This document shows, piece by piece, positions 1-64,000 of a DNA stretch of 64,000 bases (the stretch's first letter is position 1; each line of letters starts with the position of its first letter). Source of the DNA: an uncultured Paracoccaceae bacterium (lineage in GTDB: Bacteria; Pseudomonadota; Alphaproteobacteria; Rhodobacterales; Rhodobacteraceae). The DNA lies in NCBI GenBank assembly GCA_947495295.1, contig CANLYJ010000010.1, forward strand, positions 1 through 64,000, written 5' to 3'. The notes beneath the pieces are model-generated. The model was given only the letters and a program-made list of their open reading frames with translations. It ran no database searches and had not been told where the DNA came from. The position numbers and the translations under genes were made by a program.

Positions 1-1
1 C

Positions 2-328
2 CCGCAGCCGATCTATATGATCCCCGGTGGTCAGGTCATGGCGCGCCTGACCCGCCATATCGAAGACGGTGGCGGGGTTGGTCCGCTTAAAACCCGCGAG
101 GACCTGTTTTCGGACAATATCCATTTCAACGATTATGGTGCCTATCTGATGGCGCTGACCCATTATGCGGTGCTTTATCAGCGCTCGCCTGTCGGGTTGC
201 CGCATGCGTTGACCAGGGCGGATGGCACCCCTGCCGATGATCCCGGACCAGAGGCCGCCCGGCTGATGCAGGAGATCGTCTGGCAGGTGGTGACGGGGTA
301 TCCCAAGACCGGTGTGCCGCAAAACTAG
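2..328 (+). CDS. C-terminal fragment of an SGNH-like hydrolase/acyl-esterase
   Basis: Only the last 108 residues lie in the window; the reading frame is open to the left edge, so the in-frame ATG at 17 is probably internal. The fragment contains DNIHFNDYGAYLMA, which resembles the Asp-x-x-His block that supplies the catalytic Asp and His near the C terminus of SGNH/GDSL hydrolases. The nucleophile Ser and the oxyanion Gly/Asn blocks would be upstream of the window and cannot be checked. SGNH enzymes in EPS loci often add or remove acyl groups on sugars; that role here is inference from context. No terminator was recognised after the stop. The family call rests on one short block and is moderate. 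Confidence 0.5.
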   Translation, partial: PQPIYMIPGGQVMARLTRHIEDGGGVGPLKTREDLFSDNIHFNDYGAYLMALTHYAVLYQRSPVGLPHALTRADGTPADDPGPEAARLMQEIVWQVVTGYPKTGVPQN

Positions 329-928
329 GACGATTCGACCCGTGCAATAACAATGCATGGTTGTTTGCTGCCAAATCTGTTTGTGCGGCGCTGCGGTTTT
401 GTCCGTCAGGCCGACACAATACCTATCGAGTCGTCATGACAGTTTCCAAAACCCAGCTACTTTGCCGATAGCCGGGCAGGCCCGCACACGTTCACCTTGC
501 GTCATGGGCAGGATTTCGCCCATTCGCGAGCGAGTTACCGCTAACTTTGTCAACGCCTTCAAAACCAGATCAGCCTTATTTTTCAGGGAAATTCAAACAA
601 TTAGACCTGTAGAAGTTTTCATGAGCGCCTTTTCACCGACACATTTCAGCCATACCGGTTGCATGCTTTTGGCCCCAGATGTTCCTTGTTGCCAATTCTG
701 CTAACTAATCCGTATCAAAACACGCTCAAACAGGTGCGACATGTCGAAACTTTCCTCATCCGGGGATCAACCACGCCGGAGATCATCACCATAAACGGAA
801 GATTAAGGGCATATCGGCCAAACAGGGACCATGGCCGCGCTCTTACACCAGTTTGATCAAGACTAATCGGGACCTCTCTCACTCTACCCAACTCACCCAC
901 TCACGAATGAACATAAGGTTTGGCTCAC
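329..928. other. 600-bp non-coding stretch upstream of the PA14/beta-helix gene
   Basis: Small open frames exist here, but none has a convincing start or protein-like composition. The stretch is less GC-rich than the flanking genes and presumably carries the promoter and leader of the large gene at 929. I could not identify a convincing -35/-10 pair, a repeat or a terminator. Confidence 0.4.
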
Positions 929-3900
929 ATGTCCTCTCGCGACAGAAACCTCTCTGCTCTCATCGCCGCTGGCCTTGACCGAAACGCAGCCTCAAAGGGT
1001 CCGGCGTTTGACATCACCGTGCCGGGCTTCTCGGCGAAGTTTTTTGCGCTGGACGGTATGGTCTCGTCATTGGATGAGATCGATTTTTCGGCTGACCCTG
1101 ATGCCACCGCGATCGTCAATGACGTCTATTACCAGGGTGACGGGTCTTTCTGGCTTGGCGGCCCGACCGATATGTTCGCAGCCCAGTTCGAAGGCACGCT
1201 GACGGTCGAGACTGCGGGCGAATACCGTTTCAACCTGAATTCCGATGACGGGTCATCCCTGTCAATCGATGGCAACGAAATCATCGGCAATGATGGTTTG
1301 CATGGCGCGATGACCGAAACGGGAACGGTTTATCTTGCAGCTGGCACACACCAGATCGATATCAAATATTTTGAAGCCGGCGGGGATCAGACCCTGCGGC
1401 TGGATTGGGCCGGGCCCGACACCAATGGGGCGATGAGCCGCCTGACCAATGATCATGTCAATCACGAGATTGACCAATTCATCATCGCCAACCAATCCTA
1501 CAAGGCCCGCAAGCGCGACAGCTTTGATTTTGAATGGTCCGGTGGAAAGGGCGATACGTCCAAGCCTGCGACGCCACTGCCAACACCTGATCCAGAGCCG
1601 ACGCCCGATCCGGAACCAACACCCGATCCAGAGCCAACGCCTGATCCGGAACCAACGCCTGATCCGGAGCCAACACCCGATCCGGAACCAACGCCCGATC
1701 CGGAACCAACACCTGATCCGGAGCCAACACCCGATCCGGAACCGACACCCGATCCGGAACCAACACCTGATCCCGATCCAACACCCACACCAACCCCGCC
1801 AACCGGCGAAGACCAGGGTGGCGATTCCAGCGGTGGCGGCACCGGGGAAGAGGTGCCAACCAGTTCCGGCTCCTATTCGGTCGCCGGTGGCCGGGTCACG
1901 ACCCTGGCCGTTGATAACCTGGACGATGTCGCGAATATCCGCATCATCAACGGCCCCGATCACGGGACCCTGACGGTGAACCCGGATAATACGATGGCGC
2001 TTGTGCTGAGCATGGACCATGAATTCAATGGTGCGCTCGATATCAGCTATGAGGTGACCTATAACGACGGCTCGGCACGGATCTTTAATGATGACATCCA
2101 GGTCGCGCGCACGACACAGGATAAAGGCTGGGGCGACGGCACGTTCTACATGCTGGAAACCGATTCCAGCGATGATGTGATCGTCGAAACCGGTGACAAC
2201 CACCGCAAAGTGTTCATTTCCGGTGACGAAGATGCGCTGAGCCTGGCCGATATCGCCGCCCTGGAAGGGATTTCCGTCGGTCAGATCGACCGCAGATGGA
2301 TGAGCGAGCATCAGGAATATGGTGCCACCGAAGGCATGGCGCTGGATGCCCAGGCCGGCATGATGATGTGGTATGCCATCACCGGTGTTGGCACCGCCCC
2401 GTCATCACATTGGCTGATGTTCGAACGCGGCTATGAATATAACAACCTTGGCCGTGTCATCGACAGTGGCACATTGGGTGAAGATCCGCTGCACCCGATC
2501 CATATCACCGCTTATGGTGAAGGCGACCGGCCGACCATCAACTCGACCATCACCACAACACAGGTTGATAGCCAGAATATCGTCTTTTCCGATCTGGAAC
2601 TGACCGCTGGTTTCTCATCGCTGGGCGGTGAGAACATGCTGATGCATAATATGGATATCAGCAACAACTCTGCCGAGGCCCATACCGGCATGGGGCTGAA
2701 TGTCGTCCGCGTTGACGGCTTCACGCTGCATAATTCCTCTGTCACCGATACATACCGTCCGGATCAGGCAGGCAGCACATGGGGTGTGCATCACACATCC
2801 GGCGCACATATCGCTGAAAATGATGGTGTTCTGATCGAAGGCACGCTGTTTGATCGCAATGGGTTTGCCCCGGATTGGCGCACGGATGCCTCCACCGCTG
2901 GCGGCCAGGCCCCCACGCAGTTTGTCCATAACATCTATGTGCAGGACAATGTGGATGACTTCACCCTGCGTGACAGCATCCTGATGCAGGGTGGTTCAAT
3001 CGGGGCCAAGATCCGCACCGGTGGTTTCCTGGAAGACAATGTCATCATCGACGCCAATGTCGCCGCGTCCTTGCTGGGCGGTGTGCCATCCAACCAAAGC
3101 GGCATCCGGACCGGGAACTTCACCCTTGCCACTGACAACGTGATCACATCAGCCGGTCACCGGCAGCGTGATGACCAGTCAAACGGGGCGATTTCACGCG
3201 GCATCGACAATGCCGGGATGGATACTGTTCTGCTGGACAATATCATCGCCCATCTGGCCGACCCCAATAATGCTGCGGAACAGGCTGAAAAGAATATTAT
3301 TCACCCGTCGCAGAACAACTTCCTCGATACGCCCTATTTCGACGATACCACCGTCTTTAACTGGGATAATGACAAGAATGTTGACGGTCTTGATCAGAAT
3401 ATTCTGAACGCCACCACGATCCAGATCTTTACGCAGCAGTTGTTGAACAACCCCAATGCAACAATCGCTGATCTGGCCAATTTCCTGCGTGCCCAGGCCT
3501 TTGGTGAGCTGGACACAGTGGTTGATGCCGATCTGATCATTGCCTTCTTCCAGGCAGGTTTTGGTCTGTCCGTCGATGACCGTCTGACAGCAGAAACCCT
3601 GCGCTTTACCCCCAATGATCTGGCTGACGGGATCCGTTGGGATAACCGCCTGAACTGGAGCACCGAAGACCTGCCGGGCACGATCAACGGCGATTCCGTT
3701 GATCTGGGCGGCAACTGGGTCAATTACGGTGGCACGAATACCATCGCAAACCTCGATTTCGGGTCCGGTGGCACGTTGAATGTCACCCATGGCCGTCTGA
3801 ACGTCACAGGGCAGACAGAAGCTGGTGCAGATGGTGCCGAGTTGAACATCAGTGATGCCGGCCAGATCTGGATCAATGGCTTTGCCGATACTGACACGCT

Positions 3901-4516
3901 GGATGTGAATGTTGATGGCGGCCGCTTTGCCAATACCGGGCTCTTTAACGGGGCCACCGATGTGAACGTCACCGATGGGCAGGCTATTCTGGCCACCGGC
4001 GGTGCCGATTTCATCCTGCGCGATGGCAGCACGCTGGAAGTGACCGGAGATGACGGGAAAACCGGCTTTGACGGTGACAATGGCGGTACGGCTGTCTTGC
4101 TACTGGATGATGATGCGACCCTGCGCTTTGACGTGGAGAATGGTCAGCTTGGTATCATCTCGGAATTCCGGTCCGGCGCTTTCGGGGATGCCCCGAATGT
4201 CCAGTCCGGTGTCAATCTGGGCGATGCCACACTTGCCCTGGACCTGTCCGGCCGCGGCAGCACGATCACATCTGACGTGCTGATCGATGTGGATGATCTG
4301 ATTGGCCGGTTTGAAGATCTTGACGTGACCGGCCTTGCCAGCAACCGCAATGCCGAAGTGGTCATCGACTATAATACCGACACAGTCACCTTGAATGTGA
4401 CTGCCGGGTCCGGCCAAAGCACGATCCGCACTGTTGGTGACGAAGATAATGCGCGCGCCAATAATGATCTTTGGGCTGCCCTGAATGACGGGCATGGGAT
4501 CTACGATCTGGCGTAA
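929..4516 (+). CDS. Large surface protein: PA14 domain, Pro-rich stalk, right-handed beta-helix
   Basis: The 1195-residue start at ATG 929 is preferred over an in-frame TTG at 920 because AAGG at 915-918 is correctly spaced only for 929. Residues about 25-165 form a PA14-like module (FSAKFFALDG, DDGSSLSIDG, YFEAGGDQTLRLDW), a fold that often binds carbohydrate. Residues 218-283 are a repeat stalk of PTPDPE units. Next come a beta-sandwich-like segment and, from about residue 410, a long region with spaced N, G, hydrophobic and 'IxNxxI' patterns typical of parallel beta-helix polysaccharide lyases or epimerases. A second Gly/Asn/Asp-rich beta-rich region fills the C terminus. No N-terminal signal peptide is seen, so type I secretion through a C-terminal signal is possible, though clear RTX nonapeptides are absent. 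A role in binding or trimming the EPS is inference. Confidence 0.75.
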   Translation: MSSRDRNLSALIAAGLDRNAASKGPAFDITVPGFSAKFFALDGMVSSLDEIDFSADPDATAIVNDVYYQGDGSFWLGGPTDMFAAQFEGTLTVETAGEYRFNLNSDDGSSLSIDGNEIIGNDGLHGAMTETGTVYLAAGTHQIDIKYFEAGGDQTLRLDWAGPDTNGAMSRLTNDHVNHEIDQFIIANQSYKARKRDSFDFEWSGGKGDTSKPATPLPTPDPEPTPDPEPTPDPEPTPDPEPTPDPEPTPDPEPTPDPEPTPDPEPTPDPEPTPDPEPTPDPDPTPTPTPPTGEDQGGDSSGGGTGEEVPTSSGSYSVAGGRVTTLAVDNLDDVANIRIINGPDHGTLTVNPDNTMALVLSMDHEFNGALDISYEVTYNDGSARIFNDDIQVARTTQDKGWGDGTFYMLETDSSDDVIVETGDNHRKVFISGDEDALSLADIAALEGISVGQIDRRWMSEHQEYGATEGMALDAQAGMMMWYAITGVGTAPSSHWLMFERGYEYNNLGRVIDSGTLGEDPLHPIHITAYGEGDRPTINSTITTTQVDSQNIVFSDLELTAGFSSLGGENMLMHNMDISNNSAEAHTGMGLNVVRVDGFTLHNSSVTDTYRPDQAGSTWGVHHTSGAHIAENDGVLIEGTLFDRNGFAPDWRTDASTAGGQAPTQFVHNIYVQDNVDDFTLRDSILMQGGSIGAKIRTGGFLEDNVIIDANVAASLLGGVPSNQSGIRTGNFTLATDNVITSAGHRQRDDQSNGAISRGIDNAGMDTVLLDNIIAHLADPNNAAEQAEKNIIHPSQNNFLDTPYFDDTTVFNWDNDKNVDGLDQNILNATTIQIFTQQLLNNPNATIADLANFLRAQAFGELDTVVDADLIIAFFQAGFGLSVDDRLTAETLRFTPNDLADGIRWDNRLNWSTEDLPGTINGDSVDLGGNWVNYGGTNTIANLDFGSGGTLNVTHGRLNVTGQTEAGADGAELNISDAGQIWINGFADTDTLDVNVDGGRFANTGLFNGATDVNVTDGQAILATGGADFILRDGSTLEVTGDDGKTGFDGDNGGTAVLLLDDDATLRFDVENGQLGIISEFRSGAFGDAPNVQSGVNLGDATLALDLSGRGSTITSDVLIDVDDLIGRFEDLDVTGLASNRNAEVVIDYNTDTVTLNVTAGSGQSTIRTVGDEDNARANNDLWAALNDGHGIYDLA
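1580..1777 (+). repeat. Eleven in-frame 18-bp units encoding the PTPDPE stalk
   Basis: Ten consecutive 18-nt units encode PTPDPE and the eleventh encodes PTPDPD, followed by PTPTPTPP. Units differ at synonymous third positions (ACA/ACG, CCT/CCC, GAA/GAG). They are therefore not recent perfect copies, but could still slip in replication and vary stalk length between strains. Confidence 0.9.
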
Positions 4517-4544
4517 CCCACAGGACCGATGCGACAAAACCAAA

Positions 4545-4573
4545 GGCCCGCCTTTTTCAGGCGGGTCTTTTTT
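4545..4573 (+). terminator. Rho-independent terminator after the PA14/beta-helix gene
   Basis: GCCCGCCT pairs with AGGCGGGT around a TTTTC loop, followed by a run of T (4568-4573). It lies 28 bp after the stop codon of the gene ending at 4516. Confidence 0.85.
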
Positions 4574-4703
4574 GTCATGCCCGTGAGATGTTTTGCACAT
4601 AGCAATCATCTTGGACCATGCCCGACATGCGGCTATACAGGCGTCCATATGGATCGCCACGCTACGGCAGATGTTGTCATGCTATTGTTTTAAAGTAGGT
4701 TTT

Positions 4704-5879
4704 ATGCCCCGACTGTTGATGATCGCCCCAGCACCCGTCAAACAGATTGGCGATGGCAAGGTGCGTTTGGATGTGAAATTCGCAGCCGGCATGGCGTTTC
4801 AGGCGGCGCAATGGGATGGCCCTGTATCCTGCATATTGCGCGTCACCGATCACGACATTCCCTTTGGCGATGACTATGACATGGCCGATCTGCCGTTTGA
4901 TCTGCAGATCGTGCCTGCGGATCAACCGATCAATGTCGATATGCTGCAGGCTGGCGATGTCATCGCCGCATCGGCCGATATGCATGATGCGCTGCATCTG
5001 GGTGACCCGACCGCACGCCCGGCAGGCACACGCATCATCTATGCCATCGAATATGATCTTGAGACCCGCCTGACCGTGCTGCGGCTGCAGCAGCATCGGA
5101 ATATCCTGCGCAAGCTGCGATCCGCCTTGTGGCTTTACCAGCAGGAACGCCGCCGCAAGGCCGCGTTTCGGGCCGCAGATGCGATACAGGCCAATGGCTA
5201 TCCCGCCCAACAGGCCTATGCCCATCTGGCCAAGGATACGCTGCTTTACCTTGATGGGCGGATGTCGGATGAGATGATGGCGACAGCCGATCAGCAGGCC
5301 GCCCGGGCAGCGCATCTGCAGGCCGGGCAACCGATCAGGCTGGTCCATTCGGGCCGTCTGGAGCCGATGAAAGGGGCGCAGGACCTGATCCCCACTGTCA
5401 CAGCATTGCGCAAGGCCGGGGTAAATTTCACCCTGGATATCTTTGGCGTTGGCAGCCTGTCAGATGATATTGCAGCGGGCGCCAGTGCCGCAGGTCTGCA
5501 GGATCAGATCACATTGCATGGGGCGGTTGATTTTGAAACAGCGCTGGTGCCCTTCATCGCCGACAATGCCGATCTTTTCCTGTCCTGCCACAGGCAATCA
5601 GACCCGTCCTGCACCTATCTGGAAACCATGGGCTGCGGTGTGCCAACGGTTGGCTATAACAACAGGATGTGGGCCGCCCTGTCAGAAAAGTCCAAGGCGG
5701 GCTGGGCCGTCCCGCTGGGTCAGACAAATGCGCTGGCACAGAAAATTGCCGCCTTGGATCAGGACCGCGCGCCATTGATCGCAGCCTCCAAGGAAGCCCT
5801 GTCCTTTGCCCGGGCGCATGACTTTGAAAGCGAGTTCAAGAAACGCATGGCGCATTTTGCGGGTTTTGCTGGTCGGTGA
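4704..5879 (+). CDS. GT4-family glycosyltransferase
   Basis: A 391-residue protein from ATG 4704, chosen because a purine-rich AAAGTAGG precedes it and the protein then begins with a typical MPRLLMIAPAP strand. The longer open frame from 4593 adds a non-homologous-looking tail. The C-terminal half is a glycosyl transferase group 1 domain: VHSGRLEPMKGAQDL (donor-binding G-R-K pattern), a DIFGVGSL strand, and DPSCTYLETMGCGVPTVGY, which holds the acidic residue that contacts the nucleotide sugar. Donor and acceptor cannot be predicted. The C-terminal half is clearly paralogous to the GT4 encoded at 31822-33024 (shared DPS-TY-E-M-CGVP-VGYNN block). It follows a terminator and is followed by a 113-bp gap, so it is probably transcribed alone. 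Confidence 0.85.
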   Translation: MPRLLMIAPAPVKQIGDGKVRLDVKFAAGMAFQAAQWDGPVSCILRVTDHDIPFGDDYDMADLPFDLQIVPADQPINVDMLQAGDVIAASADMHDALHLGDPTARPAGTRIIYAIEYDLETRLTVLRLQQHRNILRKLRSALWLYQQERRRKAAFRAADAIQANGYPAQQAYAHLAKDTLLYLDGRMSDEMMATADQQAARAAHLQAGQPIRLVHSGRLEPMKGAQDLIPTVTALRKAGVNFTLDIFGVGSLSDDIAAGASAAGLQDQITLHGAVDFETALVPFIADNADLFLSCHRQSDPSCTYLETMGCGVPTVGYNNRMWAALSEKSKAGWAVPLGQTNALAQKIAALDQDRAPLIAASKEALSFARAHDFESEFKKRMAHFAGFAGR

Positions 5880-5992
5880 TCAAAAAGCCGCAGCTGGCCC
5901 AAAACCCCGGCAGGCCATAATGATCCCCGGCGTTTCTGTTTACATTGTGCAGGCGGTTCGCTAACGAGGGGATGTTAGAAAGTGTGAGTGTT

Positions 5993-6724
5993 ATGAAAAA
6001 ATTTCTTCTTTTGTCTCTTTTGGCTTGTTTTACAGTATTTTCGGCCGGTGTCGCCTCTGCTGCGACAATCAATATCTACCAATCATCAGGTACAAAGATA
6101 CGATCATCGGCCGGTGTCGGCGAAAGCACGGCCACCGAAGGGCGCCATCTGGCTGGCTCTCTTGTGACGGTGACTTATGCGGATGGCACCACCGAAGATC
6201 TGGTCTGGCGCCGCGTTGGCCGCTACTCGCTCGGCGGTGCCTATGGCAGTGACATCACAATTTCGCAAAACGGTGGCCCGATGGTCATCGATGCCCGCAA
6301 GACCGTCAGCGCGATCTATATCGATCTGGCGCCGTCCAATACGATTTTCGATATCGTCGATACCCGCGGCAATCCTGATCCGACTGCCAGCACACCATCA
6401 ACAAGCTTTGGCACCCCGTTTTCCATCGAACGCGGTGGTGACGGCCTGACCGGGCAGATTGATGTGACCTATTCCGGTATCGTCAATATTGCCGGGCATG
6501 CCGCTGTTGGGGATATCTATACCCGTATGCTGGTTGATTTTTCTGGTCTGACCAGTGGCGGCTTTCTGGGCCGGATGCGCGTCGAAGGTGACACGGATTC
6601 ACTGGCTGACAATGCTGTCATGTCCGTTGTCCCCCTGCCTGCCGGTCTGCCCCTGCTGATTGCGGGTCTGGCCATGTTCGGGTTCATGCGCAACCGCCGC
6701 AAGGCCGCCCTCGCGATTGCCTGA
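5993..6724 (+). CDS. VPLPA-CTERM sorting-domain protein (exosortase substrate)
   Basis: A 243-residue exported protein. The start at ATG 5993 puts a textbook signal peptide at the N terminus (MKKFLLLSLLACFTVF, then ASAA). In-frame upstream ATGs at 5945 and 5972 would bury it. The middle is a small beta-rich domain with no family I recognise. The C terminus carries VVPLPAGLPLLIAGLAMFGF followed by RNRRK: the VPLPA motif, one hydrophobic helix and a basic tail that define VPLPA-CTERM proteins. Established knowledge: these are processed in the inner membrane by XrtD-type exosortases. A matching exosortase is encoded at 33027-34634 in this window, so enzyme and substrate are on the same replicon. 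Function of the mature protein is unknown; a biofilm or EPS-associated surface role is inference. Confidence 0.9.
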   Translation: MKKFLLLSLLACFTVFSAGVASAATINIYQSSGTKIRSSAGVGESTATEGRHLAGSLVTVTYADGTTEDLVWRRVGRYSLGGAYGSDITISQNGGPMVIDARKTVSAIYIDLAPSNTIFDIVDTRGNPDPTASTPSTSFGTPFSIERGGDGLTGQIDVTYSGIVNIAGHAAVGDIYTRMLVDFSGLTSGGFLGRMRVEGDTDSLADNAVMSVVPLPAGLPLLIAGLAMFGFMRNRRKAALAIA

Positions 6725-6730
6725 TTTTAT

Positions 6731-6748
6731 GGCACGGTCTTCCGTGCC
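6731..6748 (+). terminator. Hairpin after the VPLPA-CTERM gene
   Basis: GGCACGG and CCGTGCC form a perfect 7-bp stem with a TCTT loop seven bases after the stop codon. The downstream tract is T-rich but interrupted (ATTTCCATTTCC), so it is a plausible but not ideal terminator. Confidence 0.6.
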
Positions 6749-6799
6749 ATTTCCATTTCCGTACCCATCACAATTTCTTTGATATAAAACCTTTTTTCT

Positions 6800-6814
6800 G
6801 TCGCAAAATGCGAC
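6800..6814. promoter_or_regulatory. Inverted repeat GTCGCA-AAA-TGCGAC upstream of asnB-like gene
   Basis: A perfect 6-bp inverted repeat separated by AAA lies about 100 bp upstream of the amidotransferase start, in an AT-rich stretch. Size and placement fit a dimeric regulator's operator better than a terminator. No regulator gene is seen in the window. Confidence 0.35.
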
Positions 6815-6912
6815 TAGCCATAACCGGATTTTTGTTGCGGCCGCATCAAGGCCCATTCCGTTACCTTAGGATATCGCCGCAACGTATTGCTTATTGATCG
6901 AGGATTACGCTC

Positions 6913-8865
6913 ATGTGCGGTATCACAGGATATCTATGGTACCCCGGTCATGCACCCGGCGAAGACGCCACCGCGCAATTGACAGCCATAATGACGGCCA
7001 TTGGCCATCGCGGCCCCGACAGTCAGGGCCAGTGGGTCGATACCGATGCGGGCGTTGCCCTGGGCCATTTGCGTCTGGCGATTGTCGATCTGACCCCTGC
7101 GGGCCATCAACCGATGATCTCTGCCTCCGAACGCTATCAGATCGTCTATAATGGCGAGATTTATAACCACCAGTCCTTGCGCGCCGAGATTGAGGCCACC
7201 GGCAGAGCCCCCAATTGGCGCGGCCATTCAGACACCGAAACCCTGTTGGCCGGGATCGATATCTGGGGGCTGGAAGGCACCATCGCCCGGACCCAGGGCA
7301 TGTTTGCCATCGCCCTGTGGGATCGTCAGGACCGTAATCTGACACTGCTCCGCGACAGGCTGGGGGAAAAGCCGCTTTATTACGGCTGGCAAGGTCAGGG
7401 CCGCGATGCGGTGTTTCTGTTCGGGTCCGAGTTGAAGGCGTTTCACGCCCATCCCCGTTTTACCCCCGAAATCCGCCGCGATGCGCTGGTGCCCATGCTG
7501 CGCCATGGCCATGTGCCCGAAGATCTGGTGATCTATGACGGGCTGATGAAATTGCGCCCCGGTGAGATGGCTGTCGTCTCGCTTGATGCACCCGAACCGC
7601 AACGCCATTTTTACTGGGATGGTGGTGCTGTTGCATCGCAATCGCGTGGTCCCGCCCCGGATGATGCAACAGCCATCGCCCAGTTGGATGATCTGCTACA
7701 GGATGCGGTTGGCCAGCAGATGATGTCGGATGTGCCGCTTGGCGCGTTTTTATCGGGTGGTATCGACAGTTCGGTGATTGTCGGGCTGATGCAGCATTTA
7801 TCCGATACCCCGGTGCATACATTTTCCATCGGGTTTCACGAGGCCCGCTATAATGAGGCGGTTTTTGCCAAGGATGTCGCGGATCATCTGGGCACCCATC
7901 ATACTGAATTATATCTGGGCGATACCGATCTGCGCGATGTCATCCCGGAACTGCCGCAGATCTATGATGAACCTTTTGCCGACAGTTCCCAGATACCCAC
8001 CTATCTGGTGGCCAAAATGGCCCGTGAACATGTCACTGTGGCCCTGTCTGGTGATGGCGGGGATGAGCTTTTCTGCGGCTATGATCGTTACCGGCAAGGC
8101 GCCAAGCTGATGAAGGCGATGCGCCCGGTCCCGCATCCGTTGCGCAAGCTGGGCGCGGGCGTGCTGCAATCCATCCCGGCCCCGTTTCTGAACCGTGTCA
8201 TGGAGCCGTTCCGCGCCACCCCGCAGGGCAAGGAACCAAATGGCCAGCGCATGCACCGTCTGGCCGCCTATGCAGGCAGCCCCGATCTGGAGGCATTGCA
8301 CCGCACGCTGGTATCCTGGTGGCGTGATGCGGAAAGTGCTGTGATCGGCGGCACCGCCCCGCCCAGTATATTGGCCGATCACCTGCCCCCGCGCGGTGAT
8401 CTGGGTGATATGGAACGCATGATGCAGCTGGATATGCTGGCCTATATGCCCGATGATATCCTGTGCAAGGTCGACCGGGCCACAATGGCTGTTGCGCTTG
8501 AAAGCCGCGCGCCGCTGCTGGATCACCGTGTGGCCGAGTTTATCTGGGGTCTGCCACCCACATTCAAACATCGCGATGGCAAGTCGAAATGGCTGCTGCG
8601 CCAGGTGCTTTACAAATATGTCCCCGCCGCCTTGATCGAACGCCCCAAGATGGGGTTCGAGGTGCCGATTGGTCTGTGGTTACGCGGCGGGCTACGTGAC
8701 TGGGCCGAAGACCTGCTGGCCCCGCATCGTTTGCAGAACGAAGGTTTTCTGGACCCAAAGATCGTTTCGCGCATGTGGCGTGAACATATCGCCGAAAGCC
8801 ATAATTGGGGCCAACCTTTGTGGAATATACTGATGTTTCAGGCCTGGCTGGAGCGTTACAAATGA
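6913..8865 (+). CDS. AsnB-type glutamine-hydrolysing amidotransferase
   Basis: A 650-residue enzyme beginning MCGITGY, so Cys2 is exposed as the glutaminase nucleophile after Met removal. The class II glutamine amidotransferase domain spans about residues 2-200 (RGPDSQG, HLRLAIVDL, NGEIYNH). The synthetase domain carries the pyrophosphate loop LSGGIDSS near residue 281 and ALSGDGGDELFCGYDRY. GAGG precedes the ATG. Classical AsnB makes asparagine, but relatives of this length are common in O-antigen and EPS loci and in exosortase-linked loci, where they are thought to amidate uronic acids or other carboxylates. With no other amino-acid biosynthesis gene nearby, modification of the polysaccharide is the likelier role (inference). 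It probably starts an operon running through the GT-C, methyltransferase and HAD-UbiA genes. Confidence 0.85.
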   Translation: MCGITGYLWYPGHAPGEDATAQLTAIMTAIGHRGPDSQGQWVDTDAGVALGHLRLAIVDLTPAGHQPMISASERYQIVYNGEIYNHQSLRAEIEATGRAPNWRGHSDTETLLAGIDIWGLEGTIARTQGMFAIALWDRQDRNLTLLRDRLGEKPLYYGWQGQGRDAVFLFGSELKAFHAHPRFTPEIRRDALVPMLRHGHVPEDLVIYDGLMKLRPGEMAVVSLDAPEPQRHFYWDGGAVASQSRGPAPDDATAIAQLDDLLQDAVGQQMMSDVPLGAFLSGGIDSSVIVGLMQHLSDTPVHTFSIGFHEARYNEAVFAKDVADHLGTHHTELYLGDTDLRDVIPELPQIYDEPFADSSQIPTYLVAKMAREHVTVALSGDGGDELFCGYDRYRQGAKLMKAMRPVPHPLRKLGAGVLQSIPAPFLNRVMEPFRATPQGKEPNGQRMHRLAAYAGSPDLEALHRTLVSWWRDAESAVIGGTAPPSILADHLPPRGDLGDMERMMQLDMLAYMPDDILCKVDRATMAVALESRAPLLDHRVAEFIWGLPPTFKHRDGKSKWLLRQVLYKYVPAALIERPKMGFEVPIGLWLRGGLRDWAEDLLAPHRLQNEGFLDPKIVSRMWREHIAESHNWGQPLWNILMFQAWLERYK

Positions 8866-8905
8866 TCCCCTATTTGCCCGGCACGGCTGTTACCGGATAG
8901 ACATC

Positions 8906-10477
8906 ATGCCCCGTTTTTCTGACCGAAGCTTTTTCATCATCCTTGTTGCAACGCTTGTCTTTGCAACGCTCTACCGGCTTTACCCGCTTGTGCTGGGTGA
9001 AGAGGCGCTGGCGCAGGCCTTCATGACCGAAGACGGTTATCTGATGCTGACCATTGCCCGCAACATGGCCATTGGGCTGGGCATGTCGGTGTCTGACGGT
9101 ACGATTGCCAGTAATGGTGTGCAGCCGATGGCAACCTTCCTTTTTGCTGGTTCTTATCTGGTGACCGGTGGTGACAAGGTCGCCGGGCTATGGGGTGTGC
9201 AACTGACCGGAGCGATCATCGCCGTGATCGGGATTTTCACGGTCCGCGCCTTGGCCCGGGTGTTGCTGGCCCCGCAGGATGCCGCCCCGATCTGGCCATG
9301 GCTGGTGGCCACGATGTGGTTTGTCAGCCCGCTGCTGCTGCTGCATACGATGAACGGGCTGGAAACCGGGCTTTATACCGTGATGGTGACGCTGAGCCTG
9401 GTGTTGTTCGCCCGGCTTTTGCACAAGGGTGATGCGGCTGGTCTGGCGGATCGCATGCTGTTGGGGGCGGCCTGTGGGGTCACCTTTCTGGCACGCAACG
9501 ATGCGGTGTTCCTGATCGGGGCGATCGGGCTGGTCTGGTTATCGCATGCGTTGATCACCCGCCGCCGCCCGGTCGGCGCCGTGATTGCCGAACTGATCCC
9601 CCCTGCCCTGCTGGTGGTTCTGATCGCATCGCCCTGGCTGATCAATAACTACGTGAATTTCGGATCCATCGTGCCGGTCAGCGGTACGGCACAATCGCTA
9701 AGCGGCGGATTGGCAAGGAATGCTGATATCCTGCCCGCTGTGCTGTTCGAATACGTCTTTCCGATGCTGCCTGTGCCGGTGCGGCTGCAATATGCCCCTG
9801 CCTTCATGATCTGCGCCAGCATCTTGGTTTTCATCATTCTGGCCAGTTTTGTTCTGCAAGTCTGGCGCCGGGGCGGCACCGCCCGCCATGTCGTGATGGC
9901 TTATCTGATCTTTGCCCTGTTGATGTGCCTTTATTACGGGTTCTATTTTGGCGCGGGCTGGTTTCTGAGCCGCTATCTATCCCCCCTTGCCCCGCTTTTG
10001 ATCACCGCCACCCTGTCGGTTGCCCTGTCACTGGCGCGCTGGCTGGTCCCGACCCGGGCCGCAGGTGCCATCTATACGCTGGGCCTTTTGAGTATCGTGC
10101 TGTGCATTGCCCTGCTGGGCCGCTACCTGCTGCCCGGCACCAAGGAGCAGGGCCATTTTCAGGTGGTCGACTGGGTAACAGAAAACGTAGCTGCGGAAAC
10201 ATGGGTCGGGGCAGTCCAAACCGGCACGCTGGGCTATTGGCATGACAGGACCATCAATCTGGATGGTAAGGTCAATCCCGCCGCCTTGCAGGCACAGCTG
10301 ACCGAAGGCGATGTGCTGGACTATGTGCTGCGCAGTCAAATCACCTATCTGGCCGATTGGGAAGGCATTGCCTATTGGGTCACAACGGCCAACCGGGGCA
10401 ACACGGCATTCAGCGACAGCTTTGCCGTTGTGGTCCATGACGTGCCCGGCAATCTTGCCGTGCTGAAACGCCAGTGA
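8906..10477 (+). CDS. Polytopic GT-C-type membrane glycosyltransferase
   Basis: A 523-residue protein with a first transmembrane helix at residues 8-27 and roughly 10-12 further hydrophobic segments, ending in a soluble C-terminal domain of about 110 residues. The first external loop contains FMTEDGYLMLTIARNMAIG, the acidic pair followed by a conserved helix seen in lipid-phosphate-sugar-dependent GT-C enzymes (PMT/ArnT/AftB-like). SNGVQPM follows a few residues later. It shares overall layout with the protein at 37135-38685. GT-C enzymes use polyprenyl-phosphate sugars on the periplasmic face. The nearby UbiA-GtrA-DprE1-DprE2 cassette would supply such a donor, so this is a candidate for the transferase that consumes it (inference). 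Confidence 0.7.
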   Translation: MPRFSDRSFFIILVATLVFATLYRLYPLVLGEEALAQAFMTEDGYLMLTIARNMAIGLGMSVSDGTIASNGVQPMATFLFAGSYLVTGGDKVAGLWGVQLTGAIIAVIGIFTVRALARVLLAPQDAAPIWPWLVATMWFVSPLLLLHTMNGLETGLYTVMVTLSLVLFARLLHKGDAAGLADRMLLGAACGVTFLARNDAVFLIGAIGLVWLSHALITRRRPVGAVIAELIPPALLVVLIASPWLINNYVNFGSIVPVSGTAQSLSGGLARNADILPAVLFEYVFPMLPVPVRLQYAPAFMICASILVFIILASFVLQVWRRGGTARHVVMAYLIFALLMCLYYGFYFGAGWFLSRYLSPLAPLLITATLSVALSLARWLVPTRAAGAIYTLGLLSIVLCIALLGRYLLPGTKEQGHFQVVDWVTENVAAETWVGAVQTGTLGYWHDRTINLDGKVNPAALQAQLTEGDVLDYVLRSQITYLADWEGIAYWVTTANRGNTAFSDSFAVVVHDVPGNLAVLKRQ

Positions 10478-10493
10478 CGCGGGAAAGGGTCTG

Positions 10494-11384
10494 ATGATGG
10501 AACTGAGCGCATCTGACTATGCAGCCGCCCGCGCACATCTGCTGGGCGAGGATGCAACAGGGCTGATCCGGTTCATGGCCCATCAAAGCGTGGGCAGCAA
10601 AGACGCGGAATTTCCCGATACGGTGGCGGAACTGGCGCAAAATCTTGGCTGGATTGATCCCGTAACCGGCATGCGCACCACATTGGGGATCCTGATTAGC
10701 GATTCCTGCCGCGAATATCTGTTCTGGAAAGAACGCGATCAGCGCCTGCCTTTTGAAGACGCCCTGCCGCATCTGGCCCGGACCACGTTTCAGGACAAAT
10801 ATATCGCTGAAATCGGCGCGGGCATGGGGGTGAACCTGATGTCACTGGCAGGCACCGCAGACCGGCTTTGCGGGGTTGAACCGGTCGCGGCCTATGCCCA
10901 GATGGGCCAGATTTTACGTGACCGTGAAGGCACCACGGATATCGAGATCAAGACCGGCGGCGCCGAAGGTCTGCCCTTTGCCGATCAGGAACTTGATCTG
11001 GTCTTATGCGTATCAGCGCATCAGTATTTTGACATCCACCCTGCCTTGGCCGAGATCGCCCGCGTGACCAAACCCGGGGGTGAACTGATCATCATCGGCA
11101 ATACGCTGGGCCATTATGGCTGGGATTTTGGCAAACAGGTGATCCGCAACCGGGGTCGTGGGTTGAAAAGCTATGTCATGACATTGGTTAATACGGTCAG
11201 CTATCAATTGCTGGGGCGGCGGATTTTGGTCAATCGCAGCGGGTTTTCAACGGCAAGACCGATCTACCCGACAGCCGCCGCCATGACACGCTGGTTACAT
11301 GCGGTTGGTTTTGAAACCCTTGCCGCCCCACAGCGGGCTGAAAATGAAACCTGTTTTTATGTAAGACGCCGGGAGGATGATTAG
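10494..11384 (+). CDS. SAM-dependent methyltransferase
   Basis: A 296-residue protein starting at the first of two tandem ATG codons, with GGGAAAGGG upstream. Motif I of class I methyltransferases is visible as YIAEIGAGMGVNLMSLAG near residue 100, the acidic end of strand 2 as CGVEPV, and the later motifs as LPFADQELDLVLCVSAHQYF and VTKPGGELIIIGN. The first 90 residues are an additional domain that I do not recognise. The gene starts 16 bp after the GT-C gene, so the two are probably cotranscribed. A sugar O-methyltransferase role in EPS decoration is inference; a lipid or small-molecule acceptor cannot be excluded. Confidence 0.75.
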   Translation: MMELSASDYAAARAHLLGEDATGLIRFMAHQSVGSKDAEFPDTVAELAQNLGWIDPVTGMRTTLGILISDSCREYLFWKERDQRLPFEDALPHLARTTFQDKYIAEIGAGMGVNLMSLAGTADRLCGVEPVAAYAQMGQILRDREGTTDIEIKTGGAEGLPFADQELDLVLCVSAHQYFDIHPALAEIARVTKPGGELIIIGNTLGHYGWDFGKQVIRNRGRGLKSYVMTLVNTVSYQLLGRRILVNRSGFSTARPIYPTAAAMTRWLHAVGFETLAAPQRAENETCFYVRRREDD

Positions 11385-11518
11385 CGTATCCCTGCCCCGT
11401 GGCGTTCTGCCTTTTGACAACAGTTGGCCGCATGCCTGCCAAAAAACCATGAGAAAACATGGCGATCACTTCCGCTGACGAGTAAGATGTATTTTGCGTA
11501 TTTAGGAATTTAGCCACG

Positions 11519-12958
11519 ATGGATATTACCCATTTGAAAGGTCAGCGCATTCTGGCCGTTGATCTGGATGGAACGCTGCTGCGGTCAGATATGCTGTTTG
11601 AAAGCTTCTGGTCGGCCACCAGTCAGGACTGGCGTGTGCCTGTGCAGGCGGGCCTTGCCCTGTCAAAAGGGCGTGCCGCGCTCAAACGCAGCCTGTCGAC
11701 CAAGATGAATGTCGATGTGACCACCCTGCCCTATGACGCGCAGGTGATCGCCTATATCGAGGCATGGCGCGCAGATGGCGGTGCTGCTATTCTGGTGACC
11801 GCGTCTGATGATAGTATTGCCCAGGATATCGCCGCCCATCTGGGTATTTTTGACGCCGTGCAAGGCTCTGACGGGACAAGAAACCTCAAATCGGCGGAAA
11901 AAGCCGCCTTTCTGACCGAACATTTCGGCAAGGGTGGCTATGCCTATATGGGCGATGCCGACGCCGACATACCGGTCTGGGAAAACGCGCAAAAAGCCGT
12001 GACCGTCAATTTGAAGGGCCCATTGCGCCAGCGGGTTGATAAGCTGGGGGTCGAGGTCGAACATCTGGACACTGCACAAACCGGGCTACGCGATTACCTC
12101 AAGGCGATCCGGGTGCATCAATGGCTGAAAAACCTGCTGGTCTTTCTGCCGATGTTTGCCGCCCATCAGCTGGACATGGTGACAGTCACCCAAAGCCTGC
12201 TGGCTTTTGTGATCTTTTCCATGGTGGCATCCAGCATCTATGTGCTGAATGATTTGCTGGATCTGCGGTCTGACCGGGCGCATCCGCGCAAACGCGAACG
12301 CCCCTTTGCCGCCGGTACGATCCCCATTGCCCATGCCACATTTATGATTGCCGGCCTGATGGGGGCCGGGTTGATCCTGTCGCTGTTTCTGGGTTGGTAT
12401 TTCCTGCTGGTCATGCTGATTTATTTCGCGGTGACAACGGCTTATTCGCTTTGGCTGAAACGCAAGGCGATTGTCGATATCGGCACGCTGGCGGGGCTTT
12501 ACACGATCCGTATTGTCGCGGGGGCCGTGGCCACCGGCATTCCACTGTCGATGTGGCTTTTGGCATTTTCCGTCTTTTTCTTCTTTTCGCTGGCCACGGT
12601 GAAACGGCAGGCAGAGCTGACGGATAGTGCCGCACGCGGCAAGCTGAAAGCATCCGGTCGCGGTTATCTGGTGGATGACCTGCCGGTGCTGGTGATGATG
12701 GCTGTCGCCTCTGGCTATGTGTCCATTCTGGTGCTGGCGCTTTATATCCAGTCGCCTTTCGTTTCAAAGCTATATGGCACGCCCAAGGTGCTGGGGGTGA
12801 TCTGTGGCGTGCTGCTTTACTGGGTGTCGCGGGTGATCCTGTTGGCGCATCGCGGCCAGATGCATGACGACCCGGTGGTGTTTGCCGCAAGGGACCGCAC
12901 CAGCCAGCTTTGCGCGCTGGTGATCATTGCGGTGGCCTTTGGCGGGGCCTTCCTGTGA
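11519..12958 (+). CDS. HAD phosphatase-UbiA prenyltransferase fusion (DPPR-synthase-like)
   Basis: A 479-residue two-domain protein. Residues 1-200 are a HAD hydrolase: AVDLDGTLL (nucleophile Asp15, acid Asp17), VTASDD, and YMGDADADIPVW with the Mg-binding acids. Residues 205-479 are a UbiA-family membrane prenyltransferase with NDLLDLRSDRAHPRKRERP and the second motif KAIVDIGTLAGLYTIRI. The N-D-x-x-D-x-x-x-D-R-x-H-P-x-K-R-x-R-P signature is that of mycobacterial 5-phospho-ribosyl-1-pyrophosphate:decaprenyl-phosphate transferase (Rv3806c), not of quinone-pathway UbiA. The next genes encode GtrA, DprE1-like and DprE2-like proteins, which supports this. Inference: UbiA transfers phosphoribose to polyprenyl phosphate and the fused HAD domain removes the 5'-phosphate, a step done by a separate protein in mycobacteria. 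The stop overlaps the next start (GTGA). Confidence 0.8.
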   Translation: MDITHLKGQRILAVDLDGTLLRSDMLFESFWSATSQDWRVPVQAGLALSKGRAALKRSLSTKMNVDVTTLPYDAQVIAYIEAWRADGGAAILVTASDDSIAQDIAAHLGIFDAVQGSDGTRNLKSAEKAAFLTEHFGKGGYAYMGDADADIPVWENAQKAVTVNLKGPLRQRVDKLGVEVEHLDTAQTGLRDYLKAIRVHQWLKNLLVFLPMFAAHQLDMVTVTQSLLAFVIFSMVASSIYVLNDLLDLRSDRAHPRKRERPFAAGTIPIAHATFMIAGLMGAGLILSLFLGWYFLLVMLIYFAVTTAYSLWLKRKAIVDIGTLAGLYTIRIVAGAVATGIPLSMWLLAFSVFFFFSLATVKRQAELTDSAARGKLKASGRGYLVDDLPVLVMMAVASGYVSILVLALYIQSPFVSKLYGTPKVLGVICGVLLYWVSRVILLAHRGQMHDDPVVFAARDRTSQLCALVIIAVAFGGAFL

Positions 12959-13377
12959 GCGGGGCGCGCATTGCCATTCTTTACGCGCTTTTCGCCGTTG
13001 TGGCGACGGTGATCAATCTGGGCATCCAGCGGATTGTGCTGTCATGGAATAACGATGTTCTGGGTTTCGCCATTGCCATTTTCTGCGGCACATTGGCCGG
13101 GCTGGTGGTGAAATATGTGCTGGATAAGCGCTGGATCTTTGCCGATGACAGTACCGGCATCAAAGCCCATGGGCAGAAATTCACCCTTTATACGATCATG
13201 GGCCTTGTCACGACGGCGATTTTCTGGGGCACGGAAACCGCGTTCTGGCTGATCTGGAAGACGGATATGATGCGCGAGTTGGGTGCCGTGCTGGGCCTGT
13301 CTGTGGGCTATGTGGTCAAATATTTCCTCGACCGGCGCTTTGTCTTTCAACCCCGTGAAGAGGCGGCGCTGTCATGA
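12955..13377 (+). CDS. GtrA-family membrane protein (putative polyprenyl-P-sugar flippase)
   Basis: A 140-residue protein starting at GTG 12955, whose last two bases begin the TGA of the UbiA gene (GTGA overlap). A longer frame from 12910 would run inside the upstream gene. Four hydrophobic segments, KYVLDKRWIF after the second helix and KYFLDRRFVF at the C terminus are typical of GtrA. GtrA proteins are thought to move or help move polyprenyl-phosphate-linked sugars across the inner membrane. In mycobacteria a GtrA protein (Rv3789) is encoded next to dprE1 and dprE2, the same neighbourhood as here. Confidence 0.85.
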   Translation: MSGARIAILYALFAVVATVINLGIQRIVLSWNNDVLGFAIAIFCGTLAGLVVKYVLDKRWIFADDSTGIKAHGQKFTLYTIMGLVTTAIFWGTETAFWLIWKTDMMRELGAVLGLSVGYVVKYFLDRRFVFQPREEAALS

Positions 13378-14699
13378 CGGATCTGTCCGGCTGGGGTGGC
13401 TTTCCCTCACATCCCGCGACCTTGGCCAACCCGGTCACGCAAGCCGATCTGGCCCGCGCCATTGCGGATGGGGCCGTGATTGCCCGGGGCAATGGCCGGG
13501 CTTACGGCGATAGCGCTATCGGGCTGCGCCAGACCGTGCTGATGCATGGGCTGAACCACATGATCAGCTTTGACCGGCAAAGCGGGTTTCTGGTGGCTGA
13601 GGCCGGCGTGCTTTTGCGTGATGTCATCACCGCGTTTCTGCCGCATGGCTGGTTTCCCCCCGTCACACCGGGCACGAAATTCGTGACCCTGGGCGGGATG
13701 ATTGCCGCTGATGTGCATGGCAAGAACCACCATAAGGATGGCAGTTTCCGCAATTTCGTCGATTGGCTGGATGTGATGGATGCAAACGGTGTGGTGCATC
13801 ATTGTAACCGGACCGAAAATGCCCAGCTGTTTGAATGGACGATCGGCGGGATGGGGCTGACCGGAGTGATCCTGCGCGCTGGTATCCGGCTGCGCCCGGT
13901 GCCATCCGCCTGGATCCGGCAGACATCCCAGGCCCTGCCCAATCTTGATGCGGTGATCACCGCCTTTGAAGGGGCGGATGCGGCCACCTATTCGGTGGCC
14001 TGGATTGATTGTGTCAGCCGGGGTGCATCATTGGGCCGGTCGATCCTGATGCTGGGCGAACATGCCACCCCGGATGCGCTATCAGATGATGCGGCCCGTT
14101 ATCCATTTGAAATTCCTGATAAAACAAAACGTACTGTGCCCTTTGCGATGCCTTTCAGCCTGCTGAACAGCCTGTCGGTCAGGGCGTTTAACGGGCTTTA
14201 TTACTGGAATGGTCGGCGCAAGGCCGGGGTCAGCTTTGTCGATTATGACACGTATTTCTATCCGCTGGATGCCATTCTGGGCTGGAACAAGATCTATGGC
14301 AGGCGCGGCTTCATGCAGTTTCAATGTGTCCTGCCACTTGAGACCGCGCGCGACGGGCTGCGCGCCTTGCTGAAGGCCACGTCGCTGGCCGGGGCCGGGT
14401 CATTCCTGGCGGTGCTGAAACGGTTCGGCCCGCAAGACAGCGCCTTTTCCTTCCCGATGCTGGGTTACACATTGGCGCTGGATTTCCCCGCCACCCCCCG
14501 CATGATCGCGCTGATGCGCAAGCTGGATCAGATCACGCTGGAGCATGGCGGCCGGTTCTATCTCGCCAAGGATAGCCGCATGGACCCTGACACGCTGCAT
14601 GCTTCGGACCCGCGGGTCGCAGAATTCAAACAGATGCGCCAGGCATTCGGGGCAACCGATGCTTTTCAATCAAAACAATCTGAAAGGCTCTTTCTATGA
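13374..14699 (+). CDS. DprE1-like FAD oxidoreductase (polyprenyl-P-ribose 2'-oxidase)
   Basis: A 441-residue flavoenzyme starting with ATGA overlapping the gtrA stop. The N-terminal FAD-binding domain has ARGNGRAYGDSAIG and GGMIAADVHGKNHHKDGSF; His115 aligns with the active-site His region of DprE1. The C-terminal ALO-like domain has LKRFGPQDSAFSFPMLGY and GGRFYLAKDSR, where Lys399 matches the catalytic Lys (K418) of the mycobacterial enzyme. The position of mycobacterial Cys387 (from memory, GWNICVDF) is Ala368 here (GYTLALDF), so the residue attacked by benzothiazinones is absent. Family knowledge: oxidises polyprenylphosphoryl-ribose to the 2'-keto intermediate. The adjacent DprE2-like gene would complete epimerisation to arabinose. 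Confidence 0.85.
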   Translation: MTDLSGWGGFPSHPATLANPVTQADLARAIADGAVIARGNGRAYGDSAIGLRQTVLMHGLNHMISFDRQSGFLVAEAGVLLRDVITAFLPHGWFPPVTPGTKFVTLGGMIAADVHGKNHHKDGSFRNFVDWLDVMDANGVVHHCNRTENAQLFEWTIGGMGLTGVILRAGIRLRPVPSAWIRQTSQALPNLDAVITAFEGADAATYSVAWIDCVSRGASLGRSILMLGEHATPDALSDDAARYPFEIPDKTKRTVPFAMPFSLLNSLSVRAFNGLYYWNGRRKAGVSFVDYDTYFYPLDAILGWNKIYGRRGFMQFQCVLPLETARDGLRALLKATSLAGAGSFLAVLKRFGPQDSAFSFPMLGYTLALDFPATPRMIALMRKLDQITLEHGGRFYLAKDSRMDPDTLHASDPRVAEFKQMRQAFGATDAFQSKQSERLFL

Positions 14700-15433
14700 G
14701 CAAGGGAACATTGCTGCTTTTGGGCGCAAAATCCGATATTGGCCGCGCTATTGCGCATCGCTTTGCCGCAGCCGGTTATGATATCCAACTGGCCGCGCGC
14801 GATAGCGACACGCTGGAGGCCACAAAAACCGATCTGGCATTGCGGCATAATATTGCGGTCAGCGCCCATGATTTTGATGTGTTGCAGACCGACACCCATG
14901 CCGGTTTTGTCGATGCCCTGCCTGCCCTGCCCGATATCGTGGTCTGTGCCATCGGGTTGATGGGCGACCAGATCGCAAATGAACAGGATTTCGAGGCCGC
15001 CACCCGTGTGATGCGTAGCACTTATGAAGGACCAGCACATATTCTGGGCCTTCTGGCCAATCGCTTTGACGCGCGCGGGTCCGGGCAGATCGTGGGGATC
15101 AGTTCAGTTGCGGGCAATCGCGGGCGGGCCAAGAATTACGTCTATGGATCGGCCAAGGCCGGGTTTACCGCCTATCTGTCGGGCTTACGCAACCGGATGG
15201 CCAAGCGGGGCATTCACGTGATGACCGTGCTGCCCGGCTTTGTGAATACCCAGATGACGGCTGGCATGGACCTGCCGGAAAAATTGACTGCTGAACCCGA
15301 AGAGGTGGCGACAGCCGTGTTCAACGGGCTGCGCAAGGGGCGCAATATCATCTATGTGCGTTCAATCTGGTTTGTGATCATGACCATTATCGGGTCGATC
15401 CCGGAACGGATTTTCAAGAAGATGAATATCTGA
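14696..15433 (+). CDS. DprE2-like short-chain reductase (polyprenyl-P-2-keto-ribose reductase)
   Basis: A 245-residue SDR starting with an ATGA overlap on dprE1. It has a nucleotide-binding LLLGAKSDIGRAIAHRF (G-x-x-x-x-G variant with Ser-Asp), ISSVAGNRGRAKNYVYGSAK (Ser, Tyr and Lys of the active site) and VLPGFVNTQMTAGM. The C terminus, IPERIFKKMNI, resembles the membrane-proximal end of mycobacterial DprE2 (Rv3791). Family knowledge: reduces the 2'-keto sugar-phospholipid to the arabino epimer using NAD(P)H. It is the last gene of a four-gene, translationally coupled set; a hairpin overlaps its stop codon. Confidence 0.85.
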   Translation: MSKGTLLLLGAKSDIGRAIAHRFAAAGYDIQLAARDSDTLEATKTDLALRHNIAVSAHDFDVLQTDTHAGFVDALPALPDIVVCAIGLMGDQIANEQDFEAATRVMRSTYEGPAHILGLLANRFDARGSGQIVGISSVAGNRGRAKNYVYGSAKAGFTAYLSGLRNRMAKRGIHVMTVLPGFVNTQMTAGMDLPEKLTAEPEEVATAVFNGLRKGRNIIYVRSIWFVIMTIIGSIPERIFKKMNI

Positions 15434-15451
15434 CAGGGCGGCCCTGTCAGA
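15429..15451. terminator. Hairpin between convergent dprE2-like and membrane-protein genes
   Basis: A perfect 11-bp inverted repeat (TCTGACAGGGC / GCCCTGTCAGA around a central G) contains the stop codons of both converging genes. There is no strong T tract on either side, so it is a bidirectional hairpin of probable terminator function. Confidence 0.55.
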
Positions 15452-16601
15452 ACACATCACCCAGCAGGAAATAGGACAGGAACCGGGGCCAAAGCCAACT
15501 GGCCCCGGCCAGATGCGTTGGCGCCCAAAGCAATGCTGCAAAAAGAAAACCTGCCACAGGCAGCGGATGCGGGACAGCTGCCAGCGTGAACCGCCGCGCC
15601 CCCAGCCCGGCCAGCACGATGATCAGCACGCTGAAGACATGCAGTTGCAACCAGCGCCCCCAATCCAGGCCCACCAGATAAAGCGGCAAAAACGGCAGCC
15701 CTGCCAAAACGGATAGCCAGATCGCCTGCCGCTTTTGCGCCAGATGCCAAAGCGCAAAAACCAGCGGCGCAAAAGCCCCCAGATAAACAAGCCCCATCAT
15801 GCCCAGAATGCGCACATTGCCGTTCATTGCGATGATACGTTCCATCGCAGTGGCCATGTCGTCTTCAAGCCATGCAATCGCCCCGTTGCACATGCCCGGA
15901 TCCAGCCCACGTTCCAGCAGCGGGGCACAGACCAGCCCGGCATCCGCCACATAGGCATAGGTGATCCCGTATAAAACCGCCGGTATCGCGCAAAGGATCA
16001 CAAGGCCCAGCCCGATCTGATGGCGCGGGTTGATCTGGTCCCGAAACATCCAGAAAACCCCCACAAGCAAGGGCAGAAACAGAATATTCGCCTCATGCCC
16101 CAGCACCCCCAGCACAAAAACCACTGCTCCCAGAAAGACGATCCAGATACGGTGGCTGATCAGGCCTGACAGGCAAAGCAATATCGCCAGATAGGCCAGC
16201 GTTTCCTTGCGCAGTGACCCTTGCGGGTCAGCCGCCCATGCGATGATGAAAAGCCCCGGTGACAGGATGATCAGCGCCAGCAACATGGGCTGCCTGACCT
16301 GTATGACCACATAGAGCAGTGCCACATAGATGATGATGACACAGATGATCTGCAGGATCACAACGGTTGTCAGCGGGCTGACCGCCAGCAGATCCGCTAT
16401 ATCCAATATCCAGCTGCCAAGATGTCCGCGCCGGGTTTCAACCAGGTCGCGGTTGATCAGCCAGTCGCCCTGTTTCCAGTCATTGCCCGTCCCCTGGATG
16501 CCTTCCGACAGCAGGCGCAGGATCACATAGACCCCGGATATGGCGGCCATCCCGAACATGGACAGATAGGCCAGCCATCTTGCCCAGGCCCGGTCGGTCA
16601 C
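15447..16601 (-). CDS. Polytopic inner-membrane protein, paralogue of the one at 56735-57883
   Basis: A 384-residue protein with about 10 hydrophobic helices, starting at GTG 16601 that overlaps the TGA of the upstream ATPase gene (GTGA). I do not recognise a named family. The paralogue at 56735-57883 shares the loop WKQGDWLIN followed by RRG--GS near the N terminus, a central Cys-containing loop, and a DWGRW motif in the last third. The conserved charged loop between helices 1 and 2 and the DWGRW motif are the likely functional sites. Translational coupling to an exosortase-system ATPase and the EPS context suggest a polymerase-like or export role (inference). A simple transporter is also possible. 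Confidence 0.6.
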   Translation of the reverse strand: MTDRAWARWLAYLSMFGMAAISGVYVILRLLSEGIQGTGNDWKQGDWLINRDLVETRRGHLGSWILDIADLLAVSPLTTVVILQIICVIIIYVALLYVVIQVRQPMLLALIILSPGLFIIAWAADPQGSLRKETLAYLAILLCLSGLISHRIWIVFLGAVVFVLGVLGHEANILFLPLLVGVFWMFRDQINPRHQIGLGLVILCAIPAVLYGITYAYVADAGLVCAPLLERGLDPGMCNGAIAWLEDDMATAMERIIAMNGNVRILGMMGLVYLGAFAPLVFALWHLAQKRQAIWLSVLAGLPFLPLYLVGLDWGRWLQLHVFSVLIIVLAGLGARRFTLAAVPHPLPVAGFLFAALLWAPTHLAGASWLWPRFLSYFLLGDVF

Positions 16602-17488
16602 GTGCCTGATGTCTGATCTGGCCCCTTGGGCGCGTCAGCCTTATCTTCGATTTTCTGTTCCGGCGTGAAATAGGCGCCGTCCCGCAAGACGGCTTCGACA
16701 TGTTCGACGCCCACGATCTCGCGTTCGCTGATGGATGCATAAAGCATGCAGATATCACAAAGCTGGTTGACCAGCCGGGGAATGCCGCCGGTAATTTCGT
16801 GTACCTTATCGGATGCAGCCCGGCTGAACATATGCGCGCTGCCCCCCGCCCTTTCGAGCCGGTGGATGATATAGGAATAGACCGTTTTCTGATCCATGTG
16901 AGACAGATGAAAGCTGGATGCGATCCGCTGGGCGAACTGCTTCATATCCGGCCTGCGGATGATGTCGCGCAGTTCCGGTTGCCCGATCAACAGCAGTTGC
17001 AGCAATTCATCCTTGTTGGCGTTGATATTGGTCAGGGTCCGCAGCTCTTCCAGTGCCTTGCGCGGCATGTTCTGCGCCTCGTCAAAGATCATCAGCACAT
17101 GGCGCCCTGCGGCATATTCATTGATCAGGAATTGCTGAAACACCTCGAAGCGGTCGACATAATCAGCCTCTTTATCAACCGGGATTTCCAGCGCCATCAT
17201 CACCCAGCGCAAGAGATCCCCCCGGCCTTCATGCATGTTCGACACCAGGCCGACTGTCACCGTTTCGTCAAGATTATGCAGCAGATATTGCAGCAATGTG
17301 GTTTTGCCTGCACCAACCTCGCCCGTGATCAGGGTAATCGGCGCCCGGGTGGCCACCCCGTATTCGAGCATCGTGTAGGCGCGTTTGTGATCATTGGTCC
17401 AATAAAGAAAATCAGGATCCGGCAGGAGCGAAAACGGTCGCTCACTCAGGCAAAAGAACTCTGTGTAAAGGTTGAGGCTTGCTGACAT
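16598..17488 (-). CDS. ExeA/GspA-like AAA ATPase of exosortase/EPS loci
   Basis: A 296-residue cytoplasmic ATPase. Walker A is ITGEVGAGKTTLLQYLL near residue 55, Walker B LMIFDEAQNMP near 130, and RLVNQLCDICMLYA is the C-terminal lid signature of the ExeA/GspA-type AAA group. The N terminus YTEFFCLSERPFSLLPDPDFLYW is the usual opening of the proteins annotated as XrtA/PEP-CTERM system-associated ATPases. Family knowledge: these sit next to chain-length regulator and tyrosine-kinase genes in exosortase-linked EPS loci; their exact role is unclear. The gene is divergent from rmlC and coupled to the downstream membrane protein gene. Confidence 0.8.
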   Translation of the reverse strand: MSASLNLYTEFFCLSERPFSLLPDPDFLYWTNDHKRAYTMLEYGVATRAPITLITGEVGAGKTTLLQYLLHNLDETVTVGLVSNMHEGRGDLLRWVMMALEIPVDKEADYVDRFEVFQQFLINEYAAGRHVLMIFDEAQNMPRKALEELRTLTNINANKDELLQLLLIGQPELRDIIRRPDMKQFAQRIASSFHLSHMDQKTVYSYIIHRLERAGGSAHMFSRAASDKVHEITGGIPRLVNQLCDICMLYASISEREIVGVEHVEAVLRDGAYFTPEQKIEDKADAPKGPDQTSGT

Positions 17489-17668
17489 TCGACAGTTCTT
17501 TAAACACTATTGCTGCTATTGGGGCCACCACCACCATGTGCTGTTACCGGAAGTTACTGTATATGACAAAGAAATTGTCGCATCACCACGTCGCGCGCCA
17601 CCCTGGGGGTGTTTTGACGTGACAGCTTAGACATGCATCGTTAATTGGCATGGAAGTGATCATGATCA

Positions 17669-18259
17669 GTGAATTTACACGTGCATATTGAACAGACAGA
17701 TTTAGAGGGTGTTTTCATCCTCACGCCGCAGCGTTTTGGGGATACCCGCGGTTTTTTCAGTGAAAGTTGGAACCGTCAGCGGATGGCAGATGCCGGGTTC
17801 GATTACGACTGGGTGCAGGACAATCATTCGCTCTCTGCCCAGGTTGGTACGGTACGCGGTTTGCATTGCCAGACCCCGCCGCACGCCCAGGACAAGCTGG
17901 TCCGCTGTGGCCGTGGCGCCTTGTTCGATGTGGCTGTCGATATCCGCAAAGGATCCCCCAGTTACGGCCAATGGGTCGGCGTTGATCTGACATTTGAAAA
18001 TGGTCGGCAGCTTTTGGTTCCGGCGGGGTTCCTGCATGGGTTTGTCACCCGCGCCCCCGATACCGAGATCATCTATAAATGTTCCGATAATTACGCCCCC
18101 GATTGTGACCGTGCCGTCCGGTTTGACAGCCCCGAGATCGGGATCGACTGGGGGTTGGACGCCCCCGCCATCCTGTCCGACAAGGATCGCAACGCCCCGA
18201 CCCTGTCCCAGTTCGACAGTCCTTTTACCTATGAAGCCCCAACAAAGGAGCCATCATGA
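17669..18259 (+). CDS. rfbC: dTDP-4-dehydrorhamnose 3,5-epimerase
   Basis: A 196-residue cupin enzyme, third step of dTDP-L-rhamnose synthesis. RmlC hallmarks: [41 protein letters not shown] with the catalytic His, and [13 protein letters not shown]. The start is GTG 17669, preceded by GGAAGTG at good spacing; a second GTG at 17681 lacks a ribosome binding site. It opens the order rfbC-rfbB-rfbD-rfbA, each gene overlapping the next by four bases. The 180-bp gap to the divergent ATPase gene holds a TTGACG at 17614 but no clear -10, so I do not call a promoter. Confidence 0.93.
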
Positions 18260-19299
18260 AACTGCTTGTCACCGGGGGGGCAGGTTTTATCGGCTCTGCC
18301 GTGGTCCGTCTGGCGGTGGCCCGGGGGCATCATGTTATCAATCTGGATGCGCTGACCTATGCGGCCTGTCTGGACAATGTCGCCGCGGTTGCCGACAGCC
18401 CGCTTTATGATTTTGTGCAGGCCGATATTCGTGACCGCCCTGCCCTGGATGCTGCCTTTGCCACCTATCAGCCCGACGCAGTGATGCATCTGGCCGCAGA
18501 AAGCCATGTGGACAGGTCCATTGACGGCCCCGGCGATTTCATCGCCACCAATATCACCGGCACCTATAACATGCTGGAAGCCGCGCGCAGCTATTGGGTG
18601 CAGGCCGGTAAGCCCGATACATTCCGTTTTCATCATATTTCTACGGATGAGGTGTTTGGCAGCCTTGGCCCGACCGGCCAGTTTTCCGAAGATACCCCCT
18701 ATGATCCGCGCAGCCCCTATTCGGCCTCCAAAGCCTCAAGCGATCATCTGGTGCGGGCCTGGGCGGAAACCTATGGCCTACCTGTTGTTCTGACCAATTG
18801 TTCCAATAATTACGGCCCTTACCATTTCCCTGAAAAGCTGATCCCGGTGGTGATCCTGAATGCGTTGGCGGGCAAACCCCTGCCGATCTATGGCGACGGG
18901 TCCAATATACGGGACTGGCTTTATGTCGAAGACCATGCCGATGCGCTGTTGCTGGTGGTGCAAAAGGGGCAATTGGGCCGGTCGTATAATATCGGCGGCG
19001 AGAATGAGCGCAGCAATCTGGAACTGGTGCAGACCCTTTGCGGGATCCTTGATGAGCTGCGTCCGAAGAATGCCGGATCGTACGCGGATCAGATCACATT
19101 TGTCACCGACCGCCCCGGTCACGATGCCCGCTATGCCATCGACCCATCCCGGATGCGCGATGAACTGGGCTGGCGCCCGTCGGTCACCGTCGAAGAAGGG
19201 CTGCGTCTGACCGTGCAATGGTATCTGGACAATGAAAAATGGTGGCGTGCCCTGCAGCAGCGCCATGGGGTGGGCGAACGGCTTGGGGTTGGATCGTGA
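18256..19299 (+). CDS. rfbB: dTDP-glucose 4,6-dehydratase
   Basis: A 347-residue extended SDR, second step of dTDP-L-rhamnose synthesis. It has the NAD-binding [17 protein letters not shown], the LDALTYA strand, the catalytic HISTDEVFG (Thr-Asp-Glu), [15 protein letters not shown] (Tyr-x-x-x-Lys) and [17 protein letters not shown], a full RmlB signature. Its length is normal for the family. The start ATGA overlaps the rfbC stop. Next to repA-parAB modules this operon is characteristic of roseobacter biofilm plasmids. Confidence 0.95.
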
Positions 19300-20165
19300 A
19301 GGCACTGGTTTTTGGCACAACCGGCCAATTGGCAAGGGAACTGGCCCGCAGGGCTGGTCCGGAAATCACGCTGGACATGTATGGCCGCGATATGGCTGAT
19401 TTCACCGACCCGGCAGCCTGCGCCGCATTAGTCGCGGCAAGTGATGCCGATGTGGTGATCAACGCCGTGGCCTATACCGCCGTGGACAAGGCCGAGGACG
19501 AAGAAGCACTGGCCACCCTGATCAACGCCACCACCCCCACGGCCATTGCCCATGCCGCAGCGGCCCGCCGCCTGCCATTTGTGCATGTCTCGACCGATTA
19601 CGTGTTTGACGGGTCCGGGGACCAGCCATGGGTGCCTGACGCCCCTACAGCGCCGCTGGGGGCCTATGGGCGCAGCAAACTGGCCGGCGAGGCGGGGATT
19701 ACCGCCGCGGGCGGTCCCCATGCCATTCTGCGCACGTCCTGGGTGGTATCGGCCCATGGCCGGAATTTCGTGAAAACCATGCGTCAGCTGGGGCAAAGCC
19801 GCGACCGGTTGACCATTGTGGCCGATCAGATCGGCGGGCCAACCCCGGCGGCTGCATTGGCCGATGCCTGTCTGGCCGCCGCTGCGGGGCTGCTGGCCGA
19901 TCCGGGCAAGGCGAGCATCTATCATCTGGCGGGGCACCCTGATGTCAGTTGGGCCGATTTCGCACGCGAAATTTTTGCACAAAGCGGGATCAGTTGCACG
20001 GTGACGGATATCCCGTCCAGCGATTATCCGACCCCGGCCGCGCGGCCTTTGAATTCCCGGTTGGATTGTGCTGCATTCGAACAGGCTTTTGGCCTGCCCC
20101 GCCCCGATTGGCGGCAAGGCCTGCGTGACATTCTGAACGATCTGGAAAAGGGGACGCCATCATGA
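19296..20165 (+). CDS. rfbD: dTDP-4-dehydrorhamnose reductase
   Basis: A 289-residue SDR, last step of dTDP-L-rhamnose synthesis. It has the N-terminal [15 protein letters not shown] dinucleotide loop, [29 protein letters not shown], and YGRSKLAGE containing Tyr-x-x-x-Lys. The start is GTG 19296, overlapping the rfbB TGA in a GTGA arrangement; the open frame upstream from 19239 lies inside rfbB and is not needed. Length agrees with RmlD proteins. Confidence 0.93.
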
Positions 20166-21028
20166 CAAGCCGCAAAGGCATTATTCTGGCAGGCGGATCC
20201 GGCACCCGGCTTTATCCGATCACATTGGGTGTCTCAAAACAGCTTTTGCCGATCTATGACAAGCCGATGATCTATTACCCGCTGACCGCCCTGATGCTGG
20301 CGGGCATCCGCGAGATTGCGGTGATCACCACGCCGCAGGATCAGGACCAGTTCCAGCGGATGCTGGGCGATGGATCACAGTTCGGAATATCGTTGACTTA
20401 TATCGCCCAGCCATCACCCGACGGGCTGGCGCAGGCCTTCATCCTGGCCGAGGATTTTCTGGCAGGCGCACCATCGGCCCTGGTGCTGGGCGACAATATC
20501 TTTTTCGGGCACGGGCTGCCGGAACTGATGGAAGCCGCCGATGGGCAGGCCGTGGGCGCCACCGTCTTTGGCTATCAGGTGGTGGACCCAGAACGCTATG
20601 GCGTGGTGGATTTTGATGAAAATGGCACCGTGCGCGGGATCGTTGAAAAGCCGGATGTGCCGCCATCAAATCATGCGGTTACCGGGCTATATTTCGTGGA
20701 TGGCACCGCCCCTGAAAAGGCACGCGCAGTCACCCCATCGGACCGGGGAGAGTTGGAAATCACATCCCTGCTGGAGATGTATCTGGCCGAAGGCAGCCTG
20801 ACCGTGCAGCGCATGGGCCGTGGCTATGCCTGGCTGGATACCGGCACCCATGCCAGCCTGCTGGATGCGGGCAATTTCGTGCGCACCATCGAAGAACGGC
20901 AAGGCCAGCAGATCGGCAGCCCCGAAGAGGTGGCATTCTATCTGGGCTGGATCAGCCGCGATGATCTGACCCGCGAGGCGCAGAAATACGCCAAGAATGC
21001 CTATGGCACCTATCTGGACAAGCTGTGA
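20162..21028 (+). CDS. rfbA: Glucose-1-phosphate thymidylyltransferase
   Basis: A 288-residue nucleotidyltransferase, first step of dTDP-L-rhamnose synthesis. Signatures are [16 protein letters not shown] near the N terminus, [46 protein letters not shown] and [16 protein letters not shown], all typical of RmlA. It is the fourth gene of the coupled operon (ATGA overlap with rfbD). A 36-bp gap separates it from galE, which is probably cotranscribed. Confidence 0.95.
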
Positions 21029-21064
21029 CATGAGCGACTATGCGATGAGATTACGGGGGCTGCC

Positions 21065-22078
21065 ATGCGTGTTCTACTGACCGGCGGGGCGGGCTATATC
21101 GGCAGCCACACGCTGTTGCAGCTGCTGCAGAAAGAAAACGAAGCGCTGGTCTTTGACAATTTCTCCAACAGCTCCCCCGAGGCGCTGCGCCGGGTCAAAC
21201 AGCTGGCCAACCGGGATTTTGCGATTTGCGATGGTGATATCCGCGACGCCGATAGCTTGGATGAAGCATTCCGGGATTTCCGCCCTGAAGCGGTGATCCA
21301 TTTCGCCGGGCTGAAGGCGGTGGGCGAGTCAAACGAAAAACCGCTGGAATACTACGGCCAGAATGTTTCCGGCACGATTGCATTGCTGGGGGCCATGCAG
21401 CGCCATGGCTGTGCGCGGATCGTCTTTTCATCCTCGGCCACGGTTTACGGTGAATCCAAATACCTGCCCTATGATGAAGACCATCCTTTGCAGCCCACCA
21501 ACCCCTATGGGCGCACCAAATATTTTATCGAGGAGATTATCCGCGACTGGGTCACATCCTGGCCCGCGGCCAGCGCGGTGCTGCTGCGTTACTTCAACCC
21601 GGTTGGGGCCCATCCATCAGGCCGCATTGGTGAGGACCCCCAGGCCATTCCCAACAACCTTGTGCCCTACATATCGCAGGTGGCCGTGGGTCGGCTTGCC
21701 CAGCTGAGCGTCTATGGCGACGATTACGACACCCGCGATGGCACCGGCGAACGCGACTATGTGCATGTTGATGATCTGGCCGCCGCACATCTGGCCGCTG
21801 TTCAGTTTTCCGCCCGGACCCGCGGTTGCGAGGCGATCAATATCGGCACCGGCCGTGGCGCGACCGTTCTGGAAATGGTGCGCGCCTTTGAAAAAGCCGC
21901 TGACCGGCCCGTGCCCTTGCGCATCACAGCACGACGCGACGGTGATGTGGCGCGCAGCCTGGCGGCGACGGCAAAAGCCAAACAGCTTTTGAACTGGGAA
22001 GCCCAATATGACATTGATGATATGTGCCAATCCACCTGGCACTGGCAGTCATCCAATCCGAACGGCTATACGGATTAA
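21065..22078 (+). CDS. galE: UDP-glucose 4-epimerase
   Basis: A 337-residue extended SDR. The NAD-binding motif VLLTGGAGYIGSHTLLQLL is at the N terminus. HFAGLKAVGESNEKPLEYY, SSSATVYGE and NPYGRTKYFIEEI (Tyr-x-x-x-Lys) are GalE-specific blocks, and YFNPVGAHPSG matches the substrate-binding loop. It interconverts UDP-glucose and UDP-galactose and so supplies UDP-galactose for EPS. It is the last gene of the rml cluster and converges on parB; a shared hairpin terminator and a parS-like site lie between them. Confidence 0.93.
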   Translation: MRVLLTGGAGYIGSHTLLQLLQKENEALVFDNFSNSSPEALRRVKQLANRDFAICDGDIRDADSLDEAFRDFRPEAVIHFAGLKAVGESNEKPLEYYGQNVSGTIALLGAMQRHGCARIVFSSSATVYGESKYLPYDEDHPLQPTNPYGRTKYFIEEIIRDWVTSWPAASAVLLRYFNPVGAHPSGRIGEDPQAIPNNLVPYISQVAVGRLAQLSVYGDDYDTRDGTGERDYVHVDDLAAAHLAAVQFSARTRGCEAINIGTGRGATVLEMVRAFEKAADRPVPLRITARRDGDVARSLAATAKAKQLLNWEAQYDIDDMCQSTWHWQSSNPNGYTD

Positions 22079-22081
22079 GTG

Positions 22082-22095
22082 TTTCGCATGCGAAA
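22082..22095. other. parS-like palindrome, copy 1
   Basis: TTTCGCATGCGAAA is a perfect 14-bp palindrome located between galE and the 3' end of parB. An identical copy lies at 23105-23118 upstream of parB; both are preceded by G and followed by A. Placement on both sides of parB and near-invariance point to the centromere bound by ParB. Confidence 0.8.
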
Positions 22096-22131
22096 AAAAT
22101 CGTCTAATTAATTGAAAAATAACGATTTTTT
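22094..22131. terminator. Bidirectional terminator between galE and parB
   Basis: AAAAAATCGT and ACGATTTTTT form a perfect 10-bp stem with an 18-base AT-rich loop. Read in either direction the stem ends in a run of T, so it can stop both galE and parB transcripts. It begins inside parS-like copy 1 and touches the parB stop codon. Confidence 0.7.
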
Positions 22132-23083
22132 ATAAATCCAGCAACCACTTTCGCAAGGCATCCTGCAATGCCGGCGTGACCTGTTTGCCAGATAGTGTAA
22201 CCTTTTCCGGGCTGGCCTGCCATGTGATCCCCGGGATCAGTTCCTGGCTGGCGGGTGCTGTGGCCTTGGCCGGGCGCAAGGCCGCATCCAGCACCTGACG
22301 TTCTGCGGTAGCATCTTGCGGATCTGCGCGGTTCAGGACCTTACGCAGCCGCGAAGCAAAGCCTTTCTCGGCCACTAGCGCCGCTGCCAGTTTCAGCCCG
22401 AGCTTTTCAGGGATCGCTGCGGGAAAGCGCAGGTCATCAGCCAATGCGGCGTGGATACCAAGGAAAGCCACGATCTTGGACCGTTTCGGCGCGGGGGCGG
22501 ATGCAAACAGCGCATGCACCGCTTTCTTGGCATTGGGGTAGATGCCCAGCCCTGCCGCCTCTGCCGCCAGTCGCGCCCGCTCATAGAATGACAGATCGGC
22601 CCGGATCTCGTTTTCCTCGACCATCGCCAGATAGCTGTCAGCCGCCGAGCCAATGGGTTTGACCAAGGCCTGTATGCGGGCGAACCGGTCCTCTCCGGTC
22701 TCTGCCAGCAGGTCCTGCAAAGCGGTCAGGCGGCGGAACCCGGAGATCAACCCATAGGCGCCCTGCCCCAGATCAACCACTTCTATCGGTGTTTGTTGGC
22801 CCCGCGCCAGCAGACTGCTACGCAGCGCATCCATTTCTGTGGCATCAAGGGCGATCCGGTCCCGCACCAGATGATCCAGTTTGATGGCCGCTAGCGGCAA
22901 AGCCTGCACCATGCGCCCTTCGCTGCGGGCGCTGTGCAGTTCTGCGCTGACCTCTGCCAAGGCGGCATGGCTGGCCGCTTCACCGGCGACCTGTGCGATG
23001 GGCGGGCGGTTGGTGGATACCGGCGACACATCCGGCATATCGGGCAGCATCGTGGGCGGTGTCAGGCGTTTGCGTTTGGCCAT
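22130..23083 (-). CDS. parB: ParB-family plasmid partition protein
   Basis: A 317-residue DNA-binding partition protein. The N-terminal half has the ParB/Srx-like block (LDHLVRDRIALDATEMDALRS, RGQQTPIEVVDLGQGAYGLISGFRRLTAL), including G-x-R-R-x-x-A/T-like residues of the CTPase/nuclease fold. A helix-turn-helix region follows at about residues 165-230. Family knowledge: it binds parS and, with ParA, segregates low-copy plasmids. It lies 54 bp downstream of parA, with a parS-like palindrome in that gap and another after its stop. Roseobacter RepA-type replicons use exactly this parAB pair next to a divergent repA. Confidence 0.9.
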   Translation of the reverse strand: MAKRKRLTPPTMLPDMPDVSPVSTNRPPIAQVAGEAASHAALAEVSAELHSARSEGRMVQALPLAAIKLDHLVRDRIALDATEMDALRSSLLARGQQTPIEVVDLGQGAYGLISGFRRLTALQDLLAETGEDRFARIQALVKPIGSAADSYLAMVEENEIRADLSFYERARLAAEAAGLGIYPNAKKAVHALFASAPAPKRSKIVAFLGIHAALADDLRFPAAIPEKLGLKLAAALVAEKGFASRLRKVLNRADPQDATAERQVLDAALRPAKATAPASQELIPGITWQASPEKVTLSGKQVTPALQDALRKWLLDL

Positions 23084-23104
23084 GGCGGGGTCCTGTCAAA
23101 AAAG

Positions 23105-23118
23105 TTTCGCATGCGAAA
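23105..23118. other. parS-like palindrome, copy 2
   Basis: TTTCGCATGCGAAA, identical to the copy at 22082-22095, lies in the 54-bp gap between parA and parB, 22 bp upstream of the parB start. Here it could act both as centromere and as an operator for ParB autoregulation (inference). Confidence 0.8.
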
Positions 23119-23137
23119 ATATTACCAATGCGCGCGC

Positions 23138-24523
23138 TTATTCCGCCGCTTGCAGGCTGGCGATTTCATCGCGTCGCCATGTTCCCAGCAACAGCTTTTT
23201 AAACGCCGCATAGGTTTCATCAAAGGTCGCGCGCCCGCGGGCATAGGTGTCGCGGTTGAAGTCACGGTAATCGGCTTCATAGATCCCATTCACGCTTTCA
23301 CCTGCTTGCCCGATCAGGGCGGTGAAATCCTGCCGGTAAGGCGACAGGGTGCGGCCCAGATAGGCCTGCATCAACCCGGCCATTTCAGCCTGCTGGCTGC
23401 CATCATAGCGGGTGATCACCGTGCGCACCGCATCCCATGCAAACCCCATCTCGGGCCGGCCCAAGGCGCGGGCGGCGGTGTTTTCACCATCCTCGATAGA
23501 GGCGAAAGTGGAATGCAACATGTCAAAGAACCGGCCCGTGCTGTCAAATTCCAGAAACGACGCGCCTTGCGGCACCAGCAGGATGTCGGCGGCCGCCAGC
23601 CCGTTGATCGTCAGATAGCCCAGGGCAGGGGGGGTATCGATGAAAATCAGATCGTAATCATCCAGCACCCCGTCATCGGCCAGAATATCGGTCAGCGCAT
23701 CCCAAAGCTTCCAACCGCGTGATTGCATCCGCCAGACGGGGATCTGGAATTCCGACCAGTAAAGGTTCAGCTGCGCCCCGATCAGATCGATATTGGGCCA
23801 ATGGGTGCCCTGGATCACATCCTGCGCCTTGACGCCCAAAGCCTCGGTCATGGTGTCATCAAGGGGCAGGGGGGCATCGCCCCGGTCCAGTCTGCGCTGA
23901 TTATCTGCCTGTAGGCTGCCTGCGTAATGCCGCGCCAGCAGGGGAAAAACCGTGGCCCATTCATCATCCACTTTGCCCCCAAAGATTGATGTCATTGATC
24001 CCTGACTGTCCAGATCAATCACCAGCACCTTATAGCCGTCCAGTGCCGCCGACATGGCCAGATGTGCGCCTGTGCTGGTCTTGCCAACCCCGCCTTTGAA
24101 ATTGGCCACGGCCGTGATCTTGGCGGGCAGGCCCTTGGGGCGATAGGGCAGATAGTCCTTGGATTTGGACCCTTCGGCGGCAAAGAAAGCGCGCAGGCGT
24201 AACACCTCATCCAGAGTGAACCATTTGGCGCCGCCATCCGTGTCACTATGGCCCTGGGGCAGGGTAGGGTTCTGGCGCAGGACACGGCGAAAATGGGCGG
24301 GGGCAACCGGGATCAGATAGCGAGTGATTTCCCATGTGGAAAACCGGCGCAGGGTTTTGCGGCCTGTTTCATCCAGACCCCGACTGGCCAGATCGGCCCT
24401 GCCCCGCCGATAGTTTTCGGCCAATGCGGCGAAACTTGCCGTTGTCATCGGCTCTGACAGCTCAGCCATTGACTGATCCGGTGAAAGCCCAAAATATGGG
24501 GGTGGTTGATCTGCCTGTGTCAT
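23138..24523 (-). CDS. parA: ParA-family plasmid partition ATPase with N-terminal DNA-binding extension
   Basis: A 461-residue protein, the long type Ia form of ParA. Residues 1-130 form an extension with a predicted MerR-like helix-turn-helix (STWEITRYLIPVAPAHFRRVLRQ, then FTLDEVLRLRAFF) used for operator binding. The ATPase domain has a deviant Walker A, ANFKGGVGKTSTGAHLAMSA near residue 140, then VLVIDLDSQGSMT (Walker A') and DLIFIDTPPALGYL (Walker B). Family knowledge: ATP-dependent segregation with ParB and autorepression. It is divergent from repA; a strong -10 hexamer lies 30 bp upstream. Confidence 0.92.
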   Translation of the reverse strand: MTQADQPPPYFGLSPDQSMAELSEPMTTASFAALAENYRRGRADLASRGLDETGRKTLRRFSTWEITRYLIPVAPAHFRRVLRQNPTLPQGHSDTDGGAKWFTLDEVLRLRAFFAAEGSKSKDYLPYRPKGLPAKITAVANFKGGVGKTSTGAHLAMSAALDGYKVLVIDLDSQGSMTSIFGGKVDDEWATVFPLLARHYAGSLQADNQRRLDRGDAPLPLDDTMTEALGVKAQDVIQGTHWPNIDLIGAQLNLYWSEFQIPVWRMQSRGWKLWDALTDILADDGVLDDYDLIFIDTPPALGYLTINGLAAADILLVPQGASFLEFDSTGRFFDMLHSTFASIEDGENTAARALGRPEMGFAWDAVRTVITRYDGSQQAEMAGLMQAYLGRTLSPYRQDFTALIGQAGESVNGIYEADYRDFNRDTYARGRATFDETYAAFKKLLLGTWRRDEIASLQAAE

Positions 24524-24552
24524 GATCTGCCCTGATATACCGTGTTTTCCTC

Positions 24553-24581
24553 ATTATACCGAAAAACGTGTTACATGAAAG
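24553..24581 (-). promoter_or_regulatory. Predicted sigma-70 promoter of parA
   Basis: On the minus strand a perfect TATAAT (24558-24553) is preceded at 17 bp by CTTTCA (24581-24576), a 3-of-6 match to TTGACA. The parA start codon lies 30 bp downstream, giving a short leader. The similar segments ACCGTGTTTTCC and ACCGAAAAACGTG around the -10 may be an operator. Confidence 0.5.
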
Positions 24582-24768
24582 AAAAACCGTATCCTCCCTT
24601 TCCTTTTCTCAGCAAATTCAAGAGGTTTTATAGTGTGATATCGCTGGAGATGTTGAGCTGAGCTGATTTTTTACTGTTAAATTCAGTTATTAATTAGTTA
24701 CGGGGCTATCAGATTTTGGATAAGCATTTGTTTTTTTTTATAAAACGGTTCTCGCCTTTAACAAAGAT

Positions 24769-24840
24769 GACTCTGATACCACGATAAAGCGACTCTGAAC
24801 CCCCGAGCAACTGACTCTGATCCCCCGATCCCGGACTCGA
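24769..24840 (+). repeat. oriV iterons, 22-bp period
   Basis: GACTCTGA begins at 24769, 24791 and 24813, i.e. two exact 22-bp steps, and a degenerate GACTCGA begins at 24834. The rest of each unit is C/G-rich and partly conserved (second and third share CCCCCGA). Three and a half direct repeats upstream of the initiator gene are consistent with RepA-binding iterons. Confidence 0.75.
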
Positions 24841-24849
24841 CCCGTGGCC

Positions 24850-24858
24850 TGTGGATAA
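24850..24858 (-). promoter_or_regulatory. DnaA box in oriV
   Basis: TGTGGATAA on the plus strand is the complement of the perfect consensus TTATCCACA. It lies 10 bp after the last iteron unit and 56 bp before repA. Confidence 0.7.
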
Positions 24859-24914
24859 CTATGCTGGGTGTCAATGAAACGACGAATCCCAAAAAATGGG
24901 ATCGGAGCAGGTAA

Positions 24915-25892
24915 ATGGCAGTGGCAGGCAGGCTATCCGGGCAAACCGGAGATTTCTTTGTGTGTGATTTTTTTGCACCCAACCCCAAACATGATTTGGC
25001 GTCGATGGAGCATCCGCTCTTTTCGCTTTCGACACGGCCCGACAGGCGCATCCTGAACTACACCCATAATGATGCAGAGGTCACGGTGACCCCGTCGGTG
25101 AAAGGCCGGGCCACCATCTTTGACGCGGATATCCTGATCTTTTGCATCAGCCAGTTGATGGCGGCGATCAATGCAGGCCGAAAGACCGCCCGCACCCTGA
25201 CCCTGACGGCCCATGATCTGTTGCTGGCCACAGGGCGTGAAACCAGTGGTGACAGTTACCGCCGGTTGCGTGATGCGTTCGAACGGCTCGCAGGCACCCG
25301 GATCACCACCAATATCGTGACGGGTGACAAGGAGGTGACCAGCGGGTTTGGTCTGATCGAAGCCTGGGAGATTGTGCGCAAGACCCGCGCGGGTCGGATG
25401 GTCAGCGTGACGGTGACCTTGTCGGAATGGCTGTACCAGGCGGTGCTGTCGAAATCGGTGCTGACGCTGAGCCGGGATTACTTCACTTTGCGCAAACCGC
25501 TGGAGCGGCGGATTTACGAATTGGCGCGCAAACATTGCGGGCGGCAGCGGGTCTGGCGGGTGTCGGTTGAGGTGCTGTTGAAGAAATCGGGTTCGACCAG
25601 CCCGCGCCGGGTGTTCCGGGCGATGATGCGCGAGATGATCAAGGCAGACAAACTGCCCGATTATCAACTGACCGAATTGCCCGGCGATATCATCGAAGTC
25701 ACCGCGCGCGACAAGGACAGCCAGGTGATCGAACGCGGGCTGGCGCCTGATACGCTGGAACAGGGCAGGGCGCTGATACCGGGGGCGGATATCTATGCGC
25801 TGGAGGCCGCATGGCGCGCCGGGCTGACCCGGACGCCCGCCAATCCCGATCAGGCGTTTCTGGCCTGGCTGGCGACGGCACCGGATATGTGA
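24915..25892 (+). CDS. repA: Plasmid replication initiator RepA
   Basis: A 325-residue initiator of the replication protein A (RPA) family used by roseobacter RepA-type plasmids. Visible features are the conserved N-terminal FFVCDFFAPNPKHDLASMEHPLF, the region FDADILIFCISQL, and two winged-helix-like segments (ARTLTLTAHDLLLATGR; LSRDYFTLRKPLERRIYELARKHCG). Start ATG 24915 follows GGAGCAGG at ideal spacing. It is divergent from parA, with iterons and a DnaA box immediately upstream. Assignment to the RepA-I compatibility group is inference from the rhamnose-operon linkage and needs a phylogeny. Confidence 0.9.
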   Translation: MAVAGRLSGQTGDFFVCDFFAPNPKHDLASMEHPLFSLSTRPDRRILNYTHNDAEVTVTPSVKGRATIFDADILIFCISQLMAAINAGRKTARTLTLTAHDLLLATGRETSGDSYRRLRDAFERLAGTRITTNIVTGDKEVTSGFGLIEAWEIVRKTRAGRMVSVTVTLSEWLYQAVLSKSVLTLSRDYFTLRKPLERRIYELARKHCGRQRVWRVSVEVLLKKSGSTSPRRVFRAMMREMIKADKLPDYQLTELPGDIIEVTARDKDSQVIERGLAPDTLEQGRALIPGADIYALEAAWRAGLTRTPANPDQAFLAWLATAPDM

Positions 25893-25933
25893 TCGCCCCG
25901 CCGCTGCTGGCCAGGTTTCCATTTTCTTGGCGT

Positions 25934-25957
25934 TGGCTTCACGATAAAGCCACTATC
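25934..25957 (+). other. Hairpin and iteron-like sequence after repA
   Basis: TGGCTT and AAGCCA form a 6-bp stem around CACGATA, about 40 bp after the repA stop, with no T tract. The same site contains CACGATAAAGC, an 11-base exact match to part of the first oriV iteron, followed by a further partial match (CACT versus GACT). Confidence 0.35.
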
Positions 25958-26066
25958 ATGTTAAAGAGTGAGGCTGTATGAGCCGGGAAACGTGTTTTTA
26001 TCTTGATATATTTATTGCGGCACCGCGCCGATTTTTAACCAGCATTCTCCAGCAAGAGATCATGAC

Positions 26067-26906
26067 GTGATTATTAGTCCACAACACCAGTTTGTTTTTG
26101 TCCATATCCCCAAATGCGCCGGGACATCCGTGCGCCATCAACTGCGCCAATGTGACCCTGATCATATCTTTCTGGGCCGTCCGGGCGACCACCCGGTGTT
26201 GGGCCAGATCGATTATGCCCATATCCCGATGGCGCAGCTGCGCGATCATTTTCCCGATTATTTCGCGGATGTGCAGCGCTATGATGCCTTCGCCCTTGTC
26301 CGGTCGCCGCTGGATCGGTTCGGGTCCAGCCTGCGGCAGTTGATGTGGCAATATGAAGAACGCCCAATGACGCTGATCCCGCGTGATGAGCTGCGCGAAA
26401 CCACACTGCGGTTGCTGGATGAGGTGGCCGCCCAGATCGACAACCCAGGCTATCAATATATCTTTTTCACCCGGCAATCTGACTACATCTTTGCAGGCGA
26501 GGAACAGGTGATCGATCACGTGCTGCCGATCTCGCTTGTACCAGAAATTATGGATTACTTTTCTGTCCGCACCGGGGTCGCGCTGGACCGTGAACGCCGT
26601 AGCAACCAGAATGTCGAGCTGCGCTTTAAAAGCATCGGTGGGCTGGCTTACGGGGTGAACCGCTTTGTGCGGCGCGCCCTGCCAGCGGGCCTGCATTCGC
26701 GTATCAAGGGGGCGGCGCTCAAACTGATTGCCCGCAAACAGACCGCAGCCGAGGCCAGTGGTTTGCTGGACATGCCAGAGGTGCAGGATTTCGTCGCAGA
26801 ACATTACGCCCGCGATGCGCAGATTTTCGAGATGATTGCCGGACAGACCGAAAACCTGCGCAGCCAGTTGCAGGCCGCCGCACTTTCGCGCATCGATCTG
26901 GCCTGA
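26067..26906 (+). CDS. Sulfotransferase-family protein 1 (tandem pair)
   Basis: A 279-residue protein starting at GTG 26067. FVFVHIPKCAGTSVRHQL is the PAPS 5'-phosphosulfate-binding motif of carbohydrate sulfotransferases of the heparan-sulfate 2-O type, and FALVRSPLDRFGSSLRQ is the 3'-phosphate-binding motif. It transfers sulfate from PAPS, most likely to a sugar of the EPS. It is the first of three consecutive sulfotransferase genes and is closely related to the next one along its whole length (shared QYEERPMTLIP, DHPVLG-IDY), indicating tandem duplication. PAPS would come from the enzyme at 43579-45288. Confidence 0.82.
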   Translation: MIISPQHQFVFVHIPKCAGTSVRHQLRQCDPDHIFLGRPGDHPVLGQIDYAHIPMAQLRDHFPDYFADVQRYDAFALVRSPLDRFGSSLRQLMWQYEERPMTLIPRDELRETTLRLLDEVAAQIDNPGYQYIFFTRQSDYIFAGEEQVIDHVLPISLVPEIMDYFSVRTGVALDRERRSNQNVELRFKSIGGLAYGVNRFVRRALPAGLHSRIKGAALKLIARKQTAAEASGLLDMPEVQDFVAEHYARDAQIFEMIAGQTENLRSQLQAAALSRIDLA

Positions 26907-26919
26907 GAAGGAGAGCCTT

Positions 26920-27771
26920 GTGATTATCAGCCATAAGCACAAGTTTGTTTTTGTGCATATTCCCAAATGCGCCGGCACATCGATCCGCACCCAGATCCTG
27001 AAATCCGATCCTGACGCGACCGCCCTTGGCAAGCCGGGTGAACACCCCGTGTTGGGCACAATTGATTACGGCCATATCGCCCTTGATCTTTTGCGCGAAC
27101 ATTTCCCCGATCATGACCGCGACCTGCGCGCTTTTCAGTCCTTTGCCGTTGTGCGTGACCCGCTGGAACGGTTCGGATCTGCCCTGCGCCAGGTCCTGTG
27201 GCAATATGAAGAACGGCCCATGACCCTGATCCCACCGGAAGAGCTGCGCCAGAAGACCCTGGATATGCTGGACCGGATTGCTGCAGAAATTGATGCGCCA
27301 TCTGCCCCGTTCATCTTTTTCGCCCGCCAGGACAGTTTCATCTTTGATCAGGGCGAACAGGTGGTGGATCATCTGATCCCGCTGCCGCTGGTCAGTGATT
27401 TCATCGCCTATATGGCGCAGCGCACGGGCACCCCGATGGATAGCGGGATGCGCGCCAATCAGAATGTGAACCTACGCTTTAAAGGGGTGGGTGCGCTGGC
27501 CTATAAGGTCAATGGTTTCCTGCGCGCGCGCCTGCCATTGGGCCTGCATACGGCGATCCGCAAGGCAGCATTGGGCGTGCTGGCCGCCAAGGAGGATGCC
27601 GCACAGGCCAGTGGCGTGCTTGACCTGCCAGAGGTGCGCGCCTTTGTCGAAACCCATTACCAGCGTGATATTGAAATCTATACGTCAGTGATGGCGGAGG
27701 TGGATGCGTTGCAAGCCGGATTACAGGCGGGTGATCTGTCAGATGTCACCCAGCAGATAGGGGCCGCATGA
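26920..27771 (+). CDS. Sulfotransferase-family protein 2 (tandem pair)
   Basis: A 283-residue paralogue of the preceding protein. GTG 26920 is chosen because AAGGAGA lies just upstream and the N terminus then aligns with the neighbour (VIISHKHKFVFVHIPKCAGTS versus MIISPQHQFVFVHIPKCAGTS); the longer frame from 26836 lies in the neighbour. It retains HIPKCAGTS for the 5'-phosphosulfate site and VVRDPLERFGSALRQ for the 3'-phosphate site. Both copies keep the binding residues, so both are probably active; divergence in the middle may reflect different acceptor sugars or positions (inference). Its stop overlaps the next start (ATGA). Confidence 0.82.
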   Translation: MIISHKHKFVFVHIPKCAGTSIRTQILKSDPDATALGKPGEHPVLGTIDYGHIALDLLREHFPDHDRDLRAFQSFAVVRDPLERFGSALRQVLWQYEERPMTLIPPEELRQKTLDMLDRIAAEIDAPSAPFIFFARQDSFIFDQGEQVVDHLIPLPLVSDFIAYMAQRTGTPMDSGMRANQNVNLRFKGVGALAYKVNGFLRARLPLGLHTAIRKAALGVLAAKEDAAQASGVLDLPEVRAFVETHYQRDIEIYTSVMAEVDALQAGLQAGDLSDVTQQIGAA

Positions 27772-28691
27772 TGGATATGCCTGCCCGCGCACCGGATTTC
27801 ATGATTGTTGGTGCGCCGAAATGCGCGACATCAAGCCTGCATCTGTTGCTGTTACAGCATCCCGATATCTTCATGTGTGATCCCAAGGAGCCGCATTTTT
27901 TCTGCACCGATTTTCCCGGGCTGGCCGAAGTGCCGGATGCGGCTGGCTATGATGCGCTTTTTGCGGATGCACCTATGGCGGCGAAATGGGGTGAGGCATC
28001 CGCACTTTATCTGTTCAGCCGGGATGCGGCCAAAAACATCCATGCCGCCAATCCAGACACAAAGATCATCCTGTCGATCCGCAACCCCGCAGATGCGGCG
28101 TTTTCCTGGTATCACCAGCTGCGTGACGGGTTTCGCGAAGATCAGGCTGATTTTGCAACAGCCTGGGATTTGCAGGAAGCAAGGGCAGGGGGCCAGCAAC
28201 TGCCATCCTACTGCCCGGAACCCGCACAGCTGCAATACGGACCGATCTATACCTATCATGACCAGATCAAACGCTATTTCGATGTCTTTGGCCGTGATGC
28301 GGTGAAGGTGTTGCGTGTCGAGGATATCAAGGCCGACCCGCAGAAGGTCATCGCCGATTTGCTGACATTCATTGGTGTTGATCCCTTTGCCGAAACTGTT
28401 GATCTGCCGCGCACCAATACCCGCCGCAAGGCGCGCTTTCCGGGGCTGAACCAGTTCCTGACATCGCCGCCCGCAATGCTGCGCCCGTTGATGACCCCGC
28501 TGAAACGCGGGCTGAATCTGATCGGGTTGAAACCCAGCGTGATCATGATGAAACATCTCAGCCAGAAAACCGATGCCGCCGAAACCCGGCTGGACCCTGA
28601 TATGCGGGCGCGACTGGTGGATTACTTTGCCGCCGATATCACCAAGCTGGAAACATTGCTGGATCAGGACCTGTCATCATGGCGCAGCTGA
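27768..28691 (+). CDS. Sulfotransferase-family protein 3 (PF00685-like)
   Basis: A 307-residue protein from a different sulfotransferase branch than its two neighbours: PDFMIVGAPKCATSSLHLLL holds the 5'-phosphosulfate loop, KEPHFFCTDF the conserved K-E-P-H-F/Y-F/Y block of bacterial and GAG-type enzymes, and IILSIRNPADAAFSWYHQL the 3'-phosphate-binding R-x-P...S motif. It overlaps the preceding gene by four bases and the following GT2 gene by 13, so all four are translationally coupled. The likely role is sulfation of a different EPS position. Confidence 0.88.
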   Translation: MMDMPARAPDFMIVGAPKCATSSLHLLLLQHPDIFMCDPKEPHFFCTDFPGLAEVPDAAGYDALFADAPMAAKWGEASALYLFSRDAAKNIHAANPDTKIILSIRNPADAAFSWYHQLRDGFREDQADFATAWDLQEARAGGQQLPSYCPEPAQLQYGPIYTYHDQIKRYFDVFGRDAVKVLRVEDIKADPQKVIADLLTFIGVDPFAETVDLPRTNTRRKARFPGLNQFLTSPPAMLRPLMTPLKRGLNLIGLKPSVIMMKHLSQKTDAAETRLDPDMRARLVDYFAADITKLETLLDQDLSSWRS

Positions 28692-29773
28692 CCCCGGAAC
28701 AAATGGATTGGAGCCTGTGCATCGCCACGCTGAACCGTGAAGATGCGCTGCTGCGCACCCTGGAATTCGCGATGGGTCAAACCTGCCCGCCGCGCCAGAT
28801 CGTGATCGTGGATGTCAGCGACAATTGGCAGGAGATCCGCGAAAAGGCCAAGGCGCTGCTCTCTGTCGCGCCGCAGATCCAACTGGATTATATCACCAGC
28901 GATATCCGGTCATCCGCCACGCAGCGCAATCTGGGGTTGGGCCTGTGTACCAGCGATATTGTCTTTATGCTGGATGATGACAGTTTCATGTTTCCCGATT
29001 GTGCAGCAGAAATCCTGCGCGTCTATGCCGCCGATACCGATGATCAGGTGGCGGCGGTCTGTGCCGGGCTGGTGGGTGAACTGCCCCCGATCAATGACAG
29101 CACCGCCACGGCATTGCCTGCCCGCAAACAATCCGGGCGGCGCCAAAGTTCTTTGGCCTATAAGCTGCTGCACACGAAACTGGGGCTTTGGATCAACCGG
29201 AAAATCCTGTTGCAGAACAAGGATGAGCTGTTCATCAAATATGATGAGCCGCGCCATGTGCAGATCCCCGATCATCTGAACGCGCTGGAGATCATCCCGC
29301 AGAATTTCATGCCGGGGTCAGCCATGACCGTGCGCCGCAAGGTGGCGTTGGATGAACCGTTTGACCCATCCTTGCGCTATTACGCGGCCTTTGAAGATCT
29401 TGATGTGGCTTATCGCTATGCCCGCCATGGGCTGGTGTTGCAGGCCTTGCCTGCCAAAATCCACCATTACGAGGCGCAAGGCGGCCGGGTGAAGCGCAAG
29501 AAGCTGGTGATTTTCCAGATGCTGAACATGCTGATCTTTCTCAAACGCCACGCTGCCCGGCCCGAGGCGTTTTTATGGCGTTACCGGGTCCTGATGCTGC
29601 GCCGCATGGTGGGGGAAGGGATCAAGGATTTTCTGGCCCGCCGTTGGGATTTCCCGCAACTGCGCGGGGTGTTTGTGGTCATGCGGGAATGGCGCAAAGT
29701 GTGGAACACCGATCTGGACGCACTTGATCAGTGGTATCCGGAATTTCAGAAACGTATTTTGGATGAGCTTTGA
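28679..29773 (+). CDS. GT2-family glycosyltransferase
   Basis: A 364-residue GT-A-fold enzyme. The N-terminal nucleotide-binding strand is WSLCIATLNREDALLRTL, the DxD-type metal site is FMLDDDSFMFP near residue 100, and FEDLDVAYRYARHG is the acceptor/catalytic ED block. No transmembrane helix is obvious. It begins 13 bp inside the third sulfotransferase gene. The sugar specificity cannot be read from the sequence. Confidence 0.85.
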   Translation: MAQLTPEQMDWSLCIATLNREDALLRTLEFAMGQTCPPRQIVIVDVSDNWQEIREKAKALLSVAPQIQLDYITSDIRSSATQRNLGLGLCTSDIVFMLDDDSFMFPDCAAEILRVYAADTDDQVAAVCAGLVGELPPINDSTATALPARKQSGRRQSSLAYKLLHTKLGLWINRKILLQNKDELFIKYDEPRHVQIPDHLNALEIIPQNFMPGSAMTVRRKVALDEPFDPSLRYYAAFEDLDVAYRYARHGLVLQALPAKIHHYEAQGGRVKRKKLVIFQMLNMLIFLKRHAARPEAFLWRYRVLMLRRMVGEGIKDFLARRWDFPQLRGVFVVMREWRKVWNTDLDALDQWYPEFQKRILDEL

Positions 29774-29957
29774 TTCAGCGGTTCAAACATAGGTTGTGCC
29801 CGGAAAACCTATAGGAATCCTGCACAAATAGGATAGAATACCAGCCAATCTCTATTCATCCGGCACCATGCCGGGCCGTTATTGTTTTGTATCCCAAAGC
29901 CCATGTTTATACAAAAGTGGTCCGGGATTTATGTCAGTTGTTTTGAGCAGGTCATCC

Positions 29958-30731
29958 ATGAAGTGGTATTCTTCAAGCAAAGATGAAACCATCGCAGTTA
30001 ATGTGACATCGCAATCTGTTCTTCTGGGTGATCTCAAACAGCGCCTTGAGGCAGTGAACGGGTTTACCGTCGCCACGCTTAATCTGGACCATGTGGTCAA
30101 GCTGCGCCATGCGGGTGCATTCCGTGATGCCTATGAGGGCCACAGCCATATCACGGCTGATGGCAATCCGATTGTCTGGTTGTTGCGGCTGGCAGGCCAG
30201 CAGGTCAGTCTTGTGCCGGGTTCCGAGCTTGTTGAACCGGTTCTGGAGATTGCCGCGTCGATGGATGTGCCGGTTGCGTTTCTGGGGTCCACACCGGCCT
30301 CGCTTGAAAAAGCCCGCGAAACCCTGACCGCCCGCTATCCCGGGCTGCGGATCGTGGCCTGCATTGCGCCCGCTATGGGTTTTGACCCAACCGGTCCGGC
30401 GGCTGATGATGCAATAGCTGAGTTGCAGCAAAGCGGGGCGCGGCTTGTGCTTTTGGCTCTTGGCGCCCCGAAACAAGAGGTTTTTGCCGCAAGGGCGCAG
30501 GAACATCTGCCCCAGACCGGTTTTCTGTCAATCGGGGCCGGGCTTGATTTTGTATCCGGCACCCAGACCCGCGCGCCCAAACTGGCACAGCGTCTGGCCC
30601 TTGAATGGCTGTGGCGGCTGGTCAATAGCCCGACCCGGCTGGCGCGCCGCTATGGCAGCTGCATCCTGATCCTGCCCGAACTGGTCTGGCGCGCCTTGCG
30701 CAGCCGCAGCAGCGGGGCTGTTTCACGGTGA
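29958..30731 (+). CDS. WecG/TagA/CpsF-family (GT26) glycosyltransferase
   Basis: A 257-residue protein from ATG 29958, which follows GAGCAGG; longer starts at 29868 and 29931 lack such a site. Family blocks are ATLNLDHVVKLRH, ITADGNPIVWLLRLAG (the T/A-D-G-x-x-x-V/I region with the catalytic Asp), VAFLGSTPASLEKA and LVLLALGAPKQEVFAAR. GT26 enzymes such as WecG and TagA add the second sugar, usually to a polyprenyl-pyrophosphate-linked amino sugar. This suggests that the EPS unit is built on a lipid carrier, although the initiating transferase is not in the window. The downstream gene overlaps by four bases. Confidence 0.88.
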   Translation: MKWYSSSKDETIAVNVTSQSVLLGDLKQRLEAVNGFTVATLNLDHVVKLRHAGAFRDAYEGHSHITADGNPIVWLLRLAGQQVSLVPGSELVEPVLEIAASMDVPVAFLGSTPASLEKARETLTARYPGLRIVACIAPAMGFDPTGPAADDAIAELQQSGARLVLLALGAPKQEVFAARAQEHLPQTGFLSIGAGLDFVSGTQTRAPKLAQRLALEWLWRLVNSPTRLARRYGSCILILPELVWRALRSRSSGAVSR

Positions 30732-31822
30732 AGGAACAGGCCCATATTGCGGATCAGGCCCCCTATGAGCGGGTGAAGTTTGTTGAAAACAAAGATCCTG
30801 ATCTGGCCCGTGTCGCCGATTTACTGGAAACATGTGCCAGTGCCAACCAATGGGCGAATTTCGGGCCGCTTTATCACCGTCTGGCCGCAGATTATGCCGC
30901 CCATATGCGCCTTGGCCCCGGGCTGACGATCACACCCTGTGCCAATGCCGGGATCGGGTTGGAGATGCTGGCGCGGGCATTGACGGCAGAGGCAGATCAA
31001 CCCGCACTCCGCTGGGTTGGGTCGGCCTTCAGTTTCAAAAACCTGGGCCGCGGTTATTTCGCGGATATGCAATTTGTCGATTGCGATGCGCAGGGGGTTC
31101 TGGATATCGCCCAGCTCGCGGCCTTGCCGCCTGACAGTTTTGACGGTGTCATCGTCACCAACCCTTTTGGGTTATTGCAGGATTTTTCCCCCTTCATCCG
31201 TTTTGCCGAAAAGACCGGCAAAAAGCTGATCATCGATAATGCCGCAGGTCTGGGACAGGTGATCCCGCCCTGGCCCTGGCAGGTCTTCAGCCTGCATCAC
31301 ACCAAACCTTATGGCATGGGCGAGGGGGGGCTGGTCCTGTCACCTGCGGCGGTTGCGGAATTGCTGGTCCTGATGATCAACTATGATGCGGTGCCGATCA
31401 AACCGGCCTATTGGCTGAATAATGGCAAGATTTCTGACCTGTCCTGTGCCTTTCACATCGCCCGGCTGCAACAGGTCGATCAGTGGAAAGCCGGGTATCT
31501 GGAACAGCGCGCACGGATCGCGGGCCTGTTTGCGGATTTCGGCGTGCAAAGCCTGCTGCCCGAAGCGGGGGCTGTGCCGGTCAATACATTGCCCGTCCTG
31601 ATGGGCGGACCTGTTGTGCCCGAACGGCTGGATATACCGCGCATCGTTGATATCACCCGCCAATATCAGCCGCTGGCGCCATTGCCGCAGGCGCAGGCGA
31701 TTTACGACCAGATCATCAATTTCCCGGTCCATCCTGAACTGGCCCGCTTGTCGGATGCCCAGATCAATGGCGATATCACGCTGCTGCTGGAGGCCGTTGC
31801 AGCTCACAAGCCTGCCGATTGA
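30728..31822 (+). CDS. DegT/DnrJ/EryC1-family PLP enzyme
   Basis: A 364-residue protein starting at GTG 30728, overlapping the GT26 stop (GTGA). The fold-type I PLP signature is present: KKLIIDNAAGLGQ supplies the Asp that contacts the pyridine nitrogen, and FSLHHTKPYGMGEGGLVL carries the Schiff-base Lys in the S/T-x-H-x-x-K-x-x-x-x-E-G-G setting of DegT aminotransferases. The N-terminal cofactor region (TITPCANAGIGLEMLARAL) is less typical: DegT enzymes usually have GTxAL here. Most family members aminate nucleotide-linked 3- or 4-keto sugars. No matching keto-sugar synthase besides RmlB is seen, so the substrate is open. Confidence 0.75.
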   Translation: MKEQAHIADQAPYERVKFVENKDPDLARVADLLETCASANQWANFGPLYHRLAADYAAHMRLGPGLTITPCANAGIGLEMLARALTAEADQPALRWVGSAFSFKNLGRGYFADMQFVDCDAQGVLDIAQLAALPPDSFDGVIVTNPFGLLQDFSPFIRFAEKTGKKLIIDNAAGLGQVIPPWPWQVFSLHHTKPYGMGEGGLVLSPAAVAELLVLMINYDAVPIKPAYWLNNGKISDLSCAFHIARLQQVDQWKAGYLEQRARIAGLFADFGVQSLLPEAGAVPVNTLPVLMGGPVVPERLDIPRIVDITRQYQPLAPLPQAQAIYDQIINFPVHPELARLSDAQINGDITLLLEAVAAHKPAD

Positions 31823-33024
31823 TGGGCATGGCTGCGCCAACCGGGCCTGAACTGGTCGCCCTGCCGCCTTTGAAGGCGGTGCGCGGTCCCAATGGCGGCG
31901 CGATCATGACCCAGAAATATATCGAAGGGATTCAGGAACTGGCCAGGACATGGCCGGGTCCAATCACCACCCTTGCAGGGTTCCGCACCAGCATGACCAC
32001 CGATATGGATCATGTGGAAATCCATGGCGACCAGCCTGTCATCGCCGTTGAACAGCGCCCGGATAATATTGCCCAGCTCAAGGAACGCCTGTCGAAAGCC
32101 GCCGTGGTAATGACCTTCCTGTCACCGCTGGAGGCCTATACCGGCCAGATTTGTCAGGAACTGGGGGTGCCACTGGTCTATTCGTCGGAATATGCCCCCA
32201 CGACCGAACGCCAGATCGTTGATGCCGAAACGCAGAACCCGCTATTGCGTCTGCGCCGCAAGATCTGGATCTGGAATGCCACCCGTAAACGTCGTGCCAT
32301 GGTGGCCCAGGCCGCAGGATTGCAATGCAGCGGCACCCCGGTTTACGAGGCGTACCGCGCCGATTGCGCCAATAGCCTGTTGTTTTTCGACAACCGGGTC
32401 CGCCATGCCGAGGTTCTGGATGATGCTGCCATGGCCGCAAAACTGGCGGGGTTTCAGCAGGATCGCCCGCTTCGGCTGGTTTTTGGCGGGCGTCTGATCG
32501 CCATGAAAGGCGTGCTTGAACTGCCAAAGATTGCCGCAATGCTGACCCGGCAAGGCACCCCTTATGCGATGGATATCTACGGCACTGGCCCGTTGGAGGA
32601 TGATCTGCGTGCGCAGATTGATGCGGCAGGGTTGACCGCACAGGTACATCTGAAAGGCGCGCTGGATTTCCGCACTGGCTGGATCCCGGCCCTGAAAGAA
32701 CAGGCTGATCTGTTCATCTGCCCGCATCCGCAAGGCGACCCGTCCAGCACATATCCCGAAGTTATGTCATGCGGCGTGCCAATCGTTGGATACAATAATG
32801 AGGCCTTTCGTGGGGTGGTGGCGCAATCGCAAGGTGGGGTGCTGACCCCGATGAACCGGCCCGCGGCATTGGCCGAGGCAGTCGCTCGGCTGGATCAGGA
32901 CCGGGCAGAGCTGGTGCGTCTGGCGCAGAAAGCCCGGGCATTTGCGCTGGAACATTCCTTTGAAAAGACATTTGCCCGCCGGGCCACCCATCTGATGGAG
33001 GCGGGCGGGATCGCGCAGGGCTGA
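31822..33024 (+). CDS. GT4-family glycosyltransferase, paralogue of 4704-5879
   Basis: A 400-residue retaining glycosyltransferase from ATG 31822, which overlaps the stop of the preceding gene (TGATG). The N terminus has the acceptor-side loop AVRGPNGGAIMTQKYIEG. The C-terminal donor domain shows LVFGGRLIAMKGVLEL, MDIYGTGPLEDDL and DPSSTYPEVMSCGVPIVGYN. The last block is nearly the same as in the GT4 at 4704-5879, marking a paralogous pair on one replicon. Its stop is only two bases from the stop of the convergent exosortase gene. Confidence 0.87.
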   Translation: MGMAAPTGPELVALPPLKAVRGPNGGAIMTQKYIEGIQELARTWPGPITTLAGFRTSMTTDMDHVEIHGDQPVIAVEQRPDNIAQLKERLSKAAVVMTFLSPLEAYTGQICQELGVPLVYSSEYAPTTERQIVDAETQNPLLRLRRKIWIWNATRKRRAMVAQAAGLQCSGTPVYEAYRADCANSLLFFDNRVRHAEVLDDAAMAAKLAGFQQDRPLRLVFGGRLIAMKGVLELPKIAAMLTRQGTPYAMDIYGTGPLEDDLRAQIDAAGLTAQVHLKGALDFRTGWIPALKEQADLFICPHPQGDPSSTYPEVMSCGVPIVGYNNEAFRGVVAQSQGGVLTPMNRPAALAEAVARLDQDRAELVRLAQKARAFALEHSFEKTFARRATHLMEAGGIAQG

Positions 33025-33026
33025 TC

Positions 33027-34634
33027 CTATTCTGGCATATATTGCAGCAATGTCGGTTCGATATTGCGCACCACATCCATCAACCGCGCCTCTGCCGCGC
33101 TGTCGCTTTCATCTGCGGCAATCAATGTGGTCACCCGGATCATGCCACCATCAGTGCGCCCGGTGCGTACCCCATCGACCATCAACCAAAGCTTTGCGCC
33201 GAAATCCCAGGCCACGCGCCGTCCCTTTTGTTCAAACCAGTAATAGACCATCATCCGAACTTCGCCTTTTTGAATGATGGCCCGGTTAAGGTTGAATGCG
33301 TCTGCCTGACCCAGTGCAGGGCCGATATCGGACCGTTCCAGCCAGGCGATTTCCCATCCCGCCCCCGGCAGGCAGATTTCCGGGCTATGTACGCCGCCGG
33401 CAGTTTGATCGGCATACCAGGCCATGAAAAGGCCAACCGACGGATCGTCACCGCGGGCCAGGGTGACATCGTGATAATCATCGGCTTTCAGCGCTTGCAA
33501 GGTTTCCGGGTCCAGTCTGCGGGCGGGCCCGTCCTGCCGCCAACCGCCGATCATTGTGGGGTAGCCGACAAACGGGGTGCGGGACAGTTGCATCTCGGCC
33601 CGTTGCGGGATGGCAGCCCAGGCCAGCGTGACCGCGATCAGTATTGCTGTTGCACTGATCAGGGCGGCGGATGGCTGGATCAGCCGCAACCGCAGCGCCT
33701 GCTGGCCCAGCCCATCGGTTTCAAGATCCAGCGCTTCGGTCAGGCGCATCTTTTGCCGCTGGAACCGCAGCAACACCCAGGCCAGCGCAAACAGGATCAG
33801 GATACAGGCGATGAAAATCACCCAACCTTCAAAGAAATGGGTGAACCCTTCGAGCCAATCGACCCCGTAATGCTGTGCCAGAACACCGGCCACGGCGATC
33901 CGAACCGAATTCATCAATACCGTGATCGGCGCGGCAGAGATCAGCAGGATCGCCTTATGCCACATCGGCCCTTTGTAAAGCACAGCAAAAATGTAGGAAA
34001 AACTGAGGATCGGGAACAGATAACGCAGCCCGGAACAGGCCTCGGCCACATGCAGCTTTAGCACACCCAGATCGATGATATTGCCTTCGAGGAAAACAGG
34101 CACGGCCAGCAGCCCCAGAAACCAGACCCCCAGTTCCGATGAGATCAGCTGTAACCCTGCCGACATCTTGTAATAAAGCGTATCGGGCAAAGGCAGCATA
34201 TAGACCAGATGCAGCACAGGCGGCCAGAAATGTCGCCCCACCCGCCAGCCAAAACTGATTAGCAGCAGCCCGCCAACCCAGATGATCAGCGCATAGGCGA
34301 CGATATCGTCGATATTGGCCAACCGCCCCAGCGCGCCCAGAAGCACAGCCAGGACCACCACAAACACCCCCGGCCAGCGGTCATCAATTGGCCCTGGATT
34401 AGGCGGGTATTCCTTGAGTTGGCGCAGGAAAAGCAGGGCCGACAGCACCGGGATCAGCGGCCCATGGCTGTATTCGGGCAATTGCCAGGCTTTCAGAAGG
34501 GCCGCCAGCCCGTCCTGAAAGAAAAACCCCGCCGCCAGGATCGCCAGCACAAGCCAGAACATCCCCCATGTCAGGAAGGACCGGACCATCATATGCAGCG
34601 GATGCAGGAACTGGGTTGTCACGGACTGGTACAT
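33027..34634 (-). CDS. xrtD: Exosortase with fused EpsI domain (XrtD, VPLPA-CTERM type)
   Basis: A 535-residue membrane protease/transpeptidase from ATG 34634; no start in the region has a clear ribosome binding site, and the frame is open to 34751. Residues 20-320 form about eight helices with the exosortase triad: Cys200 in VAEACSGLRYLFP, Arg245 in NSVRIAVAG and His266 in GFTHFFEGW. After about residue 330 comes an EpsI domain with GVHSPEICLPGAGWE and YYWFEQKGRRVAWDF. Family knowledge: exosortases cleave and probably re-anchor proteins bearing PEP-CTERM-type tails; fused EpsI is usual for the XrtD/VPLPA class. The only matching substrate seen in the window is at 5993-6724. The XrtD subclass is assigned from the substrate motif and is inference. 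Confidence 0.87.
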   Translation of the reverse strand: MYQSVTTQFLHPLHMMVRSFLTWGMFWLVLAILAAGFFFQDGLAALLKAWQLPEYSHGPLIPVLSALLFLRQLKEYPPNPGPIDDRWPGVFVVVLAVLLGALGRLANIDDIVAYALIIWVGGLLLISFGWRVGRHFWPPVLHLVYMLPLPDTLYYKMSAGLQLISSELGVWFLGLLAVPVFLEGNIIDLGVLKLHVAEACSGLRYLFPILSFSYIFAVLYKGPMWHKAILLISAAPITVLMNSVRIAVAGVLAQHYGVDWLEGFTHFFEGWVIFIACILILFALAWVLLRFQRQKMRLTEALDLETDGLGQQALRLRLIQPSAALISATAILIAVTLAWAAIPQRAEMQLSRTPFVGYPTMIGGWRQDGPARRLDPETLQALKADDYHDVTLARGDDPSVGLFMAWYADQTAGGVHSPEICLPGAGWEIAWLERSDIGPALGQADAFNLNRAIIQKGEVRMMVYYWFEQKGRRVAWDFGAKLWLMVDGVRTGRTDGGMIRVTTLIAADESDSAAEARLMDVVRNIEPTLLQYMPE

Positions 34635-34775
34635 GATAAAATGGCAACGCGAAAAAGGAACAAATACGAAGGCTGATCTTAGGCGAATTTGCCCGCCAAT
34701 ACCATGAAAAGCGGTTTCACAAAAACGTTCTTTCGACATCAGGGATGACAAGCTGCCAGATGTAAATCATAAGCG

Positions 34776-36113
34776 GTGCGGCTGCCTGCATATTATGACG
34801 AAAGCTTTCATTTGACCGGTTCTATTCCAAAAGTCCTGATTATCGCCGAAGAGGCGAACCCCGAATGGGTCAGCGTCCCATTGGTGGGTTGGTCACTGGC
34901 CTATGCCCTGCGCGACGTAGCAGATGTGCATATCGTCACCCAGATCCGCAACCGTGATGCGTTCCTGCGTGCGGGGTTGATTGAAGGGGATGATTTCACG
35001 GCAATTGATTCAGAAGCCATCGCCGCCCCGCTACACCGGTTTTCAGCGGCCCTTGGTTTGGGTAGCGGCAAAGGCTGGACCCTTAACACCGCGATTATGT
35101 CGCTGACCTATCCTTATTTTGAACGGCTGGTCTGGAAACGCTTTGGCGCGGATATCAAGGCCGGGCACTATGATCTGGTGCATCGGATCACCCCGCTGAG
35201 CCCGACGACAAATTCAACGATTGCCGCCAAATGTGCCGCCGCTGACGTGCCATTCATGATGGGGCCACTGAATGGTGGGGTGCCATGGCCAAAAGGGTTT
35301 GATACCGAACGTCGCCGCGAACGTGAATGGCTGTCCTATATTCGCGGGGCCTATAAGCTGATACCGGGACGCGGGCGCAGCCTTGCCGCATCCCGTGCCA
35401 TTCTGGTTGGTTCGCGCCATACCGGCAGCGAAATCCCGCAAAAGCATCAGGATAAGCTGGTCTATATGCCCGAAAACGCGATTGATCTGTCGCGGTTCAA
35501 TAAACGCGCGGATCAGGACCTGACCCCGCCTTTGCGCGGCTGTTTCATTGGCCGTCTTGTCCCTTACAAAGGGCCCGACATGTTGCTGGACGCGGCCGCC
35601 CCGCTGTTGCGCGCAGGTAAGCTGACCCTTGATATCATCGGCGATGGGCCGATGCGTAGCGATCTGGAGGCCATGGTGGCGCAGGGTGATCTGGCTGGGG
35701 TCACATTCCATGGCAACCTGCCGCATGAACAGGTGCAGGATGTGGCGGTGCGGTCCAATCTGCTGACATTTCCGTCGATCCGGGAATTTGGCGGCGGCGT
35801 TGTGCTGGAGGCGATGGCGCTTGGGGTGGTGCCGCTGATTGTGGATTATGCGGGCCCGGGTGAGCTGGTCACATCCGATACCGGCTATAAAATCCCAATC
35901 GGGTCGCGGGATGCCATCATCGCTGGGTTCGCGGATAAGCTGGCAGAGATCGCCGCCGCACCCGAAGATTTGCCGGATATGGGCGCCCGCGCCCATGCCC
36001 GCGTGCATGAGTTGTTCACCTGGCCTGTCAAAGCCCGTCAGGTGCGCGAAGTGTATGATGCCGTGCTGCGTGGGGAACCCGGCGCACAGTCATCACTGCA
36101 ATGGTTTTCTTAA
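34776..36113 (+). CDS. GT4-family glycosyltransferase
   Basis: A 445-residue protein; the start is uncertain (GTG 34776, or a TTG at 34809 just before IPKVLIIAEEANPEWVSVP). N-terminal GT-B domain with a long acceptor part (MMGPLNGGVPWPKGF resembles the GPxGGG loop of GT4 enzymes that act on lipid-linked sugars). The donor domain has CFIGRLVPYKGPDMLLDAA, LDIIGDGPMRSDLEAMV, HGNLPHEQV and FPSIREFGGGVVLEAMALG, where the E-F-G-G-G-V-V-L-E motif holds the catalytic EX7E acids. It is divergent from xrtD and followed 13 bp later by a GT2 gene. Confidence 0.87.
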   Translation: MRLPAYYDESFHLTGSIPKVLIIAEEANPEWVSVPLVGWSLAYALRDVADVHIVTQIRNRDAFLRAGLIEGDDFTAIDSEAIAAPLHRFSAALGLGSGKGWTLNTAIMSLTYPYFERLVWKRFGADIKAGHYDLVHRITPLSPTTNSTIAAKCAAADVPFMMGPLNGGVPWPKGFDTERRREREWLSYIRGAYKLIPGRGRSLAASRAILVGSRHTGSEIPQKHQDKLVYMPENAIDLSRFNKRADQDLTPPLRGCFIGRLVPYKGPDMLLDAAAPLLRAGKLTLDIIGDGPMRSDLEAMVAQGDLAGVTFHGNLPHEQVQDVAVRSNLLTFPSIREFGGGVVLEAMALGVVPLIVDYAGPGELVTSDTGYKIPIGSRDAIIAGFADKLAEIAAAPEDLPDMGARAHARVHELFTWPVKARQVREVYDAVLRGEPGAQSSLQWFS

Positions 36114-36126
36114 AGGGGTCCTTGTT

Positions 36127-37038
36127 ATGGATAGATCCGGTTATGTGCTGATTTCGCCTTGCCGTAATGAGGCTGATTACATGCGCCGCACATTGGACAG
36201 TGTGGTGGCCCAGACAGTGACACCTGCCCTTTGGTTGATTGTCGATGACGGGTCCACCGATGCCACCCCCGAAATCCTGCGTGACTACGCTGACAAACAT
36301 GACTGGATCAAGGTTGTGACCAAGCCCGACCGGGGTCACCGGGCGGTGGGGCCGGGGGTGATTGATGCGTTCTATTTCGGTGTGGAACAGATTGATCTGG
36401 CCGCTTACGCCTATTCCTGCAAGCTTGACCTCGATCTGGAATTGCCACCGCGTTATTTCGAAATTCTGATCAGCCGGATGGAAGATGACCCAAGGCTGGG
36501 GACCTGTTCGGGCAAACCTTACATCATGCGCAATGGAACCTTGGTGTCTGAACGTCGGGGGGATGAGATGTCTGTCGGCATGACCAAGTTCTACCGCCGG
36601 GAATGTTTCGACGATATTGGTGGTTACGTCCGCGAGGTCATGTGGGACGCGATTGATTGTCACAAGGCGCGCCAAAAGGGATGGATCGCGCGCAGTTGGG
36701 ATGAACCCGACCTGCGGTTTGAACATTTGCGGCCCATGGGGTCCAGCCAATCCGGCATCTATACCGGGCGCAGACGGCACGGGTTTGGCCAGTATTTCAT
36801 GGGCTCTGATCCGCTGTTCTTTCTGGCAACCAGCGTGTTCCGGATGGCAGAGCCGCCTTATATTCTGGGTGGCCTTGCGGCGATCCAGGGGTATCTGGGG
36901 GCCTGGCTGCGGCGGGACAGGCAATTGGATGATCCCGAACTGATCCGTTTCATCCGCGCCTATCAGCGCCGGGCCTTGCGCAAGGGCAAGGCTGTGGCCA
37001 TCGCAGAACAGGAAGCCGCCCAAGCCAGTCATCGATAA
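36127..37038 (+). CDS. GT2-family glycosyltransferase
   Basis: A 303-residue enzyme starting at ATG 36127 with AAAGGGG upstream; the longer frame from 35839 overlaps the preceding gene and is spurious. GT-A features are YVLISPCRNEADYMRRTL, LIVDDGSTDATPEIL, and the metal-binding acids in CKLDLDLELPP. GGYVREVMWDAIDCHKARQKG is the acceptor/base region. The pattern is typical of roseobacter and rhizobial EPS GT2 enzymes with a single soluble domain. Probably cotranscribed with the GT4 upstream. Confidence 0.87.
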   Translation: MDRSGYVLISPCRNEADYMRRTLDSVVAQTVTPALWLIVDDGSTDATPEILRDYADKHDWIKVVTKPDRGHRAVGPGVIDAFYFGVEQIDLAAYAYSCKLDLDLELPPRYFEILISRMEDDPRLGTCSGKPYIMRNGTLVSERRGDEMSVGMTKFYRRECFDDIGGYVREVMWDAIDCHKARQKGWIARSWDEPDLRFEHLRPMGSSQSGIYTGRRRHGFGQYFMGSDPLFFLATSVFRMAEPPYILGGLAAIQGYLGAWLRRDRQLDDPELIRFIRAYQRRALRKGKAVAIAEQEAAQASHR

Positions 37039-37134
37039 CGGTCACTTATAACATTGACAGAAGGTTAACAGCGCCTGACACTGGCCCGCATATTTAAGAA
37101 TGTTTTGCTTGTTAGTGTCAGGAAGGACCGCGGT

Positions 37135-38685
37135 ATGTTGCGGGCACCGATTTTCGATTTTTTCACCGCCATTTGGGTTACGTTACTGGGTAGCCTGTTA
37201 TCCTGGGTCATTCTACGCCCCCTGATCGGGTTTGATGACGCCAATATCACCATGAATTTCGCCGAGAACCTCGCCCGGGGTGAAGGCTATATCTATTATA
37301 TCGGGGGTGAACGGGTCGAAGGGTCGTCTTCGGCGCTTTGGACCCTGATCAACACGATCCTCTATCTGTTTTTTGATACGATAGAATGGCTGTTGGTGGG
37401 TTTGGGGCTGCTGATCAGCCTTTGCACCATCTATCTGTCGATCCGGATGGCCCGCCTGATCCTGCAGATGAGCGGTGACCCGGATGGATCACTGGCCTGG
37501 CTGGTCGGGCCTGCCTTTCTGCTCTTCCCGGGTTATTTCAGCTATGTCGTCTGGAGCCTGATGGATATCGGGTTTTACATCCTGATCGTGATGGCAATGC
37601 TTTTTGCGCTGATGCGCCTGCTGCGGGATGAGGGTGTCAGAACCAACAGCTTTATCTTTATCTGCGGGGCGGTCTTGCTGGGGGCGGCCCGGCCCGAAGG
37701 GATCGCCGTGGCCTTTGGCCTGTGCCTGCTGCTGTGGATCAGCGGTCATATCAAGGATCAGCGGGGCCAGAAAAGAACCGCGCTCATTGGCCTGATCGGG
37801 GCGGTGGCGGTTGTCGGGCTTCTGACGTTGTTGCGCCTGTGGTATTTCGGTCAGCCCTTGCCCAATACCTATTATGCCAAGGTGTCCACCAGTTATCTGG
37901 CGCAGCTGCTGGCAGGGATCAAATACACGATCCGTTATAGCTATGAATTTGCAAACCTCGCCTTGCTGTCGCTTTCGCTGATCGCAATTACGGTGCTGCG
38001 CCGCACCCTTGATATCCTGATCATGTGGTGGGTGATGCTGGCCTGTATCGCAGGTACGGTCGCGATCTATGCCGCCCTTGGCGGGGATCATTTCGGGTCG
38101 TTCCGGTTCTATCAGGTGCTGACCCCGCTCTTGTTGCCATGGGCGGTGGCGGTGGTTGTGACACTGTTCCGATTGTTGCCCGATCCGATGACGGGCTGGC
38201 ACCGGCTTGTCGCCACAGCCGCGTTCCTGTTGTTGCTGTTTTCCGGCTGGGCGCAGTTTGAACGATCCAGAGGCGGGCTGGATGCGGAGTTCCGCATTGC
38301 CGAAGACGGGCGGCGCATGGGCACTATTCTGAATGATTTTGACCCGCCCATTTCCATCGGGATCATTGCCGCAGGCGGGATTTCGATGACCTATGAAGGG
38401 GAGATCTTTGACCTGCTTGGGTTGAACTGGGTGGATATGGCGCAAAGCAACCGCAGTGCAGTCCGTGTCAAGAATAATAGCGGGTTCAGCCAAGAGGTGT
38501 TTTTCGCCTTTCCCCCCGATCTGATCCTGCCAGAGGTCAGGGATTGCGCGCTGCCCCCCACCAGTTTTGAATGGGTGATGGATGAGGTGATCTCATCCGA
38601 CCGGTTCCAGCAGATTTACCGCTATGATTGTTACAAGGGGCTGGCGTTCTATATCAAAAAGGAGCTGCGCGTGCCGGAGGCTTAG
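37135..38685 (+). CDS. Polytopic GT-C-type membrane glycosyltransferase (AftB-like layout)
   Basis: A 516-residue protein from ATG 37135, which AGGAAGGA precedes at good spacing. About 10-12 transmembrane helices are followed by a C-terminal soluble domain. The first periplasmic loop reads FDDANITMNFAENLARGEGY and then GGERVEGSSSALW, the D-D-A-x-I...A-x-N-L-x-x-G-x-G...G-E-x-V-E-G signature of a GT-C family to which mycobacterial arabinofuranosyltransferase AftB is related. Such enzymes take a sugar from a polyprenyl phosphate on the periplasmic side. Together with the DprE1/DprE2 cassette this makes it the best candidate for the pentofuranosyl transfer (inference). Its TAG overlaps the stop of the convergent next gene. 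Confidence 0.72.
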   Translation: MLRAPIFDFFTAIWVTLLGSLLSWVILRPLIGFDDANITMNFAENLARGEGYIYYIGGERVEGSSSALWTLINTILYLFFDTIEWLLVGLGLLISLCTIYLSIRMARLILQMSGDPDGSLAWLVGPAFLLFPGYFSYVVWSLMDIGFYILIVMAMLFALMRLLRDEGVRTNSFIFICGAVLLGAARPEGIAVAFGLCLLLWISGHIKDQRGQKRTALIGLIGAVAVVGLLTLLRLWYFGQPLPNTYYAKVSTSYLAQLLAGIKYTIRYSYEFANLALLSLSLIAITVLRRTLDILIMWWVMLACIAGTVAIYAALGGDHFGSFRFYQVLTPLLLPWAVAVVVTLFRLLPDPMTGWHRLVATAAFLLLLFSGWAQFERSRGGLDAEFRIAEDGRRMGTILNDFDPPISIGIIAAGGISMTYEGEIFDLLGLNWVDMAQSNRSAVRVKNNSGFSQEVFFAFPPDLILPEVRDCALPPTSFEWVMDEVISSDRFQQIYRYDCYKGLAFYIKKELRVPEA

Positions 38686-40937
38686 GGCTTTTCCCAGGCA
38701 CCGCGCGACGGGTATTGCGGCCGGACCACCCCTTCAAAATCATCATAGGCGACAAAGCCGGTGACGGCAGCGCCCAGGGCTTCTGACCCATCCAGCGGGG
38801 CATAGGAGGCCGCAGCCTGTGCCGGTGTGGCATAAGCGGTCTGCAAGGGGGTTTTGCTGTCTTTATATCCCGGCTCTCTGGGGGTGAAGAGAACACGGGT
38901 GTCCAAAGGTCCATCAGTGGTGAGTGGTGACGGGATATTGGGCATATGGATCAGGTTATTGGCCGCCACCGCATCCGTGAACCCGGCAAGTTCGACCGCC
39001 AGGGCGGGCACGCGACTAAGATTGACAATCGTATTGCTATAGATGCGCAGCGGCCCGTCGCGGTTTTGCGCATTTTCGCCTGACCTTGTGGCATATCTCG
39101 CCCGGATGACCGCCCGGATATCATAGCCGGGATACATCGGGGTATCAGGCACGGTGACGATATTGTTGCGGATCGTGATCCCGCTTTTGCCGGTGGCCAG
39201 AACATAGCGTGTGGCATGGCTGGCCAGCAGATAGGATTTTTCGACCAGCGCGTTGATCGTCTTGTTCACAAACTGTCGTTCAGCGCCGAAGGTGATGACA
39301 TTGTTGCCCCCTTCAAAGACGCAGGCCTGCACGCTCAGCCTGCCACCACCGACCCCGTCCGTGTCAAAGCGCAGATTGGGCTGTTGCCCCCAGATGCCGT
39401 TACTTTCAAACCAGTCATTGCGCGAATACATCTCGGTGGCATGGATCAACACGCGCCCCGGTGCGGCAGCGCGATAGCCGCCATGGTTATTATGGCGGCG
39501 GGGTTTCTTGCGCGGCCCGCCTGCATTGGCTAGCGGGTCCTGATAGATCGCTGATCCGGTGATCGCGGTTTCGCGCGGCTTGCCATCCAGAAACCCGTAA
39601 CTGCCCCAGGCGGTGATCACCGTGTCATTGATGAATGTGCTGCGCAGCCCATTATTGACCCCGCCGCCATTATAAATGCATTCATCCCCGAAATTGCGCA
39701 CCACACATTGATCCAGCAGGAATTGCTGCGGCGGGTTGGCAAACATCGCAAAGCCGGTAAAGGGCGTGCCGGTTTCCGTGCGCGGATCCCAGCCCCCGAC
39801 ACAATCAATCCCCTGCCAGATGAAATCCTTGTCATTGCCATTGCCGCTGGTCTGCATGTCATTCCAGAACAAGGACCCGGTAAAGTCGATCCGGGGGCGC
39901 TCTCCCGCCTCATCAGCGGCCAGAATATGCATCGATGGCTGTGGCCGGTTGGCATTGCCGCCAAAGCCAAACCCGGGTGAGGTAAAGCTCTGCCCCCGCC
40001 GCAGGATGATCCGTATCGGGATCTGGTCATTGCGGCGCTGGTGTACCGCGCGCAAGGCGTCATTGGGCGATGTCACCACCGCCGCCTTGGGATAGGCGGC
40101 AAGGCCACGTCCGGTCTGATCCACCACGATGGTCTGATTGTCCCGTACAAAAATCTGGTTGGGATCCTTGATTTCAATGTCCAGCGTGGCAATGGCCGCC
40201 TTGCCGGTGGCCGGTTCAACGATGGTGCAGGTCACCCGGTAGGGGCCGGGCTTGCGATAGATATGCGCGCCCATCGGGCCAAAGCCGGTACCCGCATCCT
40301 TATGGATCACCTGACTGGGTGCGCTGTAGGTATAGCTGTCGCCATAATCCCAATAGTAATAAAGGTTGTGGAACTGCGGGTCATAGATTTTGCCACGCTG
40401 TGGCCCGGGCGTGTCGAACCCATCCAGTTCGAGTTCAAAAAACAACCCCTCCGGGGCAATCTGCAGCCTTGACCTGCGGGTGATGGTGATCTTTGCTGTG
40501 ATACCCGGCGTTGGCACAACGGGCGCGACGACACGCAGAACCGGGCTGGCATAAAGCGCGGTTGGCGCGCCGCTGCCATCCAGATGCGCCAGATGCAGGT
40601 AATAATCCCCATCCATCAGATCATCCATGACAAGGGGCGGTTGCGGCCCGCTGGCCGTGATGGGGGCCATACCGGCAGCAAGTGCTGCCATGCCGGTTTC
40701 ATCCAGGCCGGCCAGCAGATACCCCATGGCGGGCGGCGTGGCGCTGTTTGTCAGGACAAAATGAACGCGGCCCTGTGCTGCATCATAGGTAAGGCTGATC
40801 CTGTCGTCATTGATGGTGGTTGAAAACCGCGAAAGCGCAGGGTCTTGTGCGCCAACTGCATTCCCAAGGCGCATGACACGATCGTTTCCCGCCTCAGATA
40901 ACAGTGTCACGGTCACGCACTCTTCTTTTTTGGGCAC
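38682..40937 (-). CDS. PKD-like and right-handed beta-helix protein
   Basis: A 751-residue protein; the start codon (GTG 40937) is uncertain and another GTG lies just downstream. Residues about 10-150 are beta-rich and resemble fibronectin/Ig-type folds. Residues about 160-270 hold a PKD-like segment (YYYWDYGDSYTYSA, then HIYRKPGPYRVTCTIVE). Residues about 290-700 show repeated short strands with Asn and Gly turns (IWQGIDCVGGWD, LLDQCVVRNFGDECIYNGGG, TIRNNIVTVPD), the pattern of a right-handed beta-helix as in pectate lyases and alginate epimerases. No signal peptide is visible. It is a second polysaccharide-active candidate alongside the one at 929-4516. Its stop overlaps that of the convergent GT-C gene. 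Confidence 0.72.
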   Translation of the reverse strand: MPKKEECVTVTLLSEAGNDRVMRLGNAVGAQDPALSRFSTTINDDRISLTYDAAQGRVHFVLTNSATPPAMGYLLAGLDETGMAALAAGMAPITASGPQPPLVMDDLMDGDYYLHLAHLDGSGAPTALYASPVLRVVAPVVPTPGITAKITITRRSRLQIAPEGLFFELELDGFDTPGPQRGKIYDPQFHNLYYYWDYGDSYTYSAPSQVIHKDAGTGFGPMGAHIYRKPGPYRVTCTIVEPATGKAAIATLDIEIKDPNQIFVRDNQTIVVDQTGRGLAAYPKAAVVTSPNDALRAVHQRRNDQIPIRIILRRGQSFTSPGFGFGGNANRPQPSMHILAADEAGERPRIDFTGSLFWNDMQTSGNGNDKDFIWQGIDCVGGWDPRTETGTPFTGFAMFANPPQQFLLDQCVVRNFGDECIYNGGGVNNGLRSTFINDTVITAWGSYGFLDGKPRETAITGSAIYQDPLANAGGPRKKPRRHNNHGGYRAAAPGRVLIHATEMYSRNDWFESNGIWGQQPNLRFDTDGVGGGRLSVQACVFEGGNNVITFGAERQFVNKTINALVEKSYLLASHATRYVLATGKSGITIRNNIVTVPDTPMYPGYDIRAVIRARYATRSGENAQNRDGPLRIYSNTIVNLSRVPALAVELAGFTDAVAANNLIHMPNIPSPLTTDGPLDTRVLFTPREPGYKDSKTPLQTAYATPAQAAASYAPLDGSEALGAAVTGFVAYDDFEGVVRPQYPSRGAWEKP

Positions 40938-41128
40938 CGATTTTCCCGGGCATGCGGCAGGGGGTCATCAGGCATATATCCCCTTTGGATATCATTGGCA
41001 TCGCAGGCAGACAATCATTGGCCCCGCATGGGGTACGCACTAGGATAGATGCAAACAACAAGGGTGTTTATAACGCCATTATCGCCGCATCCATGTGTTG
41101 CGCAACAAGACGGAGACCACGCAGCCAA

Positions 41129-42550
41129 ATGTTTGCATCGGTTGTGCTTTATACATGGCCCGTTGTGGCGTTGACCTTCTTCAAGCGGCATACGCCGGCG
41201 ATTGCGCTGATCCTGACGGTAATTGTGGGTTATCTGGTGCTGCCGGAAATCCCCGGGCTCGACCTTCCTATGTTGCCGCCGTTGGACAAGACATCGATCC
41301 CCGTGCTGATCTGTGCGGCCAGTCTGGTTTTGTTTCGGGCCAAATCCGGGGCGGCGGTGCAACCGGGCTGGTTGCCAAAGCACTGGATCGCCAGATTGCT
41401 TATTCTGATGCTTTTCGCAGGCAGCATCCTGACAGCGGCAACCAATACCGATGCTTTGATTTATGGTCCCACCTTCCTGCAGGCATTGCGCATCAGGGAT
41501 GGGTTTTCCTTTGTCCTGATCACGTTCACAACGATCCTAACATTGCTTTTGGGGCGCAAATTGCTGGCCTCATCACAACAGCATAGCCAGCTTTTGACAG
41601 TGTTTGCCATTGCGGGCGGGCTTTATGCCTTTCTGGCACTTTACGAAATCCGGATGTCACCGCAGCTGAATGTGATGGTCTATAATTTCTTTCCGCATGA
41701 ATGGCAGCAGCATGTGCGGGCAGGGGGGTTTCGGCCGATTGTGTTTCTGCATCACGGGCTGTGGCTGGCGATCTTTTTCTGCATGGCCATGCTGGCCGCA
41801 TTCGGGGCCTGGCGGTTGCCGGATCGCAAGAAACCGGCCTTGTATCTTTTTGCGGGGATCTGGATTCTGCTGACACTGGCCTTGTCGAACTCATTGGGCG
41901 GGTTTGTGATTGCGGTGCTGCTGTTACCCACTGTCGTGTTTTTGAAACAACGCACCCAGCTTTTATGTGCGGCCTTGGTGGCCGGTCTGGTGCTGACCTA
42001 TCCGGCCTTGCGCGGTGCGGGCACGATCCCGGTGGAAAGTATCTATGAAACTGTGCTCCAGATTGATGAAAACCGGGCAGCATCGTTGAATTTCCGCCTG
42101 ACAAACGAGGATCTTATCCTTGATAAGGCATCAGAGCGCCCTTTGTTCGGATGGGGCAGTTTCGGGCGGAATTTCGTGTTCGATGATGAAACAGGCGAGC
42201 CGCTGACCGTGCCGGATGGCTATTGGATTCTGGTCATCAGCCGGGGTGGCTGGGTGCAGTATATTGCCGAATTCGGCCTGCTTTGTGCGCCCATCCTGTT
42301 GTGTTTCATACATGCGCGTCGCTACCGGTTGGATATGCCCACATCCATTCTGGCCCTTGTTCTGGCGGCAAATCTGATTGATCTGCTGCCCAATGCGACG
42401 GCGACACCCTTAACCTGGCTGATTGCAGGCGCGCTTTGGGGGCGTCTGGAATTGAGGCAGGAGGTGGCACAGGATGCAGATACAGATCAGGTCAGTGCCA
42501 AGCCGGGGCGCGGGCAGCTGCCACATACCCGTTTTCCACATAGCGTATGA
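41129..42550 (+). CDS. O-antigen polymerase/ligase-like membrane protein (Wzy candidate)
   Basis: A 473-residue protein with about 10-12 transmembrane helices, started at ATG 41129 (GGAGA upstream, hydrophobic N terminus begins at once); the open frame from 40904 overlaps the divergent gene and has no membrane character. The large periplasmic loop includes RPIVFLHHGLWLAIFFCMAM, SLNFRLTNEDLILDKASERPLFGWG and GYWILVISRGGW, with the spaced Arg and the W/G-x-G motif of Wzy_C/O-antigen ligase proteins. Polymerisation of EPS repeat units is the likeliest role because a Wzx-like flippase (48483) and Wzz-like protein (51824) are also present; a ligase role cannot be excluded. Confidence 0.72.
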   Translation: MFASVVLYTWPVVALTFFKRHTPAIALILTVIVGYLVLPEIPGLDLPMLPPLDKTSIPVLICAASLVLFRAKSGAAVQPGWLPKHWIARLLILMLFAGSILTAATNTDALIYGPTFLQALRIRDGFSFVLITFTTILTLLLGRKLLASSQQHSQLLTVFAIAGGLYAFLALYEIRMSPQLNVMVYNFFPHEWQQHVRAGGFRPIVFLHHGLWLAIFFCMAMLAAFGAWRLPDRKKPALYLFAGIWILLTLALSNSLGGFVIAVLLLPTVVFLKQRTQLLCAALVAGLVLTYPALRGAGTIPVESIYETVLQIDENRAASLNFRLTNEDLILDKASERPLFGWGSFGRNFVFDDETGEPLTVPDGYWILVISRGGWVQYIAEFGLLCAPILLCFIHARRYRLDMPTSILALVLAANLIDLLPNATATPLTWLIAGALWGRLELRQEVAQDADTDQVSAKPGRGQLPHTRFPHSV

Positions 42551-42580
42551 TTTAACACCCCCGAAGGGACCGATATCACG

Positions 42581-43543
42581 ATGACATCAGAACAAATCGG
42601 GGTCGTTATCATCGGCCGGAACGAAGGTGAGCGCCTTGTGCGCTGTCTGGCATCAGTCTGCGCGCAGGCATCCCATGTCGTTTATGTGGATAGCGGCTCA
42701 ACAGATGGCAGTCAGGATGCGGCAAGGCAGGCGGGGGCGGATCTGGTTGATCTTGATCTGACACAGCCCTTCACGGCGGCACGGGCACGCAATGCGGGTC
42801 TGGCCCATTTGTGCGCAAACTACCCCGGCCTGCACTATGTTCAGTTCATCGATGGCGATTGCGAATTGCAGCCCGGCTGGATTGCCACGGCGCATGAATT
42901 TCTGCACACACGGCCAGAGGCGGCAGTGGCCTGTGGACGCAGGCGTGAACGCTATCCAGAGGCGTCCGTTTATAATTACCTGGCCGATCTGGAATGGGAC
43001 ACGCCCGTGGGCCAGGCCAATGATTGTGGGGGTGATGCGTTGATGCGCATCGCGGCTTTAACCCAGGTGAATGGCTATAACCCCGATCTGATCGCCGGCG
43101 AAGAACCGGAAATGTGTGTGCGCCTGCGTGCAGCAGGCTGGACCATCTGGCGGCTGGATGCGGAAATGACCTGGCATGACGCGGCCATCACCCGGTTGGG
43201 GCAATGGTGGAAACGCAATAAACGGGCCGGGTTCGCCTATGCCGAAGGGGCGGCCATGCATGGTGGTCCGCCAGAATTTCATCGCAAACGCCAGACCCGG
43301 TCGGCACTGATCTGGGGGCTGGCGATCCCGGGTATTGCGATCCTTGGTACGGTTGTCACAGTATGGAGCCTGTGTTTGCTGCTATTATGGCCATTGCAGG
43401 TCTTGCGACTGTTCCGTTCCAGCGGCGATCTGCGGCAATCATTCTTTCTGGTTTTGGGAAAACTGCCCGAGGCGCAAGGTGCGCTCAGCTATTGGTGGCA
43501 GCGCTGGCGCGGCAAGCGCGCCAGTCTGATTGAATATAAGTAA
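42581..43543 (+). CDS. GT2-family glycosyltransferase with C-terminal membrane segment
   Basis: A 320-residue enzyme. VVIIGRNEGERLVRCL is the N-terminal strand, VVYVDSGSTDGSQDAA the nucleotide-binding block, QFIDGDCELQPGW the DxD site, and IAGEEPEMCVRLRAAGW the ED-x-x-L-like catalytic region. After residue 240 a long hydrophobic stretch (about 250-285) suggests membrane attachment, as in ExoA/succinoglycan-type GT2 enzymes. It lies 30 bp after the polymerase-like gene and is closed by a strong palindromic terminator. Confidence 0.87.
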   Translation: MTSEQIGVVIIGRNEGERLVRCLASVCAQASHVVYVDSGSTDGSQDAARQAGADLVDLDLTQPFTAARARNAGLAHLCANYPGLHYVQFIDGDCELQPGWIATAHEFLHTRPEAAVACGRRRERYPEASVYNYLADLEWDTPVGQANDCGGDALMRIAALTQVNGYNPDLIAGEEPEMCVRLRAAGWTIWRLDAEMTWHDAAITRLGQWWKRNKRAGFAYAEGAAMHGGPPEFHRKRQTRSALIWGLAIPGIAILGTVVTVWSLCLLLLWPLQVLRLFRSSGDLRQSFFLVLGKLPEAQGALSYWWQRWRGKRASLIEYK

Positions 43544-43556
43544 CGGCTGCGGCACC

Positions 43557-43582
43557 GTAAGATGGGTTTAAACCCATCTTAC
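43557..43582. terminator. 26-bp perfect palindromic terminator between convergent genes
   Basis: GTAAGATGGGTTT is followed directly by its exact complement AAACCCATCTTAC. It lies 13 bp after the GT2 stop and includes the stop codon of the convergent sat/cysC gene, so it can end both transcripts. Confidence 0.75.
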
Positions 43583-45288
43583 GCCTTGATCAGCCCAAGG
43601 CTTTCAAGTTTCAGCAGCACCTGATGGGCGCAGTTATCCACCGGTACGCTTTCGGTCTCGATGGAAAGTTCCGGGTTTTCAGGAACATCGTAAGGGTCTG
43701 AGATTCCGGTGAATTCCTTGATCTTGCCTTCGCGCGCCAGCTTATAAAGTCCTTTGCGGTCGCGGCGTTCGCATTCCTCGATTGATGTCGCGACATGGAC
43801 CTCGATAAAGGCGCCAAAGGCTTCGATATCTTCGCGCACGGCCCGCCGTGTGGTCGCATAAGGCGCAATCGGCGCACAGATCGCGATGCCACCATTTTTG
43901 GTGATTTCAGAGGCGACATAGCCGATCCGCCGGATGTTCAGATCGCGATGTTCCTTGGAAAAGCCCAGTTCAGAGCTGAGGTTCTTGCGCACGATATCCC
44001 CGTCGAGCAGGGTTACCGGGCGTCCGCCCATCTCCATCAGCTTGACCATCAGCGCATTGGCGATGGTGGATTTGCCAGACCCCGAAAAGCCGGTGAAGAA
44101 CACGGTGAAACCCTGTTCGGCCCGTGGCGGACGGGTCTTGCGCAGTTCTTCCACCACAGCGGGGAAAGAAAACCATTCGGGGATTTCCAGCCCTTCGGCC
44201 AGACGGCGACGCAGTTCTGTGCCCGAGATATTCAGGATGGTCACATCATCCTTGTCATGGATCTCATCCGCCGGTTCATATTGGGCGCGGTCCTGCACAT
44301 AGACCATGTGCTTAAAATCGACCATTTCGATGCCCATCTCATCCTGATGTTCGCGGAACAGGTCCTGCGCGTCATAGGGGCCGTAGAAATCCTCACCGGC
44401 AGAGTTCTTGCCGGGGCCAGCATGGTCGCGGCCCACAATGAAATGGGTGCAGCCATGGTTCTTGCGGATCAGCCCGTGCCAGACCGCCTCGCGCGGGCCG
44501 GCCATGCGCATCGCCAGGTTCAGCAGCGACATCGTGGTGGTGGATGACGGGTATTGATCCAGCACCGCCTCGTAACAGCGCACCCGGGTGAAATGGTCGA
44601 TATCGCCCGGTTTGGTCATGCCCACGATGGGGTGGATCAACAGGTTCGCCTGCGCCTCTTTCGCGGCACGGAAGGTCAGTTCCTGATGGGCGCGGTGCAG
44701 CGGGTTGCGGGTCTGGAAGGCCACAACCTTGCGCCAGCCCAGCTTGCGGAAATAGGCGCGCAATTCATTGGGTGTGTCGCGGCGGGCGCGGAAATCATAA
44801 TGGATGGGTTGCTGAATGCCGGTAATCGGCCCGCCCAGATAGACCGCACCTGCGTGGTTGTGCAGATAGTTCACCGCCGGATGGGCGCTGTCATCGGCGC
44901 CAAACACTTTTTCCGCTTCAAGCGCCTTGTTGGGCACCCATTTATCTGTGACGGTCATGGTGGCAAGGATCACACCTTCCTGATCGCGCAGGGCGATATC
45001 CTGACCCAGTTCCACTGTTTCGGCGAATTTTTCACCCACATCGAGTGTGATCGGCATCGGCCAGAGCGTGCCATCGGCCAGGCGCATCTTATCCACGACA
45101 CTGTCGTAATCGGCTTCGCTCAGGAACCCTTTGAGCGGGTTGAACCCGCCATTCATCAGCAGTTCCAGATCGCAGATCTGACGCGGCGTCAGATCATGGC
45201 TGACCAGATCAGCCGCTTCAAGCTTCAGCTTTTGTGCGCTGTCATAAGACACATAAAGTTCGGGAATAGGGGCCAGGTCCTGTGGCAT
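43579..45288 (-). CDS. Bifunctional ATP sulfurylase / APS kinase
   Basis: A 569-residue two-domain enzyme from ATG 45288, preceded by AAGAG (a GTG at 45297 is less well placed). Residues 1-390 are ATP sulfurylase: QTRNPLHRAHQELTFRAAKE contains the H-x-x-H site and FIVGRDHAGPGKNS the second catalytic loop. Residues 395-569 are APS kinase: FTGFSGSGKSTIANALMVKL (P-loop), LLDGDIVRKNLSSELGFS and HRDLNIRRIGYVA. It makes PAPS from sulfate and two ATP. Roseobacters usually carry such an enzyme for assimilation; placed beside EPS genes and with three sulfotransferases on the same replicon, a dedicated PAPS supply is likely (inference). Confidence 0.93.
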   Translation of the reverse strand: MPQDLAPIPELYVSYDSAQKLKLEAADLVSHDLTPRQICDLELLMNGGFNPLKGFLSEADYDSVVDKMRLADGTLWPMPITLDVGEKFAETVELGQDIALRDQEGVILATMTVTDKWVPNKALEAEKVFGADDSAHPAVNYLHNHAGAVYLGGPITGIQQPIHYDFRARRDTPNELRAYFRKLGWRKVVAFQTRNPLHRAHQELTFRAAKEAQANLLIHPIVGMTKPGDIDHFTRVRCYEAVLDQYPSSTTTMSLLNLAMRMAGPREAVWHGLIRKNHGCTHFIVGRDHAGPGKNSAGEDFYGPYDAQDLFREHQDEMGIEMVDFKHMVYVQDRAQYEPADEIHDKDDVTILNISGTELRRRLAEGLEIPEWFSFPAVVEELRKTRPPRAEQGFTVFFTGFSGSGKSTIANALMVKLMEMGGRPVTLLDGDIVRKNLSSELGFSKEHRDLNIRRIGYVASEITKNGGIAICAPIAPYATTRRAVREDIEAFGAFIEVHVATSIEECERRDRKGLYKLAREGKIKEFTGISDPYDVPENPELSIETESVPVDNCAHQVLLKLESLGLIKA

Positions 45289-45321
45289 GTAATACACTCT
45301 TAAACAAATGGATTCGGGTTT

Positions 45322-45342
45322 GGCTGCGGGATAGCCGCAGCC
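45322..45342 (-). terminator. Hairpin downstream of the lipoprotein gene
   Basis: GGCTGCGG and CCGCAGCC form a perfect 8-bp stem around GATAG in the gap between the lipoprotein stop and the sat/cysC start. It lacks a T tract on the minus strand, so it could equally be a leader hairpin of sat/cysC upstream DNA. Confidence 0.4.
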
Positions 45343-45367
45343 AAGGTCCGATGTCTAGGGTCAGATC

Positions 45368-46051
45368 CTAGTTCTGCGATAAAACCACAGCCGCAGTGAG
45401 GTCTGTGCCACTGATATCGCCTGTCCCACCGCCATAGATGACAGTGCCGCTATCGGCGAAATCACCCGCAAAGTCGACATCGACATCCCCCGCAAGATCC
45501 GGGCCTGACAATGTGCCGGTCAGCGACCCGGAGATCCCAAGCTCTTCTGTCAGATCATTGCCGGGAAAAAACTGCGCATCCAGGGTCAGCGTACCGGGTT
45601 GGGCCGTGCCGTTTCCGATATGTACGAAATCGCGCCCGGTGCCGACAATCGCATTGGAACTGGAATTAAAATTGGCGATTGCCGTCATCACGCCAAAGAC
45701 GCGATCAGCGTTATTCCCATCTGGCACAAGCTCAATACCGCCGATATAGGTCCGTTGCCCGCTTGTGGGTGTATTGGCCCAGGGAGAGACAGGTTTGTCG
45801 TCAAAAAGCGTTTCCGCAATGGGGTTGAGCGCGCTGTCCCAGTCTTGCACCTCGCTCACACTCAGCGATGGGTTGTTGTTTACGGCGTCGATGAGTGCAG
45901 GGGAGGCCACGCTAGAAATATTCGTTACGGACTGATCAACAACATCTCGGCTGGACCCCCCCGATCCCCCTGATGACAGACATCCGGCAAGCAGGCTGGC
46001 AAAGCCGATGCAGATCGTTGTTTTCAAAAGGGGTGATCGGCTGATGGTCAT
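45368..46051 (-). CDS. Predicted lipoprotein with TbpB-like beta-rich C terminus
   Basis: A 227-residue protein from ATG 46051, chosen because AAGGAC precedes it and a lipoprotein signal then starts (TISRSPLLKTTICIGFASLL-AGC, lipobox L-A-G-C with Cys24). The Gly/Ser-rich linker SSGGSGGSS follows. The C-terminal part has alternating Gly-rich strands (SGSLTGTLSGPDLAGDVDVDF, GTVIYGGGTGDISGTDL) reminiscent of the small beta-barrel domain of transferrin-binding/Slam-dependent lipoproteins. No function can be assigned. The longer frame from 46195 would place the lipobox internally. The gene stands alone between two other minus-strand genes. Confidence 0.65.
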   Translation of the reverse strand: MTISRSPLLKTTICIGFASLLAGCLSSGGSGGSSRDVVDQSVTNISSVASPALIDAVNNNPSLSVSEVQDWDSALNPIAETLFDDKPVSPWANTPTSGQRTYIGGIELVPDGNNADRVFGVMTAIANFNSSSNAIVGTGRDFVHIGNGTAQPGTLTLDAQFFPGNDLTEELGISGSLTGTLSGPDLAGDVDVDFAGDFADSGTVIYGGGTGDISGTDLTAAVVLSQN

Positions 46052-46216
46052 GGTTTTGTCCTTGTCATTTCCCCCGGATGGGGCGGTCTTCAAGTTCTGT
46101 TTCCTGATGCCTGGCGGCTTGTCAACGCACAAACAACAGTTCGGCGCTGGCGCCCTTATTATGGCTATTCCAGCCCTAATACCCAGCAATTTCATGCCGA
46201 TTGAAAGATATGGTTA

Positions 46217-47194
46217 CTAGATCCCAGCCAGCCGCAGCTTGATCCGCGCCAGCCGGTCATAGCGTCCGACACTGATCCGCGGCAGGGCCATGGCATCCGC
46301 ATCATCATGGGCCAGCCTGTCACCCAGAATGGTGGCGCTTTGAAAACCGCATGTTTTCAGCATCTCACCCAGGGCCGCCGTGTGATTGCCATTGGGATAG
46401 GCAAAATGATCAACCGGCTGACCTGTCCATTCCTGCAAGAGTTCGCGTGACCGCGCCACACTGTCCCGCGCCTGATCCAGCGGCAATTGATCCAGCAATT
46501 CATGCCCATGGCTATGCGCCCCGATGGTCACGCAAGGATGGGCGGAAAGCTCCTGCAGTTGCGCCAATGTCATCGGTTGCAGCGGTGTGAACCCTGCCGT
46601 GTTATCAGCGCCTTGCGCGACGACATCATCGGCCAGCGCATCGCGGCTTTGGGTCGGGGCCTGTTTCAGCGCCTCCAGCACCTGGTTGATCTGCGCCCAA
46701 CGCGCCTTGCCCCTCTCGCGTCCAATCTGCCAGGTGCCATGCCCCGCAAGGGTGATCTGCCGGGGTGTATCCGCTTGCAGCGCATTCATCACCCGGTCGA
46801 ACCAATAGGGTTTGCCGGTCTCAATCTGGGCGGTGGCCACATAGATCGTAACCGGCAGGTTTTCGGCCTTGATGATCGGCAAAAGATGGGAATGAAGCCC
46901 AATCTCTCCGTCATCAAAGGTCAGCACCGCGCGGGGTCGTCCGCGCGGGGTCGCGGGCGTACGGGCGGCATCAAGCGACACGATATCGTAGCGGTCACGC
47001 AACATGGCGATCTGCGCACGGAAATCATCCACCCCCAATGCCACCCATGCATCCAGCGCCTCGGCCTGTGGCCGCAGCGTGTGATAACACAGGATCGTGG
47101 CCGGGTTGCCCCGCAAGGCACGGGTCTGCAGCAACCCGTAAAGCGGTGGTGCGGTCAGTGCCTGCAAGACCAGCCCTTTGGTAGTACCGATCAT
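46217..47194 (-). CDS. NodB-type polysaccharide deacetylase
   Basis: A 325-residue protein. Motif 1 RAVLTFDDGEIG supplies the general-base Asp and metal-binding Asp, motif 2 IGAHSHGHELLD the two metal-binding His residues, and HFAYPNGNH motif 3. An N-terminal region (ILCYHTLRP) is typical of EPS-linked deacetylases. It removes N- or O-acetyl groups from a glycan; no signal peptide is evident, so it may act in the cytoplasm on a lipid-linked unit. Its start overlaps the GT4 stop by four bases (ATGA), so the two are translationally coupled. Confidence 0.88.
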   Translation of the reverse strand: MIGTTKGLVLQALTAPPLYGLLQTRALRGNPATILCYHTLRPQAEALDAWVALGVDDFRAQIAMLRDRYDIVSLDAARTPATPRGRPRAVLTFDDGEIGLHSHLLPIIKAENLPVTIYVATAQIETGKPYWFDRVMNALQADTPRQITLAGHGTWQIGRERGKARWAQINQVLEALKQAPTQSRDALADDVVAQGADNTAGFTPLQPMTLAQLQELSAHPCVTIGAHSHGHELLDQLPLDQARDSVARSRELLQEWTGQPVDHFAYPNGNHTAALGEMLKTCGFQSATILGDRLAHDDADAMALPRISVGRYDRLARIKLRLAGI

Positions 47195-48396
47195 GATTGC
47201 GCGGCCTCGAAGATGGTTTTCAGCTTGGCGGCTTCCCGTGTCACGTCATGCCGGTCGCGCACCCGTTCCAGCCCGGCCAGCCCAAGCTTGGCAGCATCCG
47301 CCCTTGGCATCCGGGCAAAATCCGCCATCGCGGCGGCCAATTCACCCGACAGGCCAGCAGGTACGAGCCAGCCTGTCTTGCCCTCCCGCACCAGTTCCGG
47401 GATGCCGGCGATATAGGTGGCAATCACCGGGCGTGCCTCTGCCATGGCCTCCATGATCACAACGGGCAAGCCTTCGGTAAAACTGGGATGGACAAGGGCG
47501 CTGGCGGCGCGGATTTCCTGTTTCACCTGATCGGAATTGATCCAGCCGGTGATGCGCACGGCATTCGTCAATCCCAATGCCGTAATCCGGGCCTCCAGTT
47601 CATCCCGCATCGGGCCATCACCGGCCAGAACCAGCTTTGCATCCGGTTGATCCTGCGCAACCACGGCAAACGCCTCTAGCAAAACCAGATGGCCCTTTTC
47701 GGGGCTGAAACGCCCGATGCTGAGCAATGTCAGGGTGGCGGGCAGGGGGACAGGATCGCCCGCAAAACTTTCAGGGGCCAGTCCGCAATGCACGGTGTTG
47801 ATCTTGTCCCAAAGCGCGTGCGGTGTGTGATATTTCATCTGGGCGGCGATATAGGCGCAAGAACCCACAGCCGCCTTGGCCATGCCAACCTTTTGCGGCA
47901 GCGCATGGTGTTTGGGGTCGTCAAACACCTCTGACCCATGCACGGTGAAACTGTAATCGGGCCCACCCAAGGCTTTGACAAGCAAGGCAATCTCGGCCGA
48001 ATTCGTGCCGAAATGCGCATGCAAATGGGTGACCGCCTTGCCTCGCAGCCAGGACATGATGCAACAGGCATGGGCCAGATAGATCAGGTGATAAGGCCAG
48101 GGCCGTTCATTGTTTTTCGACAGCGCAAGCGCCTGTTTCATCGCCCGAAAAAACGGACCCGGCTGGCGCAGGGCGTAACCGGCGGCACCGCGCAAAAGTG
48201 CGCCCAGCCCATCCTTTAATGTATGGCTTGTCTTGGCCAGTTCCGCGATATCCAGCGGGTCCACCAGCGTGCTGTCCCAGCCGCGCAGGGCAAAGCGTTC
48301 GACCACAACACCCTGTGCCTCAAGCGCATGAATTTCGCGCCGGATAAACGTATGGCTGACAGCCGGATAATGATTGATGAGATAGGCAACATGCAT
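47191..48396 (-). CDS. GT4-family glycosyltransferase
   Basis: A 401-residue enzyme of the ExoL/AmsK-like GT4 type. N-terminal HVAYLINHYPAVSHTFIRREI is the standard opening of this subgroup, then HLHAHFGTNSAEIALL and FTVHGSEVFDD in the acceptor domain. The donor domain has LLSIGRFSPEKGHLVLLEAF, LVLAGDGPMRDELEARI, ITGWINSDQV and HPSFTEGLPVVIMEAMAEA, giving the catalytic E-x7-E. It is coupled to the deacetylase gene downstream. Confidence 0.9.
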   Translation of the reverse strand: MHVAYLINHYPAVSHTFIRREIHALEAQGVVVERFALRGWDSTLVDPLDIAELAKTSHTLKDGLGALLRGAAGYALRQPGPFFRAMKQALALSKNNERPWPYHLIYLAHACCIMSWLRGKAVTHLHAHFGTNSAEIALLVKALGGPDYSFTVHGSEVFDDPKHHALPQKVGMAKAAVGSCAYIAAQMKYHTPHALWDKINTVHCGLAPESFAGDPVPLPATLTLLSIGRFSPEKGHLVLLEAFAVVAQDQPDAKLVLAGDGPMRDELEARITALGLTNAVRITGWINSDQVKQEIRAASALVHPSFTEGLPVVIMEAMAEARPVIATYIAGIPELVREGKTGWLVPAGLSGELAAAMADFARMPRADAAKLGLAGLERVRDRHDVTREAAKLKTIFEAAQS

Positions 48397-48482
48397 GGCA
48401 ATGATCTTTGGATAACGGGTTTATGTATAATCGAAAAGCGCGCGGTAACGTCTGCATATGCGGCCCGCTTGGGTGGGTAATG

Positions 48483-49853
48483 TCAACTGGGGATCAGCAC
48501 CATGAGCAGATCGAGTGCTGCCGGTGTCGTCCAGAGGATCAGGGCAGAAAAGCCAAGGGCGAGACTGAACAGGATCAGATCCTGCCCGCCATACCAGCCG
48601 TGATAGGGCCGGATGTAATAGACCAGCAGCGGATAGATGATGATATCAACCAGAAACGGCGCCAACACGGCCCCGATGATCCCGAAATTGCTGATCAGGA
48701 TCAGAAGCAGACCCACCCGGATGACGGCAGAGACGATTGTAAACAAAGTGAAATCCCGCGAATTCCCATTGGCCAGCAGGATCTGATTATACCCCGCCAC
48801 GATCAGCCGTGGCATGATTGCAAGGCTCAGCACCACAAGGATCGCACCGGCCCCGTAATAGCGGGCGTCATAGAGAAATTCGATCAGGAACTCACCGATT
48901 GTTGCCGTGAAAGCCGCGACAGACATGAAGCCCACAGCCAGCCCCAGCTTGGCCAGCCCGATCTGCCGCCGGTTCTGCGGATTGGCCCCCGGGGGCCGGT
49001 TGCGAAACAGCGGCAGCAGCACGCCCGAGACGATTTGCTGGTTCAGCGTGGCGGGCACATTGGCCAGGAAAAAGGCGATGGTGAACAGCGCAAGTGTTTC
49101 CAGTGAAACGAATTTCCCCAGAATCATCCGGTCACCCTGGGCCACGAAATAGCCCGCGATTGTGGCAATGAAGATATATTTGCCGAAATGGAACAGCTCC
49201 CTGACCGCAGGCCAATCCCAGGCAAAGCTGTTCCGCTTGCCCGGGATGATGAAATGCGAGCCGATCGATTTCAGCGTGGCCCCGATCAGCGCGCCATAGA
49301 CAAGCGCCCAGTAGCTTTCCAGATAATAGGCCAGAATGACCATGAAGATCGCCGCGATGAACTGCGATGCGACGCCCAAAGTGACCTGAGGACCCAGATA
49401 AAGATTGCGGTTCGCCTGGATCAGCCAGGTCGATCTGAACCCATTGATCAGCAATGTCGCCCCGATCACCGGGATGATGGTGGCCATTTCCGGATAGCCG
49501 TAGAACTGTGCCGCTGGCACAGCTAAAATCCACGTCATCACCCATAAAAACAGGCCTCTGAGGATCTGAATGGTCCAGGCGGTATCAAGATATCGTTTCT
49601 CGTCGCCACGGTCGCTTTGGATGATTGCGGCGCGCATGCCGACATCGGAAAAATTCTCCAGCCCCGCCAGAACCACCTGCACCAGCGCCATCAGGCCAAA
49701 GGCTTCGGGGACCAGAAGGCGGGTCAGGATCAGGTTGGAGCCGAGCCGGATCACCTGGCTGCCGCCAAAGCCCATAAAGCTGATCAATGTGCCCCGGATG
49801 GCGCGGGCCTTCATGCCATCACCGGTCAGAAGTGTAGAAATCTTTGCTTTCAT
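48483..49853 (-). CDS. Wzx-like oligosaccharide flippase (MOP superfamily)
   Basis: A 456-residue membrane protein with 12-14 predicted helices; start ATG 49853 is favoured, but ATG 49814 and a longer frame to 49964 are possible and none has a good ribosome binding site. FMGFGGSQVIRLGSNLILTR followed by LLVPEAFGLMALV is the typical N terminus of polysaccharide-synthesis MOP exporters. Family knowledge: flips polyprenyl-linked oligosaccharides to the periplasm. With the polymerase-like protein at 41129 and Wzz-like protein at 51824 it points to a Wzx/Wzy-type pathway. A weak possible -10 of the GT4 gene lies in the 86-bp gap downstream. Confidence 0.85.
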   Translation of the reverse strand: MKAKISTLLTGDGMKARAIRGTLISFMGFGGSQVIRLGSNLILTRLLVPEAFGLMALVQVVLAGLENFSDVGMRAAIIQSDRGDEKRYLDTAWTIQILRGLFLWVMTWILAVPAAQFYGYPEMATIIPVIGATLLINGFRSTWLIQANRNLYLGPQVTLGVASQFIAAIFMVILAYYLESYWALVYGALIGATLKSIGSHFIIPGKRNSFAWDWPAVRELFHFGKYIFIATIAGYFVAQGDRMILGKFVSLETLALFTIAFFLANVPATLNQQIVSGVLLPLFRNRPPGANPQNRRQIGLAKLGLAVGFMSVAAFTATIGEFLIEFLYDARYYGAGAILVVLSLAIMPRLIVAGYNQILLANGNSRDFTLFTIVSAVIRVGLLLILISNFGIIGAVLAPFLVDIIIYPLLVYYIRPYHGWYGGQDLILFSLALGFSALILWTTPAALDLLMVLIPS

Positions 49854-50247
49854 GGGTAACTTGAAAAACCTTTGATAAATGCAGCCTCGCTTAAGCGATT
49901 TGGGCGCGCAAAGCGAGGTCCAAAACAGCCGCGACCGGCCCGGGTTGCCCAAGGGCGCACGCAACGTTCGGTGGTGTCCGCTGACCTCTGACAGGGGCGG
50001 ATGGCAGAATCATGTGTTAACGTTGGCAAATCAGTGATTTTACACGGTCTGCAAAGCGTCGGCGCCACGTCGGCAAAACGTCGGACCCCTGCGCACGGTA
50101 GGGGGCGTTTAATGCAACGTGCGGTGCAGGTATGAATGCGGCATTAAGGTTTTGCCGTATCTGCTGCCAGGCGGGGGGTAACGTGCCTGGATTGGGTGAT
50201 CGGTCCTTGCGTTGATGCCTGATGGTTTTGTGTGATATGTTTGGTGC
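49854..50247. other. Divergent intergenic region with three phased 11-bp repeats
   Basis: This gap between the flippase and the toxin-antitoxin pair holds three tandem units at 50056-50088 (GCGTCGGCGCC, ACGTCGGCAAA, ACGTCGGACCC), each with CGTCGG at an exact 11-bp step. An 11-bp period is the spacing used by OmpR/PhoB-type response regulators. No other gene or clear promoter was recognised. Confidence 0.45.
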
Positions 50248-50427
50248 ATGGACATGAAGGCGATCAAGAAAAACAGCACTGCATGGGTTGAAAGCGATCC
50301 GGATGCCACGCCCGTGGCAGGCTATGATGCGGCATTGCAGGCAGCCATTGCCAAGGGCAAAGCACAGCTTGAGGCCGGGCAGGGGATTGCGGCTGATCAG
50401 GTTTGGGGCGACCTTGGCATCGAATGA
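50248..50427 (+). CDS. Small antitoxin of a ParD/ParE-like pair
   Basis: A 59-residue protein too short for standard ORF cut-offs. It opens MDMKAIKKNSTAWVESDPDA and ends in a Gly/Ala-rich acidic tail, like the small 'stability determinant'/ParD-type antitoxins found in Rhodobacteraceae. Its last codons overlap the toxin start (AATGA), the usual coupling for antitoxin-first operons. Either of two ATGs (50248 or 50254) may be the start. It should bind and neutralise the toxin and repress the operon. The exact antitoxin family is not certain. Confidence 0.75.
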   Translation: MDMKAIKKNSTAWVESDPDATPVAGYDAALQAAIAKGKAQLEAGQGIAADQVWGDLGIE

Positions 50428-50720
50428 AGATCGTGTTTGCGCCACTGGCGCGCGACAATATCCGCGACATCCAGACCTATATTGCCATTGATAATATCAG
50501 TGCCGCCGCCCGTGTGGCATCAGAGATCCGGCGCACGATTGATGCGCTTGCCACCTATCCGCTGATTGGCCAGATTTATCAGGATGATGTGCGGCGGCTG
50601 GTCGTGACACGCTATCCTTACGTGGTGTTCTATCTGGTTGATCAGGCAGCCGGGCAGGTCAGTATCCTGACGGTGCAGCACGCCCATCAACTGCCCCCGG
50701 ATTTTGAAGATGTGTCCTAG
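50424..50720 (+). CDS. RelE/ParE-superfamily toxin
   Basis: A 98-residue protein from ATG 50424, overlapping the antitoxin stop; the frame extends upstream to 50403 but inside the antitoxin. KIVFAPLARDNIRDIQTYIA is the characteristic N-terminal strand-helix, followed by YPLIGQIYQDDVRRLVVTRYPYVVFYLVD and a C-terminal ILTVQHAHQ strand: the 'R-x-x-x-x-x-Y-x-x-x-Y' core and I/V-L-x-V-x-H-x-x/R end of ParE toxins, which act on gyrase in studied members. On a replicon it would act in post-segregational stability alongside parAB. Confidence 0.85.
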   Translation: MKIVFAPLARDNIRDIQTYIAIDNISAAARVASEIRRTIDALATYPLIGQIYQDDVRRLVVTRYPYVVFYLVDQAAGQVSILTVQHAHQLPPDFEDVS

Positions 50721-51148
50721 TGATCGGATATCATGTAAAAATTGATCTAGTCGCCGTTTGGCTCATCGACCTCGGATATTGCGATCTTCCAGAATTGCTC
50801 ATGGGTGACATTTTAGCTTTGCGGCTACACTAAGCCATTGCGAGAATATATCTTACAGAGAATTAGGGACGAATGTTACAATTCGTGAGCTTGCGCGGAA
50901 ACATAAAAGGGGGTAAAAACTACTTATCGGCAGAGCTACACCCGCCCCAATTTTGGCGGGTTTTTTTGTGCGTGCATCAAAGGTTGACGACGCAGAACAA
51001 AACAAGTACTTCCGATAGCGACTAAATATGTCTAACCAAATTGCACGTGTATCGTATGGCTTTAGACCAACCGCATGGCGCACCTGACGGTATAATCAGG
51101 AACAGACGGAACTTAATGGTTCTGTCACAACAACTTTAATTTCACTCT
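50721..51148. other. Non-coding stretch with one orphan terminator
   Basis: No ORF with protein-like features was found; the minus-strand frame at 50853-51083 crosses the terminator and looks spurious. A strong rho-independent terminator at 50940-50967 has no gene between it and the toxin stop 220 bp upstream, so it may end the toxin-antitoxin transcript or a small RNA. Confidence 0.45.
50940..50967 (+). terminator. Rho-independent terminator, orphan
   Basis: ACCCGCC and GGCGGGT form a 7-bp stem around CCAATTTT, followed by seven T. This is the most canonical terminator in the window, yet no coding region ends within 200 bp upstream. Confidence 0.85.
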
Positions 51149-51200
51149 GCCTAAGGCGTTAACGCGCACCGCGCATTTTAGGCATTCCGTATAGAGATAG

Positions 51201-51237
51201 CCCCGCTTTCCGCTGAACTGCAGGAGGTGGGGTTTTT
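51201..51237 (+). terminator. Terminator hairpin 1 of a tandem pair
   Basis: CCCCGCTTTC pairs with GGAGGTGGGG (with G-U pairs) around a 12-base loop and is followed by TTTTT. Confidence 0.7.
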
Positions 51238-51242
51238 CGTAG

Positions 51243-51271
51243 CCCCATAGGTCTTTCCTGTGGGGTCTTTT
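51243..51271 (+). terminator. Terminator hairpin 2 of a tandem pair
   Basis: CCCCATAGG pairs with CCTGTGGGG around TCTTT (one U-G pair), followed by TCTTTT. Confidence 0.75.
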
Positions 51272-51309
51272 GCGTTTGTATGGACGCTTCTCAAGCACAG
51301 GAATAGCTG

Positions 51310-51399
51310 ATGCTGGAAACCCTAATTCTCGGGTTTCTGGGCAGTCTCTTGGCGAGTGCCGTATGGCATTTCATCGCCAAGTGGTTTGACCAGAAGTAA
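51310..51399 (+). CDS. 29-residue hydrophobic peptide, type I toxin-like
   Basis: An ORF too short for standard tracks but preceded by AGGAA six bases before its ATG, a near-ideal ribosome binding site. The peptide has one hydrophobic helix (LILGFLGSLLASAVW) followed by an aromatic/charged tail (HFIAKWFDQK). That architecture, a single helix, a Trp near the membrane edge and a terminal Lys, resembles Ldr/Fst-type membrane peptides of type I toxin-antitoxin systems. Tandem terminators lie 39 bp upstream and could belong to a regulatory RNA. I recognise no exact family, and a small structural membrane peptide is equally possible. Confidence 0.5.
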   Translation: MLETLILGFLGSLLASAVWHFIAKWFDQK

Positions 51400-51753
51400 C
51401 CCGCTAGCTTTCCCCTTTTCGAACTGACCAGTAGTTTTCTGGCAACGGATTCCGATGCATGGGGGAGGTGCGTCTCGTGGTCAGAAAATCCTTTATAAAA
51501 TAAGTGTGAAATGACATTCCTATAATGAAGATTATGTTAAATAAATGCATTCAGGTCATCTGTGCGTCTGGTCCTGCTTTTGCGTGATCAGGCCTAAGGT
51601 CAGGCAGTCTGCGAAAAAATTGCACAAACAGCGGCTGAAATCCTGCCACATTCTGTTTATATCACTTAAAAGGGCATTCAGTTTTGCGGTTTAACGATTG
51701 ACAAGCGACCCTGCGCCGTTCTTGCAGTGTTGTTGATGAAGGTAAAAATTATA
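51400..51753. other. AT-richer leader region upstream of the Wzz-like gene
   Basis: No ORF or repeat of note. A TTGACA at 51698-51703 is a good -35 candidate, but the position 17 bp downstream (CTTGCA) is a poor -10, so the promoter is not called. The region is clearly less GC-rich than the surrounding genes. Confidence 0.4.
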
Positions 51754-51834
51754 ATGAAAACAGTTCTTTGCAAGGTCCTTATGGACCTTGACCCATGCGC
51801 TGCCAATTGGGAAGCCGAACAACATGATCTCTGA
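51754..51834 (+). CDS. Possible 26-residue leader ORF overlapping the wzz-like start
   Basis: ATG 51754 opens a 26-codon frame (MKTVLCKVLMDLDPCAANWE...) that ends 11 bp inside the Wzz-like gene in another frame. A hairpin lies inside it. GAAGG lies 11 bp upstream of its ATG. It may be a translated leader that couples to the downstream gene, or chance; peptide composition gives no clue. Confidence 0.3.
   Translation: MKTVLCKVLMDLDPCAANWEAEQHDL
51771..51790 (+). promoter_or_regulatory. Leader hairpin upstream of the Wzz-like gene
   Basis: CAAGGTCC and GGACCTTG form a perfect 8-bp stem with loop TTAT, 33 bp before the Wzz-like start codon. No T tract follows, so it is not a terminator; a role in mRNA stability or translation is possible. 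Confidence 0.5.
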
Positions 51835-53365
51835 GTTGCGTTTCTATCTGCGGCTGTTGCCCCGGCGATTGCCGGTCATGATCCTGCTGTTTCTGAGCGC
51901 GTCGCTGGCCGGTGTGATTGTCGCGCAGCGCTTGCCCGCAGTTTATTCGACATCGGCCACGCTTTTGGTGGAATCTGCGCAGATTTCCGATGGCCAGCGC
52001 CGGTCCCCCGAACAGACATCTGCTGCAGAACAGTTGCAGGTCATCCAGCAGCAGCTTTTGACCCGTTCCAACCTGATCGAGATCGCCAATGAGGTGCAGG
52101 TCTTTGACGATCAGGCCAGCATGACCCCCGATCAGATTGTGCGCGCCATGCGCAGCGCCAGCAATATCCGCCTGACCATCGGCCGCGATCAGGCCACCCT
52201 GATGCGCCTGAATTTCTCGGCCGGTGATCCCGTCAAGGTCGCTGATGTGGTCAATCGCTATGTCGATATTGCCCTGGAAAGCAGTACCGCCGCCGCCACC
52301 AGCCAGGCCGAGGACACCCGCGCCTTTTACGAGCAGGAAGTGCAGAAATATTCAGACGAGATTGATGCCCAAAGCAGCAAGATCGCCACATTCAAAAGCG
52401 CCAATGCCGATGCCCTGCCCGAGAACCTGGAATATAACCAGAACCGCCAGTCGTTGTTGCAGGAACGGATTTCGCGCGCCGAGCGTGAGTTGGAAAGCAT
52501 TGCCATTCAGCGCAACAATATCATGCGTGTGTTTCAGGCCACCGGTGCTGTCACCACCCAGGGCCCCCCGCCCCTGACCCCTGAAGAGGCATTGTTGCAG
52601 CAACTGACCGGCGAATTAAGCGTCGCCCGCAGCATCTATTCAGACAGCAATCCGCGTGTGCGCACCCTGCAGGCGCAGATCGATGCGCTGGAAGACCGGA
52701 TCGCCGCCGCCGCTGCCGCCGCACCCGACACCCCTGACAATGTGCCGACCGCCCAATCCACCGCCCTGGAAATCAGCCTGGCCGAGATTGACAGCCGCAC
52801 CACCACCCTCACCCAGGAGATTGTCGACGCTCAGGAAGAGCTGGTGACTTTGCGCAGCAGCATTGAGCGCACCCCCGCCAATGGCATTGTCCTTGATGGG
52901 CTGGATCGCGAGCTGGAAAATATCCAGAGCCTTTATAACGCCTCGGTTGGCCGTTTGGCCCAGGCCCAGACCAGCCTGAATATTGTTGCCGCCGCCAAGG
53001 GCGAACGGGTGACTGTGCTGGAGGCCGCATCGGTCCCCACCGCCCCGTCCAGCCCCAGCCGGGTGAAGATTGGCGCGATGGGCATTGCGGCCGGGCTGGG
53101 TTTGGCCGCCGGGTTCTTTTTCCTGCTGGAGCTGCTGAACCAGACGGTCCGTCGCCCCGCTGACATTGTCAAAAGCCTGGAAATCACCCCTCTGGCCACG
53201 ATCCCGCGCATCGAGACAAAAGCGCAGAAACGCTGGCGCCGCGTGTTGCAGATTGGCGCCTCGCTTGTGGTGCTGACATCGGTGCCTGCTATCCTTTGGG
53301 CGATTGATACCTATTTTATGCCGCTTGATCTTTTATACGAGAAAATCAAGAGCCGGCTGACCTGA
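51824..53365 (+). CDS. Wzz/GNVR-type polysaccharide chain-length regulator
   Basis: A 513-residue protein from ATG 51824 with GGAAG upstream; the frame from TTG 51788 adds residues ahead of the natural start. A first transmembrane helix (VMILLFLSASLAGVIVAQ) is followed by the Wzz domain (YSTSATLLVES), a long coiled-coil region at about residues 150-370, a second helix near 420-440 and an extra C-terminal helix. This PCP-2-like layout is that of the XrtA-system chain-length determinants that act with a separate tyrosine autokinase, encoded 27 bp downstream. It sets EPS chain length and links polymerisation to export. Confidence 0.85.
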   Translation: MISELRFYLRLLPRRLPVMILLFLSASLAGVIVAQRLPAVYSTSATLLVESAQISDGQRRSPEQTSAAEQLQVIQQQLLTRSNLIEIANEVQVFDDQASMTPDQIVRAMRSASNIRLTIGRDQATLMRLNFSAGDPVKVADVVNRYVDIALESSTAAATSQAEDTRAFYEQEVQKYSDEIDAQSSKIATFKSANADALPENLEYNQNRQSLLQERISRAERELESIAIQRNNIMRVFQATGAVTTQGPPPLTPEEALLQQLTGELSVARSIYSDSNPRVRTLQAQIDALEDRIAAAAAAAPDTPDNVPTAQSTALEISLAEIDSRTTTLTQEIVDAQEELVTLRSSIERTPANGIVLDGLDRELENIQSLYNASVGRLAQAQTSLNIVAAAKGERVTVLEAASVPTAPSSPSRVKIGAMGIAAGLGLAAGFFFLLELLNQTVRRPADIVKSLEITPLATIPRIETKAQKRWRRVLQIGASLVVLTSVPAILWAIDTYFMPLDLLYEKIKSRLT

Positions 53366-53392
53366 GGGTCCCCGGTTCGGAGTTCATGACTT

Positions 53393-54292
53393 ATGGAAAA
53401 ATTACAAAAAGCACTGAGTGAGGCGCGTATCGCCCGGGCGGCGGCCACAGGCGGCCCGCGTCCCATGCAAACGCCCCCTGCGCAGACAGCCGCCCCGCTG
53501 GAACTGCCCCCACAGACGCGCGCGCCAGCACCGGGTCAGCCTGCCGCCCCGCCTGTCCGCCGTCCTGAAATGGCGGGGTTCCCGCCGATCTGGTCAGAGC
53601 TGATCCCATATGAGCCGAACCCCGATCATCTGCAAAAACAGCGCATCCTGACACTGGATGCCCAGCCGGTATCCAACCCGTTTGACGTGCTGCGCACCAA
53701 GATTTTCCTGCTGATGCAGAAAAACGGCTGGAAGCGGCTGGCAATCACATCCCCGCATAAGGCCTGTGGCAAGACCACAACCGCCTGCAATCTGGCCGTT
53801 GGCCTGTCGCGCCAGCCAGAAAACCGCACCATGCTGTTTGATATGGATCTGCGTCGTCCCGGTATCGCCAAGGTCATGGGCCGCCAGCCGCTATATGGCA
53901 TCAAATCCATGCTGACCGGCGAAGCGACCCCCGAAGATCAGATGTTCTGCCTGCGCGGCAATGTGGCCTTGTCGATGAACCGTGCTGCGGTGCCGGACAG
54001 CACCCAGCTGCTTTTGGCCAAACGTACGGCAAACATGTTTGACCGCATTCAGGAAGTCTTTGACCCTGATATGATGATCTTTGATCTGCCGCCGATGTTC
54101 GCCGCTGATGATGCCCGCGCATTCCTTAAAAACGTCGACTGCGCCATGATCGTTGCCCGGGCGTCCCATACCCGCACCAGCCAGTTGGATCAGTGTGAAC
54201 GCGAGGTCGCACAGGCGACAAATGTTTTGGGCGTCGTCTTGAATAATTGCCGCTTTGTTGATCAAGAAGACCAGTATTACGAAGATTATTGA
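53393..54292 (+). CDS. CpsD/CapB-like tyrosine autokinase
   Basis: A 299-residue BY-kinase. A Pro/Ala-rich N-terminal tail (about residues 10-75) precedes FDVLRTKIFLLMQ, the contact helix for the Wzz partner. The Walker A loop is SPHKACGKTTTACNLA, Walker A' MLFDMDLRRPGIA and Walker B MMIFDLPP. The P-loop departs from the usual S-x-x-P-G-E-G-K-S/T: it has Lys-Ala-Cys in place of Pro-Gly-Glu. The C terminus ends DQEDQYYEDY, a tyrosine cluster that is the expected autophosphorylation site. It cycles phosphorylation to control EPS polymerisation with the upstream Wzz-like protein. Confidence 0.87.
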   Translation: MEKLQKALSEARIARAAATGGPRPMQTPPAQTAAPLELPPQTRAPAPGQPAAPPVRRPEMAGFPPIWSELIPYEPNPDHLQKQRILTLDAQPVSNPFDVLRTKIFLLMQKNGWKRLAITSPHKACGKTTTACNLAVGLSRQPENRTMLFDMDLRRPGIAKVMGRQPLYGIKSMLTGEATPEDQMFCLRGNVALSMNRAAVPDSTQLLLAKRTANMFDRIQEVFDPDMMIFDLPPMFAADDARAFLKNVDCAMIVARASHTRTSQLDQCEREVAQATNVLGVVLNNCRFVDQEDQYYEDY

Positions 54293-54325
54293 CCGGCCCG
54301 CTCTTTTTTCAAGGCAAAGCGCATT

Positions 54326-55921
54326 ATGACACCGCAAGACGCAGAGCAGCAGCATTGGGATGTCATCATCATTGGTGCCGGCATGGGTGGTGGTCTGGCG
54401 GGCCGCCGTCTGACCGAAAAGAACCTGTCGGTCCTTTATGTCGAAAAGGGCCCGGCCGGGTATCGCAATGAACAGCAGCATCTGCGCATCGATATCGCTG
54501 ATCCGGTGGCCCGCCACGCCCATGGCGCCTGGCCCAAACCGATGGCGGCCAAGGTGGATGGGTCCGATCTGCAGTTTTTTGCCCCGATCGGCTGCGGTGT
54601 AGGTGGTACATCGGTCTATTATGCCGGGGCGCTGGAACGGCCCGAACGCCATGACATCGAAGATCACCCCGATATGCCGCATCCGGTGGGTGGCTGGCCG
54701 ATCAGCTATGATGATCTGAAACCCTATTTCACCCTGGCCGAAGACTGGCTGCATATCAGCGGCACCCAGGACCCGCTGACCCCGCAGGACCCGACCGATC
54801 TGGCCATGCCAGTGCCGATTGCCCCCGGCGAAGAGGCGATGATCGCTGATTTTGAAAAACAGGGTCTGCACCCTTACCGTCAGCATCTGGCGATCAGGAA
54901 TATCCCCGATTGCCAATCCTGTCAGGGCCGCAAATGCCCGCGCAGTTGCAAGATGGATGGGCGCTCTGGCGGGGTGGAGCCGGCCTTGCAGACCGGCCAT
55001 GCCAGCCTGCTGACCGATTGCGATGTCACCGAAATCCTTGATGACAGTCTTGGTGTGACAGGCCTGCGCGCCACAGTTGACGGGGCCGCATATACGCTGC
55101 GCGCCCGGACCTATATTCTGGCCGCCGGTGCTTTGGGCTCACCACGGTTGATGCTGGCCTCGTCCCGCAGCAATCCGAAGGGCTGCGCCAATTCAAGCGA
55201 TTGGGTTGGTCGCGGGCTGATGTTTCATGTCAATGAGATGTTTGCCCTCTGGCCGCGGGCCAATCAGGTTTTTCCCGGTGCCTCCAAGGCGATTTCGCTG
55301 CGTGATCTTTATACTTACAAAGGCAACCGTCTGGGCATGATCCAATCCATGGGGGTTGAGGCGTCTTATCATAATATCGCCCATTATCTGGCCGGGCTTT
55401 ATGACCGGTCGTTTCTGCGCCGCCTCAAAGGGTTACGCTATACCACCAATATCGCCGCCCTGACCGCATCGCGCATTCTGGGCCGTGCCAAAGTGTTTGT
55501 CGGTATCCTGGAAGACCTGCCCTATCCTGAAAACCGGGTGGTGCTGCATCCTGACGATCCAGAGATATTGGCGGTGGAATATACGATATCATCCGAACTG
55601 CGCGCCCGCCGCAATCTGTTCCGCCGCCGGATCAGGGCGCTGTTTGCCAAAAACCGCACCTTGCTTTTGGGGCAGAAACTTGACCTGAATTACGGCCATC
55701 CCAGTGGCACGTTACGCTTTGGCCATGATCCAGCGACATCGGTGCTGGACCGCGATTGCAAAGCCCATGATCTGGATAATCTTTACGTGGCGGATGCGTC
55801 GTTCATGCCAACATCTATGGGGGTGAACCCCAGCCTGACGATTGCCGCCAATGCGCTGCGCGTGGCCGATATCATTGCGGACAGATTACAGGCCCATCCC
55901 GCAGGGGGAGAGATAAGATGA
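54326..55921 (+). CDS. GMC-family FAD oxidoreductase
   Basis: A 531-residue flavoprotein. DVIIIGAGMGGGLAGRRL is the Rossmann FAD motif near residue 14, GCGVGGTSVYYAGALERP the second GMC signature, and YILAAGALGSPRLMLAS the third. The C-terminal GMC_oxred_C domain ends GHPSGTLRFGHDP, LYVADASFMPTSMGVNPSLT with the conserved active-site region (HPSGT...NP). CQSCQGRKCPRSCKMDG is a Cys-rich insertion near residue 195-215. It oxidises an alcohol; the acceptor is unknown. Its stop overlaps the next SDR start (ATGA), and it lies upstream of a PKS, so polyketide or lipid tailoring is plausible (inference). Confidence 0.87.
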   Translation: MTPQDAEQQHWDVIIIGAGMGGGLAGRRLTEKNLSVLYVEKGPAGYRNEQQHLRIDIADPVARHAHGAWPKPMAAKVDGSDLQFFAPIGCGVGGTSVYYAGALERPERHDIEDHPDMPHPVGGWPISYDDLKPYFTLAEDWLHISGTQDPLTPQDPTDLAMPVPIAPGEEAMIADFEKQGLHPYRQHLAIRNIPDCQSCQGRKCPRSCKMDGRSGGVEPALQTGHASLLTDCDVTEILDDSLGVTGLRATVDGAAYTLRARTYILAAGALGSPRLMLASSRSNPKGCANSSDWVGRGLMFHVNEMFALWPRANQVFPGASKAISLRDLYTYKGNRLGMIQSMGVEASYHNIAHYLAGLYDRSFLRRLKGLRYTTNIAALTASRILGRAKVFVGILEDLPYPENRVVLHPDDPEILAVEYTISSELRARRNLFRRRIRALFAKNRTLLLGQKLDLNYGHPSGTLRFGHDPATSVLDRDCKAHDLDNLYVADASFMPTSMGVNPSLTIAANALRVADIIADRLQAHPAGGEIR

Positions 55922-56694
55922 TCGATTTTTCAACCCAGATCAGAGATGGGGTGGCCGTTGTCACCGGGGCCAGTGACGGGCTGGGCAAAGCCTTGGCGAT
56001 GGGATTGCTGGCCGAAGGGCTAACCGTGGCCGGGATTGCCCGCCGCGCTGATGCACTGGCGGCGGTGACCGCTGATGCCCCCGCAGGCAAGTTTCACCCC
56101 ATCACGGCGGATGTCGCTGACCCGGATGCCGTGCGCGCCGCATTTGACGCGATCCGGCAGGATGCAGGCCCGGTCACGATCCTGATCAACAATGCCGCCG
56201 TGTTCCCGCATCGTGATATTCTGGAGGAAAGCGCCGAAAGCTTCATGCAGACGGTTGCTGTCAATCTGGGCGGGCCCTTTGCCTGTAGCCGTGCCGCACT
56301 GGACGACATGATCGCACAGGGTTTTGGCCGGATCATCAATGTCGGATCATTTGCGGGCATTGCCCCGGCCCCTGCCGCCGCCGCCTATTCCGTTTCCAAA
56401 GGTGCTGCGCATGTCCTGAGCCGGGCATGGGTGGCCGAACTTGATGAACGGTTTCCCGATATCGTCATCAGTGAATGGATGCCCGGTATCCTGAATACAA
56501 AAATGGGCCTGCCGGACGGGATCAGCCCGGAACTGGCCGCGTCACGCGGTGTCCGCCTGGCGCTCTGGCATGATCGTGCCCTGAACGGTGTTGTCTTTGA
56601 TGGTGACCGGTCGATCATGCCGCCCATGGGCTGGAAACGAAAACTGCTGAACAAGGTTTTACGCCAAAGCCCGAAACCGTTCATATTGGACTGA
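55918..56694 (+). CDS. Classical short-chain dehydrogenase/reductase
   Basis: A 258-residue SDR. VAVVTGASDGLGKALAMGLL is the T-G-x3-G-x-G cofactor loop, INNAAVFPHRDI the N-N-A-A-x block, and GSFAGIAPAPAAAAYSVSKGA the catalytic Ser-Tyr-x-x-x-Lys region. It overlaps the GMC gene by four bases and so is translated with it. Substrate unknown; it may reduce or oxidise the product of the GMC enzyme or PKS (inference). Confidence 0.87.
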   Translation: MIDFSTQIRDGVAVVTGASDGLGKALAMGLLAEGLTVAGIARRADALAAVTADAPAGKFHPITADVADPDAVRAAFDAIRQDAGPVTILINNAAVFPHRDILEESAESFMQTVAVNLGGPFACSRAALDDMIAQGFGRIINVGSFAGIAPAPAAAAYSVSKGAAHVLSRAWVAELDERFPDIVISEWMPGILNTKMGLPDGISPELAASRGVRLALWHDRALNGVVFDGDRSIMPPMGWKRKLLNKVLRQSPKPFILD

Positions 56695-56734
56695 CCCCCA
56701 GATTGGATTAACCCCAGACAAGAAAGAAACCCCA

Positions 56735-57883
56735 TTGCCGCGTTTTTTGTTTTCTTTGCCCGCGTTTGTTTTTCTGGGCCTTGTCGCATGGGTGCTGACG
56801 GGTGCGGTGCAGGATCTGGCCGCAGGTGGCAATAGCTGGAAACAGGGTGACTGGCTGATCAACAGCGATGAGACCACGATCCGGCGCGGGCTGATCGGAT
56901 CGGCCATTCTGGCGCTGGCCCGGCTGACCGCGCTGAACCCTGTCTTGCTGACCGTGCTGATCCAAGGGGCATTGGTGGTCCTGACCGCCGCCCTGACCGC
57001 CGTGGCGATTACCCGGTCCCGGCATCATGTCCTGCTATGGCTTTTGGTGCTTTGCCCCGGTTTCTTTGTCAGTTTCTGGGCCTTGGATATCCAGGGTGGC
57101 CTGCGCAAGGAGCTGATTGTTTTTCTGGCTTTTGCGGTGCTTTTATGCGGGGCCAGCCGCCCGGATTTTGCAAAGATATGGGCCTATCTGTCGGCCATCA
57201 TCTTTGCCGCAGGCGTGCTGGGCCATGAGGGTAATGTGCTTTTCGCGCCGTTTTTCGGGCTGTGTTATTATCAGATCGCCCGTCAGGACCGGTTAACCCG
57301 CGCTGATCTGGCCGCATTGGCAGGCATCATCGGCATCGCCTGTCTGACAGCGATTGTCGCCGCCATCCTGTTTCGCAATGTGACGGATCACATGGCCGTC
57401 TGTCGCCCGGTGCTGGCCATGGGTGTTGATCCCGCGTTTTGTGCAGGGGCGATCCAGGCGCTGGAAATACCGCTGAGTGATTTCATGCGCACCACGTTCT
57501 GGATGTTCTTTTCGCCCAAGGTCCTGTCCTTTGCCCTGCTTTATGGCCTGACCATCGGTTTTGTCATCGCCATTGGCGGCCTGTTGTTTGACCGCAAGAG
57601 ATTCATCATCGCCTATGCGGTCTCGGCGCTGGCCTTTGCCCCGCTTTATGCGGTGGCCGTGGATTGGGGCCGTTGGGTCAGTTTTCACACCACTGCGGTG
57701 ATTTTCACCATGCTGATCCTGCTGGCCACCCGTCATAAGGCCGCGAAAGCCCCGCACGTCCCTGCCCTGCCGCTTTATCTGGGTCTGTTGATCTATCCGC
57801 TGGTCTGGGGGTTTTCGCATTTTGTCGATGTGATCTGGGGGGGCATCGCCTGGAAAACGGCGCAACAGATCATGGGGATATGA
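56735..57883 (+). CDS. Polytopic inner-membrane protein, paralogue of 15447-16601
   Basis: A 382-residue protein started at TTG 56735. About 10 hydrophobic helices are predicted. Shared with the paralogue: WKQGDWLIN followed by RRG--GS near residues 35-55, GHEGNVLF (compare GHEANILF), a central Cys-x-Gly-Ala-I loop and VDWGRWVSFHT near residue 310 (compare LDWGRWLQLHV). I know no named family. The motifs lie in loops and are probably functional. Presence of one copy in each EPS block suggests a repeated task such as polymerisation, lipid-linked sugar transfer or export (inference). It lies 40 bp after the SDR gene. Confidence 0.6.
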   Translation: MPRFLFSLPAFVFLGLVAWVLTGAVQDLAAGGNSWKQGDWLINSDETTIRRGLIGSAILALARLTALNPVLLTVLIQGALVVLTAALTAVAITRSRHHVLLWLLVLCPGFFVSFWALDIQGGLRKELIVFLAFAVLLCGASRPDFAKIWAYLSAIIFAAGVLGHEGNVLFAPFFGLCYYQIARQDRLTRADLAALAGIIGIACLTAIVAAILFRNVTDHMAVCRPVLAMGVDPAFCAGAIQALEIPLSDFMRTTFWMFFSPKVLSFALLYGLTIGFVIAIGGLLFDRKRFIIAYAVSALAFAPLYAVAVDWGRWVSFHTTAVIFTMLILLATRHKAAKAPHVPALPLYLGLLIYPLVWGFSHFVDVIWGGIAWKTAQQIMGI

Positions 57884-58085
57884 GCCACGGGCGGCGGCAA
57901 AGGGGCATTTCGCACAGAAAAGATGCTGGTGAATGGCGCATAATTTCTTTACCTTGGCGGCATGATGAGAGCTATTATGCTCCTCTTATACGACCAGATG
58001 CCTACCCCTTGGGTTATTGACATAATTTTGCCCGAGACCGCCGATATATTTTTTACGTATTTTCAATGAGTGATCTGATTTTTTA

Positions 58086-61000
58086 ATGTCTTCCAACGCC
58101 CCACATCTCAACCCTGAGAACGATATCGCCATCGTTGGCATGGCCGCGCATTTGCCGGGTGCCGATACCATTGCCGATTACTGGCAAAACCTGCAGGCGG
58201 GGATTGAATCGATCCGCCATTATGATCGCGAGGAGTTGCTGGCCGCCGGTGAGGCCGCCCACAGGCTCAACCGTCCCGATTATGTCCCTGCCGCTGCCCC
58301 TTTATCGGGGTTTGAGCAGTTTGATGCGGAGTTTTTTGGCCTCTCCCCCAAGGAAGCCGCGATCATGGACCCCCAGCATCGCCGCTTTCTGGAAGTGTCC
58401 TGGGAGGCGTTGGAAAATGCAGGCCATATGCCCGAACATGCCAAAGGCCCCATTGGCGTTTATGCCGGTTGCGGCATGGGCAGCTATTTCTATTTCAATA
58501 TCTGCTCGAACCCTGATCTGGTCGACAATGTCGGCATGTTCCTGTTGCGCCATACCGGCAATGACAAGGATTTCCTGTCCACGCGGCTGAGCCATATCCT
58601 CGACCTCAAGGGCCCGTCGGTGAACCTGCAAACCGCCTGTTCCACATCGCTGGTCGCCACCCATTATGCCTGTCAGGCGCTGATGACCGGCGAATGCGAT
58701 ACCGCCCTTGCCGGGGGTGTCACCATCGAACTGCCGCAGGATCGCGGCTATATCTATAAAGAAGGCGAAGTGCTGTCGCCCGATGGCCATTGCCATGCTT
58801 TTGATCACCGCGCCCAAGGCACGGTCTTTGGGTCAGGTGCTGGTGTTGTTGTACTGCGCCGCCTGCCGGATGCGCTGGCCGATGGTGATCATATCTGGGC
58901 CGTGATCAAAGGATCGGCGATCAATAATGATGGGGCCGCCAAGGCCGGTTATCTGGCCCCGTCTGTCGATGGCCAAGCCGCCGCCATTGCCGAGGCGCAG
59001 GAACTGGCAGGCACGCCCGCAGACACCATCGATTACATCGAATGCCATGGCACCGGCACTTATCTGGGTGATCCCATCGAAGTGGCCGCCCTGACCGAGG
59101 CTTTCAATGAAACCACCGAGGATGTGGGGTTCTGCAAGCTGGGATCGGTGAAAACCAATATCGGCCATCTGGATACGGCTGCCGGTGTGGCGGGCCTGAT
59201 CAAGACCGCACTGTCACTGCATCACAAACAGATCCCGGCATCATTGGGCTATGAAAAACCAAACCCCGCGATTGATTTTGAAACATCGCCTTTCAAGGTC
59301 AATGATAGCCTGTCGGACTGGACATCCCATAAAGGCCCGCGCCGGGCCGGGGTGAACTCACTGGGTGTGGGCGGCACCAATGCCCATGTGGTTTTGCAGG
59401 AAGCACCGCAGGCGGCAGCCTCTGAACAATCGGATTGGCCGTTTCAGATATTGACCGTGTCGGGCCGTACCAAGGGCGCGCTGGATGGTAATGCCAAACG
59501 GCTGGCGGCGCATCTGCGCGACAACCCGGGTCAGGATCTGGCGGATATCGCCTGGACCTTGCAAAACGGTCGCCGCGCCTTTGAACGCCGCCGGGTGATT
59601 GTCGCTGAAACCCATGAGGACGCCGCCCGCCAGTTGGAGGAAAACGACCCGCGCCGCGCCTTTACCCATCAGGTTGTTGGCGCTGATCCTGACTACGCCT
59701 TCATGTTCCCCGGGGGCGGTGCCCAATATGCGGGCATGGCCCGGGACCTCTATGAGACCGAGCCTGTCTTTGCCGAATGGATGGATCGCGGTCTGGAAAT
59801 CCTGCAACCCAAGCTGGATTACGATATTCGTGCGCTTTGGCTGCCGGAACCGGATGCGGTGGCCGCCGCTGATGAGACGCTGAAACAGCCATCGGTGCAA
59901 CTGCCGCTCATCATGATCACCGAATATGCGCTGGCCCAGCTATGGATGGTATGGGGTGTGCAGCCTGCCGCGCTGGTCGGCCATTCGATGGGTGAAAATA
60001 CAGCCGCCTGTGTCGCTGGGGTGATGTCATTCGAGGATTGCATTGGGCTGGTGCATCTGCGCGGCAAGCTCTTTGATACCGTTCCCGCAGGGGGCATGTT
60101 GTCGATTGCCCTGCCTGCTGATCAGCTGCGCCCGCTTTTGGGCGATGATCTAGATCTGGGGGCGGTTAATGCGCCCAGCTTAAGTGTCGCCACCGGCCCG
60201 CAAGCGGCATTGGATGATCTGGAGGCCCGGCTAAAGGCAAAGGATATTGATTGCCAGCGCATCGCCATTGATATCGCCGCCCATTCGCGCATGCTGGAAC
60301 CGATCCTGAAAGATTTTGGCGATTACCTGCGGTCGATCCAGCTGCATGCGCCGCAAATCCCGTTCACATCGAACCGCAGCGGCACCTATATCACCGATGC
60401 CGAAGCCATGGACCCCGAATACTGGGTTCAGCACCTGCGCGGCACCGTGCATTTTGCCGATTGCCTGACGACGCTGGCCGAAAAGGACGCACGCGTTTTC
60501 ATCGAGGTCGGCCCCGGCAAGGCGATGTCATCGCTGGCCGGTCAGCATGACAAGGTGAGTGCCAATCAGGTGATTTCCAGCCTACGCCACCCAAAGGATG
60601 ACGTGGCTGATGATGCCTATTTCATGGCCATGCTGGGCCGTGTCTGGGCTGTGGGCGGCACATTCGACTGGGATCAGATCTGGGGTGAGGCGCGCCGCAA
60701 ACGCGTGCCCCTGCCCACATATGCGTTCCAGCATTCCCCCTATTTCATCGCCCCCGGCAAGGCCCAATCGGCGGATGAAAACCAATGGCTGACCCGGTCT
60801 GACACACCCGAAGACTGGGGCTATCGCCCTGCATGGCTGCCCCGCTATGCCGCCTGCGATGTGGATGTGACCGGTGATCTGTCAGAGGCCACGCCGCAGA
60901 CATGGCTGATCTTTCTTGATGATGCGGGCCTTTGCGATGGTGTTGCAGATCGTTTGCGCAACGCGGGTCATGAGGTCGTCACCGTCACCCAAGGTGATAC

Positions 61001-64000
61001 ATTCGCCCGTGCCGGGGATATGGCCTATGTCATTGCCCCGGAACGCGGGCGCGAAAGCTATGATGCGCTGATTGCGGATCTGAATGCCCGTGATCTGGTG
61101 CCCGACCGGGTCATCCATGGCTGGATGATCACCCGTGATGAAAGCTTTCGCCCCGGATCAAGCTTTTTCCACCGCGTGCAGGAACAGGGGTTTTACAGCC
61201 TGTTTTTCCTGGCTCAGGCCATCGGTGGCGAAGACCTGACCGGCGATATGCATCTCTGTGTGCTCAGTTCCGGTGCGGCACAGCGCAAGGATGAACCGCT
61301 GCCGCATCCTGAAAAATCCACGATTGCAGGCCCCGCCCGGGTGATCCCGCGCGAATTTGGCAATCTGAGTGTTGCCACGCTTGATCTGGATATCGCCTTT
61401 CCCACCGGCAAACGCGCCAAGGGCATTGCCAATGCCGATCAGCTGATCGGGCATATTCTGGAAGATGCGCTGGCCGAGCCGGGCAATGGCACTGCCTTGA
61501 TCCGCGATGGCAAACGCTATGCGCTGACATATAAGCCCGCCCCGCTGGACAATCTGCCGGGTGACAGCCCGCTTTTGCGCGATGGCGGTGTCTATATGAT
61601 CACCGGTGGTTTTGGTGGCATCGGCCTGACATTGGCCGAGGCCCTGATCACCCGCAACAAGGCCAAGGTGGCCCTGATGTCGCGCGGCGGTCTGCCAGAT
61701 CGCGCAACATGGGATGATATTCTGGCCAATACCGCCCCGACCGCACCCGTGGCCCGCCGGATCACTGCCGTGCGCCGGTTGGAGGAATTGGGCGGCGAAG
61801 TGCTGACCCTGGCCGCAGATGTGTCCAATGTGGAGGATATCCGCGCGGCCCGTGCCGCGATCGAGGCCCGTTTCGGCCCGGTCAATGGGGTGATCCACGC
61901 TGCCGGTCATATTGATGACGGCCCGATCATGGCCAAGGATGCCACCAGTATCGAAGATGTGTTTGCCCCCAAGATCCACGGCACCCAGGTGCTGGAAGAC
62001 GTGTTCCCCGATGGTGATCTGGATTGGCTGGTGCTGTTTTCATCCAGTTCCACCGCCACAGCACCCATTGGTCAGGTCGATTATGTCGCCGCCAATGAAT
62101 TCCTGAACGCCTATGCCAAATCCCGCAGCGCGGATAAAACCCATGTGCTGGCGATCAACTGGGGCATTTGGGCGGATGTCGGCATGGCCGCTGACGCGAT
62201 GGAGGCCCGGACCGGCCCCAAGGACCCGCCCCCGGTCACCGATGCGGGCGTGCCGATGCTGGATCACGCCACGTTTGATATGGCTGGAAACCGCCAGTTC
62301 ACCGCAACCTATCAGGTGGCAGAACGCTGGTTTCTGGATGATCACCGCACCAAGGCTGATGACGCGCTGGTCCCCGGCACCGGCTATCTGGAAATGGCCG
62401 CTGAGGGTTTGCGCGCCAATGGCGAAAAATCCGCCTTTGAAATCAAGGATCTTTATTTCCTGCGCCCCTTGGCCGTGTCCGATACCGAGGCCCGCGAGAT
62501 CAGGGTGACCATGCCGCGCAGTCAGGCGGGCTATGATTTTGTCGTCGAAAGCGGCGCGCAGGGTGTGTTTGAACAAAACGCCCAGGCCAGCCTGTCTCTG
62601 GTCCCTTTTGCCGCCCCTGATCCGTTGGATATTGATGCAATCACCGCCCGCTGCGCCCCTGCGGTTGAGGCCGGTGAGCTGGGCTGGATCACCTCCCCCC
62701 AGGAAGCGCATCTGCATTTCGGCCCGCGTTGGCGGGTGCTGCAATCCACCGCCTATGGCGATGGCGAAGGCATTGCCCGCCTGACCCTGCCTGATGTCGC
62801 CAAGGGTGACGGCAAGGCGGGTTATCTTTTGCATCCCGGATTGATGGATCTGGCCACCGGCTGGGCGATGAAGCTGATCGATGGCTATGAGGGTCGCCAT
62901 CTTTGGGTGCCGGTGTCTTACCGGTCGGTCAAGGTCTTGGGCGCGCTGCCATCTGAAATTATCAGCTGGGTGCGCAATAGCGGTGAAAACCGCACCGGCG
63001 GCGAGATCGCCAATTTTGATGTGACCCTGGCGACCCCCGATGGCACGGTGATTGTCGAGATTACCGGCTTTTCGATCCGCCGCATGGAAGAACTGACCAG
63101 TTTTGGCGCGCTGGATGCCCCCGAACCGGCGGTCACCGCACAGGATGACACCGTGCGTCCCTTGTCGCCTGCCGAAGAACGCCTGCGCCATAACCTGTCA
63201 CAAGGGATCAAGGCCAGTGAAGGCGCTGATCTGTTCCTTGGCGCGCTGGGGGCTGATCATCGCCAGATCATCCTGTCATCGCTGGATCTGGAGGGGCTGA
63301 TCGCCCAGGCGGGCCAGACCGAGAACGAGGATGGCGAGGACGGTCAGAAATTCGAACGCCCGCAGCTGGATAGTGATTTTGTCCCCCCTGAAACTCCGAT
63401 CGAGGAACGGCTGGCCGGGTTCTGGCAGGACCTTTTGGGGGTCGATCAGGTGGGTGTCGAGGACAGTTTCTTTGACCTGGGCGGGCATTCCCTGATTGCG
63501 GTGCGGCTTTTTGCGCAGATCCGCAAAGCCTATGATGTGGATTTCCCCATTTCGGTCCTGTTTGAGGCCCCGACAATCCGCAAATGTGCAGCACTCATTG
63601 CCGAACGCGGCGTGTCGGATACCGGTGAAACGGATGCCCCGGCAGGCGATGCCCCCAAGGCCCCCGCCCGCCGTTTTACCCATCTGGTGCCGATGCATAG
63701 CGGTGAAGGCGGCCCGAAAACGCCGTTCTTCCTTGTCGCTGGCATGTTCGGCAATGTGCTGAACCTGCGCCATCTGGCGCATCTGGTGGGCAGTGACCGG
63801 CCATTTTACGGGCTACAGGCAAGGGGCTTGTTTGGCGATGAAGACCCGCATCGCACGATTGAGGCTGCGGCCAGTGACTATATTGCCGAGATGCGGCAGG
63901 TTCAGCCCACCGGCCCTTATATGGTGGGCGGGTTTTCGGGGGGTGGCATCACCGCCTATGAGATTGCCCAGCAGTTGAAGGCCGCAGGCGAAGAGGTGTC
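58086..64000 (+). CDS. Type I polyketide synthase, truncated by window end (KS-AT-KR-DH-ACP-TE)
   Basis: The frame from ATG 58086 stays open to the window edge (1971 codons). Domains with key residues: KS (about 13-430) with Cys185 in QTACSTSL; AT (about 535-830) with Ser634 in GHSMGE; a KR (about 1170-1400) with ITGGFGGIG, FSSSST and Tyr1333; a DH-like hot-dog domain with His1420 in LDDHRTKADDALVPGTGYLE and HPGLMDLATG; an ACP with Ser1802 in DLGGHSLIAV; and a thioesterase start with Ser1951 in GGFSGGG. Unusually for a single-module PKS, KR precedes DH and there is no ER. Substrate may be malonyl-CoA, but the AT specificity motif was not resolved. With one module it would be iterative or make a short acyl chain. 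Neighbouring GMC and SDR genes could tailor the product, and decoration of EPS or lipid is inference. Confidence 0.9.
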   Translation, partial: MSSNAPHLNPENDIAIVGMAAHLPGADTIADYWQNLQAGIESIRHYDREELLAAGEAAHRLNRPDYVPAAAPLSGFEQFDAEFFGLSPKEAAIMDPQHRRFLEVSWEALENAGHMPEHAKGPIGVYAGCGMGSYFYFNICSNPDLVDNVGMFLLRHTGNDKDFLSTRLSHILDLKGPSVNLQTACSTSLVATHYACQALMTGECDTALAGGVTIELPQDRGYIYKEGEVLSPDGHCHAFDHRAQGTVFGSGAGVVVLRRLPDALADGDHIWAVIKGSAINNDGAAKAGYLAPSVDGQAAAIAEAQELAGTPADTIDYIECHGTGTYLGDPIEVAALTEAFNETTEDVGFCKLGSVKTNIGHLDTAAGVAGLIKTALSLHHKQIPASLGYEKPNPAIDFETSPFKVNDSLSDWTSHKGPRRAGVNSLGVGGTNAHVVLQEAPQAAASEQSDWPFQILTVSGRTKGALDGNAKRLAAHLRDNPGQDLADIAWTLQNGRRAFERRRVIVAETHEDAARQLEENDPRRAFTHQVVGADPDYAFMFPGGGAQYAGMARDLYETEPVFAEWMDRGLEILQPKLDYDIRALWLPEPDAVAAADETLKQPSVQLPLIMITEYALAQLWMVWGVQPAALVGHSMGENTAACVAGVMSFEDCIGLVHLRGKLFDTVPAGGMLSIALPADQLRPLLGDDLDLGAVNAPSLSVATGPQAALDDLEARLKAKDIDCQRIAIDIAAHSRMLEPILKDFGDYLRSIQLHAPQIPFTSNRSGTYITDAEAMDPEYWVQHLRGTVHFADCLTTLAEKDARVFIEVGPGKAMSSLAGQHDKVSANQVISSLRHPKDDVADDAYFMAMLGRVWAVGGTFDWDQIWGEARRKRVPLPTYAFQHSPYFIAPGKAQSADENQWLTRSDTPEDWGYRPAWLPRYAACDVDVTGDLSEATPQTWLIFLDDAGLCDGVADRLRNAGHEVVTVTQGDTFARAGDMAYVIAPERGRESYDALIADLNARDLVPDRVIHGWMITRDESFRPGSSFFHRVQEQGFYSLFFLAQAIGGEDLTGDMHLCVLSSGAAQRKDEPLPHPEKSTIAGPARVIPREFGNLSVATLDLDIAFPTGKRAKGIANADQLIGHILEDALAEPGNGTALIRDGKRYALTYKPAPLDNLPGDSPLLRDGGVYMITGGFGGIGLTLAEALITRNKAKVALMSRGGLPDRATWDDILANTAPTAPVARRITAVRRLEELGGEVLTLAADVSNVEDIRAARAAIEARFGPVNGVIHAAGHIDDGPIMAKDATSIEDVFAPKIHGTQVLEDVFPDGDLDWLVLFSSSSTATAPIGQVDYVAANEFLNAYAKSRSADKTHVLAINWGIWADVGMAADAMEARTGPKDPPPVTDAGVPMLDHATFDMAGNRQFTATYQVAERWFLDDHRTKADDALVPGTGYLEMAAEGLRANGEKSAFEIKDLYFLRPLAVSDTEAREIRVTMPRSQAGYDFVVESGAQGVFEQNAQASLSLVPFAAPDPLDIDAITARCAPAVEAGELGWITSPQEAHLHFGPRWRVLQSTAYGDGEGIARLTLPDVAKGDGKAGYLLHPGLMDLATGWAMKLIDGYEGRHLWVPVSYRSVKVLGALPSEIISWVRNSGENRTGGEIANFDVTLATPDGTVIVEITGFSIRRMEELTSFGALDAPEPAVTAQDDTVRPLSPAEERLRHNLSQGIKASEGADLFLGALGADHRQIILSSLDLEGLIAQAGQTENEDGEDGQKFERPQLDSDFVPPETPIEERLAGFWQDLLGVDQVGVEDSFFDLGGHSLIAVRLFAQIRKAYDVDFPISVLFEAPTIRKCAALIAERGVSDTGETDAPAGDAPKAPARRFTHLVPMHSGEGGPKTPFFLVAGMFGNVLNLRHLAHLVGSDRPFYGLQARGLFGDEDPHRTIEAAASDYIAEMRQVQPTGPYMVGGFSGGGITAYEIAQQLKAAGEEV

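Follow-up and report, generated by a model that had tools for sequence, protein, structure and literature searches.

A predicted lipid-linked D-arabinofuranose cassette and AftB-like candidate transferases on a roseobacter-type exopolysaccharide replicon

The window analyzed here covers the first 64,000 bases of a contig of 71,594 bp and contains four consecutive open reading frames that overlap by 4 bases at each junction (Table 1). Pfam analysis of the cassette identified HAD and UbiA, GtrA_DPMS_TM, FAD_binding_4 and adh_short domains, confirming the overlapping UbiA/GtrA/DprE1-like/DprE2-like set described in an earlier note on this DNA. The GtrA gene begins at a GTG overlapping the UbiA stop codon; the listed open reading frame begins further upstream, at 12910. 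All four genes displayed purifying selection: dN/dS was 0.04-0.09 in comparison with a genome of the same genus (G003), and for Ruegeria sp. SCSIO 43209 it was 0.06-0.11.

Table 1. Features of the window, with predicted functions and the evidence for each
Feature	Coordinates	Strand	Evidence
VPLPA-CTERM protein, predicted exosortase substrate	5945..6724	+	TIGR03370 31.5 bits, cut-off 25.35
GT-C membrane glycosyltransferase, AftB-like, first candidate arabinofuranosyltransferase	8906..10477	+	AftB residues, linkage
Class I SAM methyltransferase paired with GT-C 8906	10494..11384	+	Methyltransf_11
HAD phosphatase-UbiA fusion, predicted polyprenyl-phosphate 5-phosphoribosyltransferase and 5'-phosphatase (product polyprenyl-P-ribofuranose)	11519..12958	+	Pfam, NCBIfam, PDB
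GtrA-family membrane protein, predicted flippase of lipid-linked pentose	12955..13377	+	PF04138 E 6.7e-13; NF037976 172.8 bits, cut-off 50
DprE1-like FAD oxidase, predicted 2'-oxidation of polyprenyl-P-ribofuranose	13374..14699	+	NF053785, PDB, tree
DprE2-like SDR, predicted 2'-keto reduction to arabino configuration	14696..15433	+	NF005489 345.5 bits, cut-off 267
GT-C-like membrane protein, convergent with cassette, third candidate	15447..16601	-	
dTDP-L-rhamnose operon (rmlC, rmlB, rmlD, rmlA)	17669..21028	+	Pfam matches
Plasmid partition ATPase	23138..24523	-	AAA_31; partition_RepA 190.5 bits, under cut-off 348.45
RepA-type initiator	24915..25892	+	RPA PF10134 E 1.4e-99
Two sulfotransferases	26836..28691	+	Sulfotransfer_2 and Sulfotransfer_1
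Exosortase XrtD	33027..34751	-	TIGR04152 634.8 bits, cut-off 400
Second GT-C, relative of mycobacterial AftB, second candidate arabinofuranosyltransferase	37105..38685	+	Profile match, AftB residues, linkage
Bifunctional ATP sulfurylase/APS kinase (PAPS supply)	43579..45297	-	NF004040 1036.2 bits, cut-off 669
Paralogue of the 15447 protein, 36% identity	56735..57883	+	

The first gene of the cassette encodes a fusion of a HAD domain (residues 14-153) with UbiA (residues 208-445). Its product matched NCBIfam model NF006088 with 625.8 bits (cut-off 351), and its nearest solved structure was decaprenyl-phosphate phosphoribosyltransferase (8j8j, E 1.6e-31). ORF15 of Citrobacter youngae is described as a proven polyprenyl-phospho-ribose synthase of the same HAD-UbiA layout, with N247, D248, D251, D255 and the HAD nucleophile D18 reported as important; D251A and D18A retained some activity, so D251 and D18 are not strictly essential (PMC11127046). 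The NDLLDLRSDRAHPRKRERP motif begins at residue 244 of the window protein. Equivalence set by this motif and a constant offset of 3 to the published ORF15 numbering placed N244/D245/D248/D252, R363/E366 and HAD D15 at ORF15 N247/D248/D251/D255, R366/E369 and D18, respectively, with all five important residues at matching positions. The Rv3806c/DprE1/DprE2-type chemistry proposed in the earlier note agrees with these sequences; the HAD domain fused to UbiA had been overlooked, and it would account for the dephosphorylation step.

Comparison of the third gene product with solved structures revealed mycobacterial DprE1 as the best match (266 bits; the next family, cytokinin dehydrogenase, scored 44 bits), and the protein was 37-38% identical to Rhodococcus and Nocardia DprE1. 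The DprE1 active-site motifs HGKNHH, QxQ and AKDSR occur at positions 115, 315 and 398, in alignment with DprE1 chain 4aut, and Ala368 takes the place of Cys387, the benzothiazinone-target cysteine of mycobacterial DprE1. The NCBIfam DprE1 model NF053785 scored 398.9 bits, under its equivalog cut-off of 500, and the DprE2 model NF053786 scored 195.1 bits on the fourth product, under its equivalog cut-off of 250; the proteins are therefore referred to as DprE1-like and DprE2-like. FAD_binding_4 is common to DprE1 and to sugar-lactone or glycolate oxidases, and models of the latter gave weak matches (32-39 bits), as would be seen if the oxidase were of that type and the genes an unrelated operon. 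We consider this hardly credible. Lactone and FAD oxidase NCBIfam models scored 33.8-39.3 bits compared with 398.9 for DprE1, and no NCBIfam model other than DprE1 exceeded 39.3 bits on this protein. In a tree of 38 sequences, from which near-duplicates and some relatives were left out and which was rooted on one very distant sequence, the window protein fell within a roseobacter cassette clade that also held NoeH of IRBG74 and S. alkalisoli; Rhodococcus and Nocardia DprE1 adjoined the whole group and the FAD oxidase of the same genome lay far outside. The placement with unrelated lactone oxidases that the earlier note had named as refuting its reading was thus not seen. Finally, we surveyed one sample of 195 genomes from the order, most of them from a single family; it included close relatives as well as the window's genome. 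A close (type-A) DprE1 was carried by 33 of them, identities of type-B DprE1 reaching 45%, and for 32 of the 33 type-A genes a co-directional UbiA gene lay no more than 3 kb upstream.

The cassette had been viewed as an isolated mycobacteria-like oddity; this view was not supported, given the 33 genomes with type-A DprE1 and the rhizobial noe operon as nearest functional precedent. The noe genes (noeCHOP in Azorhizobium, noeCNHOP in Rhizobium sp. IRBG74) follow the UbiA-GtrA-DprE1-DprE2 order in IRBG74 and S. alkalisoli, the co-directional, overlapping arrangement is present in the window, and rhizobial NoeH is 57-58% identical to the window DprE1-like protein, in one clade. Nod factors are reportedly D-arabinofuranosylated by way of this operon, with noeP loss abolishing arabinosylation (PMC5080398). 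In contrast to the window fusion, the IRBG74 UbiA has no HAD domain by Pfam, and the noe acceptor is a lipo-chitooligosaccharide. The C. youngae O1/O2 three-component systems, as described in PMC11127046, share with the window the HAD-UbiA fusion, the same active-site residues and a GT-C final transferase (GT136, ORF12, likened to the window GT-C proteins by description), and DprE1/E2 homologues are reported in candidate three-component systems for Araf glycans. They differ in that the C. youngae flippase is a MATE protein, while the window cassette has GtrA, and in that one SDR epimerase is proposed to suffice in O2, for the production of xylose. The general pentofuranose pathway is thus already published (PMC11127046) and the cassette type itself is known; new here are the placement of both GT-C proteins named in the earlier note in uncharacterised cassette-linked families, their retention of three essential AftB residues, and a third, GT-C-like family.

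Taken together, the cassette very probably specifies a route that is predicted to lead from PRPP to polyprenyl-P-D-arabinofuranose, plus its export. Gene order, domains, residues, phylogeny and association are what we observed; from them we predict, for this organism, each catalytic step as well as the lipid, linkage and acceptor. The UbiA domain would transfer 5-phosphoribose from PRPP to polyprenyl phosphate, probably undecaprenyl-P, and the fused HAD domain would remove the 5'-phosphate. Oxidation by the DprE1-like and reduction by the DprE2-like protein would invert C2 to give polyprenyl-P-D-arabinofuranose, which GtrA may move across the inner membrane. We hold synthesis of a D-arabinofuranose donor with high confidence. 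The same reactions are predicted as for the mycobacterial Rv3806c/Rv3807c/DprE1/DprE2/Rv3789/AftB pathway, with a DprE1-type oxidase and AftB-like GT-C proteins; unlike in mycobacteria, the phosphatase is fused and of HAD type, and the arabinogalactan context is absent around the cassette.

The earlier note had named two GT-C proteins as consumers of the donor, and both gained support as likely users from cassette linkage and three AftB residues. For the second, its coordinate 37135 is an internal ATG; the gene starts at 37105. As a single sequence this protein had no match among solved structures at E<=10, whereas at E<=1 the profile of its family matched a single PDB entry, AftB (9dlf; E 4.4e-13). 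The AftB residues D62, R221 and R372 are reported as essential (PMC12041299); D45, R196 and R334 of GT-C 37105 correspond to them and were invariant in 8/8 aligned sequences. The family was found in 7 of the 195 genomes, with UbiA in all seven and type-A DprE1 in six. Its gene lies directly 3' of the cassette in one genome (G031) and of UbiA-GtrA in another (G173), and its distance to UbiA ranged from 2 to 277 kb (25.6 kb in the window), measured between listed start coordinates with circular contigs handled as linear. E limits in these surveys were 1e-8 for the 15447 family, 1e-15 for GT-C 37105, 1e-20 for GT-C 8906 and XrtD, and 1e-30 for UbiA and DprE1. Fisher P values, which ignore relatedness, were 1.3e-5 to 0.0006 for the three GT-C families without G003. 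XrtD was used as a control: UbiA was present anywhere in 30 of 60 XrtD genomes and within 10 kb in 2. Since XrtD genomes also showed a weak excess of type-A DprE1 (16/60 versus 33/195, P = 0.015), the GT-C/cassette association may partly reflect exopolysaccharide plasmids.

The GT-C 8906 family was present in 5 of the 195 genomes, each with HAD-UbiA within 5.2 kb. Residues D43, R197 and R356 correspond to AftB D62, R221 and R372 and were invariant in 38/38 aligned sequences, namely the window protein and 37 that we chose from 120 listed homologues out of 1144 passing. A single-sequence search of solved structures gave no match and the profile nothing beyond a meaningless one at E 0.7; the family is tied to AftB only by fold and by comparing its profile with that of the 37105 family. 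Across the phylum, with 200 genomes searched, the sole match beyond G000 and G003 was a distant homologue (28%) in G285, and no UbiA was found in the 20 kb examined around it. Use of the lipid-linked D-arabinofuranose donor by the GT-C proteins appears probable on this evidence.

The 8906 family also bears on whether the final sugar could instead be ribofuranose or another pentofuranose, with DprE1 and DprE2 acting elsewhere or C2 inversion incomplete. At two loci, Jannaschia p1/G166 (one 86,072-bp replicon, counted once) and G028:C6, its gene adjoins HAD-UbiA without a local DprE1, and two Rhodovulum plasmids with GT-C 8906 and UbiA are absent among the 60 of 64 DprE1 matches listed; because of these loci and plasmids, the family may accept ribofuranose. 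The C. youngae ORF12 transferase is likewise described as taking both ribose and xylose donors (PMC11127046). In the window, however, the DprE1 and DprE2 genes are both intact, evolve under purifying selection and belong to the same overlapping unit as UbiA-GtrA, and the DprE1-like protein groups with NoeH of arabinosylating rhizobia, which makes a final sugar other than D-arabinofuranose very unlikely. The methyltransferase gene adjoins GT-C 8906 in the window and at loci L002, L077 and L078, with no match beside it at L003, L004, L005 and L079. We considered whether it consistently marks the arabinose type of locus: it accompanied 4 of 5 examined loci with GT-C 8906 and DprE1 (absent from L005, Kovacikia), and none of three replicons without a local DprE1 (L003, L004/L080, L079) had a match, numbers too small for a conclusion.

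The third GT-C-like family, that of the 15447 protein, was found in 7 of the 195 genomes, all seven of which carry type-A DprE1. Its profile gave chance matches only against the PDB, and a search of its model against the viral fold library gave none at E<=0.001. No relation of the noe transferase NoeP to GT-C 8906, 37105 or 15447 was detected by BLASTP, nor by profile for 8906 and 15447; homology to NoeP was rejected for the 8906 family (profile comparison 0.2%) and for the 15447 protein (BLASTP E 0.08, profile comparison probability 1%). A GMC oxidoreductase-SDR pair (54326-56694) next to the 56735 paralogue was rejected as a conserved second epimerase module; among six loci examined, such a pair accompanied the paralogue in G003 only.

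The surroundings of the cassette are dense in polysaccharide genes, and the rml operon, sulfotransferases and PAPS synthase support the exopolysaccharide replicon setting proposed in the earlier note. The RepA-type replicon and rhamnose operon of roseobacter biofilm plasmids are both present. A precedent is provided by P. inhibens pInhi_D69, described as a roseobacter RepA-I plasmid with a rhamnose operon, which resembles the window in its RPA-type initiator, rml operon, polysaccharide genes and size of ~70 kb (PMC4062626). GT-C 8906 and 37105, and perhaps the 15447 and 56735 proteins, would pass arabinofuranose to an acceptor in the periplasm; the foremost candidate is the sulfated exopolysaccharide with rhamnose that the genes around the cassette are predicted to encode. 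We regard a complete lipid-linked D-arabinofuranose pathway, including transfer outside the cytoplasm, most likely onto such a polymer, as likely from these sequence data; for the exopolysaccharide as acceptor, taken by itself, the balance is slightly favorable. The sulfotransferases and PAPS synthase suggest that the D-arabinofuranose residue may lie within a sulfated polymer. The same donor could instead serve a surface protein, either the VPLPA-CTERM protein(s) that XrtD would sort or a different one. The window encodes both XrtD and a VPLPA-CTERM protein, with VPLPAGLPLLIAGLAMFGFMRNRRK close to its C terminus; Ruegeria sp. SCSIO 43209 has an annotated VPLPA-CTERM protein immediately upstream of its cassette; two annotated calcium-binding proteins follow the cassette in Salipiger profundus; and pilin glycosylation in Pseudomonas aeruginosa has been proposed to draw on a lipid-linked Araf donor (PMC11127046). 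Against a surface-protein acceptor, which we judge improbable, stand the polysaccharide-rich neighborhood and the frequency of XrtD without the cassette in the control above.

If arabinofuranosylation of the exopolysaccharide is right, D-arabinofuranose would be widespread and transferable as a component of surface glycans in roseobacters, for which our literature search found no report, and uncharacterised membrane enzymes with AftB-type active sites would be candidate arabinofuranosyltransferases testable in marine bacteria. More speculatively, and rather doubtfully, one plasmid-spread donor cassette might feed up to four GT-C proteins, from two AftB-like families that are distant relatives plus both copies of the third family, to build a branched or oligomeric, possibly methylated, arabinan-like D-Araf side chain on the exopolysaccharide, which would represent a multi-enzyme D-arabinofuranosylation machine outside mycolic-acid bacteria. 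The comparison with the noe operon also suggests that IRBG74 noeN, proposed as a phosphatase, encodes what looks like a GtrA-family flippase.

Four genes had been described in the earlier note as a fully overlapping, mycobacteria-like polyprenyl-phospho-arabinose cassette, and these were confirmed as real open reading frames, with a 4-base overlap at each junction. The first gene encodes a HAD domain (residues 14-153) fused to a UbiA domain (208-445). Analysis against NCBIfam revealed a score of 625.8 bits for NF006088 (cut-off 351), which is named merely UbiA family prenyltransferase; three decaprenyl-phosphate phosphoribosyltransferase models gave 165, 145 and 136 bits, below their respective cut-offs of 207, 234 and 474. 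Its best solved relative was a decaprenyl-phosphate phosphoribosyltransferase (8j8j, E 1.6e-31). The third product aligned almost end to end with mycobacterial DprE1 structures, with other FAD oxidases far below, and the fourth scored highest against NF005489, followed by the DprE2 model (NCBIfam). All four genes were under purifying selection (dN/dS 0.04-0.09 compared with the near relative G003 and 0.06-0.11 compared with Ruegeria SCSIO 43209).

Cassette genes and associated features in the window
Feature	Position	Strand	Description
Cassette ORF 1 (HAD-UbiA)	11519-12958	+	ORF; domains HAD + UbiA
Cassette ORF 2 (GtrA)	12955-13377	+	ORF, GTG start
Cassette ORF 3 (DprE1-like)	13374-14699	+	ORF; DprE1 structure matches
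Cassette ORF 4 (DprE2-like)	14696-15433	+	ORF; NF005489, DprE2 models
GT-C 8906	8906-10477	+	Candidate arabinofuranosyltransferase
Methyltransferase	10494-11384		
GT-C-like protein	15447-16601	-	Third family
ATPase	16598-17488		Akin to XrtA/PEP-CTERM-associated ATPase
GMC-type FAD oxidoreductase and SDR	54326-56694		Overlapping genes
GT-C-like paralogue	56735-57883	+	Third family

The DprE1 active-site motifs HGKNHH, QFQ and AKDSR were preserved in the DprE1-like protein, and Ala368 lay opposite the mycobacterial cysteine that benzothiazinones target. The HAD-UbiA protein has N244, D245, D248, D252, R363, E366 and D15, which match positions of the Citrobacter youngae polyprenyl-phospho-ribose synthase ORF15 at a constant offset of 3. 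In the ORF15 study (PMC11127046), changes at N247, D248, D251 and D255 abolished in vitro activity, with D251A keeping some in vivo activity; with D18A in the HAD domain most of the 5-phosphate stayed on, yet activity was not lost completely, and the R366A and E369A variants remained active.

The sequence itself shows the gene set and its order, the domains, key residues, phylogeny and linkage; the catalytic route is inferred, following the logic of the mycobacterial pathway and of PMC11127046. The UbiA domain would convert PRPP and polyprenyl phosphate to a 5-phosphoribosyl lipid, from which the HAD domain would produce the ribofuranosyl lipid. This lipid would pass through a 2-keto form to the D-arabinofuranosyl lipid, which GtrA may flip before a GT-C protein transfers the sugar. 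HAD-UbiA and GT-C 8906 also occurred without a local DprE1 (Jannaschia p1, which is G166, and G028:C6), which suggests that the ribofuranose and arabinofuranose versions use a common transferase family.

The order UbiA-GtrA-FAD oxidase-SDR-hypothetical is found on plasmids of Sinorhizobium alkalisoli and of IRBG74, the latter listed as Agrobacterium pusense; in S. alkalisoli these genes lie near nodABC. This group is the noe operon for Nod-factor arabinosylation. According to PMC5080398, noeCHOP carries out D-arabinofuranosylation, deletion of noeP leads to loss of arabinosylation, and loss of an additional gene, noeN (p0343, a proposed phosphatase), merely lowers it. A link between the mycobacterial pathway and noeC, noeH and noeO is drawn in PMC2443382, and PMC6689892 names noeCHOP in S. 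alkalisoli. The IRBG74 gene between UbiA and the FAD oxidase (L009:4576-4998) belongs to the GtrA family; no HAD match was detected in the IRBG74 UbiA. We infer that this GtrA-family gene is noeN, because the order is noeC-N-H-O-P and because p0345 and the gene upstream of UbiA are both putative acyltransferases. Judged by sequence, the published phosphatase assignment of noeN probably needs revising to flippase.

In a FastTree phylogeny of 38 sequences, with the own-genome FAD oxidase as sole outgroup, NoeH from S. alkalisoli and IRBG74 nested within the roseobacter cassette clade that holds the window, and Rhodococcus and Nocardia DprE1 adjoined the whole group. The own-genome FAD oxidase was placed far outside. 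Support was uneven within the roseobacter clade (0.83 for the noe pair with L057; 0.99 for the pair with L053 and L057).

Among 195 genomes of the order, a HAD-UbiA match was identified in 79, DprE1 in 70 and both in 68. By best DprE1 match per genome, the 70 split into type A (33 genomes, 48-100% identity), which is the cassette type of the window, and type B (37 genomes, 38-45%). UbiA lay upstream of the type-A DprE1, on the same strand and within 3 kb, for 32 of 33 genes, the exception being G180. The order UbiA-GtrA-DprE1-DprE2 was found in 15 more mapped loci (L002, L006-L009, L077, L078, L081, L084-L087, L089, L090 and L102), including that of G003 (L077); in L007 and L009 the match was confined to the UbiA portion of the fusion, and ~1.5 kb separates GtrA from DprE1 in L081. 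A search of 72,556 plasmid records revealed a DprE1 relative in 64 (E 1e-20) and a HAD-UbiA relative in 84 (E 1e-30), and Rhizobium was the genus seen most often (34 and 36 records, respectively).

In G180 (L109:5900-8620 and L105) the cassette is divided between two replicons: on a chromosome-sized contig, GtrA, DprE1 and DprE2 occur with a short stretch resembling HAD and no UbiA match, and UbiA-GtrA lies on a separate 140,681-bp contig. L082, L083, L088, L092 and L094 hold another DprE1-DprE2 pair that has diverged from the cassette type (36-41% identity to the window DprE1 in these loci) and is convergent with a UbiA in the first three; for 37 of the 70 genomes with DprE1, the top match is of this second kind. 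On a megaplasmid of the cyanobacterium Kovacikia minuta (L005:103-5169), DprE2, DprE1, a partial UbiA match and a homologue of GT-C 8906 (39.5%) are adjacent, extending the association of cassette and GT-C 8906 outside Proteobacteria.

The cassette shares one 71,594-bp contig with a RepA-type initiator, a partition ATPase, rmlC-B-D-A, two sulfotransferases, a PAPS synthase, a Wzx-like flippase, several GT2- and GT4-type transferases, the exosortase XrtD and a VPLPA-CTERM protein; an O-antigen-ligase match was weak. In this the replicon is similar to the RepA-I plasmids carrying a rhamnose operon that PMC4062626 and PMC10090131 describe. No report combining roseobacter, arabinofuranose and exopolysaccharide was found in the openly licensed literature, and one may exist elsewhere; for Rhodobacteraceae exopolysaccharide and arabinose the same literature yielded two papers. 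Other searches of this literature led to a PNAS paper and, apart from it, mostly to mycobacterial and corynebacterial studies. Arabinosylated pilins of Pseudomonas are mentioned in PMC11127046. This kind of cassette is already known; what is new lies in the families of AftB-like transferases and in the third, GT-C-like family.

The ATPase gene (263 bits, under the cut-off of 324.5) overlaps the neighboring GT-C-like gene by 4 bases. The GMC oxidoreductase-SDR genes lie immediately before the GT-C-like paralogue and look like another oxidise-then-reduce pair; among six loci examined, the pair accompanied the paralogue in G003 only. In four cassette loci the methyltransferase gene accompanies GT-C 8906; either the transferred sugar or the acceptor could be its methylation target.
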